From the NCBI RefSeq assembly GCF_021117425.1, contig NZ_CP088298.1, positions 3,720,001-3,784,000 of the forward strand: 64,000 bases of DNA. Reading direction: 5' to 3'. Positions 1 to 64,000 of this stretch are shown one piece after another. Within the stretch, counting starts at the first letter, position 1. Each line of letters starts with the position of its first letter. This DNA is from Brevibacterium zhoupengii (GTDB taxonomy: Bacteria > Actinomycetota > Actinomycetes > Actinomycetales > Brevibacteriaceae). Below the pieces are notes generated by a model that saw nothing but the letters and a program-made list of their open reading frames with translations, searched no databases and was not told the DNA's origin. The translations under genes were made by a program, and so were the position numbers.

Positions 1-1150
1 CGTCGTTCCCAGCACCCTTCGCGCTCCCCGCGCAGGCATTGCTCGCCACCATCGTCACCGCCGTCGTGTCGACGGCGATCGACACCGAGAGCCCCGGTTC
101 CGAGGCATGTCGAAGCGAATTCGTCAGTGCCTCGCGCACGATCCGATGCAGCTCATGCGCGACATCAGGAGGCAGTGCACCCACCTCGCCGCTGAACCTC
201 AGCTGCGTGGGATGCCCCACCGACCTCGCTTCCTCGGCCAGGATCTCGAGGTCATCGATCATTCGCCGAGGTGATTGCGCCGTTCTCAAATCGGCCCCGG
301 TGTCGTCATCTGCATCCAGATCAGCCTCCGAACGCAGCAGAGTGAGGACATGGTCCAACTCAGCGACCGCCTCACGACCGGTCCGAGCGATTTCGTCAAC
401 GGCCGCCTCGGCGACGGTAGGATCCGAAGTCAGCGAACGCTTGGCCACTGCCGCCTGCATCGTCGTCACGGTCAGAGCATGGCCGATCGAGTCGTGCACC
501 TCGCGGGCGAGCACCGTGCGCCGGAACCGACGGACCCGGTCGCGACCGGCGAGCTCGGCACGGTCGGCCGCTGACGGCCCCAGGAGAACCTGCGCATAGT
601 TCGGAAGAAAGTACCCCTCCACGACGACGATGGCGATGCACATCAGGAGAATTCCCACAGCGAGAGCCTGGATCAGTTCGGCAGGCAGGACGGTCGCCGC
701 AGTGTCCGTCTGGGTGCCGATGAGACCGTTGGAGAGCTCCTGCGCCTGCCCGGGATCGGCGGCCAGAACAATCGCGGCGGGGACGAGGACGACGACGGTG
801 AATAAGAGCAGGGCGCCAGCGAAGGTGTGGCCGAAGTAGAACAGGGCACCGCGCAATCGATCGGCGGTGCTCGGCCGCCTCGGTGGGGTGGGAATACTCA
901 GTTCGAGCAGCTGCTCGACAAGAGTGCGCTCGAGGGCGCGGATGACCGCGAGGAAGGCGGGGACGCACAGCAGCAGGAACACGATGATTCCGACGGCGAC
1001 GATGGCCAGTGCTTCCGACCGGTCCCCGACCTGTTTCGAGGCGGTGACGGTCCAGATCACGACCGCCGCATAGGGCACGGCGATGACGCCGCCGATCAGC
1101 AGGATCAGCAGCCTGCGCCACAGCACTGCCACGCGAGCTCTCACCGTCAC
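1..1150 (-). CDS. Sensor histidine kinase, NarX/DesK type (3' end cut by window edge)
   Basis: The reverse strand is open from a GTG at 1150 down to base 1, giving about 383 residues without a stop. The N-terminal half has four or more hydrophobic segments (roughly residues 10-35, 45-65, 110-135, 155-180), so the sensor is membrane-embedded. The dimerisation/phosphoacceptor motif REVHDSIGHALT follows, as in HisKA_3 kinases that pair with NarL-type regulators. An N-box-like stretch (IVREALTNSLRHA) comes next, and the frame leaves the window inside the G-box (KGAGND). Its response regulator would lie to the left of the window. The start is uncertain: the frame stays open upstream of 1150 and no clear ribosome site is visible. 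The ligand cannot be predicted. Confidence 0.8.
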   Translation of the reverse strand, partial: MTVRARVAVLWRRLLILLIGGVIAVPYAAVVIWTVTASKQVGDRSEALAIVAVGIIVFLLLCVPAFLAVIRALERTLVEQLLELSIPTPPRRPSTADRLRGALFYFGHTFAGALLLFTVVVLVPAAIVLAADPGQAQELSNGLIGTQTDTAATVLPAELIQALAVGILLMCIAIVVVEGYFLPNYAQVLLGPSAADRAELAGRDRVRRFRRTVLAREVHDSIGHALTVTTMQAAVAKRSLTSDPTVAEAAVDEIARTGREAVAELDHVLTLLRSEADLDADDDTGADLRTAQSPRRMIDDLEILAEEARSVGHPTQLRFSGEVGALPPDVAHELHRIVREALTNSLRHASEPGLSVSIAVDTTAVTMVASNACAGSAKGAGND

Positions 1151-1294
1151 CAGACTACCGTCGTGGCGCGCGATCGGTCCCGGAAGCCAGGCTCTTTCGA
1201 AAGCAGCAACAGAAAAGCCACCAACCGGCCCCATCCATGACTCAATCCGCTCCGAATCAGCTGATGTACGACGAGAGTCTTCGAAAGGATCGTC

Positions 1295-1756
1295 ATGACA
1301 ACTCATACAGTTTCATCATCAGCTCACACCACCCGCACCAGCGTTCAACTCGTCTCAGGTCTCTTCGGAGCAGTGTTCCTCCTGGTGGGCATCCTGGGTT
1401 TCGTTCCAGGTATCACCCAGGACCTGGACACGATCATGTTCGCCGGACATCATTCACAAGCCGCACTGCTGGGGATCTTCCAAGTCTCGGTGCTGCACAA
1501 CATCGTCCACCTGCTCTTCGGCGTCGTCGGACTGCTCGGGCTCAGGTCACGTGGACTGGCCAAGACCTACCTCATCGTCGGAGGCGTCGTCTACGCGGTG
1601 CTGTGGGTCTACGGACTCGTCGTTCCGATGGAGTCGATGGGCAACTTCGTTCCGCTCAACACAGCCGATAACTGGCTGCACTTCGTCCTCGCCGTCGCCA
1701 TGGTCACGACCGGGATCGTCTTCGGCCGGAAGGCCAGAGCTGCGGCTCAGAAGTGA
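1295..1756 (+). CDS. DUF4383 family membrane protein
   Basis: This 153-residue protein has four predicted membrane helices (about residues 18-42, 60-80, 88-110, 125-145). It carries the DUF4383 hallmarks: the FQVSVLHNIVHLLFGV segment in helix 2 and the closing NTADNWLHFVLAVAM motif. GAAAGGA precedes the ATG at a good distance. DUF4383 proteins are common in actinobacteria and their function is unknown. It stands alone, divergent from the sensor kinase on its left and convergent with the phosphate carrier on its right. The Ser/Thr-rich first 15 residues are probably cytoplasmic. Confidence 0.82.
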   Translation: MTTHTVSSSAHTTRTSVQLVSGLFGAVFLLVGILGFVPGITQDLDTIMFAGHHSQAALLGIFQVSVLHNIVHLLFGVVGLLGLRSRGLAKTYLIVGGVVYAVLWVYGLVVPMESMGNFVPLNTADNWLHFVLAVAMVTTGIVFGRKARAAAQK

Positions 1757-1804
1757 CGCATGCCAGTAAGGCGTACCCCCGCGGCGCAGTAGTGACGACT
1801 CAGA

Positions 1805-2815
1805 TCAGCCGACGAAGGCCCTGACTACCAGGCCGATGCAGATCGCCAATGCTGCCGCCGCGGGGATGGTCAGAATCCAGACTCCGGCGACGGGCAGGAT
1901 GAAACGGGCGCGTGCGCGACCTTTTCGTCCTGCGTACTGAGTACCCAAGATCGCTGATCCGAGGATGAATGTCAGCGACACGGGGACTCGCATGATGAGT
2001 GCTGCGGTGTACATGAGCACCGTGGCGGTGCCGTCCGCTGCCACAGATTTCAGAGGATCAAGTCCGGCCATGCGCACCGACAGGGTCCGCACCACCCGCC
2101 ATCCGCTCAATCCGGTGCCGATCGCCAATGCCCCGGCGATGATCAGTCGCACCGGCCAGGAGATCTCGACGACGGAGAGTTCGGTGTACGGATTGGCCTC
2201 GACCGCAAGGAGGCCGACCATGACCAGGGCCGCGATCTTCTGTGCGTCCTGGATCCCGTGGACCAGCGACAACGAGGCGGTGAGGACCGAGTCGACCATG
2301 CGGGCACCGCGGAAGAGCGGCTTCGGAGGAGAAGCCGCGAAGGTCTTCGACAGCAGAGCCGTCAGACCCCAGGAGAGCAGGAAGCCGAGGATCGGTGAGA
2401 GCACCAGCGGCAGGATCACCGAGTCGAGAGCCTCGGCAGAGTTGACCGAGAATCCCAGCACGATACCGGCACCCAGGAGTCCGCCGATGAGACAGTGCGT
2501 GGACGACACCGGCAACGCGAGATAGTACGTGAACAGACTCCACGCCGTCGCTGCGACGAAAGCGATGATCAGAGACGTGAGGATGACTTCGGGGTCGCCG
2601 TCGAAGTGGACGATCTGGTTGGCGACGACGGAGGCGATTCCCTCGCCCAGCAGTGCCCCGATGAAGTTGAAGACCACGGCCAGGCCCAGGGCCCACCGCG
2701 CATTGATGGACCGTCCGACGACAGCGTTTCCGATGGTCAGCGCTGCATCATGGAAACCGTTCGAACCGGCGAAGATCACCGCGGTCACGATGACTCCCGC
2801 CAAGAGCAGATCCAC
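1805..2815 (-). CDS. PiT-family inorganic phosphate (or sulfate) permease
   Basis: This 336-residue integral membrane protein has the two inverted PiT signatures: GSNGFHDAALTIGNAVVG near residues 18-35 and GIQDAQKIAALVMVG near residue 190. About ten hydrophobic helices are visible and there is no large hydrophilic tail. PiT carriers are low-affinity phosphate (sometimes sulfate) symporters. Here the gene directly follows the DUF47 protein with a 3-nt gap, the usual two-gene arrangement in which the PhoU-like partner regulates the carrier. A second, longer PiT carrier sits at the right end of the window, so the two may differ in affinity or substrate. Confidence 0.88.
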   Translation of the reverse strand: MDLLLAGVIVTAVIFAGSNGFHDAALTIGNAVVGRSINARWALGLAVVFNFIGALLGEGIASVVANQIVHFDGDPEVILTSLIIAFVAATAWSLFTYYLALPVSSTHCLIGGLLGAGIVLGFSVNSAEALDSVILPLVLSPILGFLLSWGLTALLSKTFAASPPKPLFRGARMVDSVLTASLSLVHGIQDAQKIAALVMVGLLAVEANPYTELSVVEISWPVRLIIAGALAIGTGLSGWRVVRTLSVRMAGLDPLKSVAADGTATVLMYTAALIMRVPVSLTFILGSAILGTQYAGRKGRARARFILPVAGVWILTIPAAAALAICIGLVVRAFVG

Positions 2816-2818
2816 GGA

Positions 2819-3439
2819 CTACGACTCCTTGATCGCTATGGCGGCGACGACCTTGCCCAGCTCGGTGAAGCCGTATGCGGCGCGGACGAAGGCCTGCCCC
2901 AGCTGCGAGACGGCGGCCATGTAGGTCAGACCCCGCTTCGAGTTCGGAACAGCATCGGACATTCGCCACTGCAGGGCCTCGACCTGGTAGGTGAGGCGAT
3001 TGATGGAGTCGACGTAGTCCCACTGATCCAACTTGCCCGGCAGTCGGGTGACCATGCGGGACGTGTGGTCCGTCTGGTTGGACAGGACGGCCAAGGTTTC
3101 GAGGACGCCCGAGGGCAGCTGATCGAATGCTTCCGAGGCAAGGACGAAACCAGCACCGTGGAGGAGGTGGCAGATGTCGCGCATGTGATGACCGAGCAGG
3201 TACAGGTCATTGCGATCAAAGGGAGTGATGTAGTTCTCGCGCAACGCACGAAGCACGGCTCCCATGTCCTCGTCGGCCTGATCGCCGATCTCGCGGAGAC
3301 GGTCTGCGACCTGCCGGCGTTCGCTGACTTCGATGCCGGAGAGTTCGGCAAGCACCAGGTTGCATTGCCTCATCTGCCCGACCAGATCGGACAGCCGTTC
3401 GTAGAAGACAGTGTCCTGCGGTACTCGCTTGAGCCGCAT
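2819..3439 (-). CDS. DUF47 family PhoU-like protein, partner of the PiT carrier
   Basis: The protein has 206 residues and is predicted mostly helical and soluble, like DUF47/PhoU bundles. It opens with basic residues (MRLKRVPQDTVFYERLSDL) and contains regularly spaced acidic and hydrophobic heptads. I place the start at the ATG at 3439 because GGAGGA lies 4 nt upstream. An earlier in-frame start at 3484 would add 15 Pro/Arg-rich residues with no ribosome site. It is the first gene of a two-gene operon with the PiT carrier. A role as a cytoplasmic regulator of that carrier is inferred from family and context. Confidence 0.85.
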   Translation of the reverse strand: MRLKRVPQDTVFYERLSDLVGQMRQCNLVLAELSGIEVSERRQVADRLREIGDQADEDMGAVLRALRENYITPFDRNDLYLLGHHMRDICHLLHGAGFVLASEAFDQLPSGVLETLAVLSNQTDHTSRMVTRLPGKLDQWDYVDSINRLTYQVEALQWRMSDAVPNSKRGLTYMAAVSQLGQAFVRAAYGFTELGKVVAAIAIKES

Positions 3440-3804
3440 GCGCTCCTCCTGCCCGGGGCCCGGTCGAGCCGGACGAATGTGCATGTTGCTTCAATTGTAT
3501 GTGCCGGACGCTGAACCGAGAGCGCCTCTCGGCGGTAGGCCGCTCGAAGCGGCTGAATTTGGAGCCCGGGGCTTCAGATCCAGCGTCCGGTGGCCACGAG
3601 GGCCACCCACAACGATACTCGCTCACGCTCGTGAGTCCACCGCCGAGGCGGGTGAACGAGAGTTGACAATCTCACAGTCGCGCACCGGGTCAGGTCCCCA
3701 CCCGATGGTGGGGTCCTCGTGCTCCCAGAGGAGGAATCCTCGAGCCGGTCGGGCAGGCAGTCAGGCATTCAGGCATTCAGGCATTCAGCCAGGCTGCGGG
3801 TCGA
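3440..3804. other. Intergenic stretch with a short hairpin and an 8-bp triplet repeat
   Basis: No convincing gene lies here. The stretch must hold the promoter of the DUF47-PiT operon and the 3' end of the next gene's transcript. It contains a 7-bp perfect hairpin (CCCCACC CGAT GGTGGGG, 3696-3713) without a T-run on either side, a weaker stem around 3621-3635, and three head-to-tail copies of AGGCATTC at 3763-3786 just past the next gene's stop codon. Confidence 0.6.
3763..3786. repeat. Three tandem copies of an 8-bp unit
   Basis: AGGCATTC occurs three times without interruption, preceded by a partial copy. It lies 19 bp past the stop codon of the following minus-strand gene, so it is outside coding sequence. 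Copy number is probably variable by slippage. No function is visible. Confidence 0.9.
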
Positions 3805-4392
3805 TCAGTCCAGTCCGCCGTGGCGGTGGGAGATGGCGGCATCCTTGAGGTCTTTCGCGAATTGGCGCAACCGTGTGGCCGCCTCGGCGTCGTCGGTGCC
3901 TTCGGCGCACATGCCGACGAACGCGGCAGCCCGAAGAAGGGCGATGACGACATCCCCGCGGAAAGCACCAGCGAGGATCTCGTCGATGGCCCGGGCCACC
4001 TCGTCGGGACCTGCGGGAAGCTCGACCCCGGCGAGGATGTCGTCGAGGCCGAGCCCGTCGGTCACCCTGCGCTGCCCGGCTGAGAACATGTCGGCAAGCT
4101 CACGCGGGGCGGTGAGTATCCATTCGCGCAGCGCATACAAGCGCCAGAGCGCGCCCGGCGCGGAGACCGCGGGTGCCGCAGACCACATTTCGGCGATGAC
4201 CTCGAGGCCGATGTCGTCGGCCAGCTCCACGAATCGCTTCGTTGCGGCCTCATCGCGCTGTCCGCGCGAGTCTCCGAGGAGAAGCGCCGCGGTGGCATGA
4301 GAGGTCTCTGATCTGGTCACCGGGTCACTCGTATCGCTGATGGAATCGAGGTCGGCCAGAGGAATCGGGCGGTGAAAGCGTGGCTGTGTCAT
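3805..4392 (-). CDS. Uncharacterised helical protein, possibly actinobacteria-specific
   Basis: I do not recognise a named family. The 195-residue product is predicted almost entirely alpha-helical and soluble, with no signal peptide or membrane helix. Residues 60-190 show amphipathic helices with Ala/Leu heptads, including REWILTAPRELADMFSAGQRRV and GAFRGDVVIALLRAAAFVGM, and a conserved-looking GLGLDDILAGVELPAGPDEVARAI stretch split by a proline. It may be a helical adaptor or regulatory protein. Codon use matches its neighbours. It is a single gene transcribed toward the PiT operon. Confidence 0.65.
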   Translation of the reverse strand: MTQPRFHRPIPLADLDSISDTSDPVTRSETSHATAALLLGDSRGQRDEAATKRFVELADDIGLEVIAEMWSAAPAVSAPGALWRLYALREWILTAPRELADMFSAGQRRVTDGLGLDDILAGVELPAGPDEVARAIDEILAGAFRGDVVIALLRAAAFVGMCAEGTDDAEAATRLRQFAKDLKDAAISHRHGGLD

Positions 4393-4560
4393 CGTCAGAG
4401 CAGTCTAGTCCCCCACTCTGACCCGCGCGCCACCCTGAGCCGACGTTCGCCTCCCGGTCAGGATTCATTCGTCGCGTTCACAGTGGCCACTACTAAACTG
4501 ATGACAAACTCGTGCCTGCGACCAGCAGGTCACGAGTGCAGACAACGAGGAGGAACTCCC

Positions 4561-5499
4561 GTGGCAAAATCATCAGTGGCGAAGAAAGGCCTGGACAAGG
4601 CAGCGAAGTTCGCTGTCAACGAGGACGGGTCCCTCAATCCCCGCGCCCAGTCGATGCTGTCGAGGCTTCTGTCAGTCCAGCGCCCCGTGGCTCTCGCCTA
4701 TGTGCGCAGCCTGCGTCGCCGGAACCCGGATGCGACTCCGGAAGAGCTCATCAAGATCATCCGTCGCCATTACCTCGCCCTGACCACCTCGGGCGGAGCA
4801 GCTGTCGGCGCCACCGCCGCCGTCCCAGGACTGGGTACAACCGCGGCATTGGGTGTGGCCACAGCAGAGACTGCCGGCTTCCTCGAAGGGACCGCGCTGT
4901 TTGCTCAGGCGATCTCTGAGATCCACGGACTTCCGGTCCAGGATTCAAAGCGCGCGAATGCGCTGGTGTTGGGACTGATGCTCGGCAAGGACGGAAAGAA
5001 CCTCGTCCAGAAGTTCAGCAAGCAGTCTGGCGGTTCGGAGTCCATGTTCGGCAACTGGGGTTCGACGGTGACTAAGCAGCTGCCTGCTCCGGTCGTCGAT
5101 CTGCTCGTGCGGAAACTGCGCAAGACCTTCATCCGCAAATTCGCCGCACGTGCCGGTGGCTCACTGGTCGGTCGTCTGCTGCCCTTCGGCATCGGCGCGA
5201 TCATCGGCGGTGTGGTCAACGCTCAGATGGCCCGCAAGGTCACCGAAGAGTCGTCCGAGGCCTTCGGCGCCGCGCCCACGATCTTCCCGCTGGAGACCGA
5301 TCCTGAGTACGTTGCACCGAAGAAGGATCGCAAGCTGCTGGCAGGGCTGAAGAACGTTGCGGCGCTGCGCGGCAAGATCAAGAAGAATAAGGCCATCGAG
5401 TCCGATGTCATCGACGAGGCTGCCGAGGAGTATCCCACCGCACCGGATGCCCTCCCCCGCACCTACACCGGTGACGAGCACCCTGAACTCGGAAAATGA
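4561..5499 (+). CDS. Uncharacterised amphipathic protein, possibly EcsC-like
   Basis: The start is the GTG at 4561, chosen because GAGGAGGAA sits just upstream; the frame stays open further upstream without such a site. The 312-residue product has a Lys-rich N-terminus. Its Gly/Ala-rich hydrophobic segment near residues 75-115 (SGGAAVGATAAVPGLGTT) recalls EcsC-family proteins, and a second hydrophobic Gly-rich segment lies near 205-225 (GRLLPFGIGAIIGGVVNAQ). The C-terminal 80 residues are charged and probably disordered. I would expect a peripheral or re-entrant membrane protein. The EcsC similarity is my impression of the sequence style and is weak. Confidence 0.6.
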   Translation: MAKSSVAKKGLDKAAKFAVNEDGSLNPRAQSMLSRLLSVQRPVALAYVRSLRRRNPDATPEELIKIIRRHYLALTTSGGAAVGATAAVPGLGTTAALGVATAETAGFLEGTALFAQAISEIHGLPVQDSKRANALVLGLMLGKDGKNLVQKFSKQSGGSESMFGNWGSTVTKQLPAPVVDLLVRKLRKTFIRKFAARAGGSLVGRLLPFGIGAIIGGVVNAQMARKVTEESSEAFGAAPTIFPLETDPEYVAPKKDRKLLAGLKNVAALRGKIKKNKAIESDVIDEAAEEYPTAPDALPRTYTGDEHPELGK

Positions 5500-5538
5500 T
5501 CTATGAGTGAATCCTGCTGGTCCCCACTGGGAACCGGT

Positions 5539-5568
5539 TTGAGTATTCGGGCCCCTTACCTCTAATAT
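5539..5568 (+). promoter_or_regulatory. Promoter of tRNA-Lys
   Basis: TTGAGT (5539-5544) and TAATAT (5563-5568) are separated by 18 bp, and the AT-rich -10 box stands out in GC-rich surroundings. It lies 57 bp before the mature tRNA, leaving a short 5' leader for RNase P. Confidence 0.65.
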
Positions 5569-5624
5569 TATTGAGTCTCCAACAACACTTACGTGGCGCT
5601 TGTCCACGCGGTCTCGTTGGGGCG

Positions 5625-5697
<73 letters not shown>

Positions 5698-5706
5698 CCC
5701 GAATGC

Positions 5707-5750
5707 AAGACCCCGTGATCCCTGTGAAGACAAGGGATCACGGGGTCTTT
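5707..5750 (+). terminator. Strong bidirectional terminator after tRNA-Lys
   Basis: A 17-bp perfect stem (AAGACCCCGTGATCCCT with its complement) flanks a 9-nt loop. TTT follows on the plus strand and AA precedes the left arm. It ends the tRNA transcript and, read the other way, the MmyB-type regulator gene that stops at 5758. Confidence 0.88.
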
Positions 5751-5757
5751 GCTTCTC

Positions 5758-6612
5758 TCAGTCGGATGAGATCTTCTGCGAACCGACGACGCCGAGCAGC
5801 TGCAGCTGTTCTGCCGCGTTCGTGCCCTCCATCGGGAAGAACACAAGCAGAGAGATGTCGTCGTCGGGCGTCAGCAGGACTTCGCACCGAAGCTCGAGCA
5901 ATCCGACCTCCGGGTGGACGAAGACTTTGGTGTCCGAGTGGTGGACTGCCACGTCATGACGGTCCCAGAGCTCCTTGAACTCATCGCTGACAGCAATGAG
6001 ATCCTGAACGAATTTCCTCACATGGACTTCGTCAGATCTACGGGCGTAGGTGGCCCGCAGATCGCTGACGTGGGCGGCAGAGATGCGGTCCCAATGCTCC
6101 GGAGGCATCGCCCGACTGTCGGGGTCGGCGAACCACTCCCAGATGAGATTCCTGCCGCGTCCAGGCTCTCCTGCAAGGTCGTCGAGCAGTATGCGACCCA
6201 GGGCGTTCTCCCAGACGATTTCGCCGAGGTCGGTGACGATCACCGCGGGAAGATCGACGAGCCGGTTGGCAACAGCGATGAGGCCGGGACTCACGTGACC
6301 ATCGGCGCTGCGCGGTAGCACGGGGTGACCGGCGAGGTGCAGCATGTGGTCACGCTGATCACGGTCGCACTGCAGCGCCCGAGCCACCGCCGACACCACT
6401 CCGATCGACGGGGTCGATCCCCGCCCCTGTTCGAGGCGAGCGTAATAGTCGACCGATACTCCGGCGAGCATGGCGACCTCTTCGCGCCGCAGTCCAGGAG
6501 TACGGCGACGGTGGGTGTGGCCAGTCCCCACATCTTCTGGCCGCAGCTGCTCCCGTCGACGGCGGATGAAGTCAGCGAACCCAGAACGATCAGTCATCTC
6601 TTGATTGTCCAT
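5758..6612 (-). CDS. Helix-turn-helix regulator with MmyB-like ligand domain
   Basis: The 284-residue product has an N-terminal XRE-type helix-turn-helix (about residues 40-65, LRREEVAMLAGVSVDYYARLEQGR). The rest resembles the PAS-like MmyB ligand-binding domain typical of actinobacterial regulators. Their genes usually sit divergent to one oxidoreductase that they control, which is the arrangement here with the aldo/keto reductase at 6699. Two starts are possible, ATG 6612 or ATG 6597; neither has a strong ribosome site. A perfect 21-bp palindrome in the 86-bp intergenic gap is the likely operator for both genes. Confidence 0.85.
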   Translation of the reverse strand: MDNQEMTDRSGFADFIRRRREQLRPEDVGTGHTHRRRTPGLRREEVAMLAGVSVDYYARLEQGRGSTPSIGVVSAVARALQCDRDQRDHMLHLAGHPVLPRSADGHVSPGLIAVANRLVDLPAVIVTDLGEIVWENALGRILLDDLAGEPGRGRNLIWEWFADPDSRAMPPEHWDRISAAHVSDLRATYARRSDEVHVRKFVQDLIAVSDEFKELWDRHDVAVHHSDTKVFVHPEVGLLELRCEVLLTPDDDISLLVFFPMEGTNAAEQLQLLGVVGSQKISSD

Positions 6613-6629
6613 CCGATCTGCCGATCTAA

Positions 6630-6650
6630 CCAGGGACAGTCTGTCCCTGG
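6630..6650. promoter_or_regulatory. Perfect 21-bp palindrome, probable operator of the MmyB-type regulator
   Basis: CCAGGGACAG and CTGTCCCTGG flank a single central T, giving ten perfect base pairs on each side. It lies in the divergent gap, 18 bp upstream of the regulator's ATG and 49 bp upstream of the aldo/keto reductase ATG. A dimeric XRE-type repressor fits this symmetry. Confidence 0.72.
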
Positions 6651-6698
6651 ATCGACAGGGCCTCGTGCGACTGCCGCCGTCCTGCAAGGCTTGCAGTC

Positions 6699-7700
6699 AT
6701 GAGTACATACACAGAGAACCCAACCGTCAATACTCGCCGACTCGGAACGCAGGGACCTCGCGTCACTTCTCCCGGCCTGGGCGCCATGAGCATGTCCGGA
6801 GCCTATGGACCGACACGAGATGAGGAGAGCATCGCCGCCATCCATGCGTATGCGGATGCCGGAGGAACACTCATCGACACCGGAGACTTCTACGGTGCCG
6901 GTCACAATGAAATGCTCGTCGGTGCCGCACTTCGTGAGCGCAGCCGTGAGGGCGTCGTGATCTCACTGAAATTCGGCGCTGTCCTTGCACCCAACGGTTC
7001 GTTCATCGGATTCGACACTCGACCGGACGCGATCCGAAACTCACTGGCCTATTCGCTGAAACGCCTGGGCACGGACCACGTCGACATCTACCGGCCGGCC
7101 CGGCTCGACCCGAATGTGCCCATCGAGGAGACCGTGGGAGCCATCAGTGAACTCGTCGATGCCGGATACGTCCGTCACATCGGGCTCAGCGAGGTCGGGT
7201 CTGAGACTATTCGTCGAGCGGCGGCGACAGCACCCATCAGCGACCTGCAGATCGAATACTCGCTGCTGAGCCGCGGCATCGAAGAGAATGGGATTCTGGC
7301 TGCATGCCGTGAACTCGGAATCGGAGTCACGGCATACGGGGCTTTGGCCAAAGGTCTGTTTGCAGGTTCCGTGGGAGGCAATCGGGCGATGTTCCCGCGT
7401 TTCCAAGGGAACAACCTCGTCCACAATCAGCGGATCGTCTCAGCCCTCGCGGAGCTCGCTGCAGCGCGGGACGTGACGCTTCCTCAGCTGGCGATCGCAT
7501 GGGTGGCCGCTCAAGGTGAGGACATCGTGCCCGTCGTCGGGTCGCGAACCACTGATCAGGTGGCCGCCACCGTTTCCAGCAACGGCGTGCATCTGAACGC
7601 CGATGATCTTGCGGTCATCGACTCAGCTCTGGCCGACAGTGAGGTCCGGGGCGATCGCTATCCGTCCGAACAGATGATGCTCTTGGACAGCGAACGCTGA
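6699..7700 (+). CDS. Aldo/keto reductase lacking the catalytic histidine
   Basis: The 333-residue TIM-barrel oxidoreductase should be NADPH-dependent. The tetrad is visible as Asp60, Tyr65 (DTGDFYG) and Lys91 (SLKFG). The fourth member, normally His in DLYYQHRVDP, is Ala134 in DIYRPARLDP. C-terminal cofactor residues are present (VVGSRTTDQV). I believe the Ala variant defines a subgroup of this family, so it is unlikely to be a sequencing error. Loss of the His should weaken carbonyl reduction and may mean a different reaction. It is divergent from the MmyB-type regulator, which probably represses it in the absence of an unknown inducer. Confidence 0.88.
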   Translation: MSTYTENPTVNTRRLGTQGPRVTSPGLGAMSMSGAYGPTRDEESIAAIHAYADAGGTLIDTGDFYGAGHNEMLVGAALRERSREGVVISLKFGAVLAPNGSFIGFDTRPDAIRNSLAYSLKRLGTDHVDIYRPARLDPNVPIEETVGAISELVDAGYVRHIGLSEVGSETIRRAAATAPISDLQIEYSLLSRGIEENGILAACRELGIGVTAYGALAKGLFAGSVGGNRAMFPRFQGNNLVHNQRIVSALAELAAARDVTLPQLAIAWVAAQGEDIVPVVGSRTTDQVAATVSSNGVHLNADDLAVIDSALADSEVRGDRYPSEQMMLLDSER

Positions 7701-7738
7701 AGACACGGCCGGTCAGCCGCACGCCGCCTAATGTTCAC

Positions 7739-7990
7739 TCAGCGTTCAAGTCGGCCGCCGAAGGCCTGCTCAAGGGGAATGCTTCCGTCCTGCCAGGGGG
7801 TGAGCGCCCAGGCAACCACATACGCGCCGACGCCCAAGACTGGGAGCAGGAACGAGATGAGGATCAACAGGCGCATCAGCCACACGTTCATTCCGGTGGA
7901 TTCGGCGAGACCGCCTGCAATACCGCCGAGAACACGGTCGGGTCCGCGACGGAAGCCAACTTTGCGAATGGAATCAAATAGTTTTCTCAT
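7739..7990 (-). CDS. PspC-domain membrane protein
   Basis: The 83-residue product matches the PspC domain: FRRGPDRVLGGIAGGLAESTG at residues 13-33, then one or two membrane helices at about 40-66 (LILISFLLPVLGVGAYVVAWALTP), then a short polar tail. PspC proteins act in envelope-stress sensing, and the short actinobacterial versions often stand alone. I chose ATG 7990, where the domain begins, over an upstream in-frame start at 8122 whose extra 44 residues look unlike protein. It is convergent with the aldo/keto reductase. Confidence 0.85.
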   Translation of the reverse strand: MRKLFDSIRKVGFRRGPDRVLGGIAGGLAESTGMNVWLMRLLILISFLLPVLGVGAYVVAWALTPWQDGSIPLEQAFGGRLER

Positions 7991-8262
7991 GTCTTCAACA
8001 GTACGCAGAATCTGCGCTCTGCACAGGGGTGCTGACCGTTGAACGGGGATGAGGGAAACCAGAATGACGCTCATCGGTGGCGCTGGCAGGGAAGGGCCAC
8101 CTCGGCGACTATCGGCCTGCAATTCTCGCTATATGAGATCGCGATCACAGGTTTTGGGCGCGCCTTCTCGGGTGCCGCCGGCAAGGGCGGTTACGATTAA
8201 CGAGTTGTGCAACCAATTGTCCGCATCTGCCATCCCAGCGACGCGGCATGGAGGAGTCCGTT

Positions 8263-8427
8263 GTGAAGTGGTTGAAAAAGGCCGTCCTCACGCTCGTCGT
8301 CATTTTTGTGGCGTTCTATCTGTTCAGTCGGCCAGAAGATTCGGCCGAGGCAGTGCGGAACGCTTTCGAAGCAGTGGGCACCGGTGTCGGCTCGCTGGTC
8401 ACTTTCTTCACTTCCCTGTCCGCGTAG
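8263..8427 (+). CDS. 54-residue single-pass membrane peptide
   Basis: This small gene begins at GTG 8263 with GGAGGAG 6 nt upstream and stops at TAG 8425. The product starts VKWLKKAVLTLVVIFVAFYLFSR, a basic N-terminus followed by one membrane helix, and ends in an amphipathic Ala/Val/Gly-rich segment. The gene ends 21 bp before the PH/MarR fusion gene, in the same direction, so the two are probably co-transcribed. No family is recognised. It could be a small partner of the PH-domain protein. Confidence 0.7.
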   Translation: MKWLKKAVLTLVVIFVAFYLFSRPEDSAEAVRNAFEAVGTGVGSLVTFFTSLSA

Positions 8428-8448
8428 CCGCGCAGGAAGCAGCCTGAC

Positions 8449-9741
8449 GTGTTCGGGGCACTGACCGACCCGAGAGTCGAAGATCATCTGATCGCTGAAG
8501 AGGGCGAGATCGTCGTCGACGAAGTTCGCCGCCATTTCCTTGCCTTCGTCTCTCCCACGCTCATCATTCTGCTGGGCCTGGCCGTCGCAGCACTGAGCTT
8601 CACGGTCCCGATCGACTTCGCTTCGATCCCATTGGGAATCGGTGCCGCCATTGCGCTCTTCGGCGTCTACCGTGCACTGTTCGTGCACATGGACCGGTTC
8701 GTCATCACGAACATGCGAGTGTTCCGCATCCACGGGATCTTCACTCAGCACAAGGCCACGATGCCGATGGCGCGTATCCTCGATATCTCGGTCCATAAGC
8801 CCCTGATGGGCCGGATCTTCAGATACGGTCACTTCGTCTTCGAATCTGCTGCCCAGGACCAGGGCCTGCGCGACATCCGCTATGTCGGCCGGCCGGATGA
8901 ACGAGACCTCACTATCCAGACGGTGATTCAGCGCTCCGGACTGCGCTCTGCCATCACCTCGCTCAATTCCAGGGACGAGGACGAAGACGAGGAAATCCTT
9001 GATGGTGACGACCTCGTCACGGGCTCGTCGTCCGATATCGACGCCGACCTGGATATCGATTCCGAGGCCGACACGAATTTCGAATCCGAGGAGGAGCTCA
9101 GGGCCGAACACCAGCCACGCTTCAGCGCCGGCACCGGTCAGTACCCGGCAGTGCGCACCGGAGTCGGCCCGAATGTGGACACCGAAGAGTGGAACACGAT
9201 GGAGTTCAACACCGGTCACGGCTTCAGCGACTCCGAGGAGTTCAGGATCGGCAGCGCCTCACCGGCCTTGAACGATCCGGTCTCGATGGCCGCCAGCGCG
9301 TGGGAGATGCGGTGGCCCGAACGCGACCGGATGCAGACTGCCACCGAACTGATGCGGGCCCACCGCTTCCTCATCGACAGCCTCGATGAGAAGCTGCGCC
9401 CACTGGGGCTCACCTACGCACGCTATGAAGCACTGCTTCTCCTGTTCTTCGATCAGAGAGGCGCTCTCCCTCTCGTCGAACTCACCGACCAACTGCAGGT
9501 CGACACCAGCTCATCGTTCTCCACAGTGCGGTGGCTGGAGGACAACGATCTGCTCGAAAGGGCGCTGGAACCCGGTGACGACGGAGAGGTCTTCGCTGAG
9601 ATCACGCCCAAAGGTCGTGCACTGACTGACAGGGCCAGTCAGATCGTCGCCGATGCGCGCTTCGGCTTGGACACGATGTCAGATGCCGAATGCCGTCAGC
9701 TCACCAACCTGCTGGCCAGGCAACGTCGCATCCGGGACTGA
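8449..9741 (+). CDS. Membrane PH-domain protein fused to a MarR-type DNA-binding domain
   Basis: One uninterrupted frame of 430 residues joins two families. Residues 1-165 are a bacterial PH-domain membrane protein with two helices (about 28-48 and 55-75), then the core with FVITNMRVFRIHGIFTQ and ISVHKPLMGRIFRYG. Residues 165-285 form a very acidic, low-complexity linker (EDEDEEILDGDD and similar). Residues 285-430 form a complete MarR winged helix (ERDRMQTATELMRAHRFL, LGLTYARYEALLLL, then the recognition helix and wing). In other actinobacteria these are, to my knowledge, separate proteins. The start is GTG 8449 with AGGAAG upstream. If the fusion is real, the regulator is membrane-tethered. 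Confidence 0.85.
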   Translation: MFGALTDPRVEDHLIAEEGEIVVDEVRRHFLAFVSPTLIILLGLAVAALSFTVPIDFASIPLGIGAAIALFGVYRALFVHMDRFVITNMRVFRIHGIFTQHKATMPMARILDISVHKPLMGRIFRYGHFVFESAAQDQGLRDIRYVGRPDERDLTIQTVIQRSGLRSAITSLNSRDEDEDEEILDGDDLVTGSSSDIDADLDIDSEADTNFESEEELRAEHQPRFSAGTGQYPAVRTGVGPNVDTEEWNTMEFNTGHGFSDSEEFRIGSASPALNDPVSMAASAWEMRWPERDRMQTATELMRAHRFLIDSLDEKLRPLGLTYARYEALLLLFFDQRGALPLVELTDQLQVDTSSSFSTVRWLEDNDLLERALEPGDDGEVFAEITPKGRALTDRASQIVADARFGLDTMSDAECRQLTNLLARQRRIRD

Positions 9742-9806
9742 GGACAGACGCTCAAAGGTCCGCATTGGACAGTGCTCGCAGTGCAATGGACTAGCGGCAG
9801 CGAGTG

Positions 9807-11060
9807 TCAGACTGTCTCCGGTTGCCGACGCGCGAAGTCCGGAGCGTGCTCGGGAGTGATACCCATGCCGAGGATGCGCGCGGGAATCACGGTCAGCGCC
9901 GGAAACGTTGTCAGCAGCCACAGGACCGGCGCCGGGGGACGAATGACTCCGCCGTTGTGAACGACCGGCTCGATCATCCGGTGGATGCCGCCCTGCAGCA
10001 GCTCGACCGCCTTCGTCGTCAGCAGTCGTCTGCGCTGCACACGCCTGAGCTCACTGGTGGGCACGCGTCCCGACCGCAGCGCCTCCGCCAGCAGACGGGC
10101 TGTGGCCACACCGTCTTGAACCGCCAGATTGACGCCGACTCCGCCCAGCGGACTCATGGCATGGGCCGCATCGCCGATGCACAGCAGCCCGTCGATGAAC
10201 CAGCGCTTGGCCTCATTGCGACGGACTTCGAGGAGCTTCACATCCTCGAGCCGCAGCGCTGCAAGATCGCCTGCCAGCACGGGGAAGGTCTCTGCGACCC
10301 CGCGGCGAAGAGACTCGATCCCCTGCTCACGGAAGCGAGCGTCCTCGCCCTTCGGGATGAGACGAGCCATCTGCACATGACCGTCGCGCGGAATCGCGAC
10401 GAACACATTGCCGCCCTTGGCGCGAGGTGCGATGGATTCGGCCAGCTGTGCCAGGGTGTCGATCCGGAACCACCACACGTCGATCGTCGACCGCAGCTCC
10501 CGCATCGACAGCTGTGCCTCGTCCCGGGCCTTCGACCAGCGACCGTCAGCGGCGACGACGAGTGGCGCCCGCAGCTCGGTCTCACCGTCGGGAGTCTGCG
10601 CATAAACGCCGACGACTCGGTCGCCGTCCCAGATCAGCGAGGTCATTTCGACACCCATGCGCAGATCGAACCCGGGTTCGTCCTCCCCTGCTTTGGCCAG
10701 CAGATTGAGGAAGTCCCACTGTGGTGCGATCGTCATGAACGGATGCGTGGTGTTGAGCCTGGACAGGTCGCCGAGGATGTAGTCCCGACCGTCGTCACCG
10801 GCGAGACTGATGTTGGTCACCTTACGGTGGGTGATGCGAGCGAATTCGTTGTAGAGGCCCAGCTCATCGAGGAGCCGCAGTGTTGATGGATGGATGGTGT
10901 CACCGCGGAAATCGCGGAAGAAATCGGTGTGCTTCTCCAGCACCACAACTTTGACACCACCGCGGGCCAAGAGCAGCCCGGCGACGATTCCGGCGGGCCC
11001 TCCTCCGGAGATGATGCAGTCACAGTCGGCATCGAGTTGGTCGTGCGCAGCGTCTGTCAT
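9807..11060 (-). CDS. FAD-dependent monooxygenase (PHBH-fold, group A)
   Basis: The 417-residue flavoprotein has a dinucleotide-binding GGGPAG at about residues 19-24 and an acidic strand end (VVVLEKH). A DG motif (VVAADGRWSKARD) lies near 185, and the FAD-ribityl motif CIGDAAHAMSPLGGVGVN near 300. These are the three fingerprints of the p-hydroxybenzoate hydroxylase fold. The substrate is unknown; relatives hydroxylate aromatics or oxidise polyketides. It is a single gene between the PH/MarR gene (convergent) and the GT2 gene. There is no ferredoxin or regulator next to it. Confidence 0.85.
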   Translation of the reverse strand: MTDAAHDQLDADCDCIISGGGPAGIVAGLLLARGGVKVVVLEKHTDFFRDFRGDTIHPSTLRLLDELGLYNEFARITHRKVTNISLAGDDGRDYILGDLSRLNTTHPFMTIAPQWDFLNLLAKAGEDEPGFDLRMGVEMTSLIWDGDRVVGVYAQTPDGETELRAPLVVAADGRWSKARDEAQLSMRELRSTIDVWWFRIDTLAQLAESIAPRAKGGNVFVAIPRDGHVQMARLIPKGEDARFREQGIESLRRGVAETFPVLAGDLAALRLEDVKLLEVRRNEAKRWFIDGLLCIGDAAHAMSPLGGVGVNLAVQDGVATARLLAEALRSGRVPTSELRRVQRRRLLTTKAVELLQGGIHRMIEPVVHNGGVIRPPAPVLWLLTTFPALTVIPARILGMGITPEHAPDFARRQPETV

Positions 11061-11150
11061 GACACACTCCTCAGCATTGTGTTCCTCAGCATTGCGGGCA
11101 CAGAATCGATGCTAGACCACGAGGAGACCGATTGACATGGGGCGGCGAAC

Positions 11151-12827
11151 TCACACAGTCCTGCGTCCTACGCCGGAGACCTTCTCCGTGACATCGAAGC
11201 GCTCACGGTAGCGACCCGTGAGCAGACGCCACTGCGAATGCAGCGCGGTCGAGGAGTTGAACACGAGCAGGGTCAGCGGATAGAGCACCCACTGCAGCCA
11301 CATGGTCACCCGACGCACCGGTGGAACGTGGACTGGCCGGGGCGGCAGCAGCGAGTTGAAGACGATGACGGAGGCGATGAGACCGACCATGCCGATCTGC
11401 TGGACCAGGCCGACCGTCATCGGCATCCGCTCGATGAGGTCCGTGACCTCTCCTGTCTGCGTTGCCACAGCGAAGGGAATCCATCCGCCGACGGCGATGA
11501 TCACAGAGATCGAGGCCAGGCTGACATGACCTTCGATGAGTGAGAGGAAGCGGAGGAAACCGGGCCAGAAGGGTGTTCGAGCAGTCCCGGAGAAGACCCT
11601 GACTCCCACATAGGGCACATCGCTGGCACCGTATGACCAGCGGCTGAGCTGCTTGAACTGAGCCACCATCGTGTCCCGGAATCCGCCGGCCAGGACAGCA
11701 TCCTGGTAGATCGGAACGTGGATGGGCACGACACGGTAGTCGCCGTCGAAGTGGAACCAGCTCCTCCAGTACTGGTGGCCGTCTTCGACGATCGTCTTCG
11801 TCGACCAGAACCCCATGTCGATCAGCGCGGTCAGGGGCTGGGAGTGGGAGGCGAAGTTGCGCAGCGAGAGAGGGCGGACCGTGGTCGTGAGATTCCAGAA
11901 GCAGTTCGCGCTCGCGACGACCCGAGACGGCGCGGGCGCCTCCCAGATGTTCGTGAGGTAGAGGCTGATGGGTTGGAACGAGAGGTGGGCGCGATCGGGC
12001 GCCAGCACATACTCGTAGGCGACATAGTCGAAATACGCCTCGTGAGGCGTGTTGTCGCAGTCGAGGCTGGTCACGAGAACCGACTCGGGATCGATCCCGT
12101 TCGCCTCCACCCAATGAGCCAGCCGCTGACCGGCGTAGGTGATGTTCGCGCCCTTCCCCGCAATCTCTCCCGGGATTCCGGCCGGATGCTCGACGAGGAC
12201 GAAGGCCGCAAAACCGTCGCCGTACTCGGCCGCCAGGCGTCGTGCCGTCTCAGCCATCTGTGGTCCGCCGCGTTCCTCATAGGCGAAGAAGACGACGATC
12301 TTCGACGGCAAGGTCGTGGTGTGCAGGAGGGAGCGGATTCCGTCGGCGACCACTTCGTAGGGCTCGTTGTAGGCAGCGACGACGACAGCATGGAGCAGGG
12401 ACGAGGGGCGCAGAACTGCACCGGGGTTCTCGCGTACTCGGGCAATCGTCGCGGCATGTTCCTTCGCCTGGAACCCGGACCAGGGATAGGGGCGTGCGGG
12501 CAGTCCGTCCAGCGCCCGTTCGACATCGAGCAGCCTGGCACCCCAGTCCACCCGGGAGCTGCGACGATAGCGCACAAATCCTCGTGAGACGTCGACTGCT
12601 CCTCGCATCGCTCGAATCAGGGTGAGACCGACGACGGTGAAGACGTAGATCGCCCCGGCAGTCGCGTCGATGAACGGCAGGACGAACACCAACCCGATGG
12701 CGGAGAAACTCACGATCGCCGGCAGCGCTTCGAAGATCCTGTAGGCCCGCGTGCGCGGCCCCGTGGGAAGCTCGAGCTCATCGGCACGACGTTGGACTGC
12801 GGAAGTCAGTTCACGAATCGTTCTCAC
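11151..12827 (-). CDS. Processive membrane glycosyltransferase, GT2 family
   Basis: The product is 558 residues from GTG 12827 (AGGA 8 nt upstream); an ATG at 12902 in the same frame is possible but lacks a ribosome site. Two N-terminal helices (near residues 30-75) precede a GT-A catalytic domain with the substrate DxD in SLDCDNTPH, an ED motif in VEDGHQYW and the acceptor QxxRW motif as QLSRW. Three or four C-terminal helices follow. These motifs mark inverting processive synthases related to cellulose, chitin or hyaluronan synthase, but no PilZ domain is present. It follows the peptidoglycan-sugar operon by about 100 bp in the same direction. The product is unknown. Confidence 0.83.
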   Translation of the reverse strand: MRTIRELTSAVQRRADELELPTGPRTRAYRIFEALPAIVSFSAIGLVFVLPFIDATAGAIYVFTVVGLTLIRAMRGAVDVSRGFVRYRRSSRVDWGARLLDVERALDGLPARPYPWSGFQAKEHAATIARVRENPGAVLRPSSLLHAVVVAAYNEPYEVVADGIRSLLHTTTLPSKIVVFFAYEERGGPQMAETARRLAAEYGDGFAAFVLVEHPAGIPGEIAGKGANITYAGQRLAHWVEANGIDPESVLVTSLDCDNTPHEAYFDYVAYEYVLAPDRAHLSFQPISLYLTNIWEAPAPSRVVASANCFWNLTTTVRPLSLRNFASHSQPLTALIDMGFWSTKTIVEDGHQYWRSWFHFDGDYRVVPIHVPIYQDAVLAGGFRDTMVAQFKQLSRWSYGASDVPYVGVRVFSGTARTPFWPGFLRFLSLIEGHVSLASISVIIAVGGWIPFAVATQTGEVTDLIERMPMTVGLVQQIGMVGLIASVIVFNSLLPPRPVHVPPVRRVTMWLQWVLYPLTLLVFNSSTALHSQWRLLTGRYRERFDVTEKVSGVGRRTV

Positions 12828-12925
12828 ACTGACGATCCTGTGTGAGGATCCTGACCGCTTGTTGGTCCGCAGATGCAGGCCAGGTGAATACTGGACATGC
12901 ATTTGCCGACGCCGGCGTGACTACC

Positions 12926-13960
12926 TCAGACCCACAGCACTCCCGACTGGGGTTGCAATCTCCTCTTCCCCACCAGATTCGCCAAGGTCAGCGCCCCGCT
13001 GAGCGGATCGCCGGCGGGTTCGACAACGACAGTCTCTCGCCTCAGGCGCAGGGCCTCAGAACGAAACGCCTCCACGAGAGACTCACCTGCCCTGCGCAGA
13101 CCACCGCTGAGCGTGACCCGAGCTGCGGCGTCAATTCCTTGGCCTCCGGCTGCGATCGCACTGCGTGCGGCCTCGCGCCCGGCTTCGGCCAACAGCGCGC
13201 TGGCCACGGGGTCACCCGCGCTGGCGCGGCCTGCCACGTCGACGGCGAACTCAGCGAGGAGTCCCGCTCGATCGCTGCGCGTGTAGAACTGCGCGGGCCA
13301 GGTACCCGGTTCACCGAATCTCTGCCGTGCTGCCTCAAGCAGACCGGCTCCTCGGTCATCAACTCCGTCGTGGCATTTCAGTGCTGCTTCGAGCGCCTGC
13401 CTGCCCACCCAGGCACCGCCCCCGCGGTCACCGAAGAGATGCCCCCAGCCGTCGACTCGTCGCCATTTCGGAAGCAGGTTTCCCTGCGGATCGGGCCCGG
13501 GATGGGCGATGGCGATTGCTCCGGTCCCCAGAACCGTCACCGCGCCCCCACAACCGGACAGGGCGCCGAGGTGGGCCGTCACCGCATCGATCGCCACCGC
13601 CGTTTCGGCCTTCGCCTCCACTGCCAGAGATCGTGCAAACTCCCCGACGTCTGTGCTCAGTGAGGCGATACCGGTGGCACCGATGCCGACTCCGCGGATC
13701 GAATCGACATGGTCCGGCCATGCTTCCTTGGCCGCGATGACGAGACGCCGGATCTGCTGTGGGGCATTGCTGCCCTCGGCTCCGATGGACACTCCGGGTC
13801 CGGTGAGAGTCCCCAACAGCTCAGCCACGACACTGTCGGCTGTGGCACCGTCGGCCGTGGCACCGTCAGCAGTCGTGCTCACAGCCGTCGCATCGAAGGG
13901 TGCGATCGCGACCCGGCTGCCGGTGCCTCCGATGTCGATGCCGAGGACGAAGCCGCTCAT
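12926..13960 (-). CDS. BadF/NAGK-family amino-sugar kinase, MurK-like
   Basis: The 344-residue ASKHA-fold kinase has a phosphate-1 loop GIDIGGTGSR at residues 7-16, GTGAIA in the phosphate-2 position and GWGHLFGDRGGGAWVG, typical of the BadF/NAGK family. Family member MurK of Clostridium acetobutylicum phosphorylates MurNAc and GlcNAc. Because this gene overlaps murQ by 4 nt (ATGA), phosphorylation of MurNAc to MurNAc-6-P is the most likely job. Residues 30-45 contain a small repeat, TADGATADGATAD, from a 15-bp DNA duplication. GlcNAc kinase is the main alternative. Confidence 0.78.
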   Translation of the reverse strand: MSGFVLGIDIGGTGSRVAIAPFDATAVSTTADGATADGATADSVVAELLGTLTGPGVSIGAEGSNAPQQIRRLVIAAKEAWPDHVDSIRGVGIGATGIASLSTDVGEFARSLAVEAKAETAVAIDAVTAHLGALSGCGGAVTVLGTGAIAIAHPGPDPQGNLLPKWRRVDGWGHLFGDRGGGAWVGRQALEAALKCHDGVDDRGAGLLEAARQRFGEPGTWPAQFYTRSDRAGLLAEFAVDVAGRASAGDPVASALLAEAGREAARSAIAAGGQGIDAAARVTLSGGLRRAGESLVEAFRSEALRLRRETVVVEPAGDPLSGALTLANLVGKRRLQPQSGVLWV

Positions 13961-14928
13961 GAGGTCTCGCGCCTCGACTCCGCTGTCACTGCCGCAATCG
14001 CGGCCTTGACCGAGCCGTCGGAGTCCGCGAGATGCTTCGCCGCAATTTGGGGCGTCACCGAGGTGAAGGAGACGACCAGTGCCGTCTTGAGTCCACCGTC
14101 GCAGTCCTCCAACAGCTCACGCGCAGCGGCATCAGACAGGTCGGCTGCCTCACAGAGGATCCGCACGGTCCGCTCCCGCAGCTTGTCATTCGTGGCGACG
14201 ACGGAGACCATGAGGTTGCGCCAGGTGCGGCCCAACGCGATCATCAGCGCAGTCGAGAACCCGTTGAGCGTCAGCTTCTGCGCCGTTCCGGCCTTGAGCC
14301 GGGTCGAACCCGTGACCACTTCTGGTCCGGTGTCGAGCAGAATGTGATCAGCCGCCGCCTCGGCGACGGGGGCCTCGGGGTTGTTCGAGATGAGCACGGT
14401 GTGCGCACCCGCCTCACCGGCGGCTTCCAACGCCCCGCGGACATAGGGTGTCGACCCGCTCGCGGCGATTCCGATCGCCACGTCGTCGGGACCGAGCACA
14501 CCCGCATCTCTGCGACCGTCGCCGGTCGAGTCCTCGGCGTTCTCCACCGCATTGACCAGCGCCGCCTGGCCGCCGGCGATGTGGCCGACCACGCGTCCCG
14601 GCTCGAGGTTGAATGTGGGCAGTAGTTCGCTGGCGTCGAGTACTCCCAACCGACCGGAGGTGCCGGCACCGAAGTAGTGGACGGTACCGCCTCGGCGCAT
14701 TCGCTCGGCCGCGATGTCGACGAGTTCTGCCAGCTGCGGCAGTGCCGCCCGCACCGCGGTGAGGACGGCGTGGTCCTCGTCATTCATCACCTGCAGGACA
14801 CCCAGGGTGTCGAGGTCGTCGAGTCCCGCACAGCGGGGGTTGCGCTGTTCGGTCGGCGACAGCGGGCGCGGGGTCGACGAGTGTGGGGACGAATCCTGGT
14901 GGGACGGTGGCTGCTGGGACTGGGTCAT
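13957..14928 (-). CDS. murQ: N-acetylmuramic acid 6-phosphate etherase
   Basis: The enzyme cleaves MurNAc-6-P to GlcNAc-6-P and D-lactate in cytoplasmic cell-wall recycling. The 323-residue protein has the SIS-fold signatures: YFGAGTSGRLGVLDASELLPTF (the Glu of SEL is the expected acid catalyst), IAGGQAALVNAVENAED, and GIAASGSTPYV. The first 30 residues are Gln/Ser/Pro-rich and probably disordered. The start codon overlaps the symporter's stop as TGATG, and its own stop overlaps the kinase start, so all three are translationally coupled. Confidence 0.94.
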   Translation of the reverse strand: MTQSQQPPSHQDSSPHSSTPRPLSPTEQRNPRCAGLDDLDTLGVLQVMNDEDHAVLTAVRAALPQLAELVDIAAERMRRGGTVHYFGAGTSGRLGVLDASELLPTFNLEPGRVVGHIAGGQAALVNAVENAEDSTGDGRRDAGVLGPDDVAIGIAASGSTPYVRGALEAAGEAGAHTVLISNNPEAPVAEAAADHILLDTGPEVVTGSTRLKAGTAQKLTLNGFSTALMIALGRTWRNLMVSVVATNDKLRERTVRILCEAADLSDAAARELLEDCDGGLKTALVVSFTSVTPQIAAKHLADSDGSVKAAIAAVTAESRRETS

Positions 14929-16433
14929 CAGCGGTTGCTGCCTTCCACCTCGGCGACGGTGTTGCGGGTCTGAGTCTTGGGATGACGCAGGGACAGGAGC
15001 CCACCGATCACGACCATGACGATGACGCCGAGGAGCGGGTACCACTGCCAGGCGACCCACACCTCGCCGGTGATGTACTTCTCCATGATGAAGAAGAAGG
15101 CGTTGACCGCGACCGCCAGGGCGAAGGTGATGTTCGCGTCCACGGCGGTGGCGCGCTTGTTGACCATGCCGAACACGAACGCCCCGAGCAGCCCGCCGTA
15201 TGTGATGCCTGCGACGCCCAAAGCCAGGATGACGATGTTGCCCTCATCGGATTGGAAGACGGTGGCGGGAAGGATGAAGGCGATGCCCCAGCCGATGGTC
15301 GCCCAGCGCCCGACCTTGAAGCCCTCGGCGTCGGTCATCGGCGTCTTCTTCAGCCGTGCGTAGACGTCGTTGACCGTCGAGGAGGACAGTGCGGACAGAG
15401 AGGAGGACAGTGTCGACATGGCCGCGGCGAGGATGCCTGCCAGCAGCAGACCCGAGACGCCTGGTGGCAGTCCTTCGATGATGAAGAGCGGGAAGATCTC
15501 GTCGTCGCGGCTCAGGCCCAGATCGGCGGGCAGCGCATGGTCGTAGTAGGCCCAGAGTGCCAGTCCGACCGCGAGGAAGATCGCGAACTGGACGAAGACG
15601 ACGACTCCGGAGACGATGAGTGCCTTCTGTGCTTCGATCTTGGACCGGCAGGACAGGAGACGCTGGACGATGAGCTGGTCAGAACCGTGCGAGGCCATGG
15701 CGAAGACCGCTCCGCCGAGCAGCGAGGGGATGAACGAGTCGGGAGCCGAGATCGGATTGCCCTCGAAGATGAACATGTTGAGCTTGTCGGCCGCCGCTGC
15801 CTCGCCCAACCAGCCACCGCCGATGGCAGCGGTGATGACGATGATCGACAGCAGACCGCCGACGACGTAGAGGCACATCTGAGCCACATCGACCCAGACC
15901 ACGGCCCTGATGCCGCCGATGAAGGTGTAGGCGATCGTGACGAGTGAGAGGACGACGATGATGACGAAGTAGTTCGTGTGGATGCCCAGGCCGTCGAGGA
16001 TGACCTTGACCGGGATGGCGGCGGCCAGCACGCGGATGCCGTCTGCCAGCAGGCGCGTGAACAGGAAGGTCACTCCCGCGGTCGTCTGGGTGGAGGTGCC
16101 GAAGCGTTTGCCCAGGTAGGCGTACGCGGTGAGCATCTCACCGTCGTAGTAGCGCGGGAGCATGAAGAAGGCGACGACGACTCGGCCGAGGATGTAGCCC
16201 AGACCCAGCTGCAGGTAGTTGATGTCGCCGAGGTAGCTCATGACCGGGATGCCGATCACGGTCAGGGCGCTGGTCTCTGTGGCGACCACGGACAGGCACA
16301 CCGCCCACCACGGGATGTTCCGACCACCCAGGAAATAGCCCTGGAGGTCCTTCTGCTTGCCGCTGAGCTTCAGGCCCAACCACGCCGTGGCGACGAGGTA
16401 GGCGATGATCACCAGAAGGTCGATGATCTGCAT
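14928..16433 (-). CDS. Sodium:solute symporter (SSS family), probable MurNAc importer
   Basis: The 501-residue product has about thirteen predicted helices and SSS-family features: GYFLGGRNIPWWAVCLSVVATETSALT near the N-terminus (sodium-site helix) and GGIRAVVWVDVAQ in the middle. It is strongly preceded by AAGGAGAAAGACC. SSS transporters bring in sugars, sialic acid, amino acids or vitamins with sodium. Its place between anmK and murQ in a coupled operon points to MurNAc, anhydroMurNAc or a related amino sugar as cargo. That is inference, because characterised MurNAc uptake is by PTS (MurP) or ABC systems. Confidence 0.85.
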   Translation of the reverse strand: MQIIDLLVIIAYLVATAWLGLKLSGKQKDLQGYFLGGRNIPWWAVCLSVVATETSALTVIGIPVMSYLGDINYLQLGLGYILGRVVVAFFMLPRYYDGEMLTAYAYLGKRFGTSTQTTAGVTFLFTRLLADGIRVLAAAIPVKVILDGLGIHTNYFVIIVVLSLVTIAYTFIGGIRAVVWVDVAQMCLYVVGGLLSIIVITAAIGGGWLGEAAAADKLNMFIFEGNPISAPDSFIPSLLGGAVFAMASHGSDQLIVQRLLSCRSKIEAQKALIVSGVVVFVQFAIFLAVGLALWAYYDHALPADLGLSRDDEIFPLFIIEGLPPGVSGLLLAGILAAAMSTLSSSLSALSSSTVNDVYARLKKTPMTDAEGFKVGRWATIGWGIAFILPATVFQSDEGNIVILALGVAGITYGGLLGAFVFGMVNKRATAVDANITFALAVAVNAFFFIMEKYITGEVWVAWQWYPLLGVIVMVVIGGLLSLRHPKTQTRNTVAEVEGSNR

Positions 16434-16476
16434 GGTCTTTCTCCTTCATACAAGGGGTGTGCGTTTCTTCGCGAGG

Positions 16477-16492
16477 CCTGCATCGGTGCAGG
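16477..16492. other. Small hairpin between anmK and the symporter gene
   Basis: CCTGCA TCGG TGCAGG forms a 6-bp stem with a 4-nt loop in the only sizeable gap (71 bp) of the salvage operon. It lacks a T-run. It could tune the ratio of AnmK to transporter by attenuation or mRNA protection. Confidence 0.4.
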
Positions 16493-16504
16493 ATCCTCAT
16501 CAGT

Positions 16505-17740
16505 TCAGTGGTCTCTTCGGTCCAGAATTCTCAGACGAGTGGGTCTGGCTGCCAGTGGTTCGGGAAGTGTGAGCGGACCGTGTCCCGGGCTCAGCCGTCC
16601 GGCGATGCTCGGATGCGCGGCACCGGTGAGGTTCGGCTCGGTGCCTGCGAGTCCGTTCCAGGTCAGCCATCCCAGCAGTGCCATGAGGAGGGCTTCTTTG
16701 GCTCCTTCGGGCAGTCCGAAGGCCTGATCCGTGCTGGTCAAGGTGATGCCGGGGCCGAGTTCCGAGGCCATTTGCCCCAGCAGCGTCGGGTTCCGGGTGC
16801 CCCCGCCAGAGGCGATGACCGTGGTGACGCCGTGTGCGTGGCAGGCGTCGGCGACCGTGCGCGCGGTCAGCGCCGTGACCGTCGCGATGGCATCATGCTC
16901 GCCGAGGTGGGTCCTGGCTGAGAGGAATCCGTCGAGGTAGTCCGCGTGGAAGAGTTCCTTGCCCGTCGACTTCGGTGCCGGGAGCCGGTAGTACGGATCG
17001 GCCAGCAGCTGCTCGAGCAGCTCCTCATCGACCCGACCGCGTGCGGCCAGCTCCCCGTCACGGTCGAAGTCCGCCTCACCCTTGGTGATCCTGCGGGCGA
17101 GGATGTCGATGAGGGCATTGGCGGGACCTGTGTCGAAGGCCAACGGTGCGTGCTCGGGTGCCAGGACCGTCATGTTGGCGATGCCGCCGAGGTTGAGCAC
17201 CGCGGTCGCGGTCTCGACGTCACCGACGAGGAGGCTGTCGAGGATTCCGACGAGCGGGGCTCCCTGGCCACCGGCGGCGACGTCGCGGGCGCGAACGTCG
17301 GAGAGTACGGGAGCTCCGGTCGCCTCGGCGATCCATGCCGGTTGGCCGATCTGCAGTGTGGAGGTGACCGTGCCGTCGGTGATGTCGTGGCGCACGGTCT
17401 GCCCATGGGAGACCACGAGTTCAGCCTCGACTCCGGTTTCGGTGCAGAGGTCGTTTACTGCCTGGGCGCAGAAGCGGCCCAAGCGGGCATCGACGCCAGA
17501 GACCAAGGACAGCGGAACGTCGGCGGGCTCGAGCAGGCGCAGGATGTCGCGGCGCAGCTGCTGGTCGAATTCGACCTCTCGGCTGGCGATGATGCGCACC
17601 CTCAGTTCGGAGGGACCAGCGGTCTGGCTGTCGTTGCCGTCGTGGCTGCTGTTGCCGTCACCGCCATCGTGGATGAATTCGGCGAGGACGACGTCGAGGG
17701 CATCGGCGGACGTTCCTGTCATCAGGCCGGCGATGATCAT
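16505..17740 (-). CDS. anmK: Anhydro-N-acetylmuramic acid kinase
   Basis: The kinase opens the 1,6-anhydro ring of anhydroMurNAc and phosphorylates it to MurNAc-6-P, the substrate of MurQ. The 411-residue sequence shows the family motifs GLMTGTSADALD (a variant of GTSxDGxD), VSHGQTVRHD, LNLGGIANMT and FDTGPANALID. A His/Asn/Gly/Asp-rich insertion near residues 25-42 is unusual and likely a loop. It overlaps the regulator gene upstream by ATGA. AnmK in a Gram-positive suggests that anhydro-muropeptides are made by lytic transglycosylase activity or taken from other bacteria. Confidence 0.93.
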   Translation of the reverse strand: MIIAGLMTGTSADALDVVLAEFIHDGGDGNSSHDGNDSQTAGPSELRVRIIASREVEFDQQLRRDILRLLEPADVPLSLVSGVDARLGRFCAQAVNDLCTETGVEAELVVSHGQTVRHDITDGTVTSTLQIGQPAWIAEATGAPVLSDVRARDVAAGGQGAPLVGILDSLLVGDVETATAVLNLGGIANMTVLAPEHAPLAFDTGPANALIDILARRITKGEADFDRDGELAARGRVDEELLEQLLADPYYRLPAPKSTGKELFHADYLDGFLSARTHLGEHDAIATVTALTARTVADACHAHGVTTVIASGGGTRNPTLLGQMASELGPGITLTSTDQAFGLPEGAKEALLMALLGWLTWNGLAGTEPNLTGAAHPSIAGRLSPGHGPLTLPEPLAARPTRLRILDRRDH

Positions 17741-18459
17741 GGGCGGCCTCCTCCGTGGGTGTCGGGCAGGGTGAGTTCGGTGCGGATCTTGTAGCGATCT
17801 CCGCGATAGACCGAGCGAACGAATTCGAAGGGCACCCCGTCGGCTCCACGGGAGGTGCGTTCGAAGAGCAGCGCCGGGGACTGTTCGGGGACTCCGAGGA
17901 TCTTCGCCTCAGCCGCGTCGAGGAGGGTCGGCTCGATCGTCTGCACGCTGTGGTTGAGGGAGATGGAGAAGCGCGAGGCCAGCAGTTCGTAGAACGAGCT
18001 GTTCTCCAGGTCCTCCGCGCTCAGGCCGGGAACGAGGGCTGCGGGGATGTGCAGCTCCTCGAGTGCGAGTGGTTCGTCATCGGCTAGGCGCAGACGCAGA
18101 ATTGCGATGGCCTCGGCATCATCGTCGACGTGGAGCCTGCGCCCGATGTGGGCTCCGGCCCTGGTCACGTCGAAGGAAATCACGCGTGAGCCCGGGCGCA
18201 TACCACGGGCGACCATGTCCTCGGTGAAGGAGCTCGCTGCCAGCGGCTGGTCGAGTTTCGGGCCGAGGGCGAAGACGCCCGCGCCATGGCGACGGCGGAC
18301 GACGCCCTTGGCGACCAGTTCGTCGATGGCGCGGCGCAGGGTCATCCGCGAGATGCCCAGCGCTTCGGCGAGCTGGCGTTCGGGAGGGAACTGCTCACCG
18401 GCGGCCATTGTCTCAAGGCGGTCGAGGAGCTGATCCCGAATCGAGTGGAATTTAGTCAC
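17737..18459 (-). CDS. GntR/HutC-family regulator of the MurNAc salvage operon
   Basis: The 240-residue product has an N-terminal winged helix (residues 10-65, PPERQLAEALGISRMTLRRAIDELV) and a C-terminal UTRA ligand domain (about 80-235). HutC-type regulators such as NagR and DasR sense phosphorylated amino sugars; here MurNAc-6-P or GlcNAc-6-P would fit. I chose GTG 18459 because it gives the normal family N-terminus. No ribosome site precedes it, so a leaderless transcript is possible. The start codon lies inside a perfect 14-bp palindrome, suggesting autorepression. The gene heads the five-gene operon. Confidence 0.85.
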   Translation of the reverse strand: MTKFHSIRDQLLDRLETMAAGEQFPPERQLAEALGISRMTLRRAIDELVAKGVVRRRHGAGVFALGPKLDQPLAASSFTEDMVARGMRPGSRVISFDVTRAGAHIGRRLHVDDDAEAIAILRLRLADDEPLALEELHIPAALVPGLSAEDLENSSFYELLASRFSISLNHSVQTIEPTLLDAAEAKILGVPEQSPALLFERTSRGADGVPFEFVRSVYRGDRYKIRTELTLPDTHGGGRP

Positions 18460-18466
18460 GTGACTA
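18453..18466. promoter_or_regulatory. Perfect 14-bp palindrome over the gntR start codon
   Basis: TAGTCACGTGACTA is fully symmetric and contains the regulator's GTG. Binding here would block transcription start or translation of the whole salvage operon. Confidence 0.6.
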
Positions 18467-18494
18467 TTGAGGCATAGGACACACCCTGAAATCA

Positions 18495-18507
18495 AGACCA
18501 CTGGTCT
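18495..18507. promoter_or_regulatory. Palindrome with DasR/NagR-type half-sites
   Basis: AGACCA C TGGTCT is perfectly symmetric, 36 bp upstream of the gntR start. TGGTCT and AGACCA are the half-sites known from DasR-type operators, but here they point outward instead of inward. It is a plausible operator for the local GntR/HutC protein or for a global amino-sugar regulator. Confidence 0.5.
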
Positions 18508-18608
18508 GACTTTTTGTGTGGCGTGTTCCGGGAAGGAGGTTCGTGAGGCGCTGAAGTCCGAACTGTCCACCACTTCACAGGCACCGGTCCGGGTCCTAGC
18601 ATGAACTC

Positions 18609-19271
18609 ATGACTGCATACACCGGACAGAAGCTGCTCGACACCCTCGATGCGCGCGGTCTCGCCGATTGGCAGGGACTGCCGGACTGCCTCGGCGCCCG
18701 ATTCCTCACCGGCGACTTCGCGACCGGGCTGGACCTCGTCGCACGCATCGGCACCGCCGCCGAGGAGGCGAACCACCACCCGGACGTCACCCTCACCTTT
18801 CCTCATGTCGATATCCGTCTGACCAGTCACGACACCGGAGCCGTGACCGAACGCGACCTCAAGCTCGCGGCACAGATCAGCGAGCTCGCCGCCTCGGCGG
18901 GGGTGAGCTCGGATCCGAAGGTTCCTGCACTGCTCGAGCTCGGCATGGACACAGCGAACCGGGACGCCATCGCCCCGTTCTGGGCTGCCCTGCTCACTGG
19001 CGATGCGAGCAATGTCTCCGGCCCCGATGTCATCGACCCCGCGGGGCAGATGCCGTTGCTGTGGTTCCAGGACTGTGAAGAGCACGAGGTGCCGCATCAG
19101 CGCCTGCACGTCGACGTCTCGGTGCCCCGTGCGGTCGCACCGGAGCGAATCCGCGCGGCCGTCGCGGCCGGTGGCACGGTCGTCGACGACGCCCAGGCAC
19201 CGTCGTTCACCGTCCTCGCCGATGCCGACGGCAATCGCGCCTGCGTCTGCACCCTGGAGAATCGTTCCTAG
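18609..19271 (+). CDS. Pterin-4a-carbinolamine dehydratase with C-terminal VOC-like domain
   Basis: Residues 1-100 are the DCoH/PCD fold, with the active-site stretch EEANHHPDVTLTFPHVDI and the closing TERDLKLAAQISELA helix. Residues 105-220 look like a glyoxalase/VOC-like domain (FWAALLTGD, PLLWFQDCEEHEVPHQRLHVDV), a pairing I have seen annotated in actinobacteria. PCD dehydrates 4a-hydroxytetrahydropterin after aromatic hydroxylation. No pterin-dependent hydroxylase lies in this window. It is a single gene divergent from the gntR operon. Confidence 0.8.
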   Translation: MTAYTGQKLLDTLDARGLADWQGLPDCLGARFLTGDFATGLDLVARIGTAAEEANHHPDVTLTFPHVDIRLTSHDTGAVTERDLKLAAQISELAASAGVSSDPKVPALLELGMDTANRDAIAPFWAALLTGDASNVSGPDVIDPAGQMPLLWFQDCEEHEVPHQRLHVDVSVPRAVAPERIRAAVAAGGTVVDDAQAPSFTVLADADGNRACVCTLENRS

Positions 19272-19397
19272 CCTCTCCCGGATGCCGTCACCGCGGAGTC
19301 GCACCGTCCGGTGCACTATGCCTGCCAACAACTCGTTTCTCGTTCTCGCTTAAGCTGATGCCAGCAGTCCTAACCCGTTCCCGCCGCAGGAGGCACC

Positions 19398-20438
19398 GTG
19401 TATCAAGCAGCCGATGACCGTTACGAATCGATGAGCTATCGCCCGGTCGGTCGGTCCGGGCTCGTCCTTCCCGCTCTGTCGTTGGGGCTGTGGCACAACT
19501 TCGGCGATGATGTCGCCTTCCAGAATCAGCGTGACATCGTGCGCCGGGCCTTCGATTTGGGCATCACGCACTTCGACCTCGCGAACAACTACGGTCCGCC
19601 TCCCGGCTCGGCCGAGACGAACTTCGGTCGACTGCTGCGCGAAGATCTCCATCCCTACCGCGACGAGCTCATCATCTCGACGAAGGCTGGTTGGGGGATG
19701 CATCCTGGCCCGTACGGCGGACCTGGCGGCAGCCGCAAATACCTGCTCGCCAGTCTCGACGCCTCACTGAAGCGACTCGGCCTCGACTATGTCGATATCT
19801 TCTACTCTCACCGGCCCGATGCCTCGACTCCGCTGGAGGAGACCATCGGTGCGCTTGACACCGCGGTGCGTTCGGGCCGTGCCCTCTACGCCGGCATCTC
19901 GTCGTATTCTGCTGCCGACACAGCCCGCGCCTCGGCTTTGGCGAAGGAGCTGGGGACTCCGCTGCTCATCCACCAGCCCTCGTATTCGATGTTCAACCGG
20001 TGGATCGAATCCGATGGCCTGCTCGAGACCACGGACACCGAGGGGCTGGGCGTCATCGCGTTCTCCCCACTCGCACAGGGCCTGCTCACCGACAAATACC
20101 TCGGTGGAGTTCCCGAGGAGTCACGGGCAGGCAAATCCACTCCTTCGTTCAAGGATGGTTTCCTCTCCGAGGACAACCTCGAGCGCATTCGCGGGCTGAA
20201 TGAACTCGCCGAGGCTCGCGGTCAGTCGCTGGCACAGATGGCGCTGAGCTGGGCGCTGCGCGATGACCGCGTTTCCTCTCTTGTCATCGGCTCCAGCCGG
20301 GTCACCCAGCTCGAGCACAATGTCGCGGCACTGAACTCGGAACCATTCAGCGCCGAGGAACTGGCCGCCATCGACACGTTCGCCGTCGATTCCGGCGTCG
20401 ACATCTGGGGAGATGCCCGCCGCAGCACTCAGGAGTGA
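19398..20438 (+). CDS. Aldo/keto reductase, YghZ/Gpr-like
   Basis: The start is GTG 19398, with a perfect AGGAGG 5 nt upstream. The 346-residue product has the full catalytic tetrad Asp60, Tyr65, Lys96 and His138. The NNYGPPPGSAETNFGRLL stretch and AGWGMHPGPYG loop are typical of the L-glyceraldehyde-3-phosphate reductase (YghZ) group, which also detoxifies methylglyoxal. Unlike the reductase at 6699 its catalytic His is intact. It is a single gene, convergent with the glycosyltransferase/kinase operon that ends at 20485. Confidence 0.87.
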   Translation: MYQAADDRYESMSYRPVGRSGLVLPALSLGLWHNFGDDVAFQNQRDIVRRAFDLGITHFDLANNYGPPPGSAETNFGRLLREDLHPYRDELIISTKAGWGMHPGPYGGPGGSRKYLLASLDASLKRLGLDYVDIFYSHRPDASTPLEETIGALDTAVRSGRALYAGISSYSAADTARASALAKELGTPLLIHQPSYSMFNRWIESDGLLETTDTEGLGVIAFSPLAQGLLTDKYLGGVPEESRAGKSTPSFKDGFLSEDNLERIRGLNELAEARGQSLAQMALSWALRDDRVSSLVIGSSRVTQLEHNVAALNSEPFSAEELAAIDTFAVDSGVDIWGDARRSTQE

Positions 20439-20484
20439 AACTCGACGGGAATTGAGTACCGGGCGAGAAGCTCCTGCAGTCACG

Positions 20485-21621
20485 TCATTCGTGGGCGGCT
20501 TCGAGCAGGATTCCGGTGTGACGGTTCCAGCGCGGTCGGAACGCATAGACGCAGGCCAGTCGCACGAGTGCTGAGCGCTCGTAGGTGCGGACCCGGTCTG
20601 GATCCAGTCCGCTCGCCGAGGTGATCCGAGAGATTTCCCCGATCACCACCTCGGCGTCATCCTGGGTCCAGATCCCCTGGTGAGTGCGCCACTGCGCGTG
20701 GGCGCGCAGGTTGCCCAGGTCGAGTTCGCGTTCGCCGAAGCAGGCGGTATCGACGTCGAGCAGTCCGGGTCCGGCCACCGGATCCCACATGATCTGCTTG
20801 TCATGGAGGTCGCGGTGGATCGGACCCCAGTTCCGCTCCCCCGCCGAGGCAGCACCGTCGTTGAGGAGGTCGGCGCTGACCTGCGTGATCAGTGCATCAA
20901 CCTCGGCAAGCTTCTCTCCGAGGTGGACGTGGGCACGATCGCGCCACTCGTTGAACACGTGCACTTCTGAACTCGCCGAATGAACCGGCATCGACGTCCT
21001 CACCGCCGCAATCGTGTTCGTCGCGGCGCTCGTGTCCGTCCCGGCAGTCGTGTCGGTCCCAGCGGTCGTGTCGGTCCCAACGGTCGTGTTCGAAGTGGAT
21101 GCGGCGAGCGCCCAAGCGTCGAGAGCTTCGGCCCAGGCACGTGACCAATCAGCACCCAGGCTCTGTGGTTCGTGGAGTTCGACGCCAGGCAGTGCGCTGA
21201 GGACGACGGTCGAATCATCCGCGGTGAGTACATCCGGCAGTGCGAAGCCGTTCCGGAACGCTTCGGCTCGATCCTGTCCGGCGACGATTCCATCTGCTTT
21301 GGACGAGCGCACGCACTTGGCGAAACGCCCATCGGCCAAGCGGATCACGGCTCTCTTGCCGGGCCGATGCGAGACCAAGCGATTCCCGGCGGTGCCGAGC
21401 AGGAGTTCGAGTCCCGGCAGCTTCGGATCTCTGCCCTCCTCAAGCATGTCCACTTCGCCGTTGCTGAGAAATCCTGACCTGATCGCAGACCCGTGCTGAG
21501 CTTCGAGCGCGATCCGATCGCGGCTGGCGGGCCAGGCTCGACGCACGGTCCACTTCTGGCCATCGATCGTGACGAACTCGGGGATGGCAGACACTGTTTG
21601 TGCCGCAGGACCCGGCATCAT
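20485..21621 (-). CDS. APH-fold kinase A, last gene of the glycosyltransferase/ABC operon
   Basis: The 378-residue product has the aminoglycoside-phosphotransferase catalytic loop IHRDLHDKQIMW near residue 290 and the metal Asp in LLDVDTACFGERELDLGNL. The metal-site position normally Asn is Gln, as in maltokinase, which suggests a sugar or sugar-like acceptor. The linker near 180-205 holds three copies of a 6-residue repeat (TTAGTD) from an 18-bp DNA repeat at 21031-21084. The ATG at 21621 overlaps the upstream stop (ATGA); 21618 is an alternative start. The substrate is unknown. Confidence 0.75.
   Translation of the reverse strand: MMPGPAAQTVSAIPEFVTIDGQKWTVRRAWPASRDRIALEAQHGSAIRSGFLSNGEVDMLEEGRDPKLPGLELLLGTAGNRLVSHRPGKRAVIRLADGRFAKCVRSSKADGIVAGQDRAEAFRNGFALPDVLTADDSTVVLSALPGVELHEPQSLGADWSRAWAEALDAWALAASTSNTTVGTDTTAGTDTTAGTDTSAATNTIAAVRTSMPVHSASSEVHVFNEWRDRAHVHLGEKLAEVDALITQVSADLLNDGAASAGERNWGPIHRDLHDKQIMWDPVAGPGLLDVDTACFGERELDLGNLRAHAQWRTHQGIWTQDDAEVVIGEISRITSASGLDPDRVRTYERSALVRLACVYAFRPRWNRHTGILLEAAHE
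21031..21084. repeat. Three tandem 18-bp units inside APH-fold kinase A
   Basis: The unit CGTGTCGGTCCCAGCGGT and two close variants repeat head to tail in frame, encoding a Thr/Asp/Gly/Ala linker between the kinase lobes. Confidence 0.9.
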
Positions 21622-22865
21622 TTCGACATCCGCTCTACATTCGCGGCCAGAGCCCGCTGAGCTGCATTGATGGCCTGCCTTGTGGCCTGCTGCCAATCAG
21701 GCCGGCAGGTGCGCCACGGCTCGACGGCCGTGACGAGCATGGCCCAGACAGCCCAGGCCTCCACATCGATGTCGACCCCACCTGCTGCTCGGTAGCCGTC
21801 GAGGAACCCGTCTTCGAGGGACGTGCCGTCCTCGTCGGTGCGTCGTCGACAGGCGGCCACCCATCGGCCAAGGTCCATCCCGACAGGGCCGACACTGGCC
21901 CGGTCGAGGTCGATGATGCGACATTCCGAATGACCGACGAGCACCTGATCGGGGCTGAGATCCCCATGAATCGCACGGGAGCCGCCATCTGCTGCAGCAC
22001 CGGAGAGGGACTCGTGCCCGATCCGCAGTCGAAGCGTCCGAACAATGTCCTGGACTGTGTTGCCAGCCTCGGGCAGCAGTTGTGCCAACAACGTTGCAGT
22101 GTCCTCGGCTTGCTCCAACGGCGATGGAGTGGAACCGGAGACCACCTCGGCGGGGGTGTGGCGGTGAAGTTCTGCGATGATGACTCCCACTTCCTCGGTC
22201 ATAGCGAGGTCCGGGGTCGTCTCGAGGTCGCCGGTCCCCCACCAGGGAGAGCGCACAGCCGTTCCCTCGCTGCCGAAGGATTCGACGGGGAGGGTCGGCA
22301 GCCCCCAGTCAGCCCACTGGCTGGCGGTCTCAACCAGGTGCTGCTGGGAACGGGTGCCGATGCGGATGAACTCGCACACCCCCGAATGCTCCGGTGTGTG
22401 CTTGAGCAGGACCCGCCGACCGGGGTTGTAGCCGATGACGTCGATCTCACCGTTCAACCGTGCAATCGCGCGAGCAGCCTCCTTCCCCAACTTCGAATCC
22501 GCCGCCACCGATCCACTCAGCAGCACACTGCCGGTGACACCGGCAGATCGTGGTTCGCTGCATTCGTGCACGGTGACCGTCTCGTTGTGCCGGGCAGCAC
22601 GCCTGCGAATGTTGCCCAGCTTGTCAGCGCTGGTCACAACCGCAGTCCACCCCCAGTCCTCCAGCCCGCCGAGGCGGCTCCCGGCTTCCCGCGACCAGGA
22701 CACGATGGCACTGCGACCGGGTTTGACCCGAATGCGGTTGGGCACGACGGGAAAACCCAAGCGCTGCGAGAGCGCCTCGGCCGATCTGAGCTCGGTCACA
22801 AACGGCAGGTTCGCGAACTCCGCCGTTGCCTCATCACCGGCGCTATGAAGGTCCGTCAAGGTCAT
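21618..22865 (-). CDS. APH-fold kinase B
   Basis: The 415-residue product has the kinase loop IHGDLSPDQVLV and the metal Asp in CRIIDLDRASVGPVGMDLGRWV (about residues 305-340), with Gln in the usual Asn position as in kinase A. The N-terminal half differs from kinase A, so this is a second function rather than a recent duplicate. Start ATG 22865 overlaps the exporter stop by 4 nt and its own stop overlaps kinase A. Candidates are a sugar or amino-alcohol kinase, or a pseudokinase-like partner. The catalytic His and Asp are present, so I expect activity. Confidence 0.76.
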   Translation of the reverse strand: MTLTDLHSAGDEATAEFANLPFVTELRSAEALSQRLGFPVVPNRIRVKPGRSAIVSWSREAGSRLGGLEDWGWTAVVTSADKLGNIRRRAARHNETVTVHECSEPRSAGVTGSVLLSGSVAADSKLGKEAARAIARLNGEIDVIGYNPGRRVLLKHTPEHSGVCEFIRIGTRSQQHLVETASQWADWGLPTLPVESFGSEGTAVRSPWWGTGDLETTPDLAMTEEVGVIIAELHRHTPAEVVSGSTPSPLEQAEDTATLLAQLLPEAGNTVQDIVRTLRLRIGHESLSGAAADGGSRAIHGDLSPDQVLVGHSECRIIDLDRASVGPVGMDLGRWVAACRRRTDEDGTSLEDGFLDGYRAAGGVDIDVEAWAVWAMLVTAVEPWRTCRPDWQQATRQAINAAQRALAANVERMSK

Positions 22866-24736
22866 GCCCTTACCTCCTGAGGAATATTGCCCATCTGGGA
22901 ATCTTCGGCCTGTGTGCGCATCCACTCGGCGACGCGGGTGCCGGGATTGCCCGCCAGCTCGCTCGGCGATCCGTCTTCGACGATCTGTCCGTCTTCGAGC
23001 CACAGCACCCGGTCGAGGCCGCGGATCATGGCCAGATCGTGAGTGATGACGATGCTGGTGCGCCCCTCGGTCAGCATGGAGACCGAGTCTGTGACCTGTC
23101 CCCGGGTCGCCGGGTCAAGGCCCGAGGTCGCTTCGTCGAAGACGACGACGGGGGCGTCGCGCACCAGTGCCCTGGCGATGGCCAGACGCTGACGCTGCCC
23201 ACCGGAGAGAGTGTCGCCGCGGTTGCCCAACACGGTGTCGTAACCGTCGGGCAGTCCTTGGATGAACTCATCGGCTGAGGCGGCACGGGCCGCGGCCTCC
23301 ACCTCGGCGTCGGTGGCATCCAAGCGACCGTAGCGGATGTTCTCCCGCACGGTTGCGGCGAACAGGACTGATTCCTGCAGAAGCACGGACATGCTCGATC
23401 GCAGGGAGGCTCTGGTGACATTGTGCGTGTCGTAGCCGTCGATGAAGATCGATCCCGATTCCGGCTGCGAGAGTCGCAGCAGGTAGCTCATCAGCGTGGA
23501 TTTCCCGGCTCCTGAAGCGCCGAGGATTCCGACCTTCTGCCCCGCAGGAATGAGCAGATTGAGATCGTCGAACAACGGGTTTCCATGACCGTCGCTCGAG
23601 GTGATGCGGTCGAAGACGACATCACCGGCAACGGGCCCCATGGTGAGCGCGCCGGGGGCGTCGGCAATCTCGATCGGCTCGTCGAGGAGGTCGGCGATCC
23701 GCTCCCCCGATGCGGTGGCGCGGGCGATCCGGCCGGTGTATTTGGCCATATCGCGCAGCGGCTTCATCGCGATCTTGAGGTACATGAGGAACAGCACCAG
23801 ATCGCCTGGGGACATGGCCCCGCGCAGCACCTGGTAACTGCCGAAGATGAGCACGAGAGCCTGGGAGATGCCGACGAGCACATCGGTCGAGCGCTCGAGG
23901 CCGGCAGCGAGGCGACGTGCTCGCACTCCGGCCTTGAGGGCGCGTTCGTTTCCGTTGGCGAATTCGCGTGCCACGGTGCCTTCGAGTCCGTAGGCCTGGA
24001 CGACGCGGATGGCGCCGAGGGCCTCAGCTGCGGAGCCGACGAGTCTGCCCTCGCCCTTACGGGTCGAGCGGGAGGCTGTCGTGATCTTCGGGGTCGCGAT
24101 CTTCGAGAGCACCCCGTAGATCGCGGCCGTGATGAGCACGATGGCGCTGAGGATCGGGTCGAGGATGACCATGACGACGAGGAGGACGGCCAGGGTGATG
24201 ACGTTGCCCACCAGGGGAAGACCGGCGGTCACCGCCACTTCCTGGAGGCGCCCGATATCGCCGACGAGACGCTGGGAGGTGTCTCCGATCGAAGCCCGCG
24301 AGTGGTACTTCAGCGACAGGGCCTGCACATGTTCGAAGACCCGTGAGCGCAGCTGGGTCGCAACCCGGGCACCGACGAGCGCGAAGCAGATGGTCGAGGC
24401 ATAGTTCGCCACGGCCCTGCCTGCCACGATGACCGCCAGACCGATCGCGGCGGCGGCCAAGGTCATCCCGACGTTGGATCCGACGCCGATGGTCGGCCCG
24501 ATCTCTGCGCCGAGGGCAGAAGTCACCGCATCGATGGCGATCTTGAGCGGCCACGGTTCGAGGATGCGGAAGATGACGTCGCAGAACAGTGCGGCCAGTC
24601 CGCCGAGGATGAGCCATTTGTGCTGGCCCAGGTGCGGTGTGAGGATTCGCAGGGTTCGCTTCAGTGCCCCGGGCGAGATCTTCGTCCGGGACTTCTTCGA
24701 CCGTGCAGACTGCTCCGGCAGCGGGGTCTGACTCAT
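22862..24736 (-). CDS. ABC exporter, fused membrane and ATPase domains
   Basis: The 624-residue half-transporter is probably a homodimer. Six helices span about residues 40-330. The nucleotide-binding domain has Walker A GASGAGKS (406-413), signature LSGGQ (510-514), Walker B VVVFDEA (530-536) and the switch His in VITHDL. This is the type IV fold used for lipids, peptides, drugs and glycolipids. Overlaps by ATGA with both neighbours tie it to the glycosyltransferases upstream and the kinases downstream, so it most likely exports or flips their product. Confidence 0.9.
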   Translation of the reverse strand: MSQTPLPEQSARSKKSRTKISPGALKRTLRILTPHLGQHKWLILGGLAALFCDVIFRILEPWPLKIAIDAVTSALGAEIGPTIGVGSNVGMTLAAAAIGLAVIVAGRAVANYASTICFALVGARVATQLRSRVFEHVQALSLKYHSRASIGDTSQRLVGDIGRLQEVAVTAGLPLVGNVITLAVLLVVMVILDPILSAIVLITAAIYGVLSKIATPKITTASRSTRKGEGRLVGSAAEALGAIRVVQAYGLEGTVAREFANGNERALKAGVRARRLAAGLERSTDVLVGISQALVLIFGSYQVLRGAMSPGDLVLFLMYLKIAMKPLRDMAKYTGRIARATASGERIADLLDEPIEIADAPGALTMGPVAGDVVFDRITSSDGHGNPLFDDLNLLIPAGQKVGILGASGAGKSTLMSYLLRLSQPESGSIFIDGYDTHNVTRASLRSSMSVLLQESVLFAATVRENIRYGRLDATDAEVEAAARAASADEFIQGLPDGYDTVLGNRGDTLSGGQRQRLAIARALVRDAPVVVFDEATSGLDPATRGQVTDSVSMLTEGRTSIVITHDLAMIRGLDRVLWLEDGQIVEDGSPSELAGNPGTRVAEWMRTQAEDSQMGNIPQEVRA

Positions 24737-25908
24737 ACCAGCTCCATGACGAACGGTGCCAGGATCTCCTGGCACCGACTGGTCCACGAATGGTGGGCCA
24801 GGGCTTCGGATCGGGCGGCAGCACCCATACGTTGGCGCACCTCGGCGTTGTCGATGAGGTTCTGCAGGGCAGCACTCAGGGCACCGGTATCATCGGCGGG
24901 CACCAGGGTCGCGGCATCTGTGCCTTCGAGAACTGCGGGGATCGACCCCACCGCTGAGGCGACGATGGGCAGCCCTGCCGCCAGGTACTCGTAGATCTTC
25001 AGCGGTGAGAAGTAGTTCTCGCCCGCCGGGTACGGGGCCACGGCGATATCGAAGGTGCGCAGGTGGGCCGGAATCTCTTCGGGGGCCAGCGCACCGTGGA
25101 ACGTCACACGATCACCGAGGCGAAGAGCCTTCGCCTGCTTCTGCAGAGCCTCCGATTCCGGCCCATGCCCGAGGATGTCGAGATGGAAGTTCCCGTGCAG
25201 ACCCGCGCAGGCCTCGATCAGCCGATCCGTGCCGTGCCAAGGTTTGAGGGTTCCCACGAATCCGATCCGCACCGCGCGGCTGTCCGTGACGTCTTGCGCG
25301 GTCGCGGCGGGGGTGATCCGGTCCGTATTCACACCGTTGGGGACGACCGAGACGTCGCTCAGACCCGGATAGTCCCGGTTCACCCAGCCGGCTACTGCAG
25401 CACTGACGCAGACAATCCGCTCGGCTCCGACGAAGCTGTGGGCCGTGGTCCGAGCCGCGTGTTCGTCGTGGACGAGCCCACGATGCTGCTTCTGCTCAGC
25501 GAGCAGAGGTGCGTTGACCTCAAGGACCAATGGCACGCCGAGGCGGCTGCTGATTTCGGCTCCAGCCGTGGAGAACAGCGAATACCGTTCATAGACGAGG
25601 TCAAAGCCCTGATCGGCTCCCGCATCCGGGTCGGACACGGTGTCGACGACCATATCGGCGAGCATGTCGGACAGTCGCATCAGCGCGATCTCGCGTTGGC
25701 CTCGGTCCAGTCCGCGTGGCACCTCGAGGCGGGTGATGTCGACGTCGGCGAGATCGGCTGGGATGTCGTCATCGGTGCGGGTGCAGAAGATGCTGACTTC
25801 GTGGCCGAGGCTCCTGAAGGTGCGGACGACTTCTTGCACGTGGACACTTGCGCCCTTGGTGCCGAAGACTCCGATGCCCGGGTCGAGCAGGATGTAGGCG
25901 ATTCTCAT
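24733..25908 (-). CDS. GT4-family glycosyltransferase (third in the operon)
   Basis: The 391-residue protein has two Rossmann halves (GT-B). The N-terminal domain has a Gly-rich loop (FGTKGASVHVQEV). The nucleotide-sugar domain has SVVPNGVNTDRI, IGFVGTLKPWHGTDRLI and the GT4 E-x7-E region around residues 285-300 (ENYFSPLKIYEYLAAGLP). It is a retaining enzyme, soluble or peripheral. It overlaps by 4 nt with the GT4 gene upstream and the exporter downstream. Donor and acceptor cannot be read from sequence. Confidence 0.88.
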   Translation of the reverse strand: MRIAYILLDPGIGVFGTKGASVHVQEVVRTFRSLGHEVSIFCTRTDDDIPADLADVDITRLEVPRGLDRGQREIALMRLSDMLADMVVDTVSDPDAGADQGFDLVYERYSLFSTAGAEISSRLGVPLVLEVNAPLLAEQKQHRGLVHDEHAARTTAHSFVGAERIVCVSAAVAGWVNRDYPGLSDVSVVPNGVNTDRITPAATAQDVTDSRAVRIGFVGTLKPWHGTDRLIEACAGLHGNFHLDILGHGPESEALQKQAKALRLGDRVTFHGALAPEEIPAHLRTFDIAVAPYPAGENYFSPLKIYEYLAAGLPIVASAVGSIPAVLEGTDAATLVPADDTGALSAALQNLIDNAEVRQRMGAAARSEALAHHSWTSRCQEILAPFVMELV

Positions 25909-27281
25909 GACACGTACTCCAGTTCGCGGTCAGCTTTCGGTGCGTCTCGGTCAGTGTTCGGTGCGACGCGGTCAGTTTTCGGTGTGATTCGGTCGGCGGT
26001 CGGTGCCGCGCGGCCGGCAGCCTGGTCGACCAGCCCGGACAGTTCCCGGGCCTGGGCCGCCGAGTCGTGCAGCCTGCACACCAGATCCCGCGCGGCATCG
26101 GTGATCTCTCGCACGGAATCCGGGGCTTCGCGCAGACGGCGGACCACCTCGGCGATGGCGGTGATGATCTGTTCGGGATCGCTCCCGTCGTCGACGAGCC
26201 AGCCGGTCTCACCATCGATGATGACCTCAGGCACCGCCGTGACATTGCCGGCCACACAGGGAATTCCGGTGGCCATGCCTTCGAGCAGGACGGTCGGCAG
26301 GCCATCGGCGTTGCCGTCGGTGCCGATGACGAAGGGGGCGACGAGAAGGTCGTGGCGGACGAACATCTCGCGGACCTCGGACTGGGTCAGAGCACCGTGC
26401 ATGTCGACGAGCTCGGTGAGGTGCAGAGCGTCGATGAGCTCACGCAGCTCATCCTCGAGCGGACCAGTGCCGACGAGGTCGAGGTGGCAGGGCAGTCCGC
26501 GATCACGCAGCCGGGCAAGTGCAGTGAGCAGATGCCCGAAGCCCTTCTTCTCGACGAGGCGACCGACGGCCAGCAGTGAGGGAATCGCGTGCGCCGCGCC
26601 ACTTGGTCGCTCGGCGATGGCGGGACGGTAGGGGAAACGCTCAAGTTCGAGACCGTTGCGAACGACGACGATCCGTTCGCTGAGCTCGCGCCCCAGGAGG
26701 CGGCGCAGATAGCTGTGGTTGTAGTCGCTGATCGCGATGACGTGGTCGGCGCCTGCGACCTTTCGGCTCAGATCCTCGAATTCGACGCTCTCATGGAAGA
26801 TGTCCTTCGCATGCGTGGTGAACGAGTAGGGAATAGCTGTCAGGGCTGAGGCGGCTCTGGCCACGGTCGTCGCCACCGACGCGAAGTGGGCGTGGAGGTG
26901 GGTGACCTCGTGTTCGAGTGCCAGACGGGCCACGGCAACGGCCTGGACGGCATCGTCGTGGCCGAGTTCGGCAAGGTCACCGAGGTGGGTCTGGAGACCG
27001 GAGGCGATCCTCGGATCCTGCATGCTCTCCTGCCAGGTCTGCCAGTAGCTGCGAGCGCTCGAGGGCCGCTCGACGTGGATGACGGGTGCCTTGACCCTGG
27101 CCAGCTCCGGGTGGAACCGGGTGTCGGTCGTGGGACGGAGGGAGAAGATGACGAGCTCTTCACCGGCGGCTTCTCTGGCGAGGATTTCGGAGACGATGAA
27201 GGTCTCGGAGAACCGGGGATACATCTTCAGCACGTAGGCGCGTCGGACGGAAGGCTTGGTGGGAGTGTGATCAGCCTGCAT
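25905..27281 (-). CDS. GT4-family glycosyltransferase (second in the operon) with repeat tail
   Basis: The start is ATG 27281, supported by AAGGAG 7 nt upstream, and overlaps the upstream gene by 11 nt. The 458-residue GT-B enzyme shows YPRFSETFIVSEI at the N-terminus, HAHFASVATTVARA and the donor-site motif FVIGTDGNADGLPTVLLEGMATGIP (about 320-345). That form is common in exopolysaccharide and glycolipid GT4 enzymes. The last 28 residues are four copies of a 7-residue TDR(x)AP repeat from a 21-bp DNA repeat at 25927-26010, probably a flexible tail. Confidence 0.87.
   Translation of the reverse strand: MQADHTPTKPSVRRAYVLKMYPRFSETFIVSEILAREAAGEELVIFSLRPTTDTRFHPELARVKAPVIHVERPSSARSYWQTWQESMQDPRIASGLQTHLGDLAELGHDDAVQAVAVARLALEHEVTHLHAHFASVATTVARAASALTAIPYSFTTHAKDIFHESVEFEDLSRKVAGADHVIAISDYNHSYLRRLLGRELSERIVVVRNGLELERFPYRPAIAERPSGAAHAIPSLLAVGRLVEKKGFGHLLTALARLRDRGLPCHLDLVGTGPLEDELRELIDALHLTELVDMHGALTQSEVREMFVRHDLLVAPFVIGTDGNADGLPTVLLEGMATGIPCVAGNVTAVPEVIIDGETGWLVDDGSDPEQIITAIAEVVRRLREAPDSVREITDAARDLVCRLHDSAAQARELSGLVDQAAGRAAPTADRITPKTDRVAPNTDRDAPKADRELEYVS
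25927..26010. repeat. Four tandem 21-bp units in the glycosyltransferase C-terminus
   Basis: The units begin CGGTCAG (the fourth CGGTCGG), share TTCGGTG or GTCGGTG in the middle and differ at a few bases each. They stay in frame and encode repeats of the form KTDRVAP, NTDRDAP and KADRELE. Confidence 0.88.
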
Positions 27282-28497
27282 AGCGAATCTCCTTGATCGA
27301 AGTGATGCTGCCACGGCTTGCTGCAGCTGAGTCTGTGCCGATGGGCTCGGCGTCTGTGCCGATGAGTTCGGCGGCGAGATGTGCAATGGTCTGGAGACCG
27401 GCAAGGTCGACATTCGAACGGTCGATCGAGTGGCCCACCCGATCTCCGAACCAGTCGTTGAGCCCGGCGACGCTCACCTCGGCGAAGGAGCAGGTGTCGA
27501 CTGCTCCGACGGCAGCGAGCGCTTCTGCCCGCCGAGGCTGTTCCGCGCGATGGCTGTTGCGGGGGACGACGAGAGCTGGGGTTGGGGTCGCCATCACCTC
27601 GCTCAGTGTGTTGTATCCGCCCATGCAGACAACGGCGCTGGCCGAGGCGATGAGTCCGGGAATGTCGTCGCTGTGTCGAATGACTGTCGTCTCCGCCGCG
27701 GCTGTGCGTTTGAGTGCTTCGAAGTCTGCGAAATCCATCTGCGGGCCGGTCACCACAAGGTGGGTGTAGCCGGCCGGTGGCTGTGAGCGCACGGCGATCG
27801 ACGCGAGTTCGGCGCCGTCGGAACCGCCGCCCAGGCACGTGAGAACGAACTTTCCCGGTGTGGTTGTGGCCCGGTCATTGGGGCGTTCCATGGCCAGGTA
27901 CCCGGTGCATTCGGCGATGCGGGCGAGTTCTGTGGGCACCTCGCCGGTCGTGCGAGGGTCGTAGACGTCAGGATCGCCGTAGATCCAGACTGCGTCGAAG
28001 GAGTCCGCAACAGCACCGGGACCGCCCACTCGATTCCATTCGCGCTCGATCACCTTGGGTGAGTCGAGAACCTCACGCAGGCCGAGGACTGTCCTGCATC
28101 CGCGGGCACGAACGTGGCGTAGTGCTTCTCTGAGTTCACCGTCGATGCCGAAGGGGTGCCGATCAACGATGAAGAGCTCCGGGTCCTGTTGGTCGAGGAT
28201 CGCCTTGATGGCGGCTTTCCGAAGCGCACTGAGTCCCTCCATCGACGAGGCGAGCGCCCGCGGTTGATAACCACCGGCTGCCGGAGTCACACCCGGCAGA
28301 ATCACCCAGTCCCACCCTGCCGGCAGGTCGAAGCGAGTGGCTTCGGGATTGCCCGCGATCAGCAGTCCGCTCACTCGTCGACCGGTCAGTGCGGGAAGGG
28401 CCTTGGCCAAAGCGAAGGCCAGGGCACGGTTGCGGCGGATGTGCCCCAGGCCCAGCGAGTCGTGGGAGAACAGTGCGATTCTCAAAGTGGAATTCAT
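27271..28497 (-). CDS. MurG-like (GT28-type) glycosyltransferase, first of three
   Basis: The 408-residue GT-B protein starts with ALFSHDSLGLGHIRRNRALA, the Gly-rich acceptor-side loop of MurG-like enzymes. Its C-terminal half has LTCLGGGSDG and the donor-site region VVCMGGYNTLSEVMATPTPALVVPR (about 285-315). It resembles the predicted-glycosyltransferase group COG4671 more than MurG itself. ATG 28497 is preferred over an ATG 9 nt upstream. It is the first gene after the response regulator, with a likely regulator-binding repeat just upstream. Confidence 0.82.
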   Translation of the reverse strand: MNSTLRIALFSHDSLGLGHIRRNRALAFALAKALPALTGRRVSGLLIAGNPEATRFDLPAGWDWVILPGVTPAAGGYQPRALASSMEGLSALRKAAIKAILDQQDPELFIVDRHPFGIDGELREALRHVRARGCRTVLGLREVLDSPKVIEREWNRVGGPGAVADSFDAVWIYGDPDVYDPRTTGEVPTELARIAECTGYLAMERPNDRATTTPGKFVLTCLGGGSDGAELASIAVRSQPPAGYTHLVVTGPQMDFADFEALKRTAAAETTVIRHSDDIPGLIASASAVVCMGGYNTLSEVMATPTPALVVPRNSHRAEQPRRAEALAAVGAVDTCSFAEVSVAGLNDWFGDRVGHSIDRSNVDLAGLQTIAHLAAELIGTDAEPIGTDSAAASRGSITSIKEIRYAG

Positions 28498-28499
28498 AG

Positions 28500-28549
28500 T
28501 TCTCATCTTGTCGCGCGCAATTAAGGTGCAATTAAGATTCAGATGAGAA
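28500..28549 (-). promoter_or_regulatory. Direct repeat with 11-bp period inside an inverted repeat, probable response-regulator site
   Basis: CAATTAAG occurs at 28518-28525 and 28529-28536 (CTTAATTG twice on the transcribed strand), an 11-bp period as expected for tandem OmpR/PhoB-type dimers. Flanking it are TTCTCATCT (28500-28508) and its complement AGATGAGAA (28541-28549). It lies directly before the first glycosyltransferase gene and after the OmpR-type regulator gene. Confidence 0.65.
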
Positions 28550-28582
28550 GACTCTTAGGCTCGAATTCAGTCGACGCCGACT

Positions 28583-29242
28583 TCAGTCGACGCGGTAGCC
28601 GAATCCTCGCACGGTGGTGACGAAGTCGCTGCCGAGCTTCTTGCGCAGGTACCCGACGTAGACATCGACGACGTTGGAGCCGGGATCGAAGTCGAAGCCC
28701 CATACGTGTGAGAGCAGCTGTTCTCGTGAGAGCACATTGCCGCGGTTCTGAAGCAGGATCTCTGCCAAGGACAGCTCCCGGGCGGAGAGGTCGATGATCT
28801 TGTCTGCCACCCAGACCTGGCGCTTGAGCAGGTCGATGCGCACGTCACCGCGGACGAGCTCTGTCTGCGGTGCTTCGGTGGCGGTCTCTTTGAGCCGCAG
28901 TCTGATGCGGGCCAGCAGCTCGCCGAATCTGAACGGTTTGATCATGTAGTCCGCCGCACCGGACTCAAGCGCGAAGATCGTGTCATCGGCGTTGTCGCGT
29001 GCGGTGAGAACGAGGACCGGAAGATCGGGTCTGTCTTTGCGCAGTTGGCTGAGCACGCTGAATCCGTCAAGACCCGGCAGCCCGATGTCGAGGACAAGCA
29101 GGTCGAAGTCTCCTGTCAGCGCCAGATCACGGCCGGTGATCCCATCGGCGGCGATCTCCGTGACGAAGCCTGCGGCCTTGAGCCCCTTGGCGATGAAGGC
29201 GGAGATCCGCTCCTCATCTTCGACAACGAGAATTCTGTTCAC
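28583..29242 (-). CDS. OmpR/PhoB-family response regulator
   Basis: The 219-residue product has a receiver domain with the acidic pair VVEDEE, phospho-acceptor Asp in LLVLDIGLPG (about residue 51), Thr in LVLTARD and Lys in MIKPF. A C-terminal winged helix (about 125-219) includes RGDVRIDLLKRQVW and the VDVYVGYLRKKL recognition helix. GTG start; it overlaps the kinase gene upstream by GTGA. The adjacent glycosyltransferase operon is its likely target. Confidence 0.94.
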   Translation of the reverse strand: MNRILVVEDEERISAFIAKGLKAAGFVTEIAADGITGRDLALTGDFDLLVLDIGLPGLDGFSVLSQLRKDRPDLPVLVLTARDNADDTIFALESGAADYMIKPFRFGELLARIRLRLKETATEAPQTELVRGDVRIDLLKRQVWVADKIIDLSARELSLAEILLQNRGNVLSREQLLSHVWGFDFDPGSNVVDVYVGYLRKKLGSDFVTTVRGFGYRVD

Positions 29243-30684
29243 AGCGGTCCTTTCGGCAGGATCATTCGGAACTGGGCGCCCCTGGAGACGTGGTCGAGGA
29301 CAACGGTGCCCCCGTGCGCCTCGGCGATGGCCTTGATGATGGACAGTCCGAGGCCGAAGCCGTGTCCTTCTGTCGACCCTCGGCTGAATCGTTCAAAGAT
29401 GTCGGCTGCGATCTCGTCTGGGACTCCATGGCCTTCGTCGCGGACCCAGATGTGGACTTTGTCATCGACGATGCGGGCGCCGAAGGTGATCGGCTGATCC
29501 TCCTCAGTGTGTTCGACGGCGTTCGAGGCCAATTGCAGCAGAGCCTGCGTCAGTCGCTGTCGATCAGCGGTGATGACGATGGCCGGCGGAGTCTCGAGCC
29601 GCCAATCACGCTGTCCCAACCCCTTGGCCTTGGCCAGGGACTCGTTGAGCAGGGACGGTACGTCGACCTGTTCCGGTCGGACGAAGTCGGGGCGCCGAGA
29701 TCGCGCCAGAATCAGCAGCTCCTCGACGAGTCGGGCCATCCGATCGGTTTCGTCGAGCAGCATCGTCCGGGTCTCATCGACGTCATCGACGTCGCTGGAG
29801 TCCATGGTCTCAAGATGGCCGCTGAGGATGGTCAGGGGTGTGCGCAGCTCATGGCCGACGTCGTCGAGGAAGCGTCGCTGCGTTTCGAAGGAGGCTTCGA
29901 GACGGTCGAGCATGTCGTTGAATGTGCGTCCGAGCTCGGCGATGTCGTCATGGCCTCGCGTGGTGATTCGGCTGCTGAGATCACCGCCGGAGATCGACTG
30001 TGCGGTCTGTCGCAACTCGGTGACCGGAGCCAGAAGCTTCCTGGCCAGCACCGAGGAGATCCCTGAGATCAACAACGCGGCGGCCAGCGCGACGACGATG
30101 TAGATCTGCATGACGTGCGTGAGATCCGTGTGACTGGCGGTGACGTTGTGGACGACGACGAACGACCCTGGGCCGTTGTCCGCCCCGGTTGGGGATCCGC
30201 TGGCGGTGTCCCCACCGGAGGCATTCCCACCGGTCGCGTCTCCACCGGGCCCGGAGGTGATCGGCAATACGTAACCTTCGTATTCGTCGCCGTCGATCGT
30301 CAGTTTGATCTCGCCGCCGTCAGCGGACACTCCGGCCACGGCCTCCTCGAACTCCTGGGAACTGTTCACCGCGGAGTTCGGGTCTCCTTGGTAGAGGACG
30401 CGACCATCGGAGAGGAAAGCGAACAGAGTTTCGTCCTCGTCCGGCCGATTCTGGGCGAGGAACTGGGTGAGGATCTGATCGACGGAGGTGAAGCGCTCCC
30501 CTGTTTCGGGATCGACACCGTTCTGGGCGAAGGAGCGCATCTCTGCGATCTCCTGAGTCATCGAGGCAGAGTTCCGCCCCTCCAGATTGTTCGCTTCGAC
30601 GGTGTAGAGGACAAGCCCGACGACGGTGAGTGCGAGTACGGAGAGAATGGCGACCGTGATCGTCAGTCGGTTCTGAACGGTCAT
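29239..30684 (-). CDS. Membrane sensor histidine kinase
   Basis: The 481-residue product has TM1 near residues 8-29, an extracytoplasmic sensor of about 150 residues with a Gly/Ser/Ala-rich low-complexity stretch, and TM2 near 190-212. HAMP, HisKA (DDVGHELRTPLTIL), the N-box LLQLASNAVEHT and the G-boxes DEGHGVPDE and GFGLGLSI follow. The start is uncertain: ATG 30684 follows the stop of the upstream gene by 13 nt, while ATG 30711 would lie inside that gene's Asp repeat. Neither has a good ribosome site, suggesting translational coupling. It pairs with the regulator at 28583. Confidence 0.9.
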   Translation of the reverse strand: MTVQNRLTITVAILSVLALTVVGLVLYTVEANNLEGRNSASMTQEIAEMRSFAQNGVDPETGERFTSVDQILTQFLAQNRPDEDETLFAFLSDGRVLYQGDPNSAVNSSQEFEEAVAGVSADGGEIKLTIDGDEYEGYVLPITSGPGGDATGGNASGGDTASGSPTGADNGPGSFVVVHNVTASHTDLTHVMQIYIVVALAAALLISGISSVLARKLLAPVTELRQTAQSISGGDLSSRITTRGHDDIAELGRTFNDMLDRLEASFETQRRFLDDVGHELRTPLTILSGHLETMDSSDVDDVDETRTMLLDETDRMARLVEELLILARSRRPDFVRPEQVDVPSLLNESLAKAKGLGQRDWRLETPPAIVITADRQRLTQALLQLASNAVEHTEEDQPITFGARIVDDKVHIWVRDEGHGVPDEIAADIFERFSRGSTEGHGFGLGLSIIKAIAEAHGGTVVLDHVSRGAQFRMILPKGPL

Positions 30685-30697
30685 CCTGATGCGACGC

Positions 30698-31183
30698 TCA
30701 GTCGTCGTCATCATCGCCATCATCGTCGTCGTCATCGCCGTCGTCGTCATCGTCGCCGTCATCATCGTCATCGTCGCCACCGGAGTTGGCGCCGGAGTTG
30801 GCGGAGTCGGCGGGCACTTCGCGTGGCGGGTTGGGCACCGGCTCATAGGAATGCTTGAGTTCCTCGGGCCCAGAAGAGTCGTCAGAAGAGTTCGAGGACT
30901 GACTCGAATCGGAGGATTGGGCTGAGTCGGTGGGACGATCGGCAGAGCCGTCTGCTGACTCGGCGGCGTCGGCTGATTCGGTGGCACCCGCGGATTCTGA
31001 TCCATCGGCGCTCGCGGGGGCCGAGGTCTCGGGAGTCACTTCGACCGGGGTGAGATCTGGTGGCTCCGGCTGAGCGGAGGTCCTGACGATGATGACTGCA
31101 ACCAAAGCGAGCACGACAACCAGACCAGCGATCACGCCGCCCAGAATCTTCGATCGTCCTTCCACGCTCTCAACACTGCCCAA
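30698..31183 (-). CDS. Single-pass membrane protein with Ser/Ala-rich stalk and poly-Asp tail
   Basis: The 161-residue frame is upstream of and coupled to the sensor kinase. One helix spans residues 13-34. A Ser/Ala/Asp/Glu-rich stalk covers 50-105, then comes PEELKHSYEPVPNPPREVPADSA (split here by proline turns). Residues 137-161 hold 22 Asp and 3 Gly in blocks of 5-6 Asp separated by Gly. The tail should be outside the cell and could bind calcium or other cations. The start may be TTG 31183 or GTG 31165; the ribosome site is weak for both. The family is unknown. It is a candidate accessory protein for the kinase. Confidence 0.72.
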   Translation of the reverse strand: MGSVESVEGRSKILGGVIAGLVVVLALVAVIIVRTSAQPEPPDLTPVEVTPETSAPASADGSESAGATESADAAESADGSADRPTDSAQSSDSSQSSNSSDDSSGPEELKHSYEPVPNPPREVPADSANSGANSGGDDDDDDGDDDDDGDDDDDDGDDDDD

Positions 31184-31314
31184 GGCCGGAAGGTTTGTCG
31201 AGCGATCCGCGATGAGAGTCTTCTTAGACCAGGTCAGCCGCGCACTGCCAGGGATCGCCTGAGTCGCTGTGATACCGTGAGCGCCGACCGCACAGCCCCA
31301 GGCAGGAGCCCCTG

Positions 31315-32100
31315 ATGAGTGAGAACCGTCTGCCCGATGACGAGGCCCGGTTCAAGGAATCCGAAAGCAGTGACTCTCATCACGAAGGCCCGGACGAGGC
31401 CCCCGACGAGAGCACTGACTCCTCCACAGAGAGCCCCTGGGCCGCGCTCAAACCCTGGCAGGGCAAGGCATCCCGTCTGGACAAGGTGCTGCTCTTCCTC
31501 ATCATCGGTGTCCCACTCGTCTACCTGGGACTCATGCCGCTGCGCCCCTGGATGCTGGTCAACGCCCCGGTCCTGCAGGAGTTCATCAACGGTGCCAAGA
31601 CTGCTGTCGTTGCCGCGGGCGCCTACGCCCGCGTCGGTGAGATTCCGCTGTGGCTCGTCATCGTTGCCGGGTTCATCGGAATGGCGAAACTGGACTGGGC
31701 CTTCTGGTTGGCCGGCAGACGCTGGGGCGACGGCATTCTGAGGCTCTTCGCTCAGAACGAGCGACAGCTCAAGCGCATCGAATCGCTCAAGCGGATCCCC
31801 AACTGGGCACTGTTCCTTATGACCATCGTCTCGCGCTGCCCGGGAGTCCCGGGCACTCTCGTCTACCTCGTCGCCGGCTGGACGCGGATGCGACTGTCAC
31901 TGTTCCTCATCGCCGACCTCCTGGGCTGCCTGATCTTCACTCTCATCTGGACGACCTTGGGCTATCAGCTGGGCGAGGCCGCCGTCGATATCCTCAAGGT
32001 CGTCGACAAGTACGCGCTGTGGCTGACCTTGGCGATCATCGTCGGCATCTTCGTCATCACCTATATCCGCGAGTACCGGAAGCAGAAGAACGCTCAGTGA
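31315..32100 (+). CDS. DedA/VTT-family membrane protein
   Basis: The 261-residue product has an acidic, disordered N-terminus (about 1-45), then hydrophobic segments with the VTT pattern. These include LVIVAGFIGMAKLDWAFWLAGRRWGD, the SRCPGVPGTLVYLVAGWTRM amphipathic re-entrant region, and two C-terminal helices. DedA/VTT proteins are linked to lipid scrambling and membrane homeostasis. AGGAG precedes the ATG. It is divergent from the poly-Asp protein across a 131-bp gap, close to the glycosyltransferase/exporter cluster; a functional link is possible but unproven. Confidence 0.8.
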   Translation: MSENRLPDDEARFKESESSDSHHEGPDEAPDESTDSSTESPWAALKPWQGKASRLDKVLLFLIIGVPLVYLGLMPLRPWMLVNAPVLQEFINGAKTAVVAAGAYARVGEIPLWLVIVAGFIGMAKLDWAFWLAGRRWGDGILRLFAQNERQLKRIESLKRIPNWALFLMTIVSRCPGVPGTLVYLVAGWTRMRLSLFLIADLLGCLIFTLIWTTLGYQLGEAAVDILKVVDKYALWLTLAIIVGIFVITYIREYRKQKNAQ

Positions 32101-32147
32101 GCCCCCGCTTCACACGTCGGTGATCTTAGGCTCCGAAGTAGTCGAGC

Positions 32148-32990
32148 CTAGGCTCCGAAGGACAGGAAAGTCTCGCGCATCCGCGTCGGATCGGCCCTGC
32201 GTCCGCTGAAGAGTTCGAAGGCATCGATTGCCTGATTGACGGCCATCCCTGAACCGTCGAGGGTCCGGCACCCTTTGGCCTTCGCCTCCCTGAGCAGCTG
32301 CGTTTCGAGCGGGAAGTACACGACGTCGGCGACCCAGGTCTGCGAATCCAGCAGGTCCGTGTCGAAGGGCGTCCCCGGAAAGGCCGCCATGCCGACCGGG
32401 GTGGCGTTGACGATTCCGTCCGCCGAGGTGATGGCCGGTTCCAGCTCTGTCGTTGAGATCGCGCGGACATGGTCCCCGATCTCGGCGGCCAGGTCCTGTG
32501 CCCGCTGTGCACTGATATCGGCGATGACGAGGTCATGGACCCCCAGTTCCGACAGGGCGAAGGCGACGGCGCGCCCCGCTCCTCCGGCACCGATCTGCAC
32601 GACGCGATTCCTTGCCGCACCTTCGAGTCCGGCTTCGAATCCTCGTGCGAACCCGGTGACATCGGTGTTGTGACCTGTCGTCCGTCCAGCTTCGTCGATG
32701 ACGACCGTGTTGACCGAGCCGATGCGCCGAGCGCCGGGGTCAACCTCGTCGAGGAGCTCGATGACCTGCTGCTTGAAGGGGTGGGTGATGTTGAGCCCGT
32801 CGAAGCCGAGGTTCACGGCCGATGTCAGCAGCTCAGTCAGCGGCACAGAGGTCAGTCGCTCCTCGGCGATGTCGATCGTGCGGTAGATCGTGGTCAGATC
32901 GTGCGCCGCGCCTTCATTCTCGTGCATGCGCGGGGTGCGGGAGGCGGAGATGCCTTCGCCGATGAGCCCCAGGAGCAGTGACCGGGTCAT
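32148..32990 (-). CDS. Quinate/shikimate dehydrogenase, QsuD-like
   Basis: The 280-residue product has GEGISASRTPRMHE, the catalytic Lys in GLNITHPFKQQV, GSVNTVV, the nucleotide loop GAGGAGRAV and a C-terminal Gln in GMAVNQAIDAF. GHNTDVTGF replaces the biosynthetic GxNTDGxG, a feature I associate with catabolic actinobacterial quinate/shikimate enzymes. ATG 32990 gives the normal N-terminus. It is last in an IclR-aroQ-dehydrogenase operon, so it should oxidise quinate or shikimate with NAD to dehydroquinate or dehydroshikimate. A biosynthetic AroE role is less likely here. Confidence 0.85.
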   Translation of the reverse strand: MTRSLLLGLIGEGISASRTPRMHENEGAAHDLTTIYRTIDIAEERLTSVPLTELLTSAVNLGFDGLNITHPFKQQVIELLDEVDPGARRIGSVNTVVIDEAGRTTGHNTDVTGFARGFEAGLEGAARNRVVQIGAGGAGRAVAFALSELGVHDLVIADISAQRAQDLAAEIGDHVRAISTTELEPAITSADGIVNATPVGMAAFPGTPFDTDLLDSQTWVADVVYFPLETQLLREAKAKGCRTLDGSGMAVNQAIDAFELFSGRRADPTRMRETFLSFGA

Positions 32991-33021
32991 AGTCTCACTT
33001 TCGTGTGGTGCGTGTGGTGTT

Positions 33022-33459
33022 TCAGGTATTGAGCTTGTCGGCCAGGATCTCCATCGCGTGCACATACCCCTGCGCTCCGGCACCGGCGATGACCGCGGCT
33101 GCCACGGGTGAGAGGTAGGAGTGGTGGCGAAATGACTCGCGGGCGTGCGGGTTGCTCAGGTGCACTTCGATGATCGGGTGATCATAGGATTTGAGCGCAT
33201 CGTGGAGAGCAAGGGACGTGTGCGTGTAGGCGCCGGCGTTGATGATGGCACCCACTGTGGTCTCTCGGGCCTCGTGCACGGCATCGATGAGATCACCCTC
33301 ATGGTTGCTCTGGATGCAACGGACGTTCAGGCCCACCTCGGCGGCACTTGCGGTGCACATCTCCTCGATGTCTCCCAGCGTGGTGTGGCCGTAGATTTCG
33401 GGTTCGCGGACGCCGAGGAGGTTGAGGTTGGGACCGTTGAGGATGAGAACTGTGGACAT
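33022..33459 (-). CDS. aroQ: Type II 3-dehydroquinate dehydratase
   Basis: The 145-residue enzyme has all the family fingerprints: LILNGPNLNLLGVREPEIYG (Tyr acts as base), IINAGAYTHTSLAL and IEVHLSNPHARESFRHHSY. It interconverts 3-dehydroquinate and 3-dehydroshikimate. ATG 33459 is likely; a GTG at 33465 overlaps the IclR stop. Position between an IclR regulator and a QsuD-like dehydrogenase, opposite a QsuB-like dehydratase, points to the catabolic direction, equivalent to QsuC. Confidence 0.93.
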   Translation of the reverse strand: MSTVLILNGPNLNLLGVREPEIYGHTTLGDIEEMCTASAAEVGLNVRCIQSNHEGDLIDAVHEARETTVGAIINAGAYTHTSLALHDALKSYDHPIIEVHLSNPHARESFRHHSYLSPVAAAVIAGAGAQGYVHAMEILADKLNT

Positions 33460-33461
33460 GG

Positions 33462-34211
33462 TCACCTGGGCAATCTGGCGGCGATCGCGGCCGCCGTCTC
33501 GGTCAGTTGGGGGACGAATTCGATGAGTTCATCCAAGGTTCGGCGGAACAGCGGTGCGGCCAATGCGAGGGCGGCCAGCAGACGTCCGTCGAGGTCGAAG
33601 ACGGGGACGGCCAGGGCGTTCATGCCGATGTCGTTCTCCTCAGACTGTCCTGCCCAGCCGGCATTGCGGATCTGTTCGAGCTTGGTTCGCAGCTGTGCGG
33701 GATCGGTGATGGAGTTCGGAGTCCGCGGCTCCAGCTCGAGCTCAGCGATCGTGTCTTCGCTGTTCGGGTCGTGGGCGAGGAGCGCCTGCCCCAGCGCCGA
33801 AGTGTGCAGCGGAGAATCGTCACCGGGATCCGTCGTGGTCCGAAACTGCGGACCGTCGACCGTGATCACCGTGAGCGCGGCATTGCCACGACGAACGGAG
33901 AGGATGCTCGACTCCCCCGTCGATGCCGTCAGTGCCTGGAGCAGGTCTTTGGACGATCCGGCGAAGCCACGACGATGAGCTACCTTCTGCCCGAGGCGGA
34001 AGACTTCCAATCCCAGGGTGTAGGCCTTGGTGGAGGGATCGTAGTCGGCATATCCGGACTCGACGAGACCGCCGAGCAGCCTGTAGGCGGTGCTGAAGGG
34101 ATGGCCGGTGAGCTCCGCAGCCCTGGCCGCGCTGATGCCCTCCGCGTGGTCACCGAGGAGTTCGAGCATGTCGAAGGCCTTGGTCACGGAGTTGGACCCC
34201 TTTGCCGGCAT
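33462..34211 (-). CDS. IclR-family regulator of the quinate/shikimate locus
   Basis: The 249-residue product starts at ATG 34211, preceded by AAGGAGG. Residues 5-70 form the winged helix (AAELTGHPFSTAYRLLGGLVESGYADYD), and residues 85-245 the GAF-like effector domain, including MNALAVPVFDLDGRLLAALALAAP. IclR proteins such as PobR and PcaR respond to aromatic-pathway acids. The Corynebacterium qsu locus uses a LysR-type activator instead, so the regulator type differs here. It is divergent from the transporter and dehydratase genes, with repeats in between. Confidence 0.86.
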   Translation of the reverse strand: MPAKGSNSVTKAFDMLELLGDHAEGISAARAAELTGHPFSTAYRLLGGLVESGYADYDPSTKAYTLGLEVFRLGQKVAHRRGFAGSSKDLLQALTASTGESSILSVRRGNAALTVITVDGPQFRTTTDPGDDSPLHTSALGQALLAHDPNSEDTIAELELEPRTPNSITDPAQLRTKLEQIRNAGWAGQSEENDIGMNALAVPVFDLDGRLLAALALAAPLFRRTLDELIEFVPQLTETAAAIAARLPR

Positions 34212-34246
34212 ACTTCGCCTCCTTGGCTCGACTGCTTGATTCGACT

Positions 34247-34298
34247 GTTCAGTTCGCATGAGTGAACTGAACGTGGCTCGTTGAAGTGAACTGAACGT
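34247..34298. promoter_or_regulatory. Inverted and direct repeats in the qsu divergent gap, probable IclR operators
   Basis: GTTCAGTTC (34247-34255) faces GAACTGAAC (34264-34272), 9-bp arms 8 bp apart. A third GAACTGAAC lies at 34288-34296, so AGTGAACTGAACGT repeats with a 24-bp period. TTGACA at 34298-34303 could be a -35 box overlapping the last copy. Further on, CACACTGTAA is repeated twice (34321-34342). Confidence 0.68.
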
Positions 34299-34384
34299 TG
34301 ACAGACTATGTCATCTCGATCACACTGTAAACCACACTGTAACAACGACTTCCATATTATGGCAATAGAGAGATGCGAGGAAGC

Positions 34385-35707
34385 ATGATCAACGCGACCG
34401 AAGACGCTCGTCCCGCCAAGACCCCGTTCCGGGCGGCGCTGTCGAGCTGGACGGGTTCGGCTCTCGAGTACTACGACTTCGCGGTCTACGGAACCGCCGC
34501 GGCCCTGGTGCTCAATTTCCTTTTCTTCCCGGACACAACCGCTCCGGGCATGGCCATCCTTCTGGCGATGGGCACCGTCGGCGTCGCATATGTGGTTCGT
34601 CCGCTGGGCGCCCTGATCATGGGGCCCCTGGGCGATCGCTACGGACGGAAGTTCGTCCTCATGCTCACCCTGTTCCTCATGGGGTTCTCGACCTTCGTCG
34701 TCGGCTGCCTGCCCACATTCGACCAGGTCGGATACCTCGCGCCGGCACTTCTGGTGCTGTGTCGCGTGATCCAGGGACTCTCCGCTGCCGGCGAGCAGGC
34801 GAGCGCGATCAGCGTCTCCCTCGAGCACTCGCAGGAGACCAAGCGCGCCTGGACGACGAGCTGGACGCTGCACGGCACCCAGTTCGGCACCCTCCTGGCC
34901 ACCGCGGTCTTCATTCCCTTCACTGCCCTCCTCCCCGAGGAAGCGCTGTTCAGTTGGGGCTGGCGCGTGCCCTTCTGGCTTTCGGCGCTTGTGGTGCTCA
35001 CCGCTTGGCTGATCCGCCGTGGCCTCGACGAACCGCCTGCCTTCAAGGAGGCCCGCAATGAGCATCCCCCGCTGATGGCGGTCTTCCGCTGGCACAAGGC
35101 CGCAGTCCTGCGTGTTGCCTCGTGTGCCATGGTCAACACAGTGAATATGGTCTTCACCGTCTGGTCGCTGTCGTTCGCCACCTCGATCGTCGGCCTCGAA
35201 CGCTCGACCATGCTGCTGGTCTCGGTCATCGCCAATGCCGTGGCTCTGCTCGCTATCCCAGCCGCCGCGATCCTCTCCGACCGCATCGGCCGCAAACCCG
35301 TCTTCATCACCGGAGCCTTGGGCGCCGGGCTGATGATGTTCCCCTACCTGGCTGCGGTCTCGAGCGGAAACTGGATCCTCATCTTCGTCTGCGGTGCGAT
35401 CATGTCCGGTTGCGCCTATTCGATGGCCAACTCGATCTGGCCCTCGTTCTACGCGGAGATGTTCCCGACCACTGTGCGCGTCACCGGTTTGGCTCTGGGC
35501 ACGCAGATCGGCTTCGCCGTCTCCGGCGGACTCGCCCCGGTGCTAGCCTCGGCCGTCGCCGGCGCCTCGGGTGAGAATTGGCTCTCGGTCGCCGGCTTCA
35601 CCGCCGGAGTCTGCGTCTTCACAGCCCTGGCCGCGATGACGGCAAAGGAGACCAAGGGGCTGAACCTCGAAGAGATCGACACAGTCCACGCTGCACGCTC
35701 ACACTGA
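34385..35707 (+). CDS. MFS metabolite:H+ symporter, ShiA/QsuA-like
   Basis: The 440-residue protein has twelve predicted helices with MHS-family motifs: GSALEYYDFAVYGTAAALV in helix 1, RPLGALIMGPLGDRYGRKFVL (loop 2-3, split by glycines) and RVIQGLSAAGEQASA. Family members carry shikimate, alpha-ketoglutarate or proline; context makes quinate or shikimate the likely cargo. I prefer ATG 34385, with GAGGAAG close upstream, over ATG 34373. It is the first gene of the rightward arm and is followed after 54 bp by the dehydratase. Confidence 0.88.
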   Translation: MINATEDARPAKTPFRAALSSWTGSALEYYDFAVYGTAAALVLNFLFFPDTTAPGMAILLAMGTVGVAYVVRPLGALIMGPLGDRYGRKFVLMLTLFLMGFSTFVVGCLPTFDQVGYLAPALLVLCRVIQGLSAAGEQASAISVSLEHSQETKRAWTTSWTLHGTQFGTLLATAVFIPFTALLPEEALFSWGWRVPFWLSALVVLTAWLIRRGLDEPPAFKEARNEHPPLMAVFRWHKAAVLRVASCAMVNTVNMVFTVWSLSFATSIVGLERSTMLLVSVIANAVALLAIPAAAILSDRIGRKPVFITGALGAGLMMFPYLAAVSSGNWILIFVCGAIMSGCAYSMANSIWPSFYAEMFPTTVRVTGLALGTQIGFAVSGGLAPVLASAVAGASGENWLSVAGFTAGVCVFTALAAMTAKETKGLNLEEIDTVHAARSH

Positions 35708-35761
35708 GAAGCGTGCCGGTGACGAAGAATTGCCCGTGACGAGAAGTAAGGAAGGACGTCC

Positions 35762-37666
35762 ATGCGAACGTCGATAGCAACAGTGTGCCTGTCAGGAACC
35801 CTGGAAGAGAAGCTTCGGGCCGCAGCACGGGCCGGCTTCGACGGAGTCGAGATCTTCGAACAGGACCTCGTCGTCTCCCCCGACTCCCCTGAGGCCATCG
35901 CGAAGCTGGCTGGCGAGCTGGGCATCAGCCTTGACCTGTACCAGCCCTTCCGGGATCTCGAGGGCGTCGATGAAGCTCAGTTTCAGAAGAATCTGAAGCG
36001 TGCAGAATCGAAGTTCCAGCTCATGGCTCGACTCGGAATCGACACCATTCTGCTGTGTTCGAACGTCGGGACCGCCACCATCTCCGATGACGGCGTGGTC
36101 GTGGAACAGCTCCGTCGCCTCGGCGATCTTGCTGACTCCTACGGGGTCAACGTCGCCTATGAGGCACTGGCCTGGGGTCGGTTCGTCTCCGAGTACGACC
36201 ATGCCTGGGACCTGGTGAAGGCCGCAGACCACCCACGGATCGGCACCTGCCTCGACAGCTTCCACATCCTCTCGCGCAATACGGATCTGAGCCGCATCGC
36301 AGATATCCCGGGCGAGAAGATCTTCTTCCTCCAGCTCGCCGATGCCCCCGCACTGACGATGGACGTCCTCAGCTGGTCCCGCCATCACCGGGTCTTTCCC
36401 GGTGAGGGCGCTTGGGATCTCAGCGACTTCCTCACCAGGATCGCGGCCACGGGCTACGCCGGGCCGGTGTCGCTGGAGGTCTTCAACGACTCCTTCCGCC
36501 AAGGCGACACCAACCGGACCGCCGTCGACGGCCTGCGCTCCCTGCGCTGGCTCGAGGCCAGCATCGCCGATGCTCCCGCACACGCGGCTGACTCTGCACA
36601 CGCAGCTGGATCAACAGCGCCGGGCACCGCACTGGATCTGCAGCCTCTGCCCGAAGTGGAGGAGCCGCGGGGAATCAACTATGTCGAGCTGAGCACCGAT
36701 GACCTCGGCACCCTGACTCGCCAGATGCACCAGCTCGGGTTCCAGTTCATCGGCTATCACCGCAGCAAACCCCACGTGCAGCTGTGGCTGCGGGGGCAGG
36801 CCCGGATCATCGTCAGCGAGGTGACCGAGGATGCGGGCACCACCTCGGCGCCGGTGAACGGCACGTTCCTGCGCGGAATCGGCTTCGAAGTCACCGACTC
36901 GCAGTCGGCCATGGAACGCGCCGCACTCCTGCACGCAGATGAAGTGCCGCGCGATCAGGCGCACAACGACGAGGTGCTGCGCGGAGTCTTCGCCCCCGAC
37001 GGCTCCGAGGTCTTCTTCCACCAGCTCGACGCGACGACCCCTGCCTGGATCAAGGAATTCGGACACGATCACGACGAACAGGTCTCCCACATCGACCATG
37101 TGAACCTGGCCCAGCCGTCGAACCACTACGACGAGGCTGTCCTGTTCTACACCTCGCTGCTGGCGCTGCACGCCCAATCCTCACAGGACGTGCCGAGCCC
37201 ATCGGGCCTGGTCAGGTCGCAGGTCATGTCGAGCACCGATGGATCGGTCCGCATGCCGCTCAACGTCTCACCGCAGCCGAATGCCGAAGCCGTCGCGGGC
37301 CGTGGAATCGGCTCGGTCGTCGAGGCGTACCCGGAGCACGTGGCCGTGGCCTGCGAGGACATCTTCCAGGCCGCCGCGACTGCGCTCTCTCGCGGACTCG
37401 ATTTCCTCCCCGTGCCCCAGAACTACTACGAGGACCTCGACTCCCGGTTCGATCTCGACCCGGAATTCCTGCAGCGGCTGCAGGAGAACCACGTCCTCTA
37501 CGATCGGGACGAACACGGTGAGTTCCTGCACTTCTATACCTCGACGATCGGGTCTGTGTTCTTCGAGATGATCGAACGCCGAGGTGACTACCTCGGATTC
37601 GGCGCTCCCGACGCTCCGGTCCGGTTGGCCGCACAGCATCGGAAGAACGCGCAGCGGGGCGCATGA
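35762..37666 (+). CDS. qsuB: 3-Dehydroshikimate dehydratase fused to an HPPD-like domain, QsuB-like
   Basis: The 634-residue, two-domain enzyme has a TIM barrel of the sugar-phosphate-isomerase type at residues 1-270 (FDGVEIFEQDL, LYQPFRDLEG, CLDSFHIL, VSLEVFND). This converts 3-dehydroshikimate to protocatechuate. Residues 300-625 form a double VOC domain like hydroxyphenylpyruvate dioxygenase, with likely metal ligands in VSHIDHVNLAQP and EFLHFYTSTIGSVFFEMIERR. Bacterial QsuB proteins are known to have this two-part build. It makes the locus a complete route from quinate/shikimate to protocatechuate; no pca genes are in the window. Confidence 0.92.
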   Translation: MRTSIATVCLSGTLEEKLRAAARAGFDGVEIFEQDLVVSPDSPEAIAKLAGELGISLDLYQPFRDLEGVDEAQFQKNLKRAESKFQLMARLGIDTILLCSNVGTATISDDGVVVEQLRRLGDLADSYGVNVAYEALAWGRFVSEYDHAWDLVKAADHPRIGTCLDSFHILSRNTDLSRIADIPGEKIFFLQLADAPALTMDVLSWSRHHRVFPGEGAWDLSDFLTRIAATGYAGPVSLEVFNDSFRQGDTNRTAVDGLRSLRWLEASIADAPAHAADSAHAAGSTAPGTALDLQPLPEVEEPRGINYVELSTDDLGTLTRQMHQLGFQFIGYHRSKPHVQLWLRGQARIIVSEVTEDAGTTSAPVNGTFLRGIGFEVTDSQSAMERAALLHADEVPRDQAHNDEVLRGVFAPDGSEVFFHQLDATTPAWIKEFGHDHDEQVSHIDHVNLAQPSNHYDEAVLFYTSLLALHAQSSQDVPSPSGLVRSQVMSSTDGSVRMPLNVSPQPNAEAVAGRGIGSVVEAYPEHVAVACEDIFQAAATALSRGLDFLPVPQNYYEDLDSRFDLDPEFLQRLQENHVLYDRDEHGEFLHFYTSTIGSVFFEMIERRGDYLGFGAPDAPVRLAAQHRKNAQRGA

Positions 37667-37776
37667 CAGCGGTGGCGATCAGCGCCAGCAGCGACAGTCA
37701 GCGCGGCCAACGTTGAAGCCAGTGCAGAAGAGGTGGAATCTGGCAGGTTCCGGGATCTTCTGGCAAGGTATTGCCC

Positions 37777-38091
37777 ATGAGCAATGAACAGATCTTTGAC
37801 GGGCCGTTGGCTCGTGCCGCCCGCGCCCTGGTTCGCGTGTCCGTGAAGGACGTTGCGTCCAAAGCTGATGTGAAGAAGTCCGAACTCAGGGACTTCGAAA
37901 AGGGACGCGATGACCTCACCGAACAGCAGGAGCACCGCATTCGCGAGGCCCTCGAAGAATTCGGAGCCAGGTTCGTCCACGATGAATCACAAGGCGGCTA
38001 CGGTGTGCGCCTGAAGTTCAACCGCGCCAAGGTTCGCGCCATCGAACGCTGGGAAGACGAGGGCGGCACCCCCGCCGAAGACGACGTCTGA
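37777..38091 (+). CDS. Small XRE-type DNA-binding protein
   Basis: The 104-residue product has a helix-turn-helix at about residues 18-48 (VSVKDVASKADVKKSELRDFEKGRDDLTEQQ), then a helix and a basic segment. The start is ATG 37777 with AAGG upstream. Nothing extends beyond the DNA-binding domain, so it may act as a dimer or antitoxin-like regulator, but no toxin gene is adjacent. A strong terminator follows. Confidence 0.75.
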   Translation: MSNEQIFDGPLARAARALVRVSVKDVASKADVKKSELRDFEKGRDDLTEQQEHRIREALEEFGARFVHDESQGGYGVRLKFNRAKVRAIERWEDEGGTPAEDDV

Positions 38092-38109
38092 GACCTCCCG
38101 AGCAGATAG

Positions 38110-38152
38110 GAAGCTGCCCCGACCGTGCGCTGTGCATGATCGGGGCAGCTTC
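38110..38152. terminator. Bidirectional terminator between the XRE gene and gap
   Basis: GAAGCTGCCCCGA and its perfect complement form a 13-bp stem around a 17-nt loop in the convergent gap. The run after the stem is short (TCTCGTTTC), so termination may be partial. Confidence 0.75.
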
Positions 38153-38193
38153 TCGTTTCGCTGAACACTCAGCTGGTGGGTCAGCCTGGTGGG

Positions 38194-39189
38194 TCAGCCT
38201 TCGGCGATGAGCTCCAGGTTGTCGACGACACGGTTGGAGAAGCCCCATTCGTTGTCGTACCAGGCGACGACCTTGACCATCTTGCCCTCGACGCGAGTCA
38301 GCGCGGAGTCGAAGATCGAGGATGCGGCCTGGCCGACGATGTCGCTGGAGACGATGGGTTCGGTCTCGTACTCGAGGATGCCCTTGAGCTCTCCGTCGGC
38401 AGCCGTGCGGTAGGCCTCAAGCACCTCGTCGCGGGTGACCTCACGGGACACGATGGTGTTGATCTCGACGATGGAGCCGACCGGAACGGGCACGCGCAAG
38501 GCATCGCCGCTGAGCTTGCCGTCGAGCTGAGGAAGCACCAGGCCGATGGCCTTGGCAGCCCCTGTCGATGTCGGGATGATGTTCTCCGCTGCGGCTCGGG
38601 CACGACGGGGATCCTTGTGCGGCCCGTCCTGGACCATCTGGTCGCCGGTGTAGGCGTGGACCGTGGTCATGAAGCCCTGTTCGATACCCGCCAGGTCGTC
38701 GAGTACCTTTGCCAGCGGAGCCAAGGCATTGGTGGTGCACGAGGCATTCGAGATGATGGTGTGTTCCGGCTTGTAGGCCTCGGTATTCACGCCGTAGGCC
38801 AGCGTGACATCCGCGCCCTTCGAGGGGGCGCTGACGAGGACCTTCTTCGCACCGGCAGTGATGTGAGCCTGTGCCTTCTCGGCCTTGGTGAAGCGGCCCG
38901 TGGATTCGAGGACCACGTCGACGTCCAGTTCTTTCCAAGGGAGATTTTCCGGGTTCTTCTCGGCAAGGATTCTGATCGACTTTCCGTCGATGATGATCTT
39001 GTCGTCGGAGACCTCGACGGGGAATCCGAAGCGACCCAGCGTGGTGTCGAACTTGAGCAGCCTCGCCAGGTCCTCGATGGGGCCGAGGTCATTGATGGCG
39101 ACGACCTCCAGATCGCTGCCGCGTTCAAACAGCGCGCGCAGGGTGCTGCGTCCGATACGACCGAAACCGTTGATGGCGATGCGAGTCAA
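38194..39189 (-). CDS. gap: Type I glyceraldehyde-3-phosphate dehydrogenase
   Basis: The enzyme is the phosphorylating GAPDH of glycolysis and gluconeogenesis. The 331-residue sequence has INGFGRIGR, AINDLG, the catalytic Cys in SNASCTTNALAP, the His in TVHAYTGDQ and WYDNEWGFSNRV. The start is TTG 39189, because AAGGAG lies exactly 5 nt upstream and the resulting TRIAINGFGRIGR is the normal N-terminus. An ATG at 39231 would add 14 unlikely residues. It stands alone and is not in a gap-pgk-tpi cluster, so it may be a second, gluconeogenic or erythrose-4-phosphate form. Confidence 0.93.
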   Translation of the reverse strand: MTRIAINGFGRIGRSTLRALFERGSDLEVVAINDLGPIEDLARLLKFDTTLGRFGFPVEVSDDKIIIDGKSIRILAEKNPENLPWKELDVDVVLESTGRFTKAEKAQAHITAGAKKVLVSAPSKGADVTLAYGVNTEAYKPEHTIISNASCTTNALAPLAKVLDDLAGIEQGFMTTVHAYTGDQMVQDGPHKDPRRARAAAENIIPTSTGAAKAIGLVLPQLDGKLSGDALRVPVPVGSIVEINTIVSREVTRDEVLEAYRTAADGELKGILEYETEPIVSSDIVGQAASSIFDSALTRVEGKMVKVVAWYDNEWGFSNRVVDNLELIAEG

Positions 39190-39380
39190 TGTCACTCCTT
39201 GCGAGGGGTTCTCCTTGTGGGTACACCTCAATATTCTCGCGAACAGACGAACCGCAACAGTGGCCAGCGAGACATTCTACGCAAGGTTATCGCCAGATGT
39301 ATTGCCAGATGCCGTAAGTATCTGGCCAGCCCTGCCTTGACCCGCTGGGGCGTCGACCAAACACGATCGCCACAGGCCGA

Positions 39381-39875
39381 TCAGTCGGACTTCCATTCGC
39401 CGTCAGCGCGTATGGCGGTGGTGATTCGTCGACTGCTGTCGCGCAGCTGGCGAGCTTGAGTCCGGGTCAGCGAATCGAAGACGAGCCTGCGCACAAGAGC
39501 AACGTGTCCGGGCGCCGCCGCACGCACGGCCGTCTGCCCATCCTCAGTCAGCGTAGCGATCGTACTGCGACCGTCGCTCGGATCCGGCGCCCTGCGAACC
39601 CACTGCTTCCGCTCAAGTCTGGCAACTGCGCGCGACAGCCGGGACAGGGTGCTGTTGGCGTAGCCGGCAAGCTCACTCATGCGAAGAGACCGCCCCTCAG
39701 CCTCCGAGAGTGCGCAGAGGATCCCGAACTCGAAGTGACTGATCCCCGAATCACCCTGCATCTGCGCGTCGAGTGCCGCGGGAAGCCACTCAAGAAGCGT
39801 CGCCACCGCCGACCACGCTTCAAGCTCATCAGGGTTGAAAGCATCAGCGGATTGATCATCGATCATGAGTGTCAT
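39381..39875 (-). CDS. MarR-family regulator
   Basis: The 164-residue product is a MarR winged helix: FEFGILCALSEAEGRSLRMSELAGYANSTLSRLSRAVARLERKQWV (residues 48-95, interrupted by turns) and the wing DPSDGRSTIATLTEDG. ATG 39875 or ATG 39866 are possible starts. It is divergent from a short-chain dehydrogenase, with two inverted 17-bp operator-like copies in the 99-bp gap. The natural expectation is repression of both genes, released by a substrate-like compound. Confidence 0.87.
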   Translation of the reverse strand: MTLMIDDQSADAFNPDELEAWSAVATLLEWLPAALDAQMQGDSGISHFEFGILCALSEAEGRSLRMSELAGYANSTLSRLSRAVARLERKQWVRRAPDPSDGRSTIATLTEDGQTAVRAAAPGHVALVRRLVFDSLTRTQARQLRDSSRRITTAIRADGEWKSD

Positions 39876-39888
39876 TCTAACATTTCAA

Positions 39889-39933
39889 TTGCCTGAGCAA
39901 GTAAACGCGCCTACGATTAACTTACTCAGGCAA
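39889..39933. promoter_or_regulatory. Two inverted 17-bp copies, probable MarR operators
   Basis: TTGCCTGAGCAAGTAAA (39889-39905, plus strand) matches the minus-strand reading of 39917-39933 at 15 of 17 bases. Each copy is itself partly symmetric (TTGC CTGA GCAA). Centre-to-centre distance is 28 bp. Confidence 0.7.
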
Positions 39934-39974
39934 GTAATTTCTGCTCTGGAGAGCAGTATGAAAGGACGCACACC

Positions 39975-40760
39975 ATGGATATGGGCATCTCAGGAAAAAG
40001 GGCGTTTGTCAGCGGCTCCACCCAGGGCATCGGATTCGCGGTGGCGGCGAGCTTGGCCGCCGAGGGTGCCACTGTAGTGATCAATGGTCGCGATGAGCAC
40101 CGAGTGACCGAAGCACTTGAAAGCCTTCGCTCCTTGATACCCGGCTGCGATGTCTCAGGGATCGCCGCCGATGTGGCTGACCCAGGGCAGGCCGGAGCTC
40201 TCCTCGACGCACTTGATCCCGTGGATGTGCTGGTCAACAATGTGGGACGCTTCGAGGTGTCGGCGTTCGAGGAGATCTCGGACGCGGAGTGGTCGCAATT
40301 CTTCGAGGTCAATGTGATGAGCGGGGTCCGCCTCTCGCGTCACCTTCTCAATCCGATGCTGAAGCAGGGGTGGGGCCGGATCATCTTCGTCGGCACCGAG
40401 TCCGCCGCTGATGTGCCCGGCGACATGATCCACTACGGGGCGACCAAGGCTGCTGCACTTGCGCTGAGCAACGGTCTCGCGAAACTCACCAGGGGTACCG
40501 GTGTCACGGTCAACACCGTTCTGGGTGGTCCGACCTATTCCACCGGCGTGGCGGACACCGTCGAGCAGATCGCTTCCGCGCAGTCGCTCTCTCCTGAGGA
40601 ATTGAAGTCCACACTCGTGCGTGGATCTTCGCTCCTCGAACGCTTCATCGAACCAGAGGAGATAGCGAATCTGGTGACCTATCTGGCCGGTACGAAGTCC
40701 TCGGCAACCAATGGCGCAGCACTTCGTGTCGAAGGCGGTGTTCTCCCCACCACCGTGTGA
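39975..40760 (+). CDS. Short-chain dehydrogenase/reductase
   Basis: The 261-residue classical SDR has the cofactor motif GSTQGIG at residues 14-20, NNVG at 88-91 and catalytic Ser143, Tyr154 and Lys158 (YGATK). An Arg after the second strand (INGRD) suggests NADPH preference. GAAAGGA precedes the ATG. The substrate is unknown. It is controlled, by inference, by the divergent MarR protein. Confidence 0.88.
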   Translation: MDMGISGKRAFVSGSTQGIGFAVAASLAAEGATVVINGRDEHRVTEALESLRSLIPGCDVSGIAADVADPGQAGALLDALDPVDVLVNNVGRFEVSAFEEISDAEWSQFFEVNVMSGVRLSRHLLNPMLKQGWGRIIFVGTESAADVPGDMIHYGATKAAALALSNGLAKLTRGTGVTVNTVLGGPTYSTGVADTVEQIASAQSLSPEELKSTLVRGSSLLERFIEPEEIANLVTYLAGTKSSATNGAALRVEGGVLPTTV

Positions 40761-40808
40761 GTCATCTACACGTATGAGCCATCTCCGCGCGTGAGCCATC
40801 GACGGCGC
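40758..40808. repeat. Three imperfect 17-bp tandem units at the SDR stop codon
   Basis: Units of the form TGAGCCATCTCCGCGCG start exactly at the TGA stop and repeat three times with a few changes (40758-40774, 40775-40791, 40792-40808). They fill most of the 80-bp convergent gap to the GlxA-type gene. Confidence 0.8.
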
Positions 40809-40840
40809 TGACGAGGCCGCCGGCCGAACCTATCCCGGAA

Positions 40841-41878
40841 TCAGCCGGAGAACGTGTGCCGGTACTCGTTGGGAGACGTCGAGAGGATGCGCTGGAAGTG
40901 CATGCGCAGGTTCGCACCGGTACCGAGTCCTACCTGGTCAGCGATCTGCTCGATGCCGAGATCACTGTTCTCGAGGAGTTCCCTGGCCAGGTCGACGCGG
41001 GCCCTGAGTACCCATTGCATCGGTGTGTAGCCGGTGTCGTCGACGAAACGCCGAGAGAATGTGCGCACGGAGACTCCCGCGTTGGCCGCGAGATCCGTCA
41101 GCGTCAGTGATTCACCGAGGTGCTGCAGGGCCCACTCGCGGGTGTCGGCGAAGACCTCGCCAAGAGGGTCCGGCACACTGCGCGGCACATATTGGGCCTG
41201 CCCCGCACTGCGGTAGGCAGCCGCGACGAGCCTGCGGGCGACCTGATTCGACAGGCCCACACCGTGGTCGCGGCGAATGAGGTGGAGACAGAGATCGATC
41301 GCCGAGGCTGCTCCTGCCGAGGTCAGCAGCTCGCCTTCATCGATGAAGAGGACATTCTCGTCGACCTCGATCGAAGGGTAGCGTCGGGCGAGCTCCTTCG
41401 CGGTCGACCAGTGGGTGGTGGCTCGCCTGCCGGCGAGCAGACCTGTGCGTGCGAGGACGAAGGTGCCCGTCGAGATCGCGGCGATTCGGGCGCCGCGTTC
41501 GAACGCCGAGAGCAGTGCCCCGACGACGGCAGCCGATGGCTCATCGTCGACAACCGAGGTGGCTCCGGGGATGATGATCGTGTCTGCCGACTCCAAGGCT
41601 TCGAGGCCGACATCGACGCTGTAGGAGAGACCATCGGCCCCGGTGATCACTCCGGCGGCGTCCCCGCAGACCTCGACCGAGTACGGCCAGGTTCCGCCCG
41701 GCAGGATGCCGCTCGGGTGGACTGTTGCGGTGGGGCTGACCGCGTTGGAGCCGCGGCCGAAGACCTGGACTGGGACGCCGAGGTCGATGGCAGACACCCC
41801 GCCCAGAGCCAGCACGAGAATGCGGTGCGGCTGCGAACGGGGTGTTCTGCGCAGTGGTGTTCGGGAGTCATCAGTCAT
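40841..41878 (-). CDS. GlxA-type regulator (DJ-1/PfpI-like domain plus AraC DNA-binding domain)
   Basis: The 345-residue product has a class-I-amidotransferase-like domain at residues 18-200 (DTIIIPGATS, AAISTGTFVLARTGLLAGRRATTHW). The Cys nucleophile position reads ISTGTF, so it is not catalytic. Residues 225-335 carry two AraC helix-turn-helices (LTDLAANAGVSVRTFSRRF and IEQIADQVGLGTGANLRMHFQ). Members regulate carnitine, arginine and other nitrogen catabolism. It follows an AhpD-like gene by 36 bp in the same direction, an arrangement suggesting redox or xenobiotic response. Confidence 0.9.
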   Translation of the reverse strand: MTDDSRTPLRRTPRSQPHRILVLALGGVSAIDLGVPVQVFGRGSNAVSPTATVHPSGILPGGTWPYSVEVCGDAAGVITGADGLSYSVDVGLEALESADTIIIPGATSVVDDEPSAAVVGALLSAFERGARIAAISTGTFVLARTGLLAGRRATTHWSTAKELARRYPSIEVDENVLFIDEGELLTSAGAASAIDLCLHLIRRDHGVGLSNQVARRLVAAAYRSAGQAQYVPRSVPDPLGEVFADTREWALQHLGESLTLTDLAANAGVSVRTFSRRFVDDTGYTPMQWVLRARVDLARELLENSDLGIEQIADQVGLGTGANLRMHFQRILSTSPNEYRHTFSG

Positions 41879-41914
41879 GATTGCTCTTCAGTCTAGGCAA
41901 TCAGACCGCCCGGA

Positions 41915-42259
41915 TCAGCTGTGGTCGTGGACTCCGGTGAGTTTGAAGCCGAGGCGTCCGTGGGCGAATGCTCCACCGGCCCGAATCGCCGAGGCGGTCC
42001 AGGCGGTCTCTGCCAGCTCGGTTTCCGAGGCGCCAGCTTTGACCGCGGCGTTCGCGTGCGCATCGATGCAGTAGGCGCACTGCGTCGTCAGTCCGACGGC
42101 GTAGGCGATGAGTTCGCGGTACTTCAGCGGGATCTCGCGTCCGTCCTCGGCGAAGACTGCGTTGTTGAAATCACCGAAGGCCTTGAGGATGTCCGGAGTG
42201 GTCTCCTTGTAGGCCTTGTCGTACTTTCCGTCGCCTTCGCGATCGAAGAAATCAGTCAT
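41915..42259 (-). CDS. Carboxymuconolactone-decarboxylase-family (AhpD-like) protein
   Basis: The 114-residue all-helical protein has the redox motif Cys61-x-x-Cys64 with His68 (TTQCAYCIDAHANAAVKAG), as in AhpD-type peroxidase partners rather than true carboxymuconolactone decarboxylase. It is upstream of the GlxA-type regulator in one unit. Likely a cytoplasmic thiol reductase or peroxidase. Confidence 0.87.
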   Translation of the reverse strand: MTDFFDREGDGKYDKAYKETTPDILKAFGDFNNAVFAEDGREIPLKYRELIAYAVGLTTQCAYCIDAHANAAVKAGASETELAETAWTASAIRAGGAFAHGRLGFKLTGVHDHS

Positions 42260-42372
42260 GGTGCGCTACCTCCTGGGATCGAAAACGTTCCAGATTGCCA
42301 CGCTACCGCCGGTGGCAAGAGGGTGCGTCCGTTTCGTCACACAGCGACGGATTTCAGCCCTGGAGGCCTAGG

Positions 42373-44142
42373 TCAGATGATGCCGGGCTGAGCCACGTAT
42401 GGCTGCGGAGCAATGCTGGGTGCGGCAGCCGTTGGCGCGACGACGTTCGGAATGACCGAGCCTGTTGCGGCAGCACTGGGAACTGCGACGTTCGCGGCTG
42501 CAGCCGTTGGCGCGGCAGCCGTTGGCGCGGCAGTGGTTGGTGCTGCTGTGGTTGGCGCTGCTGTGGTTGGTGCAGCAAGGGTTGGTGCGGAAGCGTTCGG
42601 AGCGGCGGCGCCTGGCGCAGGGGCGCTCGCAGCCACTGCCGAAGCGTTCGGAACTGGTGCTGCGGGAGCGGCAGTGCCGACGTCGTTCGCGAGTTCGGCT
42701 GCGGACGCCACCGGCGACGCAGCGGCGGATCCGGACTTCGGGGGAACCGCCTCGGCGATGGCCTCGAACATGGCCAGAGTCCCGTGCTGTTGGGCCAGGC
42801 TCACCGGTTGGGGGTCGCTTGAGAGCTTGACGCCCACGGTCTGGGTGGCGCGGTCGATGTAGAGCATCTGGCCGTGGATGCCGATGCCGATGACCACGTC
42901 GCGGCTGGCCGAGGGCACCCAGAACTGACTGCGGTACATGCCGCCTGGGTAGGACTGCCCCGACGGGGAGTCGGCGAAGACCTGGGCAGAGTCGGCCGCT
43001 CCGGTGAAGATGTCGTCGATCCACTGGCCGGAGAGGACACGCACTCCCTCGGCGGTGGTACCGCCGCGGGCGATCATCTCACCGAACCTGGTCAGGTCGC
43101 GCAGGGTGGTGCTGATGGCGCCGTCGGCGATGGAACCGCCCCACCGGTCTTGGCAGACCTGCGCCGCGTGAGCAGCACCGATCTTCGACCAGACGTATTC
43201 GCTGGCGATGACGGAGAAGGGCTGACCGACGACGGCTTCGCAGATCCAAGCTAGGACGTCGGTCTCGCAGCTGCGGTAGACGTAGGCCCCGCCGTGCTCG
43301 CGTTCGCTGGTCAGTCCCTTGAGGAATTCCTTGATTCCGTTCGCCGAGGTGGCTGTCCGCGGCGCGAAATCGACCGCTTCGAACAGGGCCCGGATCTCGG
43401 ATCCTTCCTTGAGGTATTCCTCGGAGAACTTGATGCCCGATCGCATGTCGAGAAGATCGCGGATGGTCGCTCCGGCATATCCGCTCTCGGCCAGTGCGGG
43501 GACACGGGTGGTGACCAGGTCGCCGGGAGAGAGAAGGCCCGCGTCGGTGAGTGCGCCGATGACAGCGGAGACGATGGACTTGCTGATCGAGAACAGCATG
43601 TGCTGGCGAGCTGGCTTCATCGGCCAGGCGTATTCCTCCTCCAGCGCGATGCCGTCGCGGGAGACCATCCAGGCATCGGTGAATGTGTTGGCCAGAACGT
43701 CGCCGACGGTCGACCACTTTTCGTCAGCACCGGACCACTTCTCGCGGTCGATGGGCAGGGGGCGGAAATCGTTCTCTTCGGTCACAAGCTCGCGGACCGG
43801 GCCGATCCCGCGCGGAATGCCGCCAACGGGGAAGAGTTCTTCCATCCGGGTCAGTGAGAACGCGAAGTACTCCGGCCATTTCCAGGAATCGAGGTCGATG
43901 CGTTCGAGGATCGCCTCCGACGGGTCGACGATGGCGTCTTCGCTCGCCGAGGTGAGGTCGCCGGCTCGTGGTAGCGGCGGCATCTCAACTGGAGGTTCCG
44001 AGGGAGGTGCGGGTGAGGCGGCGTTGTCGCCGGTCTGGTCCGCCGCTGGCTTGATGCCCTTGGTGTTTCCCGAGAGCGCGCCGAAGCGGCGTTTACCTGA
44101 CCCGTCGGAGGAGCTGGGCAGGGTCTTGTCGCCATCTGCCAT
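42373..44142 (-). CDS. Serine hydrolase of the beta-lactamase/NylB type with repetitive C-terminal tail
   Basis: The 589-residue product lacks a signal peptide. Residues 1-60 are polar and Pro-rich. The catalytic domain (about 85-455) has Ser185-x-x-Lys188 (FSISKS), Tyr289 in VYRSCETDVLAW, and RDLLDMRSGIKFSEEY. That combination is like 6-aminohexanoate-dimer hydrolase and related esterases rather than a true beta-lactamase. The last 120 residues are Ala/Pro/Thr-rich, with six 15-bp DNA units (42500-42589) encoding PTTAA-type repeats. The tail could be a linker or surface-anchoring stalk, yet no export signal is seen. GGAGG precedes the ATG. Confidence 0.82.
   Translation of the reverse strand: MADGDKTLPSSSDGSGKRRFGALSGNTKGIKPAADQTGDNAASPAPPSEPPVEMPPLPRAGDLTSASEDAIVDPSEAILERIDLDSWKWPEYFAFSLTRMEELFPVGGIPRGIGPVRELVTEENDFRPLPIDREKWSGADEKWSTVGDVLANTFTDAWMVSRDGIALEEEYAWPMKPARQHMLFSISKSIVSAVIGALTDAGLLSPGDLVTTRVPALAESGYAGATIRDLLDMRSGIKFSEEYLKEGSEIRALFEAVDFAPRTATSANGIKEFLKGLTSEREHGGAYVYRSCETDVLAWICEAVVGQPFSVIASEYVWSKIGAAHAAQVCQDRWGGSIADGAISTTLRDLTRFGEMIARGGTTAEGVRVLSGQWIDDIFTGAADSAQVFADSPSGQSYPGGMYRSQFWVPSASRDVVIGIGIHGQMLYIDRATQTVGVKLSSDPQPVSLAQQHGTLAMFEAIAEAVPPKSGSAAASPVASAAELANDVGTAAPAAPVPNASAVAASAPAPGAAAPNASAPTLAAPTTAAPTTAAPTTAAPTAAAPTAAAANVAVPSAAATGSVIPNVVAPTAAAPSIAPQPYVAQPGII
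42500..42589. repeat. Six tandem 15-bp units encoding Pro-Thr-Ala repeats
   Basis: The units (GCAGCCGTTGGCGCG and variants such as GCTGTGGTTGGTGCA) run without interruption in the hydrolase tail. They keep frame and encode five-residue PTTAA or PTAAA repeats. Confidence 0.9.
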
Positions 44143-44457
44143 AGTTCGCCTCCACCGGTCTTGACCGGCACGGACTGCCGATCTGCATGGAAGAGCCTAC
44201 CTGCAGGAGAAGAACCAGCACAGTTGAGTTCCGGTTTCAGCGCACGACCCGAGCCGCACCAAGACCGCTCGCAAGCCTGCCACCAGGCCAGTCACAGCAA
44301 TTGATTACTTATCAGTTATTCAACTTACAGTTCGGTGTCCCCGGCGCGTTCTGTGCCTGGCCGAGCGTGCGAACCTCGAACTTACCCGATGGCTCTTCAG
44401 GCTGGCCGTCCCCTACGCTGGGAACATAGACACATTCTCAACGAGGAGAATTTGACA
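44143..44457. other. Divergent intergenic region between the serine hydrolase and SRPBCC genes
   Basis: No gene is visible. An AT-rich core at about 44298-44335 (TTGATTACTTATCAGTTATT) stands out from the GC-rich surroundings and probably carries a promoter for one or both genes. TACGCT near 44413 could be a -10 box for the rightward gene. Confidence 0.5.
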
Positions 44458-45003
44458 ATGCTGCTTGGCTGTCATGTAGATCGCCCGGGCGACGTCCTGA
44501 CCATCGAATGGTCGCTCGGCTATGCCCAGTCCTCGGTGTGGAAACATCTCACTGATCCTAAGACGTTGAACGAATGGTTGGGGCGGCCAATGACGTTCGA
44601 TGCTCGAGCCGGTGGCGAGATCATCGTCGATCATGACGACGGATATCTCTGCCGCTCCGAGGTTCTGTCCGTGAGCCACGACCACGGCACGTCTCACGCC
44701 AGCAGCGTGGAACTGTCATGGGAATTTCCCGATGAACCCCCGAGTCGCCTGTCCCTGCGAGTGTTCGACAGCGACAGCGGAGTCGATGACGGCACCGGCC
44801 ACACGCCGATAACTGGTCTGCTTCTCCAGCATTATGGCCTCGGATCGCTCATCGATTCCTATGTGGCCGGCTGGCTGACCCACCTCACGTACTTCGAAGC
44901 CTCACTCGGTGCGACACCACTACCGCCGGGCCAATTCTGGGCTCTCTGCGCGACGTTGGAACGGCTCCGCGCATCAGCGAATGGCGACGACCTGCCTCGC
45001 TAG
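44458..45003 (+). CDS. SRPBCC/AHSA1-like protein
   Basis: The 181-residue product resembles START-like SRPBCC folds: SLGYAQSSVWKHLTDPKTLNEWLG near residues 18-42 is the typical opening, with FDARAGGEIIVDH and VELSWEF strands following. A C-terminal helix carries VAGWLTHLTYFEASLG. ATG 44458 has GAGGAG 12 nt upstream; a TTG at 44452 sits closer to that site and may be the true start. Family members bind small hydrophobic ligands or act as co-chaperones. The role here is unknown. Confidence 0.75.
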   Translation: MLLGCHVDRPGDVLTIEWSLGYAQSSVWKHLTDPKTLNEWLGRPMTFDARAGGEIIVDHDDGYLCRSEVLSVSHDHGTSHASSVELSWEFPDEPPSRLSLRVFDSDSGVDDGTGHTPITGLLLQHYGLGSLIDSYVAGWLTHLTYFEASLGATPLPPGQFWALCATLERLRASANGDDLPR

Positions 45004-45027
45004 AAGGCTGACGCCATCGCGCGTTAG

Positions 45028-46506
45028 TCAGGTTTCGACCACTGACCACAATGTTGTCGACGCTTCGTCGGCTACCAGCGCGAAACGCTTCCCGGATCTC
45101 AGCTGCGCATACTCGCTGGCGGGATGATCGTCGACGAGTTTGCCCGTGTCAGATTCGTAGAAGCTCGTCTTCTTGTCGTCGGTGACGATGACAAGACCCA
45201 GTTCCGGCAGAACACCTTGACCACCCCAGGGCAAGTCGCTCGTGGAGTCGCCAGCTTCCCAGACGGTCTTTCCTGTCTCTGCGTTCAGTGCCATCACGCC
45301 CGAGTCGAGTCCCGGCACGATCACCAGCGTTTCGTCTTCAGCGTCGACCGGGGCATTTTGCGGTGCTCCGTAGCCGCCGATCGAGTCCAATGCGACTTCG
45401 GGGGCATCCGCGTACCACCCCTGCAGGGGTCCGTCCGAGCCCTGGTATTTGACCGTCGAGGCGAACAGTTGGGGTTGGACACAGGCGGGCTCACCGTTCG
45501 GGCTGAAGGCCAAATCTGCAGCGCAGACCGCGTCGAAGGTGTCTTTCATGGTCAGATCCTGTGGTTCGTCAATGCTGTCAAGAGTTGGCGCATCGGAGTC
45601 AGGAAGTCCGCTGGGCAGGCTCAGCTGCGCCGCTCTCGTGACCATCGAACTGTAGGGATTATCCGGGTCCTCTGAACCATAGACGTAGAGCAGTGACTTC
45701 GGATCGGATGTCGGGTACACGTCGAAATGGTCGACTCCGGTGTCGTCGATGGAGCGCGCCGAGGTGATGGGGACAGTCGTATGGCGTCCGGTGTCCAGCG
45801 CCACCCGGGTGATCACCGCTTCGTCTCCGTCTTGCCAGGACACGAAGCCGTAATGGCGATCCGGAGACACATGGATCGTGGTGCCCCCGAATGTCTTCCC
45901 CTCAGAGCCAGTCGACAGCGATGGCCATGCTTCTTCGCCTGTTGCAGGGTCGAGTGCGAGGACAAGCGCGTTCCCATTCTCCGAGGTCGGCTCGCAGCCG
46001 TCTTCTTCGAGCATCCCCTCGTACGCGAGGAGGATCAGGTCACCGTCGCCGAGGATGGGGCTGGTTCCCGTCGTCTGTGAGCCGAACCCCTGGGCCGGGT
46101 GACAGGCGTTCGCCACCTCGGGGATTTCAAATGACCACGCTTCGCTGCCATCGGCCCAGGAATAGGCGACCACTTCACCCGAATAGTCATCGATGATCAC
46201 ATTCTCTCCTGCGGAGTATGCCTGGGCTCCTCCACTCGGATCGTCATTGATCTGGACATCGATGCTCCACAGCTCGTCACCTGCAGAGTCAATCGCACGC
46301 AGTTTCTCCGCAGACCAGTCGGAAACCAGTGCGTGGCCCGCTCCGTCGTCGACGATCAGGGTTGCGCGGTAGTCGAGGTCGATCGGATCAGCGAGGGTGG
46401 GAGTTGCCTCAGGTGATGGTGTCGCAGCCTCCTGCGAAGGCGCAGAAGTGCACCCACTGAGAACCAGCAGCGCCGTCGCCGCGGCGAAGACTGTCGCCCA
46501 CTTCAT
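45028..46506 (-). CDS. Lipoprotein with PQQ-like beta-propeller
   Basis: The 492-residue product begins with a lipoprotein signal (MKWATVFAAATALLVLSGC, lipobox LSGC, Cys19) and a Ser/Pro/Thr/Glu linker. The body has repeated blades with outer-strand patterns like SAGDELWSIDV, DGSEAWSFEI, PATGEEAWPSL and ETGKTVWEAGD, the W-docking motifs of PQQ-type propellers. No PQQ enzyme active site is evident, so a binding or assembly role outside the membrane is more likely. It is a single gene. Confidence 0.83.
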   Translation of the reverse strand: MKWATVFAAATALLVLSGCTSAPSQEAATPSPEATPTLADPIDLDYRATLIVDDGAGHALVSDWSAEKLRAIDSAGDELWSIDVQINDDPSGGAQAYSAGENVIIDDYSGEVVAYSWADGSEAWSFEIPEVANACHPAQGFGSQTTGTSPILGDGDLILLAYEGMLEEDGCEPTSENGNALVLALDPATGEEAWPSLSTGSEGKTFGGTTIHVSPDRHYGFVSWQDGDEAVITRVALDTGRHTTVPITSARSIDDTGVDHFDVYPTSDPKSLLYVYGSEDPDNPYSSMVTRAAQLSLPSGLPDSDAPTLDSIDEPQDLTMKDTFDAVCAADLAFSPNGEPACVQPQLFASTVKYQGSDGPLQGWYADAPEVALDSIGGYGAPQNAPVDAEDETLVIVPGLDSGVMALNAETGKTVWEAGDSTSDLPWGGQGVLPELGLVIVTDDKKTSFYESDTGKLVDDHPASEYAQLRSGKRFALVADEASTTLWSVVET

Positions 46507-46611
46507 CGGTCGTTTTTCCAGGTCATGCCTAGATCATATGTCCCGGCGCACGGTTTCTGACTCGAGACTCGTGTGATCCCCACCTCGACGCAACGCTGCC
46601 GTGTCGAAACT

Positions 46612-46646
46612 CCTGTGCACGCACAGGGGTGTCCACTCCAGGAGTG
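46612..46646. promoter_or_regulatory. Two adjacent palindromes upstream of the lipoprotein gene
   Basis: CCTGTGC AC GCACAGG (46612-46627) and CACTCC A GGAGTG (46634-46646) lie in the 166-bp gap between the lipoprotein start and the ChrA stop. They could be operators for the lipoprotein gene or a terminator for chrA; no T-run follows either. Confidence 0.45.
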
Positions 46647-46672
46647 TCTCGGCAAGCGATCGGCGCACCCTG

Positions 46673-47971
46673 TCAGAGGAACGCGAAACCGATCAGGCCT
46701 GCGGCGATGACTGCGGCCCAAGCAGGCAGCTTCCATTTCACCTGCGCGATGAAGACGCCCACGGCGAGCGCCAGGGTGGCAGGTGAGGTGATGCCCTGGG
46801 TGAATACCGGATCGTAGAGGGCGGCAGCGAGTATGCCGACCACGGCGGCGTTGACTCCCAGCAGGGCCCGGCGCACTGCCTGCGCGCTCCGAAGTCGCTC
46901 CCAGAAGGGCAGGGCGGCGATGACGAGGAGGGCTGCCGGCAGGAAGATCGCCAGGAGCGCGATGGCCGCACCGATCAGACCTGTCGGCCCCGTGGTCGTG
47001 GAAGCACCGAGGAATGCGGCGAACGAGAACAGAGGTCCCGGGACTGCCTGTGCGGCACCGTACCCGGCGAGGAAGGAATCGTGGCCCACCAGTCCGGTCG
47101 CGACGGTCTCCGCCTCAAGCAACGGCAGCACGACATGGCCTCCGCCGAAGACGAGCGCACCGGCTCGGTAGAACACATCGACCAAGCGCAGACTAGCGTC
47201 ACCGGTGACTGCGGTCAGGATCGGCAGCGCCACGAGCAGCACAATGAAGGTCGTCAGTGCAACGAGACCGACCTTCCGGGAAGTGCGCACCCCGAAGTCT
47301 GGTCGCGCACTGTCTCCAGCAGACTGCTCATCCGCATCCGGGCTCTTCGAGGCACCGTCTTGCGCAGCTTCGTCTCTTGCAGCTTCGTCTTGAGCAGCTT
47401 CACGACGCAGCCAGACGAGTCCGACGACACCACCCACAACGATCGCAGCCACCTGGACGAGCGGGCTCGGGATGAGCAGGATGATGATCATCGCGGCCCC
47501 CGCGATGGTGGCACGTTTGGCATCCGGCGTCAGGTTCTTCGCCATCCCGAGTACCGCCTGCGCGACCACAGCGACCGCGGCAGCCTTCAGTCCCGCCAGC
47601 CACCCCAAGCCCGTATCCCCGCCGAATGCGGCGACGCCGAGGGCGAAGGCGACGAGCACGATGGCTGAGGGCATGGTGAAGGCGAACCAGGCAGCCAACA
47701 GTCCTCCGAGGCCTGCCCGCTGCAGTCCGATCGCCATACCCACCTGGCTGGAGGCCGGTCCGGGAAGGAACTGACACAGCGCGACCAAGTCCGCGTAGGC
47801 GCCGTCAGAGAGCCACTTACGGCGGGCGACGAAGGTCTCGCGAAAGAACCCGAGATGCGCGACTGGACCGCCGAACGAGGTCACGCCGAGACGCAGGAAC
47901 GCCCAGAACACTTCTCCGATCGTGCCGGGATGCCTGCGCTCATTCCCCACGTCTGCCATCGCTTCGCCCAT
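46673..47971 (-). CDS. chrA: Chromate transporter, two-domain ChrA
   Basis: The 432-residue protein has two homologous CHR halves. The first has FLRLGVTSFGGPVAHLGFFRETFV, LCQFLPGPASSQVGMAIG and a Gly-rich helix; the second has FGGGHVVLPLLEAE and GAAQAVPGPLFSFAAFLGA. ChrA exports chromate with protons. The central cytoplasmic linker contains DEAAQDEAARDEAAQD from a 15-bp repeat. ATG 47971 is used; ATG 47959 is possible. No chrB regulator is adjacent. Confidence 0.9.
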   Translation of the reverse strand: MGEAMADVGNERRHPGTIGEVFWAFLRLGVTSFGGPVAHLGFFRETFVARRKWLSDGAYADLVALCQFLPGPASSQVGMAIGLQRAGLGGLLAAWFAFTMPSAIVLVAFALGVAAFGGDTGLGWLAGLKAAAVAVVAQAVLGMAKNLTPDAKRATIAGAAMIIILLIPSPLVQVAAIVVGGVVGLVWLRREAAQDEAARDEAAQDGASKSPDADEQSAGDSARPDFGVRTSRKVGLVALTTFIVLLVALPILTAVTGDASLRLVDVFYRAGALVFGGGHVVLPLLEAETVATGLVGHDSFLAGYGAAQAVPGPLFSFAAFLGASTTTGPTGLIGAAIALLAIFLPAALLVIAALPFWERLRSAQAVRRALLGVNAAVVGILAAALYDPVFTQGITSPATLALAVGVFIAQVKWKLPAWAAVIAAGLIGFAFL

Positions 47972-48090
47972 TCTCACTATTCTGGCCGAGCCGACTCAGG
48001 CGGACTGTCAGATCGGCCGAATACGGCGATGAACTTCAGGATAACTTTTGCACCCCGTCCCCGCGGGCACCGCACATTGAGCGTCTGCCG

Positions 48091-48711
48091 CTACACCAGC
48101 CCCTGATCCTCGGCGACGCGGATTGCCCGTGACCGCGATTCGACGCCGAGCTTCGTGAACACATTGACCAGATGGCTCTTCACCGTCGCCTCGGTGACGA
48201 AGAGTTCCTGGGCGATCTGGGCATTCGAGGCTCCGGTGGCCAGCAGCTTCACCACGTCGCGTTCGCGGCGCGTCAGCTTCGGGCCCGGGTTGCGCATCGC
48301 GGCGACGACCTTCGAGGAGATTTCGGGAGGCAGGTAAGTCTCCCCGCGCGAGGCCTTCTCGATCGCAGTCGAAATGTCTTCGGGGTTGATGTCCTTGAGC
48401 AGATAACCGGCCGCTCCGGCATTGAGAGCGGCGACGATCTCCGAGTCGTTGTCGAAGGTCGTGAGGATGAGGACCGCGGGTTTGCTCGGCCGCGCGTTCA
48501 GCCGCTTCGTCACCTCGATGCCGTCGATGCCCTCCCCCAGCCGCAGATCGCAGAGCACCACATCGGGGGCGAATTCATCGACCAGGTCCAGCGCCTCCTC
48601 ACCGGTGCTGGCCTCCCCGATGACGGCGATGTGGTCAGGGGCGTCGATGACGGACCGCAGGCCGGCCCGCACCACGGGATGGTCATCGACGAGGATCACT
48701 CGAATCGTCAT
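48091..48711 (-). CDS. NarL/LuxR-family response regulator
   Basis: The 206-residue product has a receiver with VDDHPVVRAGLRSVI, phospho-acceptor Asp in VVLCDLRLGEG (near residue 55), LTTFDND and LLKDINPE. A C-terminal LuxR helix-turn-helix follows (LTRRERDVVKLLATGASNAQIAQELFVTEATVKSHLVNVFTKLGV, split by turns, about 145-195). It overlaps the kinase gene by ATGA. The neighbouring MMPL exporter is a plausible target. Confidence 0.94.
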   Translation of the reverse strand: MTIRVILVDDHPVVRAGLRSVIDAPDHIAVIGEASTGEEALDLVDEFAPDVVLCDLRLGEGIDGIEVTKRLNARPSKPAVLILTTFDNDSEIVAALNAGAAGYLLKDINPEDISTAIEKASRGETYLPPEISSKVVAAMRNPGPKLTRRERDVVKLLATGASNAQIAQELFVTEATVKSHLVNVFTKLGVESRSRAIRVAEDQGLV

Positions 48712-50012
48712 GCGCTGTCTCCTTGTGTGCGTTGTCCTTCGACGTCCCCACCTTCGCCGAGGTTGTTCTGCCGAAAAGTCAGGGTCGGATTGTTGGGCAG
48801 CGTGGCTGAGATCGCGAAGCCCGAACCCGGAGTCGTCTCGATGACGAGTTCGCCTCCCAGCTCACGCATCCGGGATCCGATGAAGTCGAGTCCGAATCCG
48901 GATTCCGATTCGCGTTTTCGCGCCTCGGGATCGGCCATGCCGACACCGTCGTCGACGATGTCCATGCGGATCGACCCGTCGAGATCCATGAGGCTGACCA
49001 TGACTCGTGAGGCGTGGGAGTGCTGTCGGACGTTGGCGAGCGCGGACTGCGCGGTCCGCAGCAGCGCCACCTCCACCTCGGCGGGCAGGGAGGGCACGGT
49101 CTCATCGACTTCGACGCGGCCGCGGATGGAGGTGTCGTCCTCCAGCCGGGTGAGCAGGCGGCGGAGGGCTGCGGTCAGGGCACCGTCCTCGAGTTCGGCC
49201 GGGGCGAGGGCGGCGATGATGCGGCGCACGTCTCGCGAACTCTGCGCGGCGAGGTCTTCGACCTGGCGCAGGACCTGGGCAGCATGGGCATCACTGGTCC
49301 TGTCCACCTCGGCGTGGGCGATGAGACGGATCGAGGAGATCTCCTGAGCGATCGTGTCGTGGATGTCGCGGGAGACCCGAGTGCGTTCCTGGATCTCGCC
49401 GGCGTGGCGCTGGGTCAGCGCCAGTTCGTCCTGGAGGTCAAGGAGATTCTGGTGGGCCAGCTCCAAGGATTGCAGCAGCTCTTCACGCCGGCGCCCCTCG
49501 CGCAGGAGTTCGATGTAGCCGCGTGAGAGTCCGAGCGCGAAGACCGCACCGATGAGTGATCCGATGATGCTGGCGGTGCCGACCGCACCGTAATGGGCCA
49601 AGGGTGCCACGACCGTCGCGATGTAGGTCAGCGCGGTGAAGACGACTGCGATGCGCAGGGAGAACAGGTGTCCGGCAAGCAGCCACAGGACGAAGGCGAT
49701 CCAGATGAATTCGGCGGAGACCAGCAGGGTGCACAGCCAGGCGACGGCCAGGACCAGCAGCCACCATTTGGCCAGGACGATGGCGCCGCTGCGGGCGGCT
49801 CTCACAGCCCCGAGCGCGTACCAGCCGAGGAAGACGATGCTCACGGCGAAGGCCGCCAGAGGTGCTGCTCCGGCATCGATGGCGCGGATGCACGAGATCA
49901 CGGTGAGAGCCAGGGCCATTGCGTGCTGGCCGATCTCCATCGTTCTCTCTGTCCACCCGCGTAGTTCCACGGTCCCACCTTCCTGCAAGTCGTTCCTCGC
50001 GTTTGTCGTCAT
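48708..50012 (-). CDS. NarX/DesK-type sensor kinase
   Basis: The 434-residue product has six membrane segments (about residues 28-180) without a large extracytoplasmic domain, a short coiled linker (LLQSLELAHQNLLDLQDELALTQ), the HisKA_3 motif RVSRDIHDTIAQEISSI, and a HATPase domain with VDDGVGMAD and GFGLDFIGSRM. The start is ATG 50012 or GTG 49970; the latter has AGGAAGG at a better distance. Because it has no external domain, it may sense the membrane itself or a membrane partner such as the MMPL protein upstream. Confidence 0.88.
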   Translation of the reverse strand: MTTNARNDLQEGGTVELRGWTERTMEIGQHAMALALTVISCIRAIDAGAAPLAAFAVSIVFLGWYALGAVRAARSGAIVLAKWWLLVLAVAWLCTLLVSAEFIWIAFVLWLLAGHLFSLRIAVVFTALTYIATVVAPLAHYGAVGTASIIGSLIGAVFALGLSRGYIELLREGRRREELLQSLELAHQNLLDLQDELALTQRHAGEIQERTRVSRDIHDTIAQEISSIRLIAHAEVDRTSDAHAAQVLRQVEDLAAQSSRDVRRIIAALAPAELEDGALTAALRRLLTRLEDDTSIRGRVEVDETVPSLPAEVEVALLRTAQSALANVRQHSHASRVMVSLMDLDGSIRMDIVDDGVGMADPEARKRESESGFGLDFIGSRMRELGGELVIETTPGSGFAISATLPNNPTLTFRQNNLGEGGDVEGQRTQGDSA

Positions 50013-50143
50013 TCCTGCCAACTCAATCACATCTGCGGCACCCGCGTGCGCTTTTCGACGGAGCCGGGGCCCGGCCATCGAGATGTCTCGACGACCAGGC
50101 CCCGCTTGTGCCAACTGACTGCGTCAGCTTTCAGCAGCTCTGA

Positions 50144-52555
50144 TCAGTGCCTACCGTGGCCCGCCGAGGCTGTGGCCTCGTCCCGGTCCGACTCGGCCAA
50201 GAGCGGGGTTCCCTGTGTCGAAGCGCCGTCGGCCTGAACTCCGTCGGTCTGTGCTTCGTCGGCGAGCACCTCGTCGGTCTGTCCTTCGTCGGCGTACTTG
50301 TACTCCGAGTGCGTGATCGCCTTGTTGGGCCACCACATCTTGTTGCCGACCAGGCTGATGATGGCCGGGACGATGACCGTGCGCACGAGGATGGTGTCGA
50401 CGAGGACGCCGACGCCGACGATGAGTCCCAGCTGCCCCAGGACCATCAGCGGCAGCATGCCCAGCGCCGCGAACACTCCGGCCAGGACGATGCCGGCGCT
50501 GGTGATCACGCCGCCGGTGTGGCTGATGGCTTCGATCATTCCCTGGCGAGCACCGTGGACGACCGATTCCTTCTTCGCCCGGTGGGAGAGGAAGATCGAG
50601 TAGTCGATGCCCAGTGCCACGAGGAACAGGAACGCGAGGATCGGAACCTGAGCATCGAGGGCTGCCTGGCCGAACATCGCTCGGGACAGGAACGCGCCGA
50701 GGCCGATCGCCGCGGCCGAGGATGCGACGTTGACCACGAGCAGGGTTCCGGCCACAAGCGGTGCACGGAGGATGCCGAGCAGGATGATGAAGCTGATGGC
50801 CAGGATCATCGGCGCGATCGTCAGGAAGTCCTGAGCGTTGCCGTCACGGGCATCGAGTTCGGTGGCCGCCGCGCCGCCGACCTGCGCGTTCGCACCGTCG
50901 ATCGCGTGGACGTCGGAGCGGATGTCCGTGATCAGGTCGAGGCCTGCGGGGCTGTCGGGTTCGTATTCGCCGGTGACCATGACCTTCGAGATCGAGGTGC
51001 CCTCGGCCGTCGTCTCGTCGATGACGTTGGCGCGCACGACCCCGTCGATGTCGGAAACGGAGTCTGCAACCTGATCGGCGTGGGCGGAGTCGGCCACGAC
51101 CCAGATGGGCTGCGATTCGCCGGGTGGGAAGTGCTCGGACAGGACGTCGAGGCCCTGCGCCGATTCGGACTGCACGCGGAACTTCTCGGACTGGTCCAGT
51201 CCCACCGAGGTGCCGATGAGTCCCGTGGCCATGACACCGAGGATGACGATTCCGGCGCCGAGGTGGATGCCGGGCTTCTTGACCACGCGAGTCGCGATGG
51301 TCCTCCAGATGGAGGGCTTTGCAGCGGGCGTGGCTGCGGATGTGGCTGCGGTCGCTTCGTCAGCAGCCGTCTCGTCGGCGGCAGTTTCGTCGGTGGCGTC
51401 CTGCACCTTGGGGACGAAGGGCCAGAACACTCCCTTGCCGCAGATCGCGAGAACCGGTGGCAGTGCGAAGAGCACGGCGGCCGCGGCGATGATGAGTCCG
51501 ACCGCTGCGGTGATGCCCAGTCCGCGGGTTCCCGGGATGACGGCGAAGACGAGGCTGAGCAGGGACAGGACGACCGTCAGGTTCGAGGCGAGTATCGTTG
51601 AGGCGGTGTGGGTCCAGGCCGACCTCAGTGCCAGACGGTGGTCTGATTCGCGGCCCAGTTCCTCCCGGTAGCGGGAGATGAACAGGAGCGCGTAGTTGGC
51701 TCCGGCGCCGAAGACGAGGACGCTGATGATGCCCGTGTCGAACTGCAGGTCAAGGACGTCACCGATGGCCCCGGTCACCGTGGAGGCGAGCCCGTCGGCG
51801 GTGCCGATGACGATCAGTGGCAGCAGCCACAGGATCGGCGAGCGGTAGGTGATGATGAGCAGCAAGGCGACGATGACGATGGTCACGATGAGGAGCGTGA
51901 AGTCCGCGCCGCCGAAGGCAGAGGCGATGTCGGCGCCGATCGCGGGTCCGCCGGTGACCAGGAGGGACATTCCGGAATCCTCGAGCGCACCGGCCTGCGA
52001 GTCATCGGCGATGAAGTCGCGAAGTCCGTCGACGGTCTCAGCGGTGTCGGAGTTGGTCAGTCCGACCTCGATGGGGACCATGAGCAGCGCGGCCTTGCCG
52101 TCCTCGCTCATGATCGGTCGGCTGGCCTGGGACGCATCGTCACCGGACACGGAGTCCGCTGCATCGGATGACTCGCCGTTCTGGCTCGAATCTCCGTTTT
52201 GGCTCGAGTCTCCGTTCTGGGTCGAATCGCCGTTCTGGCTCGAGTCGATGTAGTCCCCGAGCGTGCCACCGAGCTTGCCCAGTTCGGCCTGCTCATCCGA
52301 GCTCAGTGTCGAACCGTCTTCGTGGGAGGCGACGACCATGACCGACTGCTTGTCGGCGTCCGGGAACTTCTGCAGGAGCTGGGCGGCCTGGGTGGATTCG
52401 GAGTCGGCCGGAGCTGATTCGTTGGCCCGGTCCTCGCCTGGTCCGGACAGGAGCCCGAAGAGGAGGGTGACGAGGATGACGATCCCGCCGAGGACGAACC
52501 ACGAACCGCGCTTCGACACGAGTGTGTGCGCGCTTTTCGTCAGTGTTGTGTTCAT
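50144..52555 (-). CDS. MMPL-family (RND-type) exporter
   Basis: The 803-residue protein has twelve predicted helices in two halves, each with a large extracytoplasmic loop. MMPL-type features are visible: FGAGANYALLFISRYREEL in the first half and FLFLVALGIDYSIFLSHRAKKE in the second, with the proton-relay Asp/Tyr pair in DYSIF. The first loop contains four 6-residue SQNGDS repeats and the central linker has ATDETAADETAADEA. Actinobacterial MMPL proteins export lipids, siderophores or drugs. The sensor kinase pair downstream may regulate it. Confidence 0.9.
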   Translation of the reverse strand: MNTTLTKSAHTLVSKRGSWFVLGGIVILVTLLFGLLSGPGEDRANESAPADSESTQAAQLLQKFPDADKQSVMVVASHEDGSTLSSDEQAELGKLGGTLGDYIDSSQNGDSTQNGDSSQNGDSSQNGESSDAADSVSGDDASQASRPIMSEDGKAALLMVPIEVGLTNSDTAETVDGLRDFIADDSQAGALEDSGMSLLVTGGPAIGADIASAFGGADFTLLIVTIVIVALLLIITYRSPILWLLPLIVIGTADGLASTVTGAIGDVLDLQFDTGIISVLVFGAGANYALLFISRYREELGRESDHRLALRSAWTHTASTILASNLTVVLSLLSLVFAVIPGTRGLGITAAVGLIIAAAAVLFALPPVLAICGKGVFWPFVPKVQDATDETAADETAADEATAATSAATPAAKPSIWRTIATRVVKKPGIHLGAGIVILGVMATGLIGTSVGLDQSEKFRVQSESAQGLDVLSEHFPPGESQPIWVVADSAHADQVADSVSDIDGVVRANVIDETTAEGTSISKVMVTGEYEPDSPAGLDLITDIRSDVHAIDGANAQVGGAAATELDARDGNAQDFLTIAPMILAISFIILLGILRAPLVAGTLLVVNVASSAAAIGLGAFLSRAMFGQAALDAQVPILAFLFLVALGIDYSIFLSHRAKKESVVHGARQGMIEAISHTGGVITSAGIVLAGVFAALGMLPLMVLGQLGLIVGVGVLVDTILVRTVIVPAIISLVGNKMWWPNKAITHSEYKYADEGQTDEVLADEAQTDGVQADGASTQGTPLLAESDRDEATASAGHGRH
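52173..52244. repeat. Four tandem 18-bp units inside the MMPL gene
   Basis: The unit TCTCCGTTCTGGCTCGAG and close variants repeat in frame (52173, 52191, 52209, 52227), giving Ser-Gln-Asn-Gly-Asp repeats in an extracytoplasmic loop. Confidence 0.9.
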
Positions 52556-52701
52556 GTCTCAAGCTCATCAATTTTCTGAGCTGGAAACATCGCCTAGGAG
52601 TTCAGACTAAATCTGCAACTTTCGATGGAGTAATGCCCCGGAACAACACCACGACACCCTCTGACCAGTGCAGATGTCCAGGATCCAGGTGGAGGTGCTG
52701 G

Positions 52702-53268
52702 CTAGGCGATGGAGGCGCCCGCCGCATCCATCTCGGCCAGGGCCAGTGTGGACGAGTCCTTGCCGACACCCGCGATGAGGTCCTGCAGAACGCGCACGGA
52801 CCAACCGCCCTTGAGCGCGTCGAGGACCGTGGCGCGTACGCAATGATCGGTCGCGATTCCGACGACGTCCACCTCGGCGATGGTGAGCCTCGTCAGCAGA
52901 TCGCCGAGGTGCTCCCCCGCGTCCGTCGTCCCTTGGAAGGCGGAGTAGTCGGGTGTGCCCCGGCCCTTGCGCACGTGGTCGGTGATGGCGTCGACGGAGA
53001 GCAGCGGGTCATACGCTGCACCCTCGCTGTCTGCGACGCAGTGGACTGGCCAGGTGTCGACGAAGTCGGGATCCTGGCTGAAGTGGCCGCCGTTGTCGCT
53101 GTCGGCATCATGCCAGTCGCGAGAGGCGATGATCGCGTCGTATTCGTCAGCGTGGGTGTCGACATAGCGCGTCACCTCTTCGGCAACACGGTCACCGCCG
53201 TTGACGCCGAGCGCCCCGCCCTCGGTGAAGTCGTTCTGGATGTCCACGATGAGAAGTGCCTTGCCCAT
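52702..53268 (-). CDS. pncA: Nicotinamidase
   Basis: The 188-residue isochorismatase-fold enzyme converts nicotinamide to nicotinic acid for NAD salvage. The catalytic triad is visible as Asp9 (IVDIQNDF), Lys101 (VRKGRG) and Cys143 (GIATDHCVRAT). Metal ligands are probably Asp52, His54 and His62 (SRDWHD...GGH). It lies between the MMPL gene and a DoxX gene, all leftward, with gaps that do not suggest tight coupling. Confidence 0.92.
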   Translation of the reverse strand: MGKALLIVDIQNDFTEGGALGVNGGDRVAEEVTRYVDTHADEYDAIIASRDWHDADSDNGGHFSQDPDFVDTWPVHCVADSEGAAYDPLLSVDAITDHVRKGRGTPDYSAFQGTTDAGEHLGDLLTRLTIAEVDVVGIATDHCVRATVLDALKGGWSVRVLQDLIAGVGKDSSTLALAEMDAAGASIA

Positions 53269-53298
53269 ACCTCGAGCATAGGCGCTTCTGCGCGAATA

Positions 53299-53787
53299 TC
53301 AGCCCTGCTTCAGGGCTTTCTTCTGGGCCTGCTTCGCCGCTTTTGCTGCGGCTTTCTGTGCCGCCTTCTTGGCCGCCTGCTTGGTTGTCTGAGCGCCTGC
53401 GACGAGGAGGAGTCCGCCCAGCGCTGCGACGTTCTTCGAGAAGTGGGTCTTGTGTGCGGCGGCGTCTGCGCCGTCCATCTCCCAGAAGGAGTGACCGGCC
53501 AGAGTGGTCGGCACCAGGGAGCCGGCGAGGGCGAGCGCGGAGAGTCGTGGCTTGATGCCCAGCGCCAAGGTGGTGCCGGCCAGGAGCTGGAGCCCACCGT
53601 TGGCGCGGACCAGGAGTTCGTCGTCTTCGGGCAGAACCGGCACGTATTCGCGGATCGCATCGAGCGTCGGAGCGGCAGCAGCTACTCGCCCGCCGGGACT
53701 CGTCAGTGCCGAGTAGCCGCCGGTGATGAAGATCGGTGCGGTGAGTACGCGTCCTGCCGTCTGCAGCAACGATGATCCGAATGCCAT
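53299..53787 (-). CDS. DoxX-family membrane protein
   Basis: The 162-residue product has four hydrophobic segments with DoxX features (FITGGYSALTSPGGR, ANGGLQLLAGTTLALG, LVPTTLAGHSFWEMDG). The Lys/Ala-rich basic tail (residues 133-162, including KKAAQKAAAKAAKQAQKKA) is unusual and may touch lipid headgroups or nucleic acid. AAGGAGAATTCC precedes the ATG. DoxX-type proteins are linked to redox and thiol homeostasis in mycobacteria. Confidence 0.85.
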   Translation of the reverse strand: MAFGSSLLQTAGRVLTAPIFITGGYSALTSPGGRVAAAAPTLDAIREYVPVLPEDDELLVRANGGLQLLAGTTLALGIKPRLSALALAGSLVPTTLAGHSFWEMDGADAAAHKTHFSKNVAALGGLLLVAGAQTTKQAAKKAAQKAAAKAAKQAQKKALKQG

Positions 53788-53841
53788 GGAATTCTCCTTG
53801 AGGTTGGGGGTTTTGAGCCTAACCGACTGCCACCGTCAGCC

Positions 53842-54984
53842 TCAAAGCGCTTCGCCATGAGACGTCACGGTCGCGTTGGTCTCTGCCGATCCGCTGGGAG
53901 CAGCGACGAGCCGTGGCTGTTTGAATCCCAGCTCGGGCTGCCGACGGAACTGACCGGTGACGAGGAGGACGACGATGACGATCGCGGACACGATCCATCC
54001 GCTCACACCCAGGAAAGCCACAAGCGCCATGTCCGGTGCCTGCGCAGAACCATCGATGAAGAGTCCGAGCAGCATTCCAGCTGAACCGTTGAGTGCGGCA
54101 TGCGCGGCGACGGCCGGCCAGACCGAGCCGGTGCGCAGCCGCAGCCAGCCGAAGAGGATTCCCACCATGACGCAGCCGCCGACCATGAACGCCAGACCCG
54201 TGATGTCGGGGCGAGCGAAGTTGTACCCGAGCAGGATCAGCGGTGCGTGCCACAGACCCCAGATCACTCCGACGATGAGCAGTGCCGGCCAGGTGCCCAG
54301 CGGTCGCAGGCTCGTCAGCAGCCAGCCGCGCCAACCGACTTCCTCGCCGAAGGCCACGGTGATATTGAACAGCGATCCCAACGCCATGATCGCCAGGTAG
54401 CCGACCACGGCCACGAGAACCGGGATCTCCTCCAACCCGGGCAGCTGTGCCAACTGCGCCTTGAACCCGGAGAGCCCGAGCAGATCAACCTGCATCCACC
54501 CGAACGCGGCACCCAGCAGATAGGCCACGGCGACCAGAACGAACACGCCGAAGAAGGCGAGTGCGGTCATCCCGAGCACCCGACCGAAGGGACGCAGCGG
54601 CCAGATACCCAGATACCGGACGATGCTGGACCGAGGCTCGCCGCTGCGCCGACGCTGGATGAGCATCGCCACGACCACCGCGATCAGCGGAGTGAACATC
54701 ATGGCCATTCCCGAGACCTGCACGAGCATCACATTGCCGAGTCCCTCGCCGCTCAACCACAGCGGCAGGCACACGAGCCAGGCCAGGATCACCGCGACGG
54801 CGACGAAGACTGCGAACTCGAGCCACGGCACCTTCGCCGGCACGATCGCCAACGGTCTGCCTTTGGCATCCGTGCTCTCCCCCACCGATTCTCGCTCCGT
54901 CTCCCCCGCCGATTCTCTCGCCGAGGTGGCTGTGGGCTCCGTGCCCACGATGGCCTTGTCATTGCGATCCGTACCCGTGCTCAC
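53842..54984 (-). CDS. CPBP-family intramembrane metalloprotease
   Basis: The 380-residue product starts at GTG 54984 with GAGGAG upstream. A charged Ser/Glu/Thr-rich N-terminus of 45 residues precedes eight predicted helices. The Abi/CPBP motifs are present: AFGEEVGWRGWLL (EExxxR), GVIWGLWHAPLILLGY and a later AAHAALN. Relatives process prenylated CAAX proteins or peptides, or act in bacteriocin immunity. No peptide or bacteriocin gene is nearby. Confidence 0.87.
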   Translation of the reverse strand: MSTGTDRNDKAIVGTEPTATSARESAGETERESVGESTDAKGRPLAIVPAKVPWLEFAVFVAVAVILAWLVCLPLWLSGEGLGNVMLVQVSGMAMMFTPLIAVVVAMLIQRRRSGEPRSSIVRYLGIWPLRPFGRVLGMTALAFFGVFVLVAVAYLLGAAFGWMQVDLLGLSGFKAQLAQLPGLEEIPVLVAVVGYLAIMALGSLFNITVAFGEEVGWRGWLLTSLRPLGTWPALLIVGVIWGLWHAPLILLGYNFARPDITGLAFMVGGCVMVGILFGWLRLRTGSVWPAVAAHAALNGSAGMLLGLFIDGSAQAPDMALVAFLGVSGWIVSAIVIVVLLVTGQFRRQPELGFKQPRLVAAPSGSAETNATVTSHGEAL

Positions 54985-56703
<1,719 letters not shown>

Positions 56704-56751
56704 TTCGGCACAGATAGCGGGGACACCGACGCCGAGCCACGCTCGATGATC

Positions 56752-56811
56752 AACGGTTGGCGCATTCGCTTCGATTTCACACGAGATTTCGAAGTGAATG
56801 CGCCAACCGTT
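56752..56811. other. Large hairpin (23-bp arms) downstream of argG
   Basis: Arms 56752-56774 and 56789-56811 pair at 22 of 23 positions; the exception at 56768/56795 is a G-T that pairs as a wobble in RNA. The loop is 14 nt. There is no T-run, so it is not a classic terminator. It may stabilise or end the argG mRNA, or be a REP-like element. Confidence 0.8.
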
Positions 56812-56903
56812 TCGTCCATTCATCGCCGTCGCTGCGGCTGGAGCAGCTGGCGGAGCGGCCCCGCTGCATTGACCTGTGGGCCCTGCGTGCACAGACTGAG
56901 ACG

Positions 56904-57248
56904 ATGATCGAGATGAGGCCGGGCTTTCACATGCTGCCGACCGACCAGCTCAACGAGACGATTGCAGGTTGGTCCGGGGCTCGCTTCGATGTGCTGTGGC
57001 AGCCAGACGACGACACTGCTCTGCTTGGCCGAGGGTCACGGGCACTCGTCATGATCGAAGATGACACGACCGAACGACAGTTGGGCCCCGGACCGGTCGT
57101 CATCACTGATCAACTGCCATCGGACATCGAGTGGGCGATCGCCCCAGTGACCGTTCCCGCAGGAACCTATGCAGCCTGCCGAATCGGCGCTGACCCTCTG
57201 AGGTTCCTCATTCTCGACGAACCCACTGACGTCTTCGGAGACCGCTGA
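56904..57248 (+). CDS. Small uncharacterised protein coupled to an AlkD-like gene
   Basis: The product is 114 residues from ATG 56904 (ATG 56913 possible). Predicted beta-rich, with WSGARFDVLWQPDDDTALLGRGSRALVMIEDD and VPAGTYAACRIGADPLRFLILDE, it looks like a small cupin-like or regulatory fold. I do not recognise the family. Its stop overlaps the next start as TGATG, so the two are probably translated together. Upstream extension of the frame runs through the argG hairpin and is unlikely. Confidence 0.55.
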   Translation: MIEMRPGFHMLPTDQLNETIAGWSGARFDVLWQPDDDTALLGRGSRALVMIEDDTTERQLGPGPVVITDQLPSDIEWAIAPVTVPAGTYAACRIGADPLRFLILDEPTDVFGDR

Positions 57249-58024
57249 TGTCTCCTGAGTCCCGTGCGCATTCCCTCGCCGAGGTGATCGAACGCGAACT
57301 GCGTGCTCATGGCTCTTCCGTACGCGCGGAGAAGGAACGGGCGTACCTCAAGAGTGAGCTCGTCCACTATGGCGTCGGCGTGCCCGACACTCGGGCTGTG
57401 GTGCGTGAGGCCCTGCGAGGAGCGGAGTTGGATCACGAAGTGGTCGTCGCGCTTGCCGAGGCGCTGTGGAACCCGGACCTCATCGGAATCGACGCTGCTG
57501 TCTTTGATCTCCGCAGTGCGGCCACGATGGTGCTCATCCAAGCGAAGGACCACCTCGGCGCCGGTGACAGTCTCTTCCTGGAACGACTGCTGCGGCAGGC
57601 ACATACTTGGGCCCTTGTCGATCCCCTCGCAGGGGACGCTGTCGGTCCTCTTGCCGAATACGATCCGGAGTTCGATCCAGTGCTGGAACGCTGGGCCAGT
57701 GACGAGGATTTCTGGATCCGACGCTCTGCCCTGCTGGCCCACCTCAGGCCTCTGCGGGAGGGACGCGGAGACTTCGAGCGATTCACGCGATATGCCGACG
57801 CCATGCTCGAGGAGAAGGAGTTCTTCATCCGCAAGGCCATCGGGTGGGTGCTGCGTGACACGGCCCGCACACGGCCAGATATGGTCTTCAAGTGGATGCT
57901 GCCACGCGCCGATCGAGCCTCAGGTGTGACCATGCGCGAAGTGGTGAAACGTCTGTCCCCTGACCAGCGAGATGCACTGCTTGCGGCTAGAGAGACTTCG
58001 CGAAGTCGAGCAGGATCTCGTTGA
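57248..58024 (+). CDS. AlkD-like DNA alkylation repair protein
   Basis: The 258-residue all-helical (HEAT-repeat) protein carries the AlkD signature residues: Trp121 and Asp125 in HTWALVDPLAGD and Arg158/159 in FWIRRSALLAHL, spaced like Trp109, Asp113 and Arg148 of Bacillus cereus AlkD. AlkD excises bulky or cationic alkyl-purines. The 3' end overlaps the convergent hydrolase gene by 38 bp. The partner gene upstream is unknown. Confidence 0.87.
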   Translation: MSPESRAHSLAEVIERELRAHGSSVRAEKERAYLKSELVHYGVGVPDTRAVVREALRGAELDHEVVVALAEALWNPDLIGIDAAVFDLRSAATMVLIQAKDHLGAGDSLFLERLLRQAHTWALVDPLAGDAVGPLAEYDPEFDPVLERWASDEDFWIRRSALLAHLRPLREGRGDFERFTRYADAMLEEKEFFIRKAIGWVLRDTARTRPDMVFKWMLPRADRASGVTMREVVKRLSPDQRDALLAARETSRSRAGSR

Positions 58025-58790
58025 ACGCCTCGGGCTGTTCGATGTTGGCCGCATGCCCATCCTCAGGGATGCTAACCGAGGTGCCGATCGGGGCAAGACC
58101 GGCCGATGCGGCTGCGTGCGCTGCCGGCCAGTGCTCGCTTTCGGCTCCTGCGACGAAGAGCACGGGCACATCCGTCCCCTCGATCACGGGGCGCCAGTCG
58201 GCCTTGGCATGGTCGTTCAGCAGTGCGAGCTCTCCGCGGGTGAGTTTGCGGTCCACGCCCTTCATAGCCTTGAGCAGACGCAGCAGGCGCCTACCCCTCT
58301 TCCAGATGGGCGTGCCGTGTCCGGTCGGAGGGATTTCCTCGGCGAAGTAGGTCTCGGCGTTGGATTCGTCGAAGCCGTAGTATCCGTGGGACCAGTCGGC
58401 AGTGTTGAGCATCTTCGGCGTCTGGTCGACGATCGTGATTCCGGCAATGCGGTCGGCGCGAAATTGGGAGAGATAGGACCAGATGGTGCTGCCGCCCATC
58501 GACCCACCCACGAGAAGAACATCGTTAAGGGCCAATGCCTCCAGGACCTGCGCCACGTCCTGGCCGCGGCGCTCCATGGTCACTCCGGCTTGGGGATGTT
58601 CGGCGCTTCCGTGGCCGCGCAGATCGACACAGAACACCTGGTAACCCGCCTGCGTCAGCGGTCCGACCTGGTAGCGCCAGCTCGTCGCCGGTGCCTTGAA
58701 CCCGGCCAGCAGTACTACCGGGCGTCCGGAGGAGTCTCCGGCTTGGGTGTATTCGAGACGGACACCGTCATCGGCAGTGATTGCGGCCAT
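57987..58790 (-). CDS. Alpha/beta hydrolase
   Basis: The 267-residue protein shows the nucleophile elbow GGSMGGS (Ser97), an oxyanion region VVLLAGFKAPATSWRYQ, CVDLRGHGSAEHP and the catalytic His in EDGHAANIEQPEAFN near residue 247. The catalytic acid is probably the Asp in IEGTDVPVLFVAG or nearby. The lid (residues 130-190) is rich in Gly/Tyr/Lys. It is a soluble esterase- or lactonase-like enzyme of unknown substrate. It ends inside the alkD-like gene. Confidence 0.87.
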   Translation of the reverse strand: MAAITADDGVRLEYTQAGDSSGRPVVLLAGFKAPATSWRYQVGPLTQAGYQVFCVDLRGHGSAEHPQAGVTMERRGQDVAQVLEALALNDVLLVGGSMGGSTIWSYLSQFRADRIAGITIVDQTPKMLNTADWSHGYYGFDESNAETYFAEEIPPTGHGTPIWKRGRRLLRLLKAMKGVDRKLTRGELALLNDHAKADWRPVIEGTDVPVLFVAGAESEHWPAAHAAASAGLAPIGTSVSIPEDGHAANIEQPEAFNEILLDFAKSL

Positions 58791-58909
58791 GGTCCAATCC
58801 TAGCGCCGAGCCAACTCGTACAGCCCGAGCGCTCAGACGATGGTGGTTGCTGCGCGAAGACAACGGCACTCACCACGCGAAGACGACGTCTCTGCGGGCA
58901 GGGATCGAA

Positions 58910-58948
58910 AAAGCCCCTCACCTTGCGTTTCCACTGGTGAGGGGCTTT
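58910..58948 (-). terminator. Rho-independent terminator of tRNA-Arg
   Basis: AAAGCCCCTCACC and its perfect complement form a 13-bp stem with a 13-nt loop. Reading leftward, the stem is followed by five T residues counting the last stem bases, 8 bp beyond the tRNA 3' end. Confidence 0.88.
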
Positions 58949-58955
58949 CTAACTG

Positions 58956-59028
58956 TGCGCCACGAGGGATTCGAACCCCCAACCTTCTGATCCGTAGTCA
59001 GATGCTCTATCCGTTGAGCTAGTGGCGC
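58956..59028 (-). tRNA. tRNA-Arg (anticodon ACG)
   Basis: This is a 73-nt cloverleaf on the minus strand. The acceptor arm GCGCCAC pairs perfectly with GTGGCGC. The anticodon arm CTGA CTACGGA TCAG places ACG at 34-36 (A34 is normally edited to inosine). The T-arm is GGGGG TTCGAAT CCCTC with one mismatched or wobble pair. The discriminator is A. Confidence 0.96.
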
Positions 59029-59193
59029 ATGTCGCTCGGACTCACGCCCTGCAACTCGAACAACTATACACACCGAATTCACTCAAGCTCAAATTCGAGC
59101 CGAGTGCGCTTCGCCACATTTGCGACTTCGGCTGAGTGGAGCCGCGCGCGCCTCGATGACAGTCGGCGGCCCCACTCGACAGCAGCGTGCAGA

Positions 59194-59580
59194 CTATCGC
59201 TGCGCGGGCTCCGTCTGTGCCGAATTCTTCCACCGACGTGCGGCAATGAAGGACCGGACACCCATGACGACGTAGATGATGAGCAGCACGAAGGTGATGA
59301 TGCTGGTGATCACGGCGGCGGGCCGTTCGGCCTCACCGGCGATGAGTGCACCGATCTGCATGACGTTCATCGCGGTACCGAAGATGCCCAGGATCGCAAC
59401 GACAAGGGCGATATGGATTCCGAGCTTCTGGTTCTTCAGGGCGATGAGGCCGCAGATCAGGATGACTGCACCCAGAATGGCCGGGATCAGCGCGGTCCAG
59501 CTGGCAAAGGCGGTAGCGACATAGGCGATGACACCGACGGCGATGAGGACGATGCCGAGTCCGATGGTGGTGCGGGGCAT
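59194..59580 (-). CDS. Small four-helix membrane protein
   Basis: The 128-residue product has four hydrophobic segments (about 5-25, 30-48, 54-78, 88-110) and a polar, basic C-terminus. AAGGAGC lies 4 nt before ATG 59580, fixing the start. An upstream extension would translate a 21-bp tandem repeat. I do not recognise a family; the pattern is like short actinobacterial membrane proteins of unknown function. Confidence 0.72.
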   Translation of the reverse strand: MPRTTIGLGIVLIAVGVIAYVATAFASWTALIPAILGAVILICGLIALKNQKLGIHIALVVAILGIFGTAMNVMQIGALIAGEAERPAAVITSIITFVLLIIYVVMGVRSFIAARRWKNSAQTEPAQR

Positions 59581-59590
59581 GATGCTCCTT

Positions 59591-59632
59591 ATAGTTTCAG
59601 GTGAGGTCGAAATAGTTTCAGGTGAGGTCGAA
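59591..59632. repeat. Perfect 21-bp tandem duplication in the 5' leader of the small membrane protein gene
   Basis: Positions 59591-59611 and 59612-59632 are identical (ATAGTTTCAGGTGAGGTCGAA). They end just before the ribosome site. The 21-bp period is two helical turns, so two copies of a regulator could bind the same face. Confidence 0.95.
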
Positions 59633-59640
59633 GGCGCCAA

Positions 59641-59955
59641 TACTGACGACGACTACCCCTAATTCTACAAGAGGTAGAAGTTAAGTCCACCTCTCACGAG
59701 AGCCGAGAACCACCTCGGCGAGGGAGCGGGGCCCGCTATTTTCACGATGGAACAGCTTTTGCAAGAAACAATCATCACTATGCAAATACACGTCAACGAA
59801 ATGACGCATTCGCGTCTTTCGTGATGCCGTTGTGATCCAATGCACATCTTCGCGTGACTCAAAACCAGGATTTTCCGGGCCACCCGCGTCCTACGGTGGA
59901 GATGTACCAGCCGCCAGGCAGAACCCCGTAATCCCGATTGACCAGGAGACCACTC
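59641..59955. promoter_or_regulatory. Divergent regulatory region of the PEP carboxykinase gene
   Basis: No gene is visible. AT-rich stretches at 59738-59795 (ATTTTCACG, TGCAAGAAACAATCATC, ATGCAAATACACG) stand out and probably hold promoters for pckG and the small membrane gene. GACGC ATTC GCGTC (59802-59815) is a short palindrome. Confidence 0.45.
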
Positions 59956-61788
59956 ATGACTGTCCTCGACCATGACGTCGTCGCTGACCAGCTGAAGAAC
60001 GCACCGACCGATAGCGAGTCGGTGCTCTCGTTCGTCAGCCGGGTCGCCGCCCTCACCACCCCCGACGACATCGTCTGGGTCGATGGTTCGGAAGAGCAGA
60101 AGGCCACAATCGCCGACCAGCTCGTCGAAGCCGGCACGATCGTTCGCCTGACCGGCACCAAGGACTCATTCTACGCGGCTTCCGACCCCGAGGATGTCGC
60201 CCGTGTGGAAGGCCGCACCTACATCTGCTCCGAAGAGGAGAAGGACGCCGGTGCGCTCAACAACTGGATGGCACCGGCCGAGATGAAGGAGACCCTCGAA
60301 CCTCTCTTCACCGGTTCGATGCGCGGACGCACCATGTACGTCATCCCCTTCGTCATGGGACATGCTGAGGCAGACCAGCCGATGTTCGGCATCGAGGTCA
60401 CCGACTCCCCCTACGTCGTGCTCTCCATGCTCGTCATGGCTCGCTCGGGCAAGAACGCCCTCGACGCGATCGTGGCCAACGGCGGCACCTTCGTCGAGTG
60501 TGTGCACTCCGTCGGCGCCCCGCTCGAGCCGGGTCAGGAAGATGTCGCTTGGCCATGCAACCCCACCAAGTACATCACCCACTTCCCCGAAGATCGCTCC
60601 ATCTGGTCCTTCGGCTCCGGATACGGCGGCAACGCCCTGCTCGGCAAGAAGTGCTACGCGCTGCGCATCGCCTCGTCGATCGCCCGCGATGAGGGCTGGC
60701 TGGCCGAGCACATGCTCATCCTCAAGCTGACGAGCCCGGAGGGCGAGGTCAAGTACATCGCCGCCGCGTTCCCCTCGGCCTGCGGCAAGACCAACCTCGC
60801 CATGATCGAGCCCACCATTCCCGGCTGGAAGGCCGAGACCCTGGGTGATGACATCGCCTGGATGCGCTTCGGCGACGACGGTCAGCTCTACGCCGTCAAC
60901 CCCGAGTTCGGCCTCTTCGGCGTCGCGCCGGGCACCGGCTACACCACCAACCCGACCGCGATGCGCGCCATCGAAGCTGGCGGCAACATCTTCACCAACG
61001 TCGCGCTGACCGACGACGGTGACGTGTGGTGGGAAGGCAAGACCGACGAGAAGCCGGCTCATCTCACCGACTGGCGCGGCAACGACTGGACCCCGGACTC
61101 GGAGACTCCAGCCGCTCACCCGAACTCGCGTTTCTGCACCCCGATCGCCAACGTCCCGACCCTGGCTCCCGAGTGGACCAACCCGAACGGTGTGCCGATC
61201 TCGGCCATCCTCTTCGGCGGTCGCCGTAAGACCACGATGCCGCTGGTGACCGAGACCAAGAGCTGGAACCACGGTGTGTTCATGGGATCGGTGCTCTCCT
61301 CGGAGACCACCGCGGCAGCCACCGGAGCCGTCGGCGTCGTTCGCCGTGACCCCATGGCCATGCGTCCCTTCATCGGCTACAACGTCGGTGACTACCTGCA
61401 GCACTGGCTCGACATCGGCAATACCGAGGGTGCCCAGCTGCCTAAGATCTTCTACGTCAACTGGTTCCGCCGCGATGACGACAACTCGTTCCTGTGGCCA
61501 GGATTCTCCGAGAACTCACGCGTTCTCAAGTGGGTTTTCGAGCGCGTGGCCGGCACCGCCGACGCAGCCGAATCCCCACTGGGCCTGACCCCTGTCGAGG
61601 GCGGGCTGGACACCGAGGGCCTCGATTTCACCGACGAGCAGCTGCGCAAAGCTCTCGCGATCAAGCCCGAGGAGTGGGAGACCGAGCTCGGACTCATCGA
61701 AGAATGGTACGAGCAGCTCGGAGATTCGGTTCCTGCCGAACTCCGCGCCGAGGTCGACAACCTGCGTGACCGTCTGGGCCTCGCCTGA
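59956..61788 (+). CDS. pckG: Phosphoenolpyruvate carboxykinase (GTP)
   Basis: The enzyme makes PEP from oxaloacetate and GTP, the first step of gluconeogenesis. The 610-residue protein is full length, with the oxaloacetate-site motif [16 protein letters not shown], the kinase loop [12 protein letters not shown] and the metal/GTP region [12 protein letters not shown]. The conserved [16 protein letters not shown] and [14 protein letters not shown] segments are also present. AGGAGA precedes ATG 59956. It is single, with its own terminator. Confidence 0.96.
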
Positions 61789-61827
61789 GACAGTAAGACT
61801 CCAGTATTGAGTCTCTGAGCGACAGAG

Positions 61828-61866
61828 AATCCCCCAACCATCGCCGAGGTGGTTGGGGGATTTTCT
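61828..61866 (+). terminator. Rho-independent terminator of pckG
   Basis: AATCCCCCAACCA and its perfect complement form a 13-bp stem with a 9-nt loop, and the right arm runs into TTTTCTT. It lies 40 bp after the stop codon. Confidence 0.92.
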
Positions 61867-62244
61867 TGTGCCGGGGCGCAGTGGCCATTGGGCTCAGTCC
61901 CCGAAGCGGGCAGCCAGTTGGCACTCGGACGATGTGCTGGGCAGAGGCCTGGATGAGGCTCCGGGCCAGTTGCCAATGCCAGAAATGCGTTACGTACCGG
62001 GAGCACCAATGCGCACCGCAGGAACCGTAGGACGAGATGGCCCGGGGAGGGCGTGCAGAGCTGACGGTTGTGATTGCAACGGACTGGGGTGATTGCGACT
62101 ACCGGTGCTGGTTGCCGTTGCAGGAGGTGCCGTGAAAGTCAGAGACGCTCTCAATGACGGGATGTTCAGCCAGACGCTGTCGAGGGCTAGGCACCGTGGC
62201 GATCAGGCGCCGCGTCCAGCCCGGCAACAAACTCCGGACCTCAC
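61867..62244. other. Intergenic stretch without a recognisable gene
   Basis: Short open frames exist on both strands but none has a ribosome site or protein-like composition. I see no promoter or RNA element. It separates two gene ends (pckG and the small PiT partner). Confidence 0.6.
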
Positions 62245-62314
62245 GTTCCGAGCCTCAGGCCCCGGGCCTGACGCCCCGAGCCTGAAACGCCGAGCCTGAC
62301 GCCCCGAGCCCTAC
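62245..62314. repeat. Five degenerate 14-bp tandem units
   Basis: Five consecutive units of the form GCCCCGAGCCTGAC differ from one another at one to five bases. They end at the stop codon of the 77-aa membrane protein, so they lie in its 3' untranslated region. Confidence 0.88.
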
Positions 62315-62544
62315 GCGCCGTGGAGGGCCGGGACAATGAGGTAGACGCCGACGAGCACGACGATGCTGCACACACCGAACACCGCCCAGTATCCGACCCG
62401 GAGCAGGGGCTTGCTCTGCCCCGCGGCAGCCAGGTCGACGTGCACGGCCCTCATTCGCACCGCGGTGGAGAAGAGCGTGATGACGACGATCGCTGACACC
62501 CAGGTCGCGACCGCAACGATGAGGAATGAGCTCCACTCGATCAT
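62311..62544 (-). CDS. 77-residue two-helix membrane protein coupled to the PiT carrier
   Basis: The start ATG overlaps the carrier's stop (ATGA). The product has two helices (about 5-28 and 50-73) joined by a basic, hydrophilic loop (RMRAVHVDLAAAGQSKPLLR). Its position makes a structural or regulatory partner of the phosphate carrier likely. I know no named family for it. Confidence 0.75.
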   Translation of the reverse strand: MIEWSSFLIVAVATWVSAIVVITLFSTAVRMRAVHVDLAAAGQSKPLLRVGYWAVFGVCSIVVLVGVYLIVPALHGA

Positions 62545-63935
62545 TTCGTATCTCCCTTGTCTGCGCGGGACTCGTCGACATCGGTCTCCGCCGCTATACC
62601 GCGCACAGCGCTGGAGTCTGCGCCGGCAGCCGCATCGGAGCTGGAAGCAGCCCCGGAGTCTGTACCGACAGCGACGCCGGCGTCGGACTTCGCCTCTGCC
62701 TTGGCGGCCTGGCGCTGGTCACGGGCATCGATGCGCGCGGCACGTTTCATAGCAGCGCGTTTGCGGTTGCGGTCCTTGCGAATCTTGCGCTTGCGGCCGC
62801 GAATTCCGACTGCCTCGCCGACGGTGTCGAAGTTCGAGAGGTCTGTCTGCTTGGCCTTGAGTGAGCTGAGGAAGATCCAGAGGACGGCAATGACTGCAAT
62901 GATCGTGTCGATGACGACCCCGACTGTGCCGAGGTGGGCGATGCCGGCAGCGACAGCGCCGACGATTCCCGCCGCCGGGATGGTGAACAGCCAACCAGAG
63001 GCAATGCGTCCGGCGGTGGACCACTGAACATCGGCGCCCTTGCGTCCCAGTCCCGAGCCGAGCACCGAGCCCGAGGCGACCTGCGTCGTCGACAGGGCGA
63101 AGCCCAGGTGCGACGAAGCGAGGATGGCAGCTGCGGTCGAGGTCTCGGCGGCCAGCCCCTGAGCGGGTTTGACGGTTGTGAGCTTCGTGCCCAGGGTATC
63201 GATGATTCGCCATCCGCCGACGTAGGTGCCCAAGGCGATCGCCAGCGCGCAGGTGGTGATGACCCAGAGGTGTGGACCGGTTCCGTGATCCTGCAGGTTC
63301 GCGGACACGAGCACGAGGGTGATGACTCCCATGGTCTTCTGAGCGTCATTGGTCCCGTGTGCCAGCGCCACGAGCGAGGAGCTGAAGATCTGACCGTATT
63401 TGAACGGCGCCCGGTGCGCAGTCTTACCCTCGCCGTTGCGGCGCGTGATGGAGTAGGCCAGTCGGGTGCAAAGATAAGCGCCCACACCGGCGATGATCGG
63501 GGCCGCGAGCGCGGGCAGGACCACCTTGGACAAGAACACGCCGAAGTCGACGGAGTTGAGACCGGCGCCGACGATTGCGGCACCGATCAAGCCACCGAAC
63601 AGTGCGTGCGAGGACGATGACGGCAGGCCGAAGCGCCAGGTCGCCATGTTCCAGATGATCGCACCGATGAGACCGGCAAGGATGAAGTCCGGAGTGATCT
63701 GGACTCCCCCACCACCTTCTTTGATGATGCCCCCAGAGATGGTCTTGGCCACCTCGGTGGAGAGGAAGGCTCCGACGAGGTTGAGCAGCGCTGCCAGGGT
63801 GACCGCCGTCTTCGGCTTGATCGCGCCCGTGGCGATCGGTGTCGCCATCGCATTGGCTGTGTCGTGAAAGCCATTGGTGAAGTCAAAGAACAGTGCCAGT
63901 ACGATGACCAGCACGACGACGAAGATGATTTCCAC
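62541..63935 (-). CDS. PiT-family phosphate permease with basic C-terminal tail
   Basis: The 464-residue product starts at GTG 63935. It carries both PiT signatures: FDFTNGFHDTANAMATPIATGA (split by the HD pair, residues 17-38) and ALAHGTNDAQKTMGVITLV near 205. GLPSSSSHALFGGLIGA is also typical. After the last helix come an Arg/Lys-rich stretch (residues 375-415) and a Ser/Ala/Asp-rich disordered tail. Unlike the first PiT carrier it has no DUF47 partner; instead a small membrane protein follows. Confidence 0.9.
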   Translation of the reverse strand: MEIIFVVVLVIVLALFFDFTNGFHDTANAMATPIATGAIKPKTAVTLAALLNLVGAFLSTEVAKTISGGIIKEGGGGVQITPDFILAGLIGAIIWNMATWRFGLPSSSSHALFGGLIGAAIVGAGLNSVDFGVFLSKVVLPALAAPIIAGVGAYLCTRLAYSITRRNGEGKTAHRAPFKYGQIFSSSLVALAHGTNDAQKTMGVITLVLVSANLQDHGTGPHLWVITTCALAIALGTYVGGWRIIDTLGTKLTTVKPAQGLAAETSTAAAILASSHLGFALSTTQVASGSVLGSGLGRKGADVQWSTAGRIASGWLFTIPAAGIVGAVAAGIAHLGTVGVVIDTIIAVIAVLWIFLSSLKAKQTDLSNFDTVGEAVGIRGRKRKIRKDRNRKRAAMKRAARIDARDQRQAAKAEAKSDAGVAVGTDSGAASSSDAAAGADSSAVRGIAAETDVDESRADKGDTK

Positions 63936-64000
63936 TAAGCGACCTTGAACGTAGACACAACTCGGACCGTGGATGATTTAGCTGACGGGCAGCGACCTCA

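Follow-up and report, generated by a model that had tools for sequence, protein, structure and literature searches.

A bPH_2 membrane protein joined to a diverged SCO5413-type MarR fold in Brevibacterium: a fused gene pair

In part of the genus Brevibacterium, a single gene encodes a bPH_2 membrane protein and a MarR fold of the SCO5413 type, joined through a long acidic linker. The gene was found in the window, i.e. the whole stretch of 64,000 nucleotides of Brevibacterium zhoupengii DNA that was analysed (Table 1). Both families are known, but their arrangement here, in which a pair of genes has become one and the regulator has diverged, was not described in the open-access literature searched. 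The reading favoured here, to which a probability of about 0.6 is given on the basis of sequence and predicted structure, is that an ancestral gene pair was fused and that the MarR fold would act in the cytosol as a module of the PH protein that dimerises or senses a ligand.

Table 1 Features of the fusion locus (positions in the window)
Feature	Position	Strand	Evidence or remark
PspC-domain gene	7739-8086	-	Upstream of fusion, opposite strand
Gene of a 54-aa membrane protein with a single pass (MKWLKKAVLTLVVIFVAFYLFSRPEDSAEAVRNAF...), first of the unit	8263..8427	+	GGAGGAG site, GTG start
AGGAAG ribosome-binding-like site of fusion gene	8434..8439	+	Sequence, 9 nt 5' of GTG
PH-MarR fusion gene	8449..9741	+	Single open frame, 430 aa; GTG start codon at 8449, stop ends 9741
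Transmembrane helix 1 (residues 30-51)	8536..8601	+	AlphaFold helix, pLDDT 90-97; hydropathy
Transmembrane helix 2 (residues 59-81)	8623..8691	+	AlphaFold helix, high pLDDT; hydropathy
bPH_2 domain (residues 83-150)	8695..8898	+	PF03703, E 6.5e-10; dN/dS 0.10
Acidic linker, predicted to be disordered (residues 169-272)	8953..9264	+	pLDDT ~35; 29 D/E, 5 K/R
Linker motif EEWNTMEF (residues 246-253)	9184..9207	+	Invariant alignment columns
MarR fold, SCO5413 type (residues 273-430)	9265..9738	+	Profile and predicted fold
Recognition-helix stretch (residues 352-366)	9502..9546	+	Unfused consensus HxTSVTxxVxRLE; here DTSSSFSTVRWLEDN
Wing EPGDDGE (residues 374-380)	9568..9588	+	D-x-R wing Arg (position 379) replaced
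FAD-binding-domain gene	9807-11060	-	Convergent, downstream of fusion

The fusion gene in Brevibacterium

A preliminary description of this DNA had proposed that one frame joins a PH membrane protein to MarR, and had asked whether the fusion occurs in independent genomes of the genus. Both points were borne out, since an unbroken fusion with no stops was found in 15 of 57 Brevibacterium species. These are the window's own species, twelve with 71-96% identity and two more distant ones with about 58-59%, and among them are Brevibacterium aurantiacum, antiquum, sandarakinum and permense; the protein of B. aurantiacum ATCC 9175 is 96% identical to that of the window. Fifteen species with an intact frame, together with the dN/dS values given below, rule out a sequencing error or a chance open reading frame, and in none of them is the MarR part truncated. 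Two findings had been named in advance as refuting the fusion. The first was the presence of two separate genes in related strains; neither PH and MarR as separate genes nor a stop or frameshift splitting the gene was found in any of the 57 genomes. The second, translation of MarR solely from an internal start, is ruled out because no start codon 5' of the MarR domain is common to all 15 fusions. Two conserved in-frame ATGs (residues 295 and 302) lie within helix 1 and have no ribosome-binding site. ATG251 sits in the conserved linker motif and is missing in one fusion species, so that an extra, shorter product is possible in some species. An antisense open frame of 340 amino acids (window 8197-9219, minus strand) most likely arises from the codon usage of GC-rich DNA.

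The membrane part scores 39.5 bits with the bPH_2 profile (curated cut-off 22), and two transmembrane helices precede the PH domain, as in bPH_2 membrane proteins. Models of the domain itself are of low confidence (pLDDT 35-57), with a strand pattern that is compatible with a PH fold. Two transmembrane helices followed by a single bPH_2 domain make up the YdbS-type architecture (PMC8657885), which the fusion shares with Bacillus subtilis YdbS and Enterococcus DdE. Unlike the fusion, YdbS has no DNA-binding-type domain and works with a partner, YdbT, and DdE/DdF have a role in bacteriocin export, of which no sign was seen at the fusion locus. From the two helices and their flanking charges, the N-terminus, the PH domain and the C-terminal MarR fold are all probably cytoplasmic, which would put the MarR module on the cytoplasmic face, held to the membrane by a flexible tether.

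This tether had been described as a 120-residue acidic linker. It is indeed acidic (29 D/E against 5 K/R), and the length was a slight overestimate, the linker having about 104 residues in the window protein and 68-116 in relatives. Within it, W248, T250 and E252 are invariant in the fusions aligned; the conserved form of the motif is EEWxTMEL, a candidate site for docking or phosphorylation.

The MarR region matches SCO5413 of Streptomyces coelicolor (PDB 4b8x) in profile comparison (E 1e-23), and its predicted fold superposes on that structure with a Z score of 14.9 and an rmsd of 1.9 over 136 residues. This MarR fold, in which dimerising helices 1, 5 and 6 surround a winged helix, is predicted with pLDDT values of mostly 70-96. 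Pfam matches at residues 320-389 remain under the curated cut-offs for MarR (PF01047, 17.9 bits against 24.6) and HTH_27 (19.7 against 22.2), as does MarR_2 (15.4 against 27). The PH-adjacent MarRs of other actinobacteria belong to the same subfamily (E 4e-59 to SCO5413). SCO5413 itself differs from the fusion in being a soluble, stand-alone protein with an HPTSVT recognition helix and a DGR wing; the fusion has neither motif and is joined to a membrane protein. SCO5405 was also considered as a relative and was rejected, as it is a response regulator (PMC3784963); the right relative is SCO5413.

The MarR part is under purifying selection. Pairwise dN/dS had medians of 0.10 for the PH domain, 0.39 for the linker, 0.125 for the MarR part and 0.146 for its winged helix, all of which are rough figures since synonymous divergence is near saturation in several pairs.

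The fusion gene follows the gene of the small membrane protein at a distance of 21 nt. A homologue of this 54-aa peptide, for which no Pfam match was found, is encoded 5' of PH in every fusion locus, as well as in many loci of Microlunatus, Agromyces, Microbacterium and Actinopolymorpha. The PspC gene occurs near the FAD-binding gene in fusion-free species as well, and is hence a neighbour rather than a partner. In two fusion-free species (L198 and L199), what is left of the small membrane peptide, its first 38 residues, is followed directly by the FAD gene; the remnant lies at 4352-4486 in L198, with a stop codon within, and at 4221-4355 in L199. In both, the whole gene has been cleanly lost and there is no split gene, so that they are natural deletion strains. 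Five more non-carriers that were examined have the PspC and FAD genes and neither the PH nor the MarR part. Most Brevibacterium species also possess an unfused MarR paralogue of about 206 amino acids. The unfused SCO5413-type MarR of the same genome (1524488-1524931, L031, outside the window) has an intact wing motif and adjoins an acyl-CoA dehydrogenase-like ORF, which was named by reading its translation and not by a profile search.

Unfused pairs and the origin of the fusion

When GTDB species were scanned with the PH alignment, 161 relatives came up, and the analysis was continued with the best 80. Ten of these 80 are from Brevibacterium and all ten are fusions; among the 70 others, from Propionibacteriales and Microbacteriaceae, none is. 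In 20 of the 70, a separate MarR of the same subfamily lies directly 3' of the PH gene, and in at least 10 of these 20 pairs the start of MarR overlaps the stop of PH (GTGA, ATGA or TGATG). The earlier statement that the families are separate elsewhere thus holds in that they are separate genes outside Brevibacterium, but they are not unrelated, being often adjacent or overlapping in Propionibacteriales. Because of this frequent adjacency and overlap, functional coupling of the two probably predates the fusion. Microlunatus endophyticus (L102) was checked as a second fusion, since its MarR frame has no ATG, GTG or TTG start; a fusion is unlikely there, the probable reading being a CTG or ATC start that overlaps or just follows the PH stop.

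A survey of 148 Propionibacteriales genomes found the PH gene in 111 and an SCO5413-type MarR in 110. MarR lies on the same strand within 300 nt downstream of PH in 16 of the 111 PH-bearing genomes and at 0.3-6 kb in 41; in the remainder it is elsewhere, nearby on the opposite strand (3) or not found. This tally of distances covers 92 of the 111, the omitted genomes being those with no listed MarR. In many loci the pair is accompanied by genes for acetyl-CoA acetyltransferase (thiolase), MeaB, methylmalonyl-CoA epimerase and methylmalonyl-CoA mutase, which suggests that the SCO5413-type MarR subfamily concerns propionate or methylmalonyl-CoA metabolism. The loci L102-L165 hold a conserved unit of the 54-aa membrane peptide, the PH protein and an SCO5413-type MarR, beside thiolase, MeaB and mutase genes.

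The Propionibacteriales pairs (Microlunatus, Enemella, Nocardioides) resemble the fusion in the PH sequence (about 55-71% identity in the loci kept), in the clade of their MarR, in gene order and, in several cases, in the upstream membrane peptide. They differ in that PH and MarR are encoded by two genes, the stop of the one often overlapping the start of the other, and in that MarR has an intact DNA-binding motif. The PH orthologues of Microbacteriaceae have no neighbouring MarR at all. Those without MarR (L107, L109, L136, L141, L168 and others) have a tail that varies but finishes in a conserved stretch (FDPDRTxTAPIDLPR in Microbacterium, NDTAEMPWWR in Agromyces), and this stretch may serve for docking or phosphorylation.

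In the MarR tree, the fusions form a single clade (100/99) inside the PH-adjacent MarRs of Propionibacteriaceae, with Microlunatus endophyticus as their sister (99/92); support for their nesting in the PH-adjacent clade is 99/92 and 100/94. The stem of the fusion clade is long, with 0.94 changes per site, and long-branch effects are possible, yet the PH tree is free of such a branch and likewise places Microlunatus endophyticus as sister, with moderate support (SH-aLRT 89). The MarR half is not a copy of the stand-alone MarR of the genus, which is placed elsewhere in the tree. A phage origin was also considered and rejected: the query used found no relative in IMG/VR, and the PHROG match was weak and to the PH part alone.

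Hence, the fusion gene very probably derives from an ancestral pair of PH and MarR genes, and, judged from trees and gene order, the two were probably gained as a pair and joined in a single event, after which divergence was rapid. The unit of membrane peptide, PH protein and MarR most likely passed from a Microlunatus-like donor to a Brevibacterium ancestor, where a single protein would have arisen once the coupled genes lost the stop that separated them. Synteny and trees support this course of events, in which the direction of transfer, from the Microlunatus-like donor to Brevibacterium, is what we infer. From the conserved neighbourhood together with the fusion, it also appears that the PH protein and MarR acted together before they were joined.

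Loss of DNA contacts and the probable mode of action

The preliminary description had regarded the MarR winged helix as complete, and this stands for the fold but not for the residues that contact DNA, which are replaced in the fusions. In the complex of SCO3205 with DNA, the wing residue Arg98 enters the minor groove and is positioned by Asp96, and Arg, Ser and His of the recognition helix touch DNA (PMC3737563). The fusions were compared with 63 unfused relatives, made up of 20 PH-adjacent, 4 near and 39 stand-alone MarRs, which share a recognition-helix motif, LQVHxTSxT..RL, and a wing motif, D-x-R. The wing Arg at position 379 is present in 63/63 unfused relatives and in 0/15 fusions; in all 15 fusions, Arg362 of helix 4, the recognition helix, is replaced by Trp and the otherwise invariant His at position 352 is lost. 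R371 in beta-2, the wing Asp (80%) and V360 and L363 of helix 4 are kept. Over residues 338-397, unfused MarRs have a mean net charge of +2.9 (stand-alone) or +1.4 (PH-adjacent), as against -6.2 for the fusions; the shift falls in beta-1/helix 3, helix 4 and the wing, and helices 5 and 6 are more basic. Losses at conserved positions were not significantly concentrated in the DNA-binding half (9/20 versus 7/27, Fisher p = 0.22), and some of them could therefore be due to rapid divergence in general.

With the conserved contacts lost and the DNA-facing side acidic, the fused MarR would no longer be a canonical operator-binding repressor, and these replacements make a loss of canonical DNA binding rather likely; an altered specificity, in which the changed helix reads a changed operator, is possible. 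The original proposal of a membrane-tethered MarR that regulates transcription fares poorly here, as the wing and recognition-helix residues of the SCO3205 type are replaced in 15/15 fusions and the DNA face is acidic. On this proposal, the MarR dimer would, like ToxR- or CadC-type regulators, bind a (changed) operator while anchored, and an envelope signal picked up by the PH part would thereby alter transcription. The fold is intact, the winged helix is under purifying selection, the long linker could let the domain reach DNA and the ancestral pair placed a regulator beside a membrane protein; set against the absent wing Arg, the Arg to Trp change, the lost His and the acidic face, these points leave it unlikely.

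Membrane-integrated one-component regulators such as ToxR and CadC have a winged-helix-type domain that is covalently joined to a membrane protein. The fusion resembles them in this respect; their domain is of the OmpR type, whereas that of the fusion is a MarR fold, C-terminal to a PH domain, with its DNA contacts lost. The same loss, together with the variation of linker length, speaks against regulated release, in which proteolysis within the linker would free a soluble MarR to act on DNA; a long, disordered and fast-evolving linker with one conserved short motif would suit such cleavage, and the idea is nonetheless considered quite improbable. It had also been suggested that the acidic linker mimics DNA and blocks the DNA-binding face of MarR in cis. 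Each fusion linker does contain 20-34 acidic residues, but the face to be covered is already net negative and the linker is poorly conserved in sequence and length and evolves fast, which makes the suggestion highly improbable.

A different view is that the MarR part is a passenger, slowly decaying since the fusion, and that the PH membrane protein alone matters. The long stem, a rate in MarR above that in PH, the Microbacteriaceae orthologues with no neighbouring MarR and the loss of the whole gene in two species are in its favour. It is judged improbable in view of the low dN/dS of the MarR part, the absence of truncation in 15 species and the conservation of winged-helix residues among the fusions.

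A MarR part that is kept by selection and has lost its DNA contacts favours the reading as a cytosolic dimerisation or ligand-sensing module. Since the fusion, the fold and the purifying selection on it have been retained, while the DNA-facing side has lost conserved contacts and turned acidic; the module would most likely form homodimers, perhaps sense a ligand and set the state of the PH membrane protein, with information running to the membrane and not to DNA. The ancestral gene neighbourhood allows the guess that the ligand is an acyl-CoA. The more specific proposal of a membrane "pseudo-MarR", i.e. a receptor or dimerisation module of MarR fold that does not bind DNA and controls a membrane protein from the cytosol, is tentative, at a little under even odds; here too the signal would run towards the membrane.

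Significance for the PH and MarR families

The fusion acts as a Rosetta stone, in that it ties a widespread and functionally uncharacterised membrane PH protein to MarR regulators of the SCO5413 subfamily, a link that gene order in Propionibacteriales backs independently. A testable hypothesis that follows from it is mutual control of the PH membrane protein and MarR. The fused form is, in addition, a case of a MarR domain retained by selection after its DNA-binding residues were lost.

Follow-up and report, generated by a model that had tools for sequence, protein, structure and literature searches.

Four types are commonly distinguished among surface glycan pathways: Wzx/Wzy, Wzm/Wzt, synthase-dependent and NdvA-like. 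In cyclic beta-glucan export (NdvA/ChvA with NdvB), the type IV ABC exporter is devoted to a glycan, and in WbdD-type O-antigen export a kinase-fold enzyme phosphorylates the glycan, which an ABC transporter then exports. Kinases of the APH fold are mostly treated as enzymes of drug resistance or of small molecules. Here, we describe a gene set from Brevibacterium zhoupengii that fitted none of the glycan-pathway types against which it was tested, although its conservation extends from Actinomycetota to plasmids of E. coli. Among glycan loci linked to an ABC exporter it represents a new variant, and we estimate a probability of about one half that the block encodes a self-contained pathway, horizontally mobile, for an acidic glycan that is secreted or displayed at the cell surface. 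If true, this would reveal a mobile glycan, surface-bound or secreted, that has gone unrecognised, and APH-fold kinases would gain a part in glycan export. No gene set of the core composition was described in the literature searched or matched by a family model, nor was a product found there for a locus of identical composition; such an assigned product is what an earlier note, made from the sequence, had named as refuting its proposal.

The window, i.e., the whole 64,000-nucleotide stretch of contig NZ_CP088298.1 that was analyzed, holds nine linked genes, all on the minus strand, spanning positions 20485 to 31183. Gene coordinates, Pfam and NCBIfam bore out this arrangement and its overlaps as first proposed. 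Promoter and terminator scans returned chance-level matches only. The genes flanking the block encode an aldo-keto reductase and a DedA protein, and lie 41–953 bp apart in all 10 informative Brevibacterium genomes that lack the block. Since the two adjoin in block-minus genomes, the block ends match those of a unit gained or lost as a whole, and the coordinates originally drawn for the block delimit that unit. Both flanking genes remain where the block is absent and were rejected as block members; the DedA protein weakly resembles undecaprenyl-phosphate transporters. Across Brevibacterium, kinB was present in 30/37 GT28-positive genomes and in 0/20 GT28-negative ones.

The constant part of the block is its six downstream genes, ordered GT28-GT4-GT4-ABC-kinase-kinase. 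This core order recurs across several actinobacterial lineages, and the overlaps are often identical across genera (11 nt for GT28/GT4a, 4 nt for the others), a recurrence that is more than chance. Both kinases were found in all 44 loci, out of 49, with contigs reaching far enough; in two loci of other actinobacterial lineages, both kinases are retained although the order is shuffled. Kinases A and B are fused into one protein in at least nine loci (seven actinobacterial, a Brachybacterium fusion included, plus Paracoccus and Pseudorhodobacter). Outside Actinomycetota, where one genome scan and the records of plasmids and of E. coli were the only sources of counts, the core also occurs in Paracoccus and Pseudorhodobacter and in 18 of 5426 E. 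coli genomes, always plasmid-borne and with IS fragments around the cassette. All-against-all clustering of the flanks, in which many clusters were out-of-frame artefacts of GC-rich DNA, yielded no universal extra neighbor beyond the two-component system and UDP-glucose dehydrogenase. Taken together, the empty-site test, the co-occurrence of kinB with GT28, the gene-order comparison across actinobacterial genomes and the recurrence of the core across phyla uphold the earlier note's expectation of a block conserved as a unit. Every gene singly belongs to a common superfamily, as would be the case if ordinary sugar genes stood side by side with no functional unit, but the conserved order, overlaps, co-loss, fusion, cassette transfer and cross-phylum conservation contradict such an accident, whose probability we consider practically nil; chance adjacency was rejected on the empty-site, co-occurrence and fusion evidence.

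GT28, a MurG-like GT-B glycosyltransferase (27271..28506; PF04101, Glyco_tran_28_C, 7.4e-8), is the best-conserved core member, with motifs invariant across 37 relatives. Its nearest solved family is MurG (1f0k), and it scored 30.5 against a cut-off of 250.25 for the MurG model TIGR01133, only the GT28 C-terminal domain being common. The glycosyltransferase GT4a (25905..27281; PF00534/PF13692) overlaps GT28 by 11 nt and has GlgM, PimB-type enzymes and BshA as solved relatives, all weak, while GT4b (24733..25908; PF13692/PF00534), overlapping GT4a by 4 nt, is weakly related to PimA and MshA. The exporter (22862..24736; PF00664 and PF00005; 4-nt overlap with GT4b) combines ABC_membrane and ABC_tran in one full-length chain, as expected of a type IV (MsbA/Sav1866-like) half-size ABC exporter, and its solved relatives include NdvA and Sav1866. 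It stayed under the cut-off for every named exporter equivalog among the matches listed, including HepA, the heterocyst polysaccharide exporter (308.9, cut-off 725), PglK (136.4, cut-off 1000), whose mode of action it may share, and, by far, NdvA/ChvA (331.9, cut-off 733 for NF010178; 265.5, cut-off 585.4 for TIGR01192). The block further differs from cyclic beta-glucan export in carrying kinases and no NdvB-type synthase, and from Wzm/Wzt (ABC-2) capsule and O-antigen export in its single-chain exporter without separate transmembrane and nucleotide-binding subunits. Neither a Wzx flippase, a Wzy polymerase nor a priming transferase (WbaP/WecA type) was found among the nine genes or in the near flanks, as had been remarked for polymerase and lipid-carrier transferase.

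These enzymes could also make a phosphoglycolipid, GT28 glycosylating a membrane lipid such as diacylglycerol, the GT4 enzymes elongating it into a tri-glycosyl lipid, phosphate head groups coming from the kinases and the MsbA-like exporter flipping the product. From family knowledge, MurG-like GT28 and PimA-like GT4 enzymes use lipid acceptors, and UgtP and MGDG synthases also belong to GT28; the exporter is a member of a lipid-flipping superfamily, and an acceptor gene would be unnecessary because diacylglycerol is universal. However, the AlgE-type channel of the E. coli cassette and the polysaccharide lyase of S. meliloti, described below, better suit a hydrophilic glycan than a membrane-retained lipid, and we regard a phosphoglycolipid as unlikely.

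The kinase pair is an obligatory, unexplained hallmark of the gene set. Kinase B (kinB; 21618..22865; PF01636; 4-nt overlap with the exporter gene) has an extra N-terminal region, an HGDxSxDQ catalytic loop and a DxD loop, with catalytic residues invariant across 28 relatives. Kinase A (kinA; 20485..21621; PF01636; 4-nt overlap with kinase B) has an N-terminal beta cap and an HRDLHDKQ catalytic loop, with H270, D272, Q277, D290 and D292 invariant. Each AF2 model reached a pLDDT of 90, that of kinase B with an APH/choline-kinase fold, and both proteins carry the marks of the APH-fold small-molecule kinase superfamily (PF01636, HxD loop, DxD metal loop); the initial description of two APH-fold kinases is thus confirmed. 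Their substrates are not readable from the modeled fold, and the role of phosphorylation in the pathway is guesswork. The actinobacterial maltokinase/glucosamine kinase family shares the APH-like fold, N-terminal cap and HxDxxxxQ loop with kinases A and B, while the glucosamine kinases differ in their neighborhood, a SIS isomerase plus GT1 (PMC6520443). Membership of the glucosamine kinases was rejected, their substrate motif (Q-x2-RE-x2-YA-x3-LP-x-W; PMC6520443) occurring in 0/28 kinase B and 0/29 kinase A sequences. The likeness of the block to WbdD-type systems is a mechanistic analogy only: their Wzm/Wzt is a different ABC type, the block has no methyltransferase domain, and WbdD structures were absent from the kinase PDB profile matches at E 0.01, the fold comparison covering the best 50 matches listed.

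The APH fold is common to aminoglycoside and macrolide kinases, and an ABC exporter plus a two-component system is a common resistance layout; one could therefore picture a drug-resistance or self-protection cassette in which the glycosyltransferases and kinases inactivate an antibiotic, the exporter removes it and the two-component system exerts control. To our knowledge, however, three glycosyltransferases and two kinases kept across phyla exceed any drug-modifying set, the UDP-glucose dehydrogenase, AlgE and lyase neighbors misfit, and no resistance or defence model was matched, so that such a cassette appears highly improbable. The glycan reading also suggests that many proteins labelled 'aminoglycoside phosphotransferase family' are unrelated to antibiotics. 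Anti-phage defence was rejected, PADLOC matching the exporter only as a generic ATPase, as was phage origin, with no PHROG match for GT28, kinase A or kinase B.

The rhizobial redA-redB-GT / ABC locus (Rhizobium etli pA and p42e, Sinorhizobium pSymB), for which no functional paper was found in the literature searched, encodes homologues of GT28 and GT4a (35% and 32% to the window, respectively) in unchanged order and, like the core, a third glycosyltransferase and an ABC exporter, as well as a UDP-glucose dehydrogenase. It differs in that the third glycosyltransferase is a second GT28-like enzyme and in its linked genes for an oligopeptide importer and a nucleotide cyclase, joined in S. meliloti by one for a polysaccharide lyase (PF14099). 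Kinases go with the ~600-aa exporter: they are missing in Rhizobium, which has a distant 904-aa exporter in its place. The E. coli IncF plasmid cassette (e.g., pCFSAN004179G, NZ_AP025748.1), of which the part of the literature on carrier strains that was covered makes no mention, holds all six core genes in equal order (30–41% identity for the glycosyltransferases and exporter), its second kinase being assigned to kinase A chiefly from where it lies (42 vs 38 bits). Unlike the Brevibacterium block, it lacks the sensor pair, is surrounded by IS elements, and adds an AlgE-type outer-membrane channel (PF13372) and a UDP-glucose dehydrogenase whose best solved match is K. pneumoniae UDP-glucose 6-dehydrogenase.

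UDP-glucose dehydrogenase also adjoins the core in nine actinobacterial loci of about six genera (P about 3e-8, under a conservative guess) and is linked in E. coli, Rhizobium, Shinella and Sinorhizobium. In Brevibacterium it is unlinked to the block, with genes elsewhere in all 57 genomes, block-plus or block-minus, so that its presence there carried no information about the block. Together with the AlgE channel and the lyase, the adjacency in other genera strengthens the pathway put forward in the earlier note, i.e., a regulated one for a putative phosphorylated, glycosylated and exported glycoconjugate, and the product is most likely an acidic, putatively uronate-containing surface or secreted glycan, a chemistry predicted from gene content. 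An acidic glycan is made less secure by the unlinked dehydrogenase of Brevibacterium, by a core that has neither a polymerase nor a priming transferase nor a gene for an acceptor of its own, in which a polymer would be presumptive, and by a rhizobial glycosyltransferase trio that works without kinases. The block might instead make a secreted small phospho-glycoside (a signal, antibiotic or metal-binding compound), with a kinase phosphorylating a small acceptor, the GT4 enzymes glycosylating it in MshA- or GlgM-type reactions, and rhizobia re-importing the exported product by the oligopeptide-type importer. The distribution is patchy, the solved GT4 relatives MshA, GlgM and BshA use small acceptors, and in rhizobia, Azospirillum and Rhodobacteraceae the trio comes with a linked family-5 importer; the GT4 resemblance is weak, however, and has no discriminating power, no such importer was seen beside kinase-bearing loci with annotated neighbors, and the lyase suggests a polymer. 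We consider this product quite unlikely.

For an acidic glycan, we infer the reaction order, acceptor, donor use, kinase substrate and signal as follows. GT28, GT4a and GT4b would in turn assemble either a short oligosaccharide or a repeat upon a host-made acceptor, probably a lipid carrier, with UDP-glucuronate, supplied via UDP-glucose dehydrogenase, as one presumed donor. The paired kinases, as one complex, would phosphorylate the glycan or its primer. Transport across the inner membrane would fall to the exporter, which might recognise the phosphorylated state of the product, much as some O-antigen exporters are licensed by chain ends that a kinase has made; in Gram-negative carriers the AlgE-type channel would then pass the product through the outer membrane. 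That these loci form a separate cross-phylum glycan export class, in which an obligatory APH-fold kinase complex phosphorylates a three-glycosyltransferase acidic glycan and so licenses type IV ABC export, is a tentative and somewhat doubtful proposition.

Upstream of the core lie a sensor histidine kinase (HAMP-HisKA-HATPase; 29239..30684; ATG start at 30684, alternatives 30711/30714) and an OmpR-type response regulator (28583..29242), both identified by Pfam and NCBIfam and overlapping by 4 nt (GTGA). A two-component system also adjoins the core in Microbacterium, loci L099 and L138, Paracoccus, Pseudorhodobacter and a gammaproteobacterial MAG, while the poly-Asp/histidine kinase/response regulator part is missing in some lineages. 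The sensor pair, previously counted in the coupled array, is indeed part of the Brevibacterium block, but elsewhere it is an optional add-on rather than a constant member. In Brevibacterium, it probably switches the pathway. The accompanying small membrane protein, polyD (30698..31183; TTG start at 31183, alternatives 31165 and 31135), matched no Pfam family and is probably a cation or envelope-stress accessory. It has one N-terminal transmembrane segment, conserved PPDLTPVEVTPE and HSYEPVPNPPREVP segments and a variable Asp-repeat tail; homologues occupy the same position in 13/13 Brevibacterium loci, with Asp tails of varying length.

All nine minus-strand genes described in the earlier note were recovered, some with slightly corrected starts: the poly-Asp membrane protein polyD (31183–30698), the sensor pair HK (30684–29239) and RR (29242–28583), the MurG-like glycosyltransferase GT28 (28506–27271), two further glycosyltransferases, GT4a (27281–25905) and GT4b (25908–24733), the ABC exporter (24736–22862), and the APH-fold kinases B (22865–21618) and A (21621–20485). 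The reported overlaps were also reproduced, i.e., 4 nt for HK/RR, 11 nt for GT28/GT4a, and 4 nt at each of the four later junctions. The host genome (4.41 Mb, single contig) carries one GT28 copy. The Asp-rich tail of polyD (30698–30800) derives from GAC/GAT triplet repeats whose copy number differs among Brevibacterium species; read in an alternative frame, the repeat lengthens the mechanically called HK ORF. Next to the block, minus-strand genes at 11151–18480 encode AnmK, a GntR/UTRA regulator, an SSS symporter, a SIS-domain (MurQ-like) protein, and a BadF-type kinase, likely a MurNAc/anhydro-MurNAc recycling cluster.

The expectation that the block is conserved as a unit in related genomes held within Brevibacterium. 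GT28 was present in 37/57 genomes and kinase B in 30, every one GT28-positive (0/20 among GT28-negative genomes); of the seven GT28-positive genomes with unmatched kinase B, one has a broken GT28 (G307), one is a fragmented assembly (G309), and some carry divergent GT28 copies. The flanking aldo-keto reductase and DedA genes lie 41–953 bp apart in 10/10 block-minus genomes in which both were found (G308, G310, G312, G313, G321, G327, G336, G337, G343, and G348) and 11 kb apart in block-plus G299; everything between polyD and kinase A, both included, is therefore gained or lost as a single unit. In G307, GT28 is split into two frames (G307:C2:979046-980235), suggesting decay of the block in this genome. 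The divergently transcribed DedA/VTT-domain protein (31315–32100), weakly similar to the undecaprenyl-phosphate transporter UptA, was rejected as a block member because it persists in genomes without the block.

Across Actinomycetota, a species-genome scan and searches at class and phylum level gathered core loci from Brevibacterium, Brachybacterium, Micrococcus, Cryobacterium, Marisediminicola, Millisia, Microbacterium, Rothia, Arthrobacter, one Propionibacteriaceae MAG, and genomes from additional actinobacterial families. The order GT28-GT4a-GT4b-ABC-kinB-kinA recurred in 44/44 loci with sufficiently long contigs, the other 5 of the 49 analyzed being interrupted by contig ends. Two loci from the phylum-level search (L143 and L146) read GT28-GT4a-GT4b-kinA-ABC-kinB, so the kinase pair is retained despite the changed order. 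Distribution was patchy (15/297 genomes at class and 18/397 at phylum level, with differing thresholds). Gene starts in related loci were assigned by rule, making overlaps listed there unreliable except for exact 4- and 11-nt ones. The sensor pair, proposed as part of the system, belongs to the Brevibacterium block and adjoins the core in Microbacterium, L099, L138, Paracoccus, Pseudorhodobacter, and a gammaproteobacterial MAG, but is absent from the other core loci. A PepSY-domain protein preceding HK/RR in Pseudorhodobacter is perhaps the counterpart of polyD.

All, or almost all, relatives of both kinases keep the HxDxxxxQ catalytic loop and the DxD loop intact (the window sequence carried one surplus N-terminal codon in these alignments). 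The confident AlphaFold models of the kinases (pLDDT 90), compared structurally as previously suggested, matched the APH/choline-kinase fold with TM-scores near 0.45, so that no substrate can be assigned from the fold. Fusion into a single polypeptide in Brachybacterium (L015, L016, L019, L021, and L036), Micrococcus terreus (L020), L108, Paracoccus, and Pseudorhodobacter argues that the two act together. Further, the kinases accompany the ~600-aa exporter; Rhizobium, which has a distant 904-aa exporter in its place (23% partial-length identity to the window ABC), lacks them. In this small sample, the pattern hints at a link between the kinases and export.

Beyond Actinomycetota, sampling covered plasmids, E. 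coli records, and one genome scan. In Paracoccus aestuarii and Pseudorhodobacter turbinis, the arrangement GT28-GT4-GT4-ABC-fused kinase is found on plasmids, together with a divergent two-component system. The cassette's GT28 gene occurred in 18/5426 complete E. coli genomes, always plasmid-borne; in the records inspected, genes for an AlgE-type protein (PF13372) and a UDP-glucose dehydrogenase come after the six core genes, and IS fragments surround the cassette. Identity to the window was 30% for GT28, 41% for GT4a, 35% for GT4b, and 34% for ABC; kinase B was matched by profile (195 bits), and kinase A was assigned from a weak profile match (42 vs 38 bits) plus position. Some cassette plasmids come from food-borne, LEE-negative strains (PMC5009963), the cassette itself not being tied to disease here. 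On a cassette-bearing E. coli plasmid (L117, NZ_CP012501.1 145889-175049), a gentisate/3-hydroxybenzoate catabolic set is also present, as is a second formate dehydrogenase-N operon, with intervening IS fragments. The GT28-GT4a pair plus a third glycosyltransferase is common to rhizobia, Azospirillum, and Rhodobacteraceae with partners differing from those of the core: an oligopeptide-type importer, UDP-glucose dehydrogenase, nucleotide cyclase, and histidine phosphatase or deacetylase, plus a polysaccharide lyase in S. meliloti.

Nine actinobacterial loci (L015, L017, L029, L031, L032, L033, L035, L098, and L106), representing about six genera, have a UDP-glucose dehydrogenase next to the core. 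This number greatly exceeds a rough expectation based on our own estimates of background rates, and the linkage recurs in E. coli and rhizobia; in Brevibacterium the dehydrogenase gene is located elsewhere in the genome and also found in block-minus species. Taken with the AlgE-type channel and lyase neighbors, the linkages outside Brevibacterium suggest a hydrophilic glycan that contains uronate. Neither donors nor acceptor can be deduced from solved-structure relatives of the GT4s and exporter, which are too distant. Our preferred reading is a lipid-linked glycan that the exporter would flip; alternatively, the product may be a phosphoglycolipid or a small phospho-glycoside that is secreted. 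By the tests used, the block fits none of the Wzx/Wzy, Wzm/Wzt, NdvA, PglK, HepA, MurG, and glucosamine kinase assignments. The rhizobial redAB locus is the nearest relative by homology, and the literature searches returned no functional paper on it. In WbdD systems, O-antigen export is licensed by a kinase, an analogy that would be the nearest by proposed mechanism. Consistent with the earlier view of a candidate undescribed system, searches of open-access literature (few subscription journals included) returned no paper describing the gene set. A family-5 (oligopeptide-type) ABC importer adjoins the GT28-GT4 pair in Rhizobium, Sinorhizobium, Rhodobacteraceae, and Azospirillum (L113, L118, L050, and L112); the importer might bind the same glycan, either whole or as a fragment.
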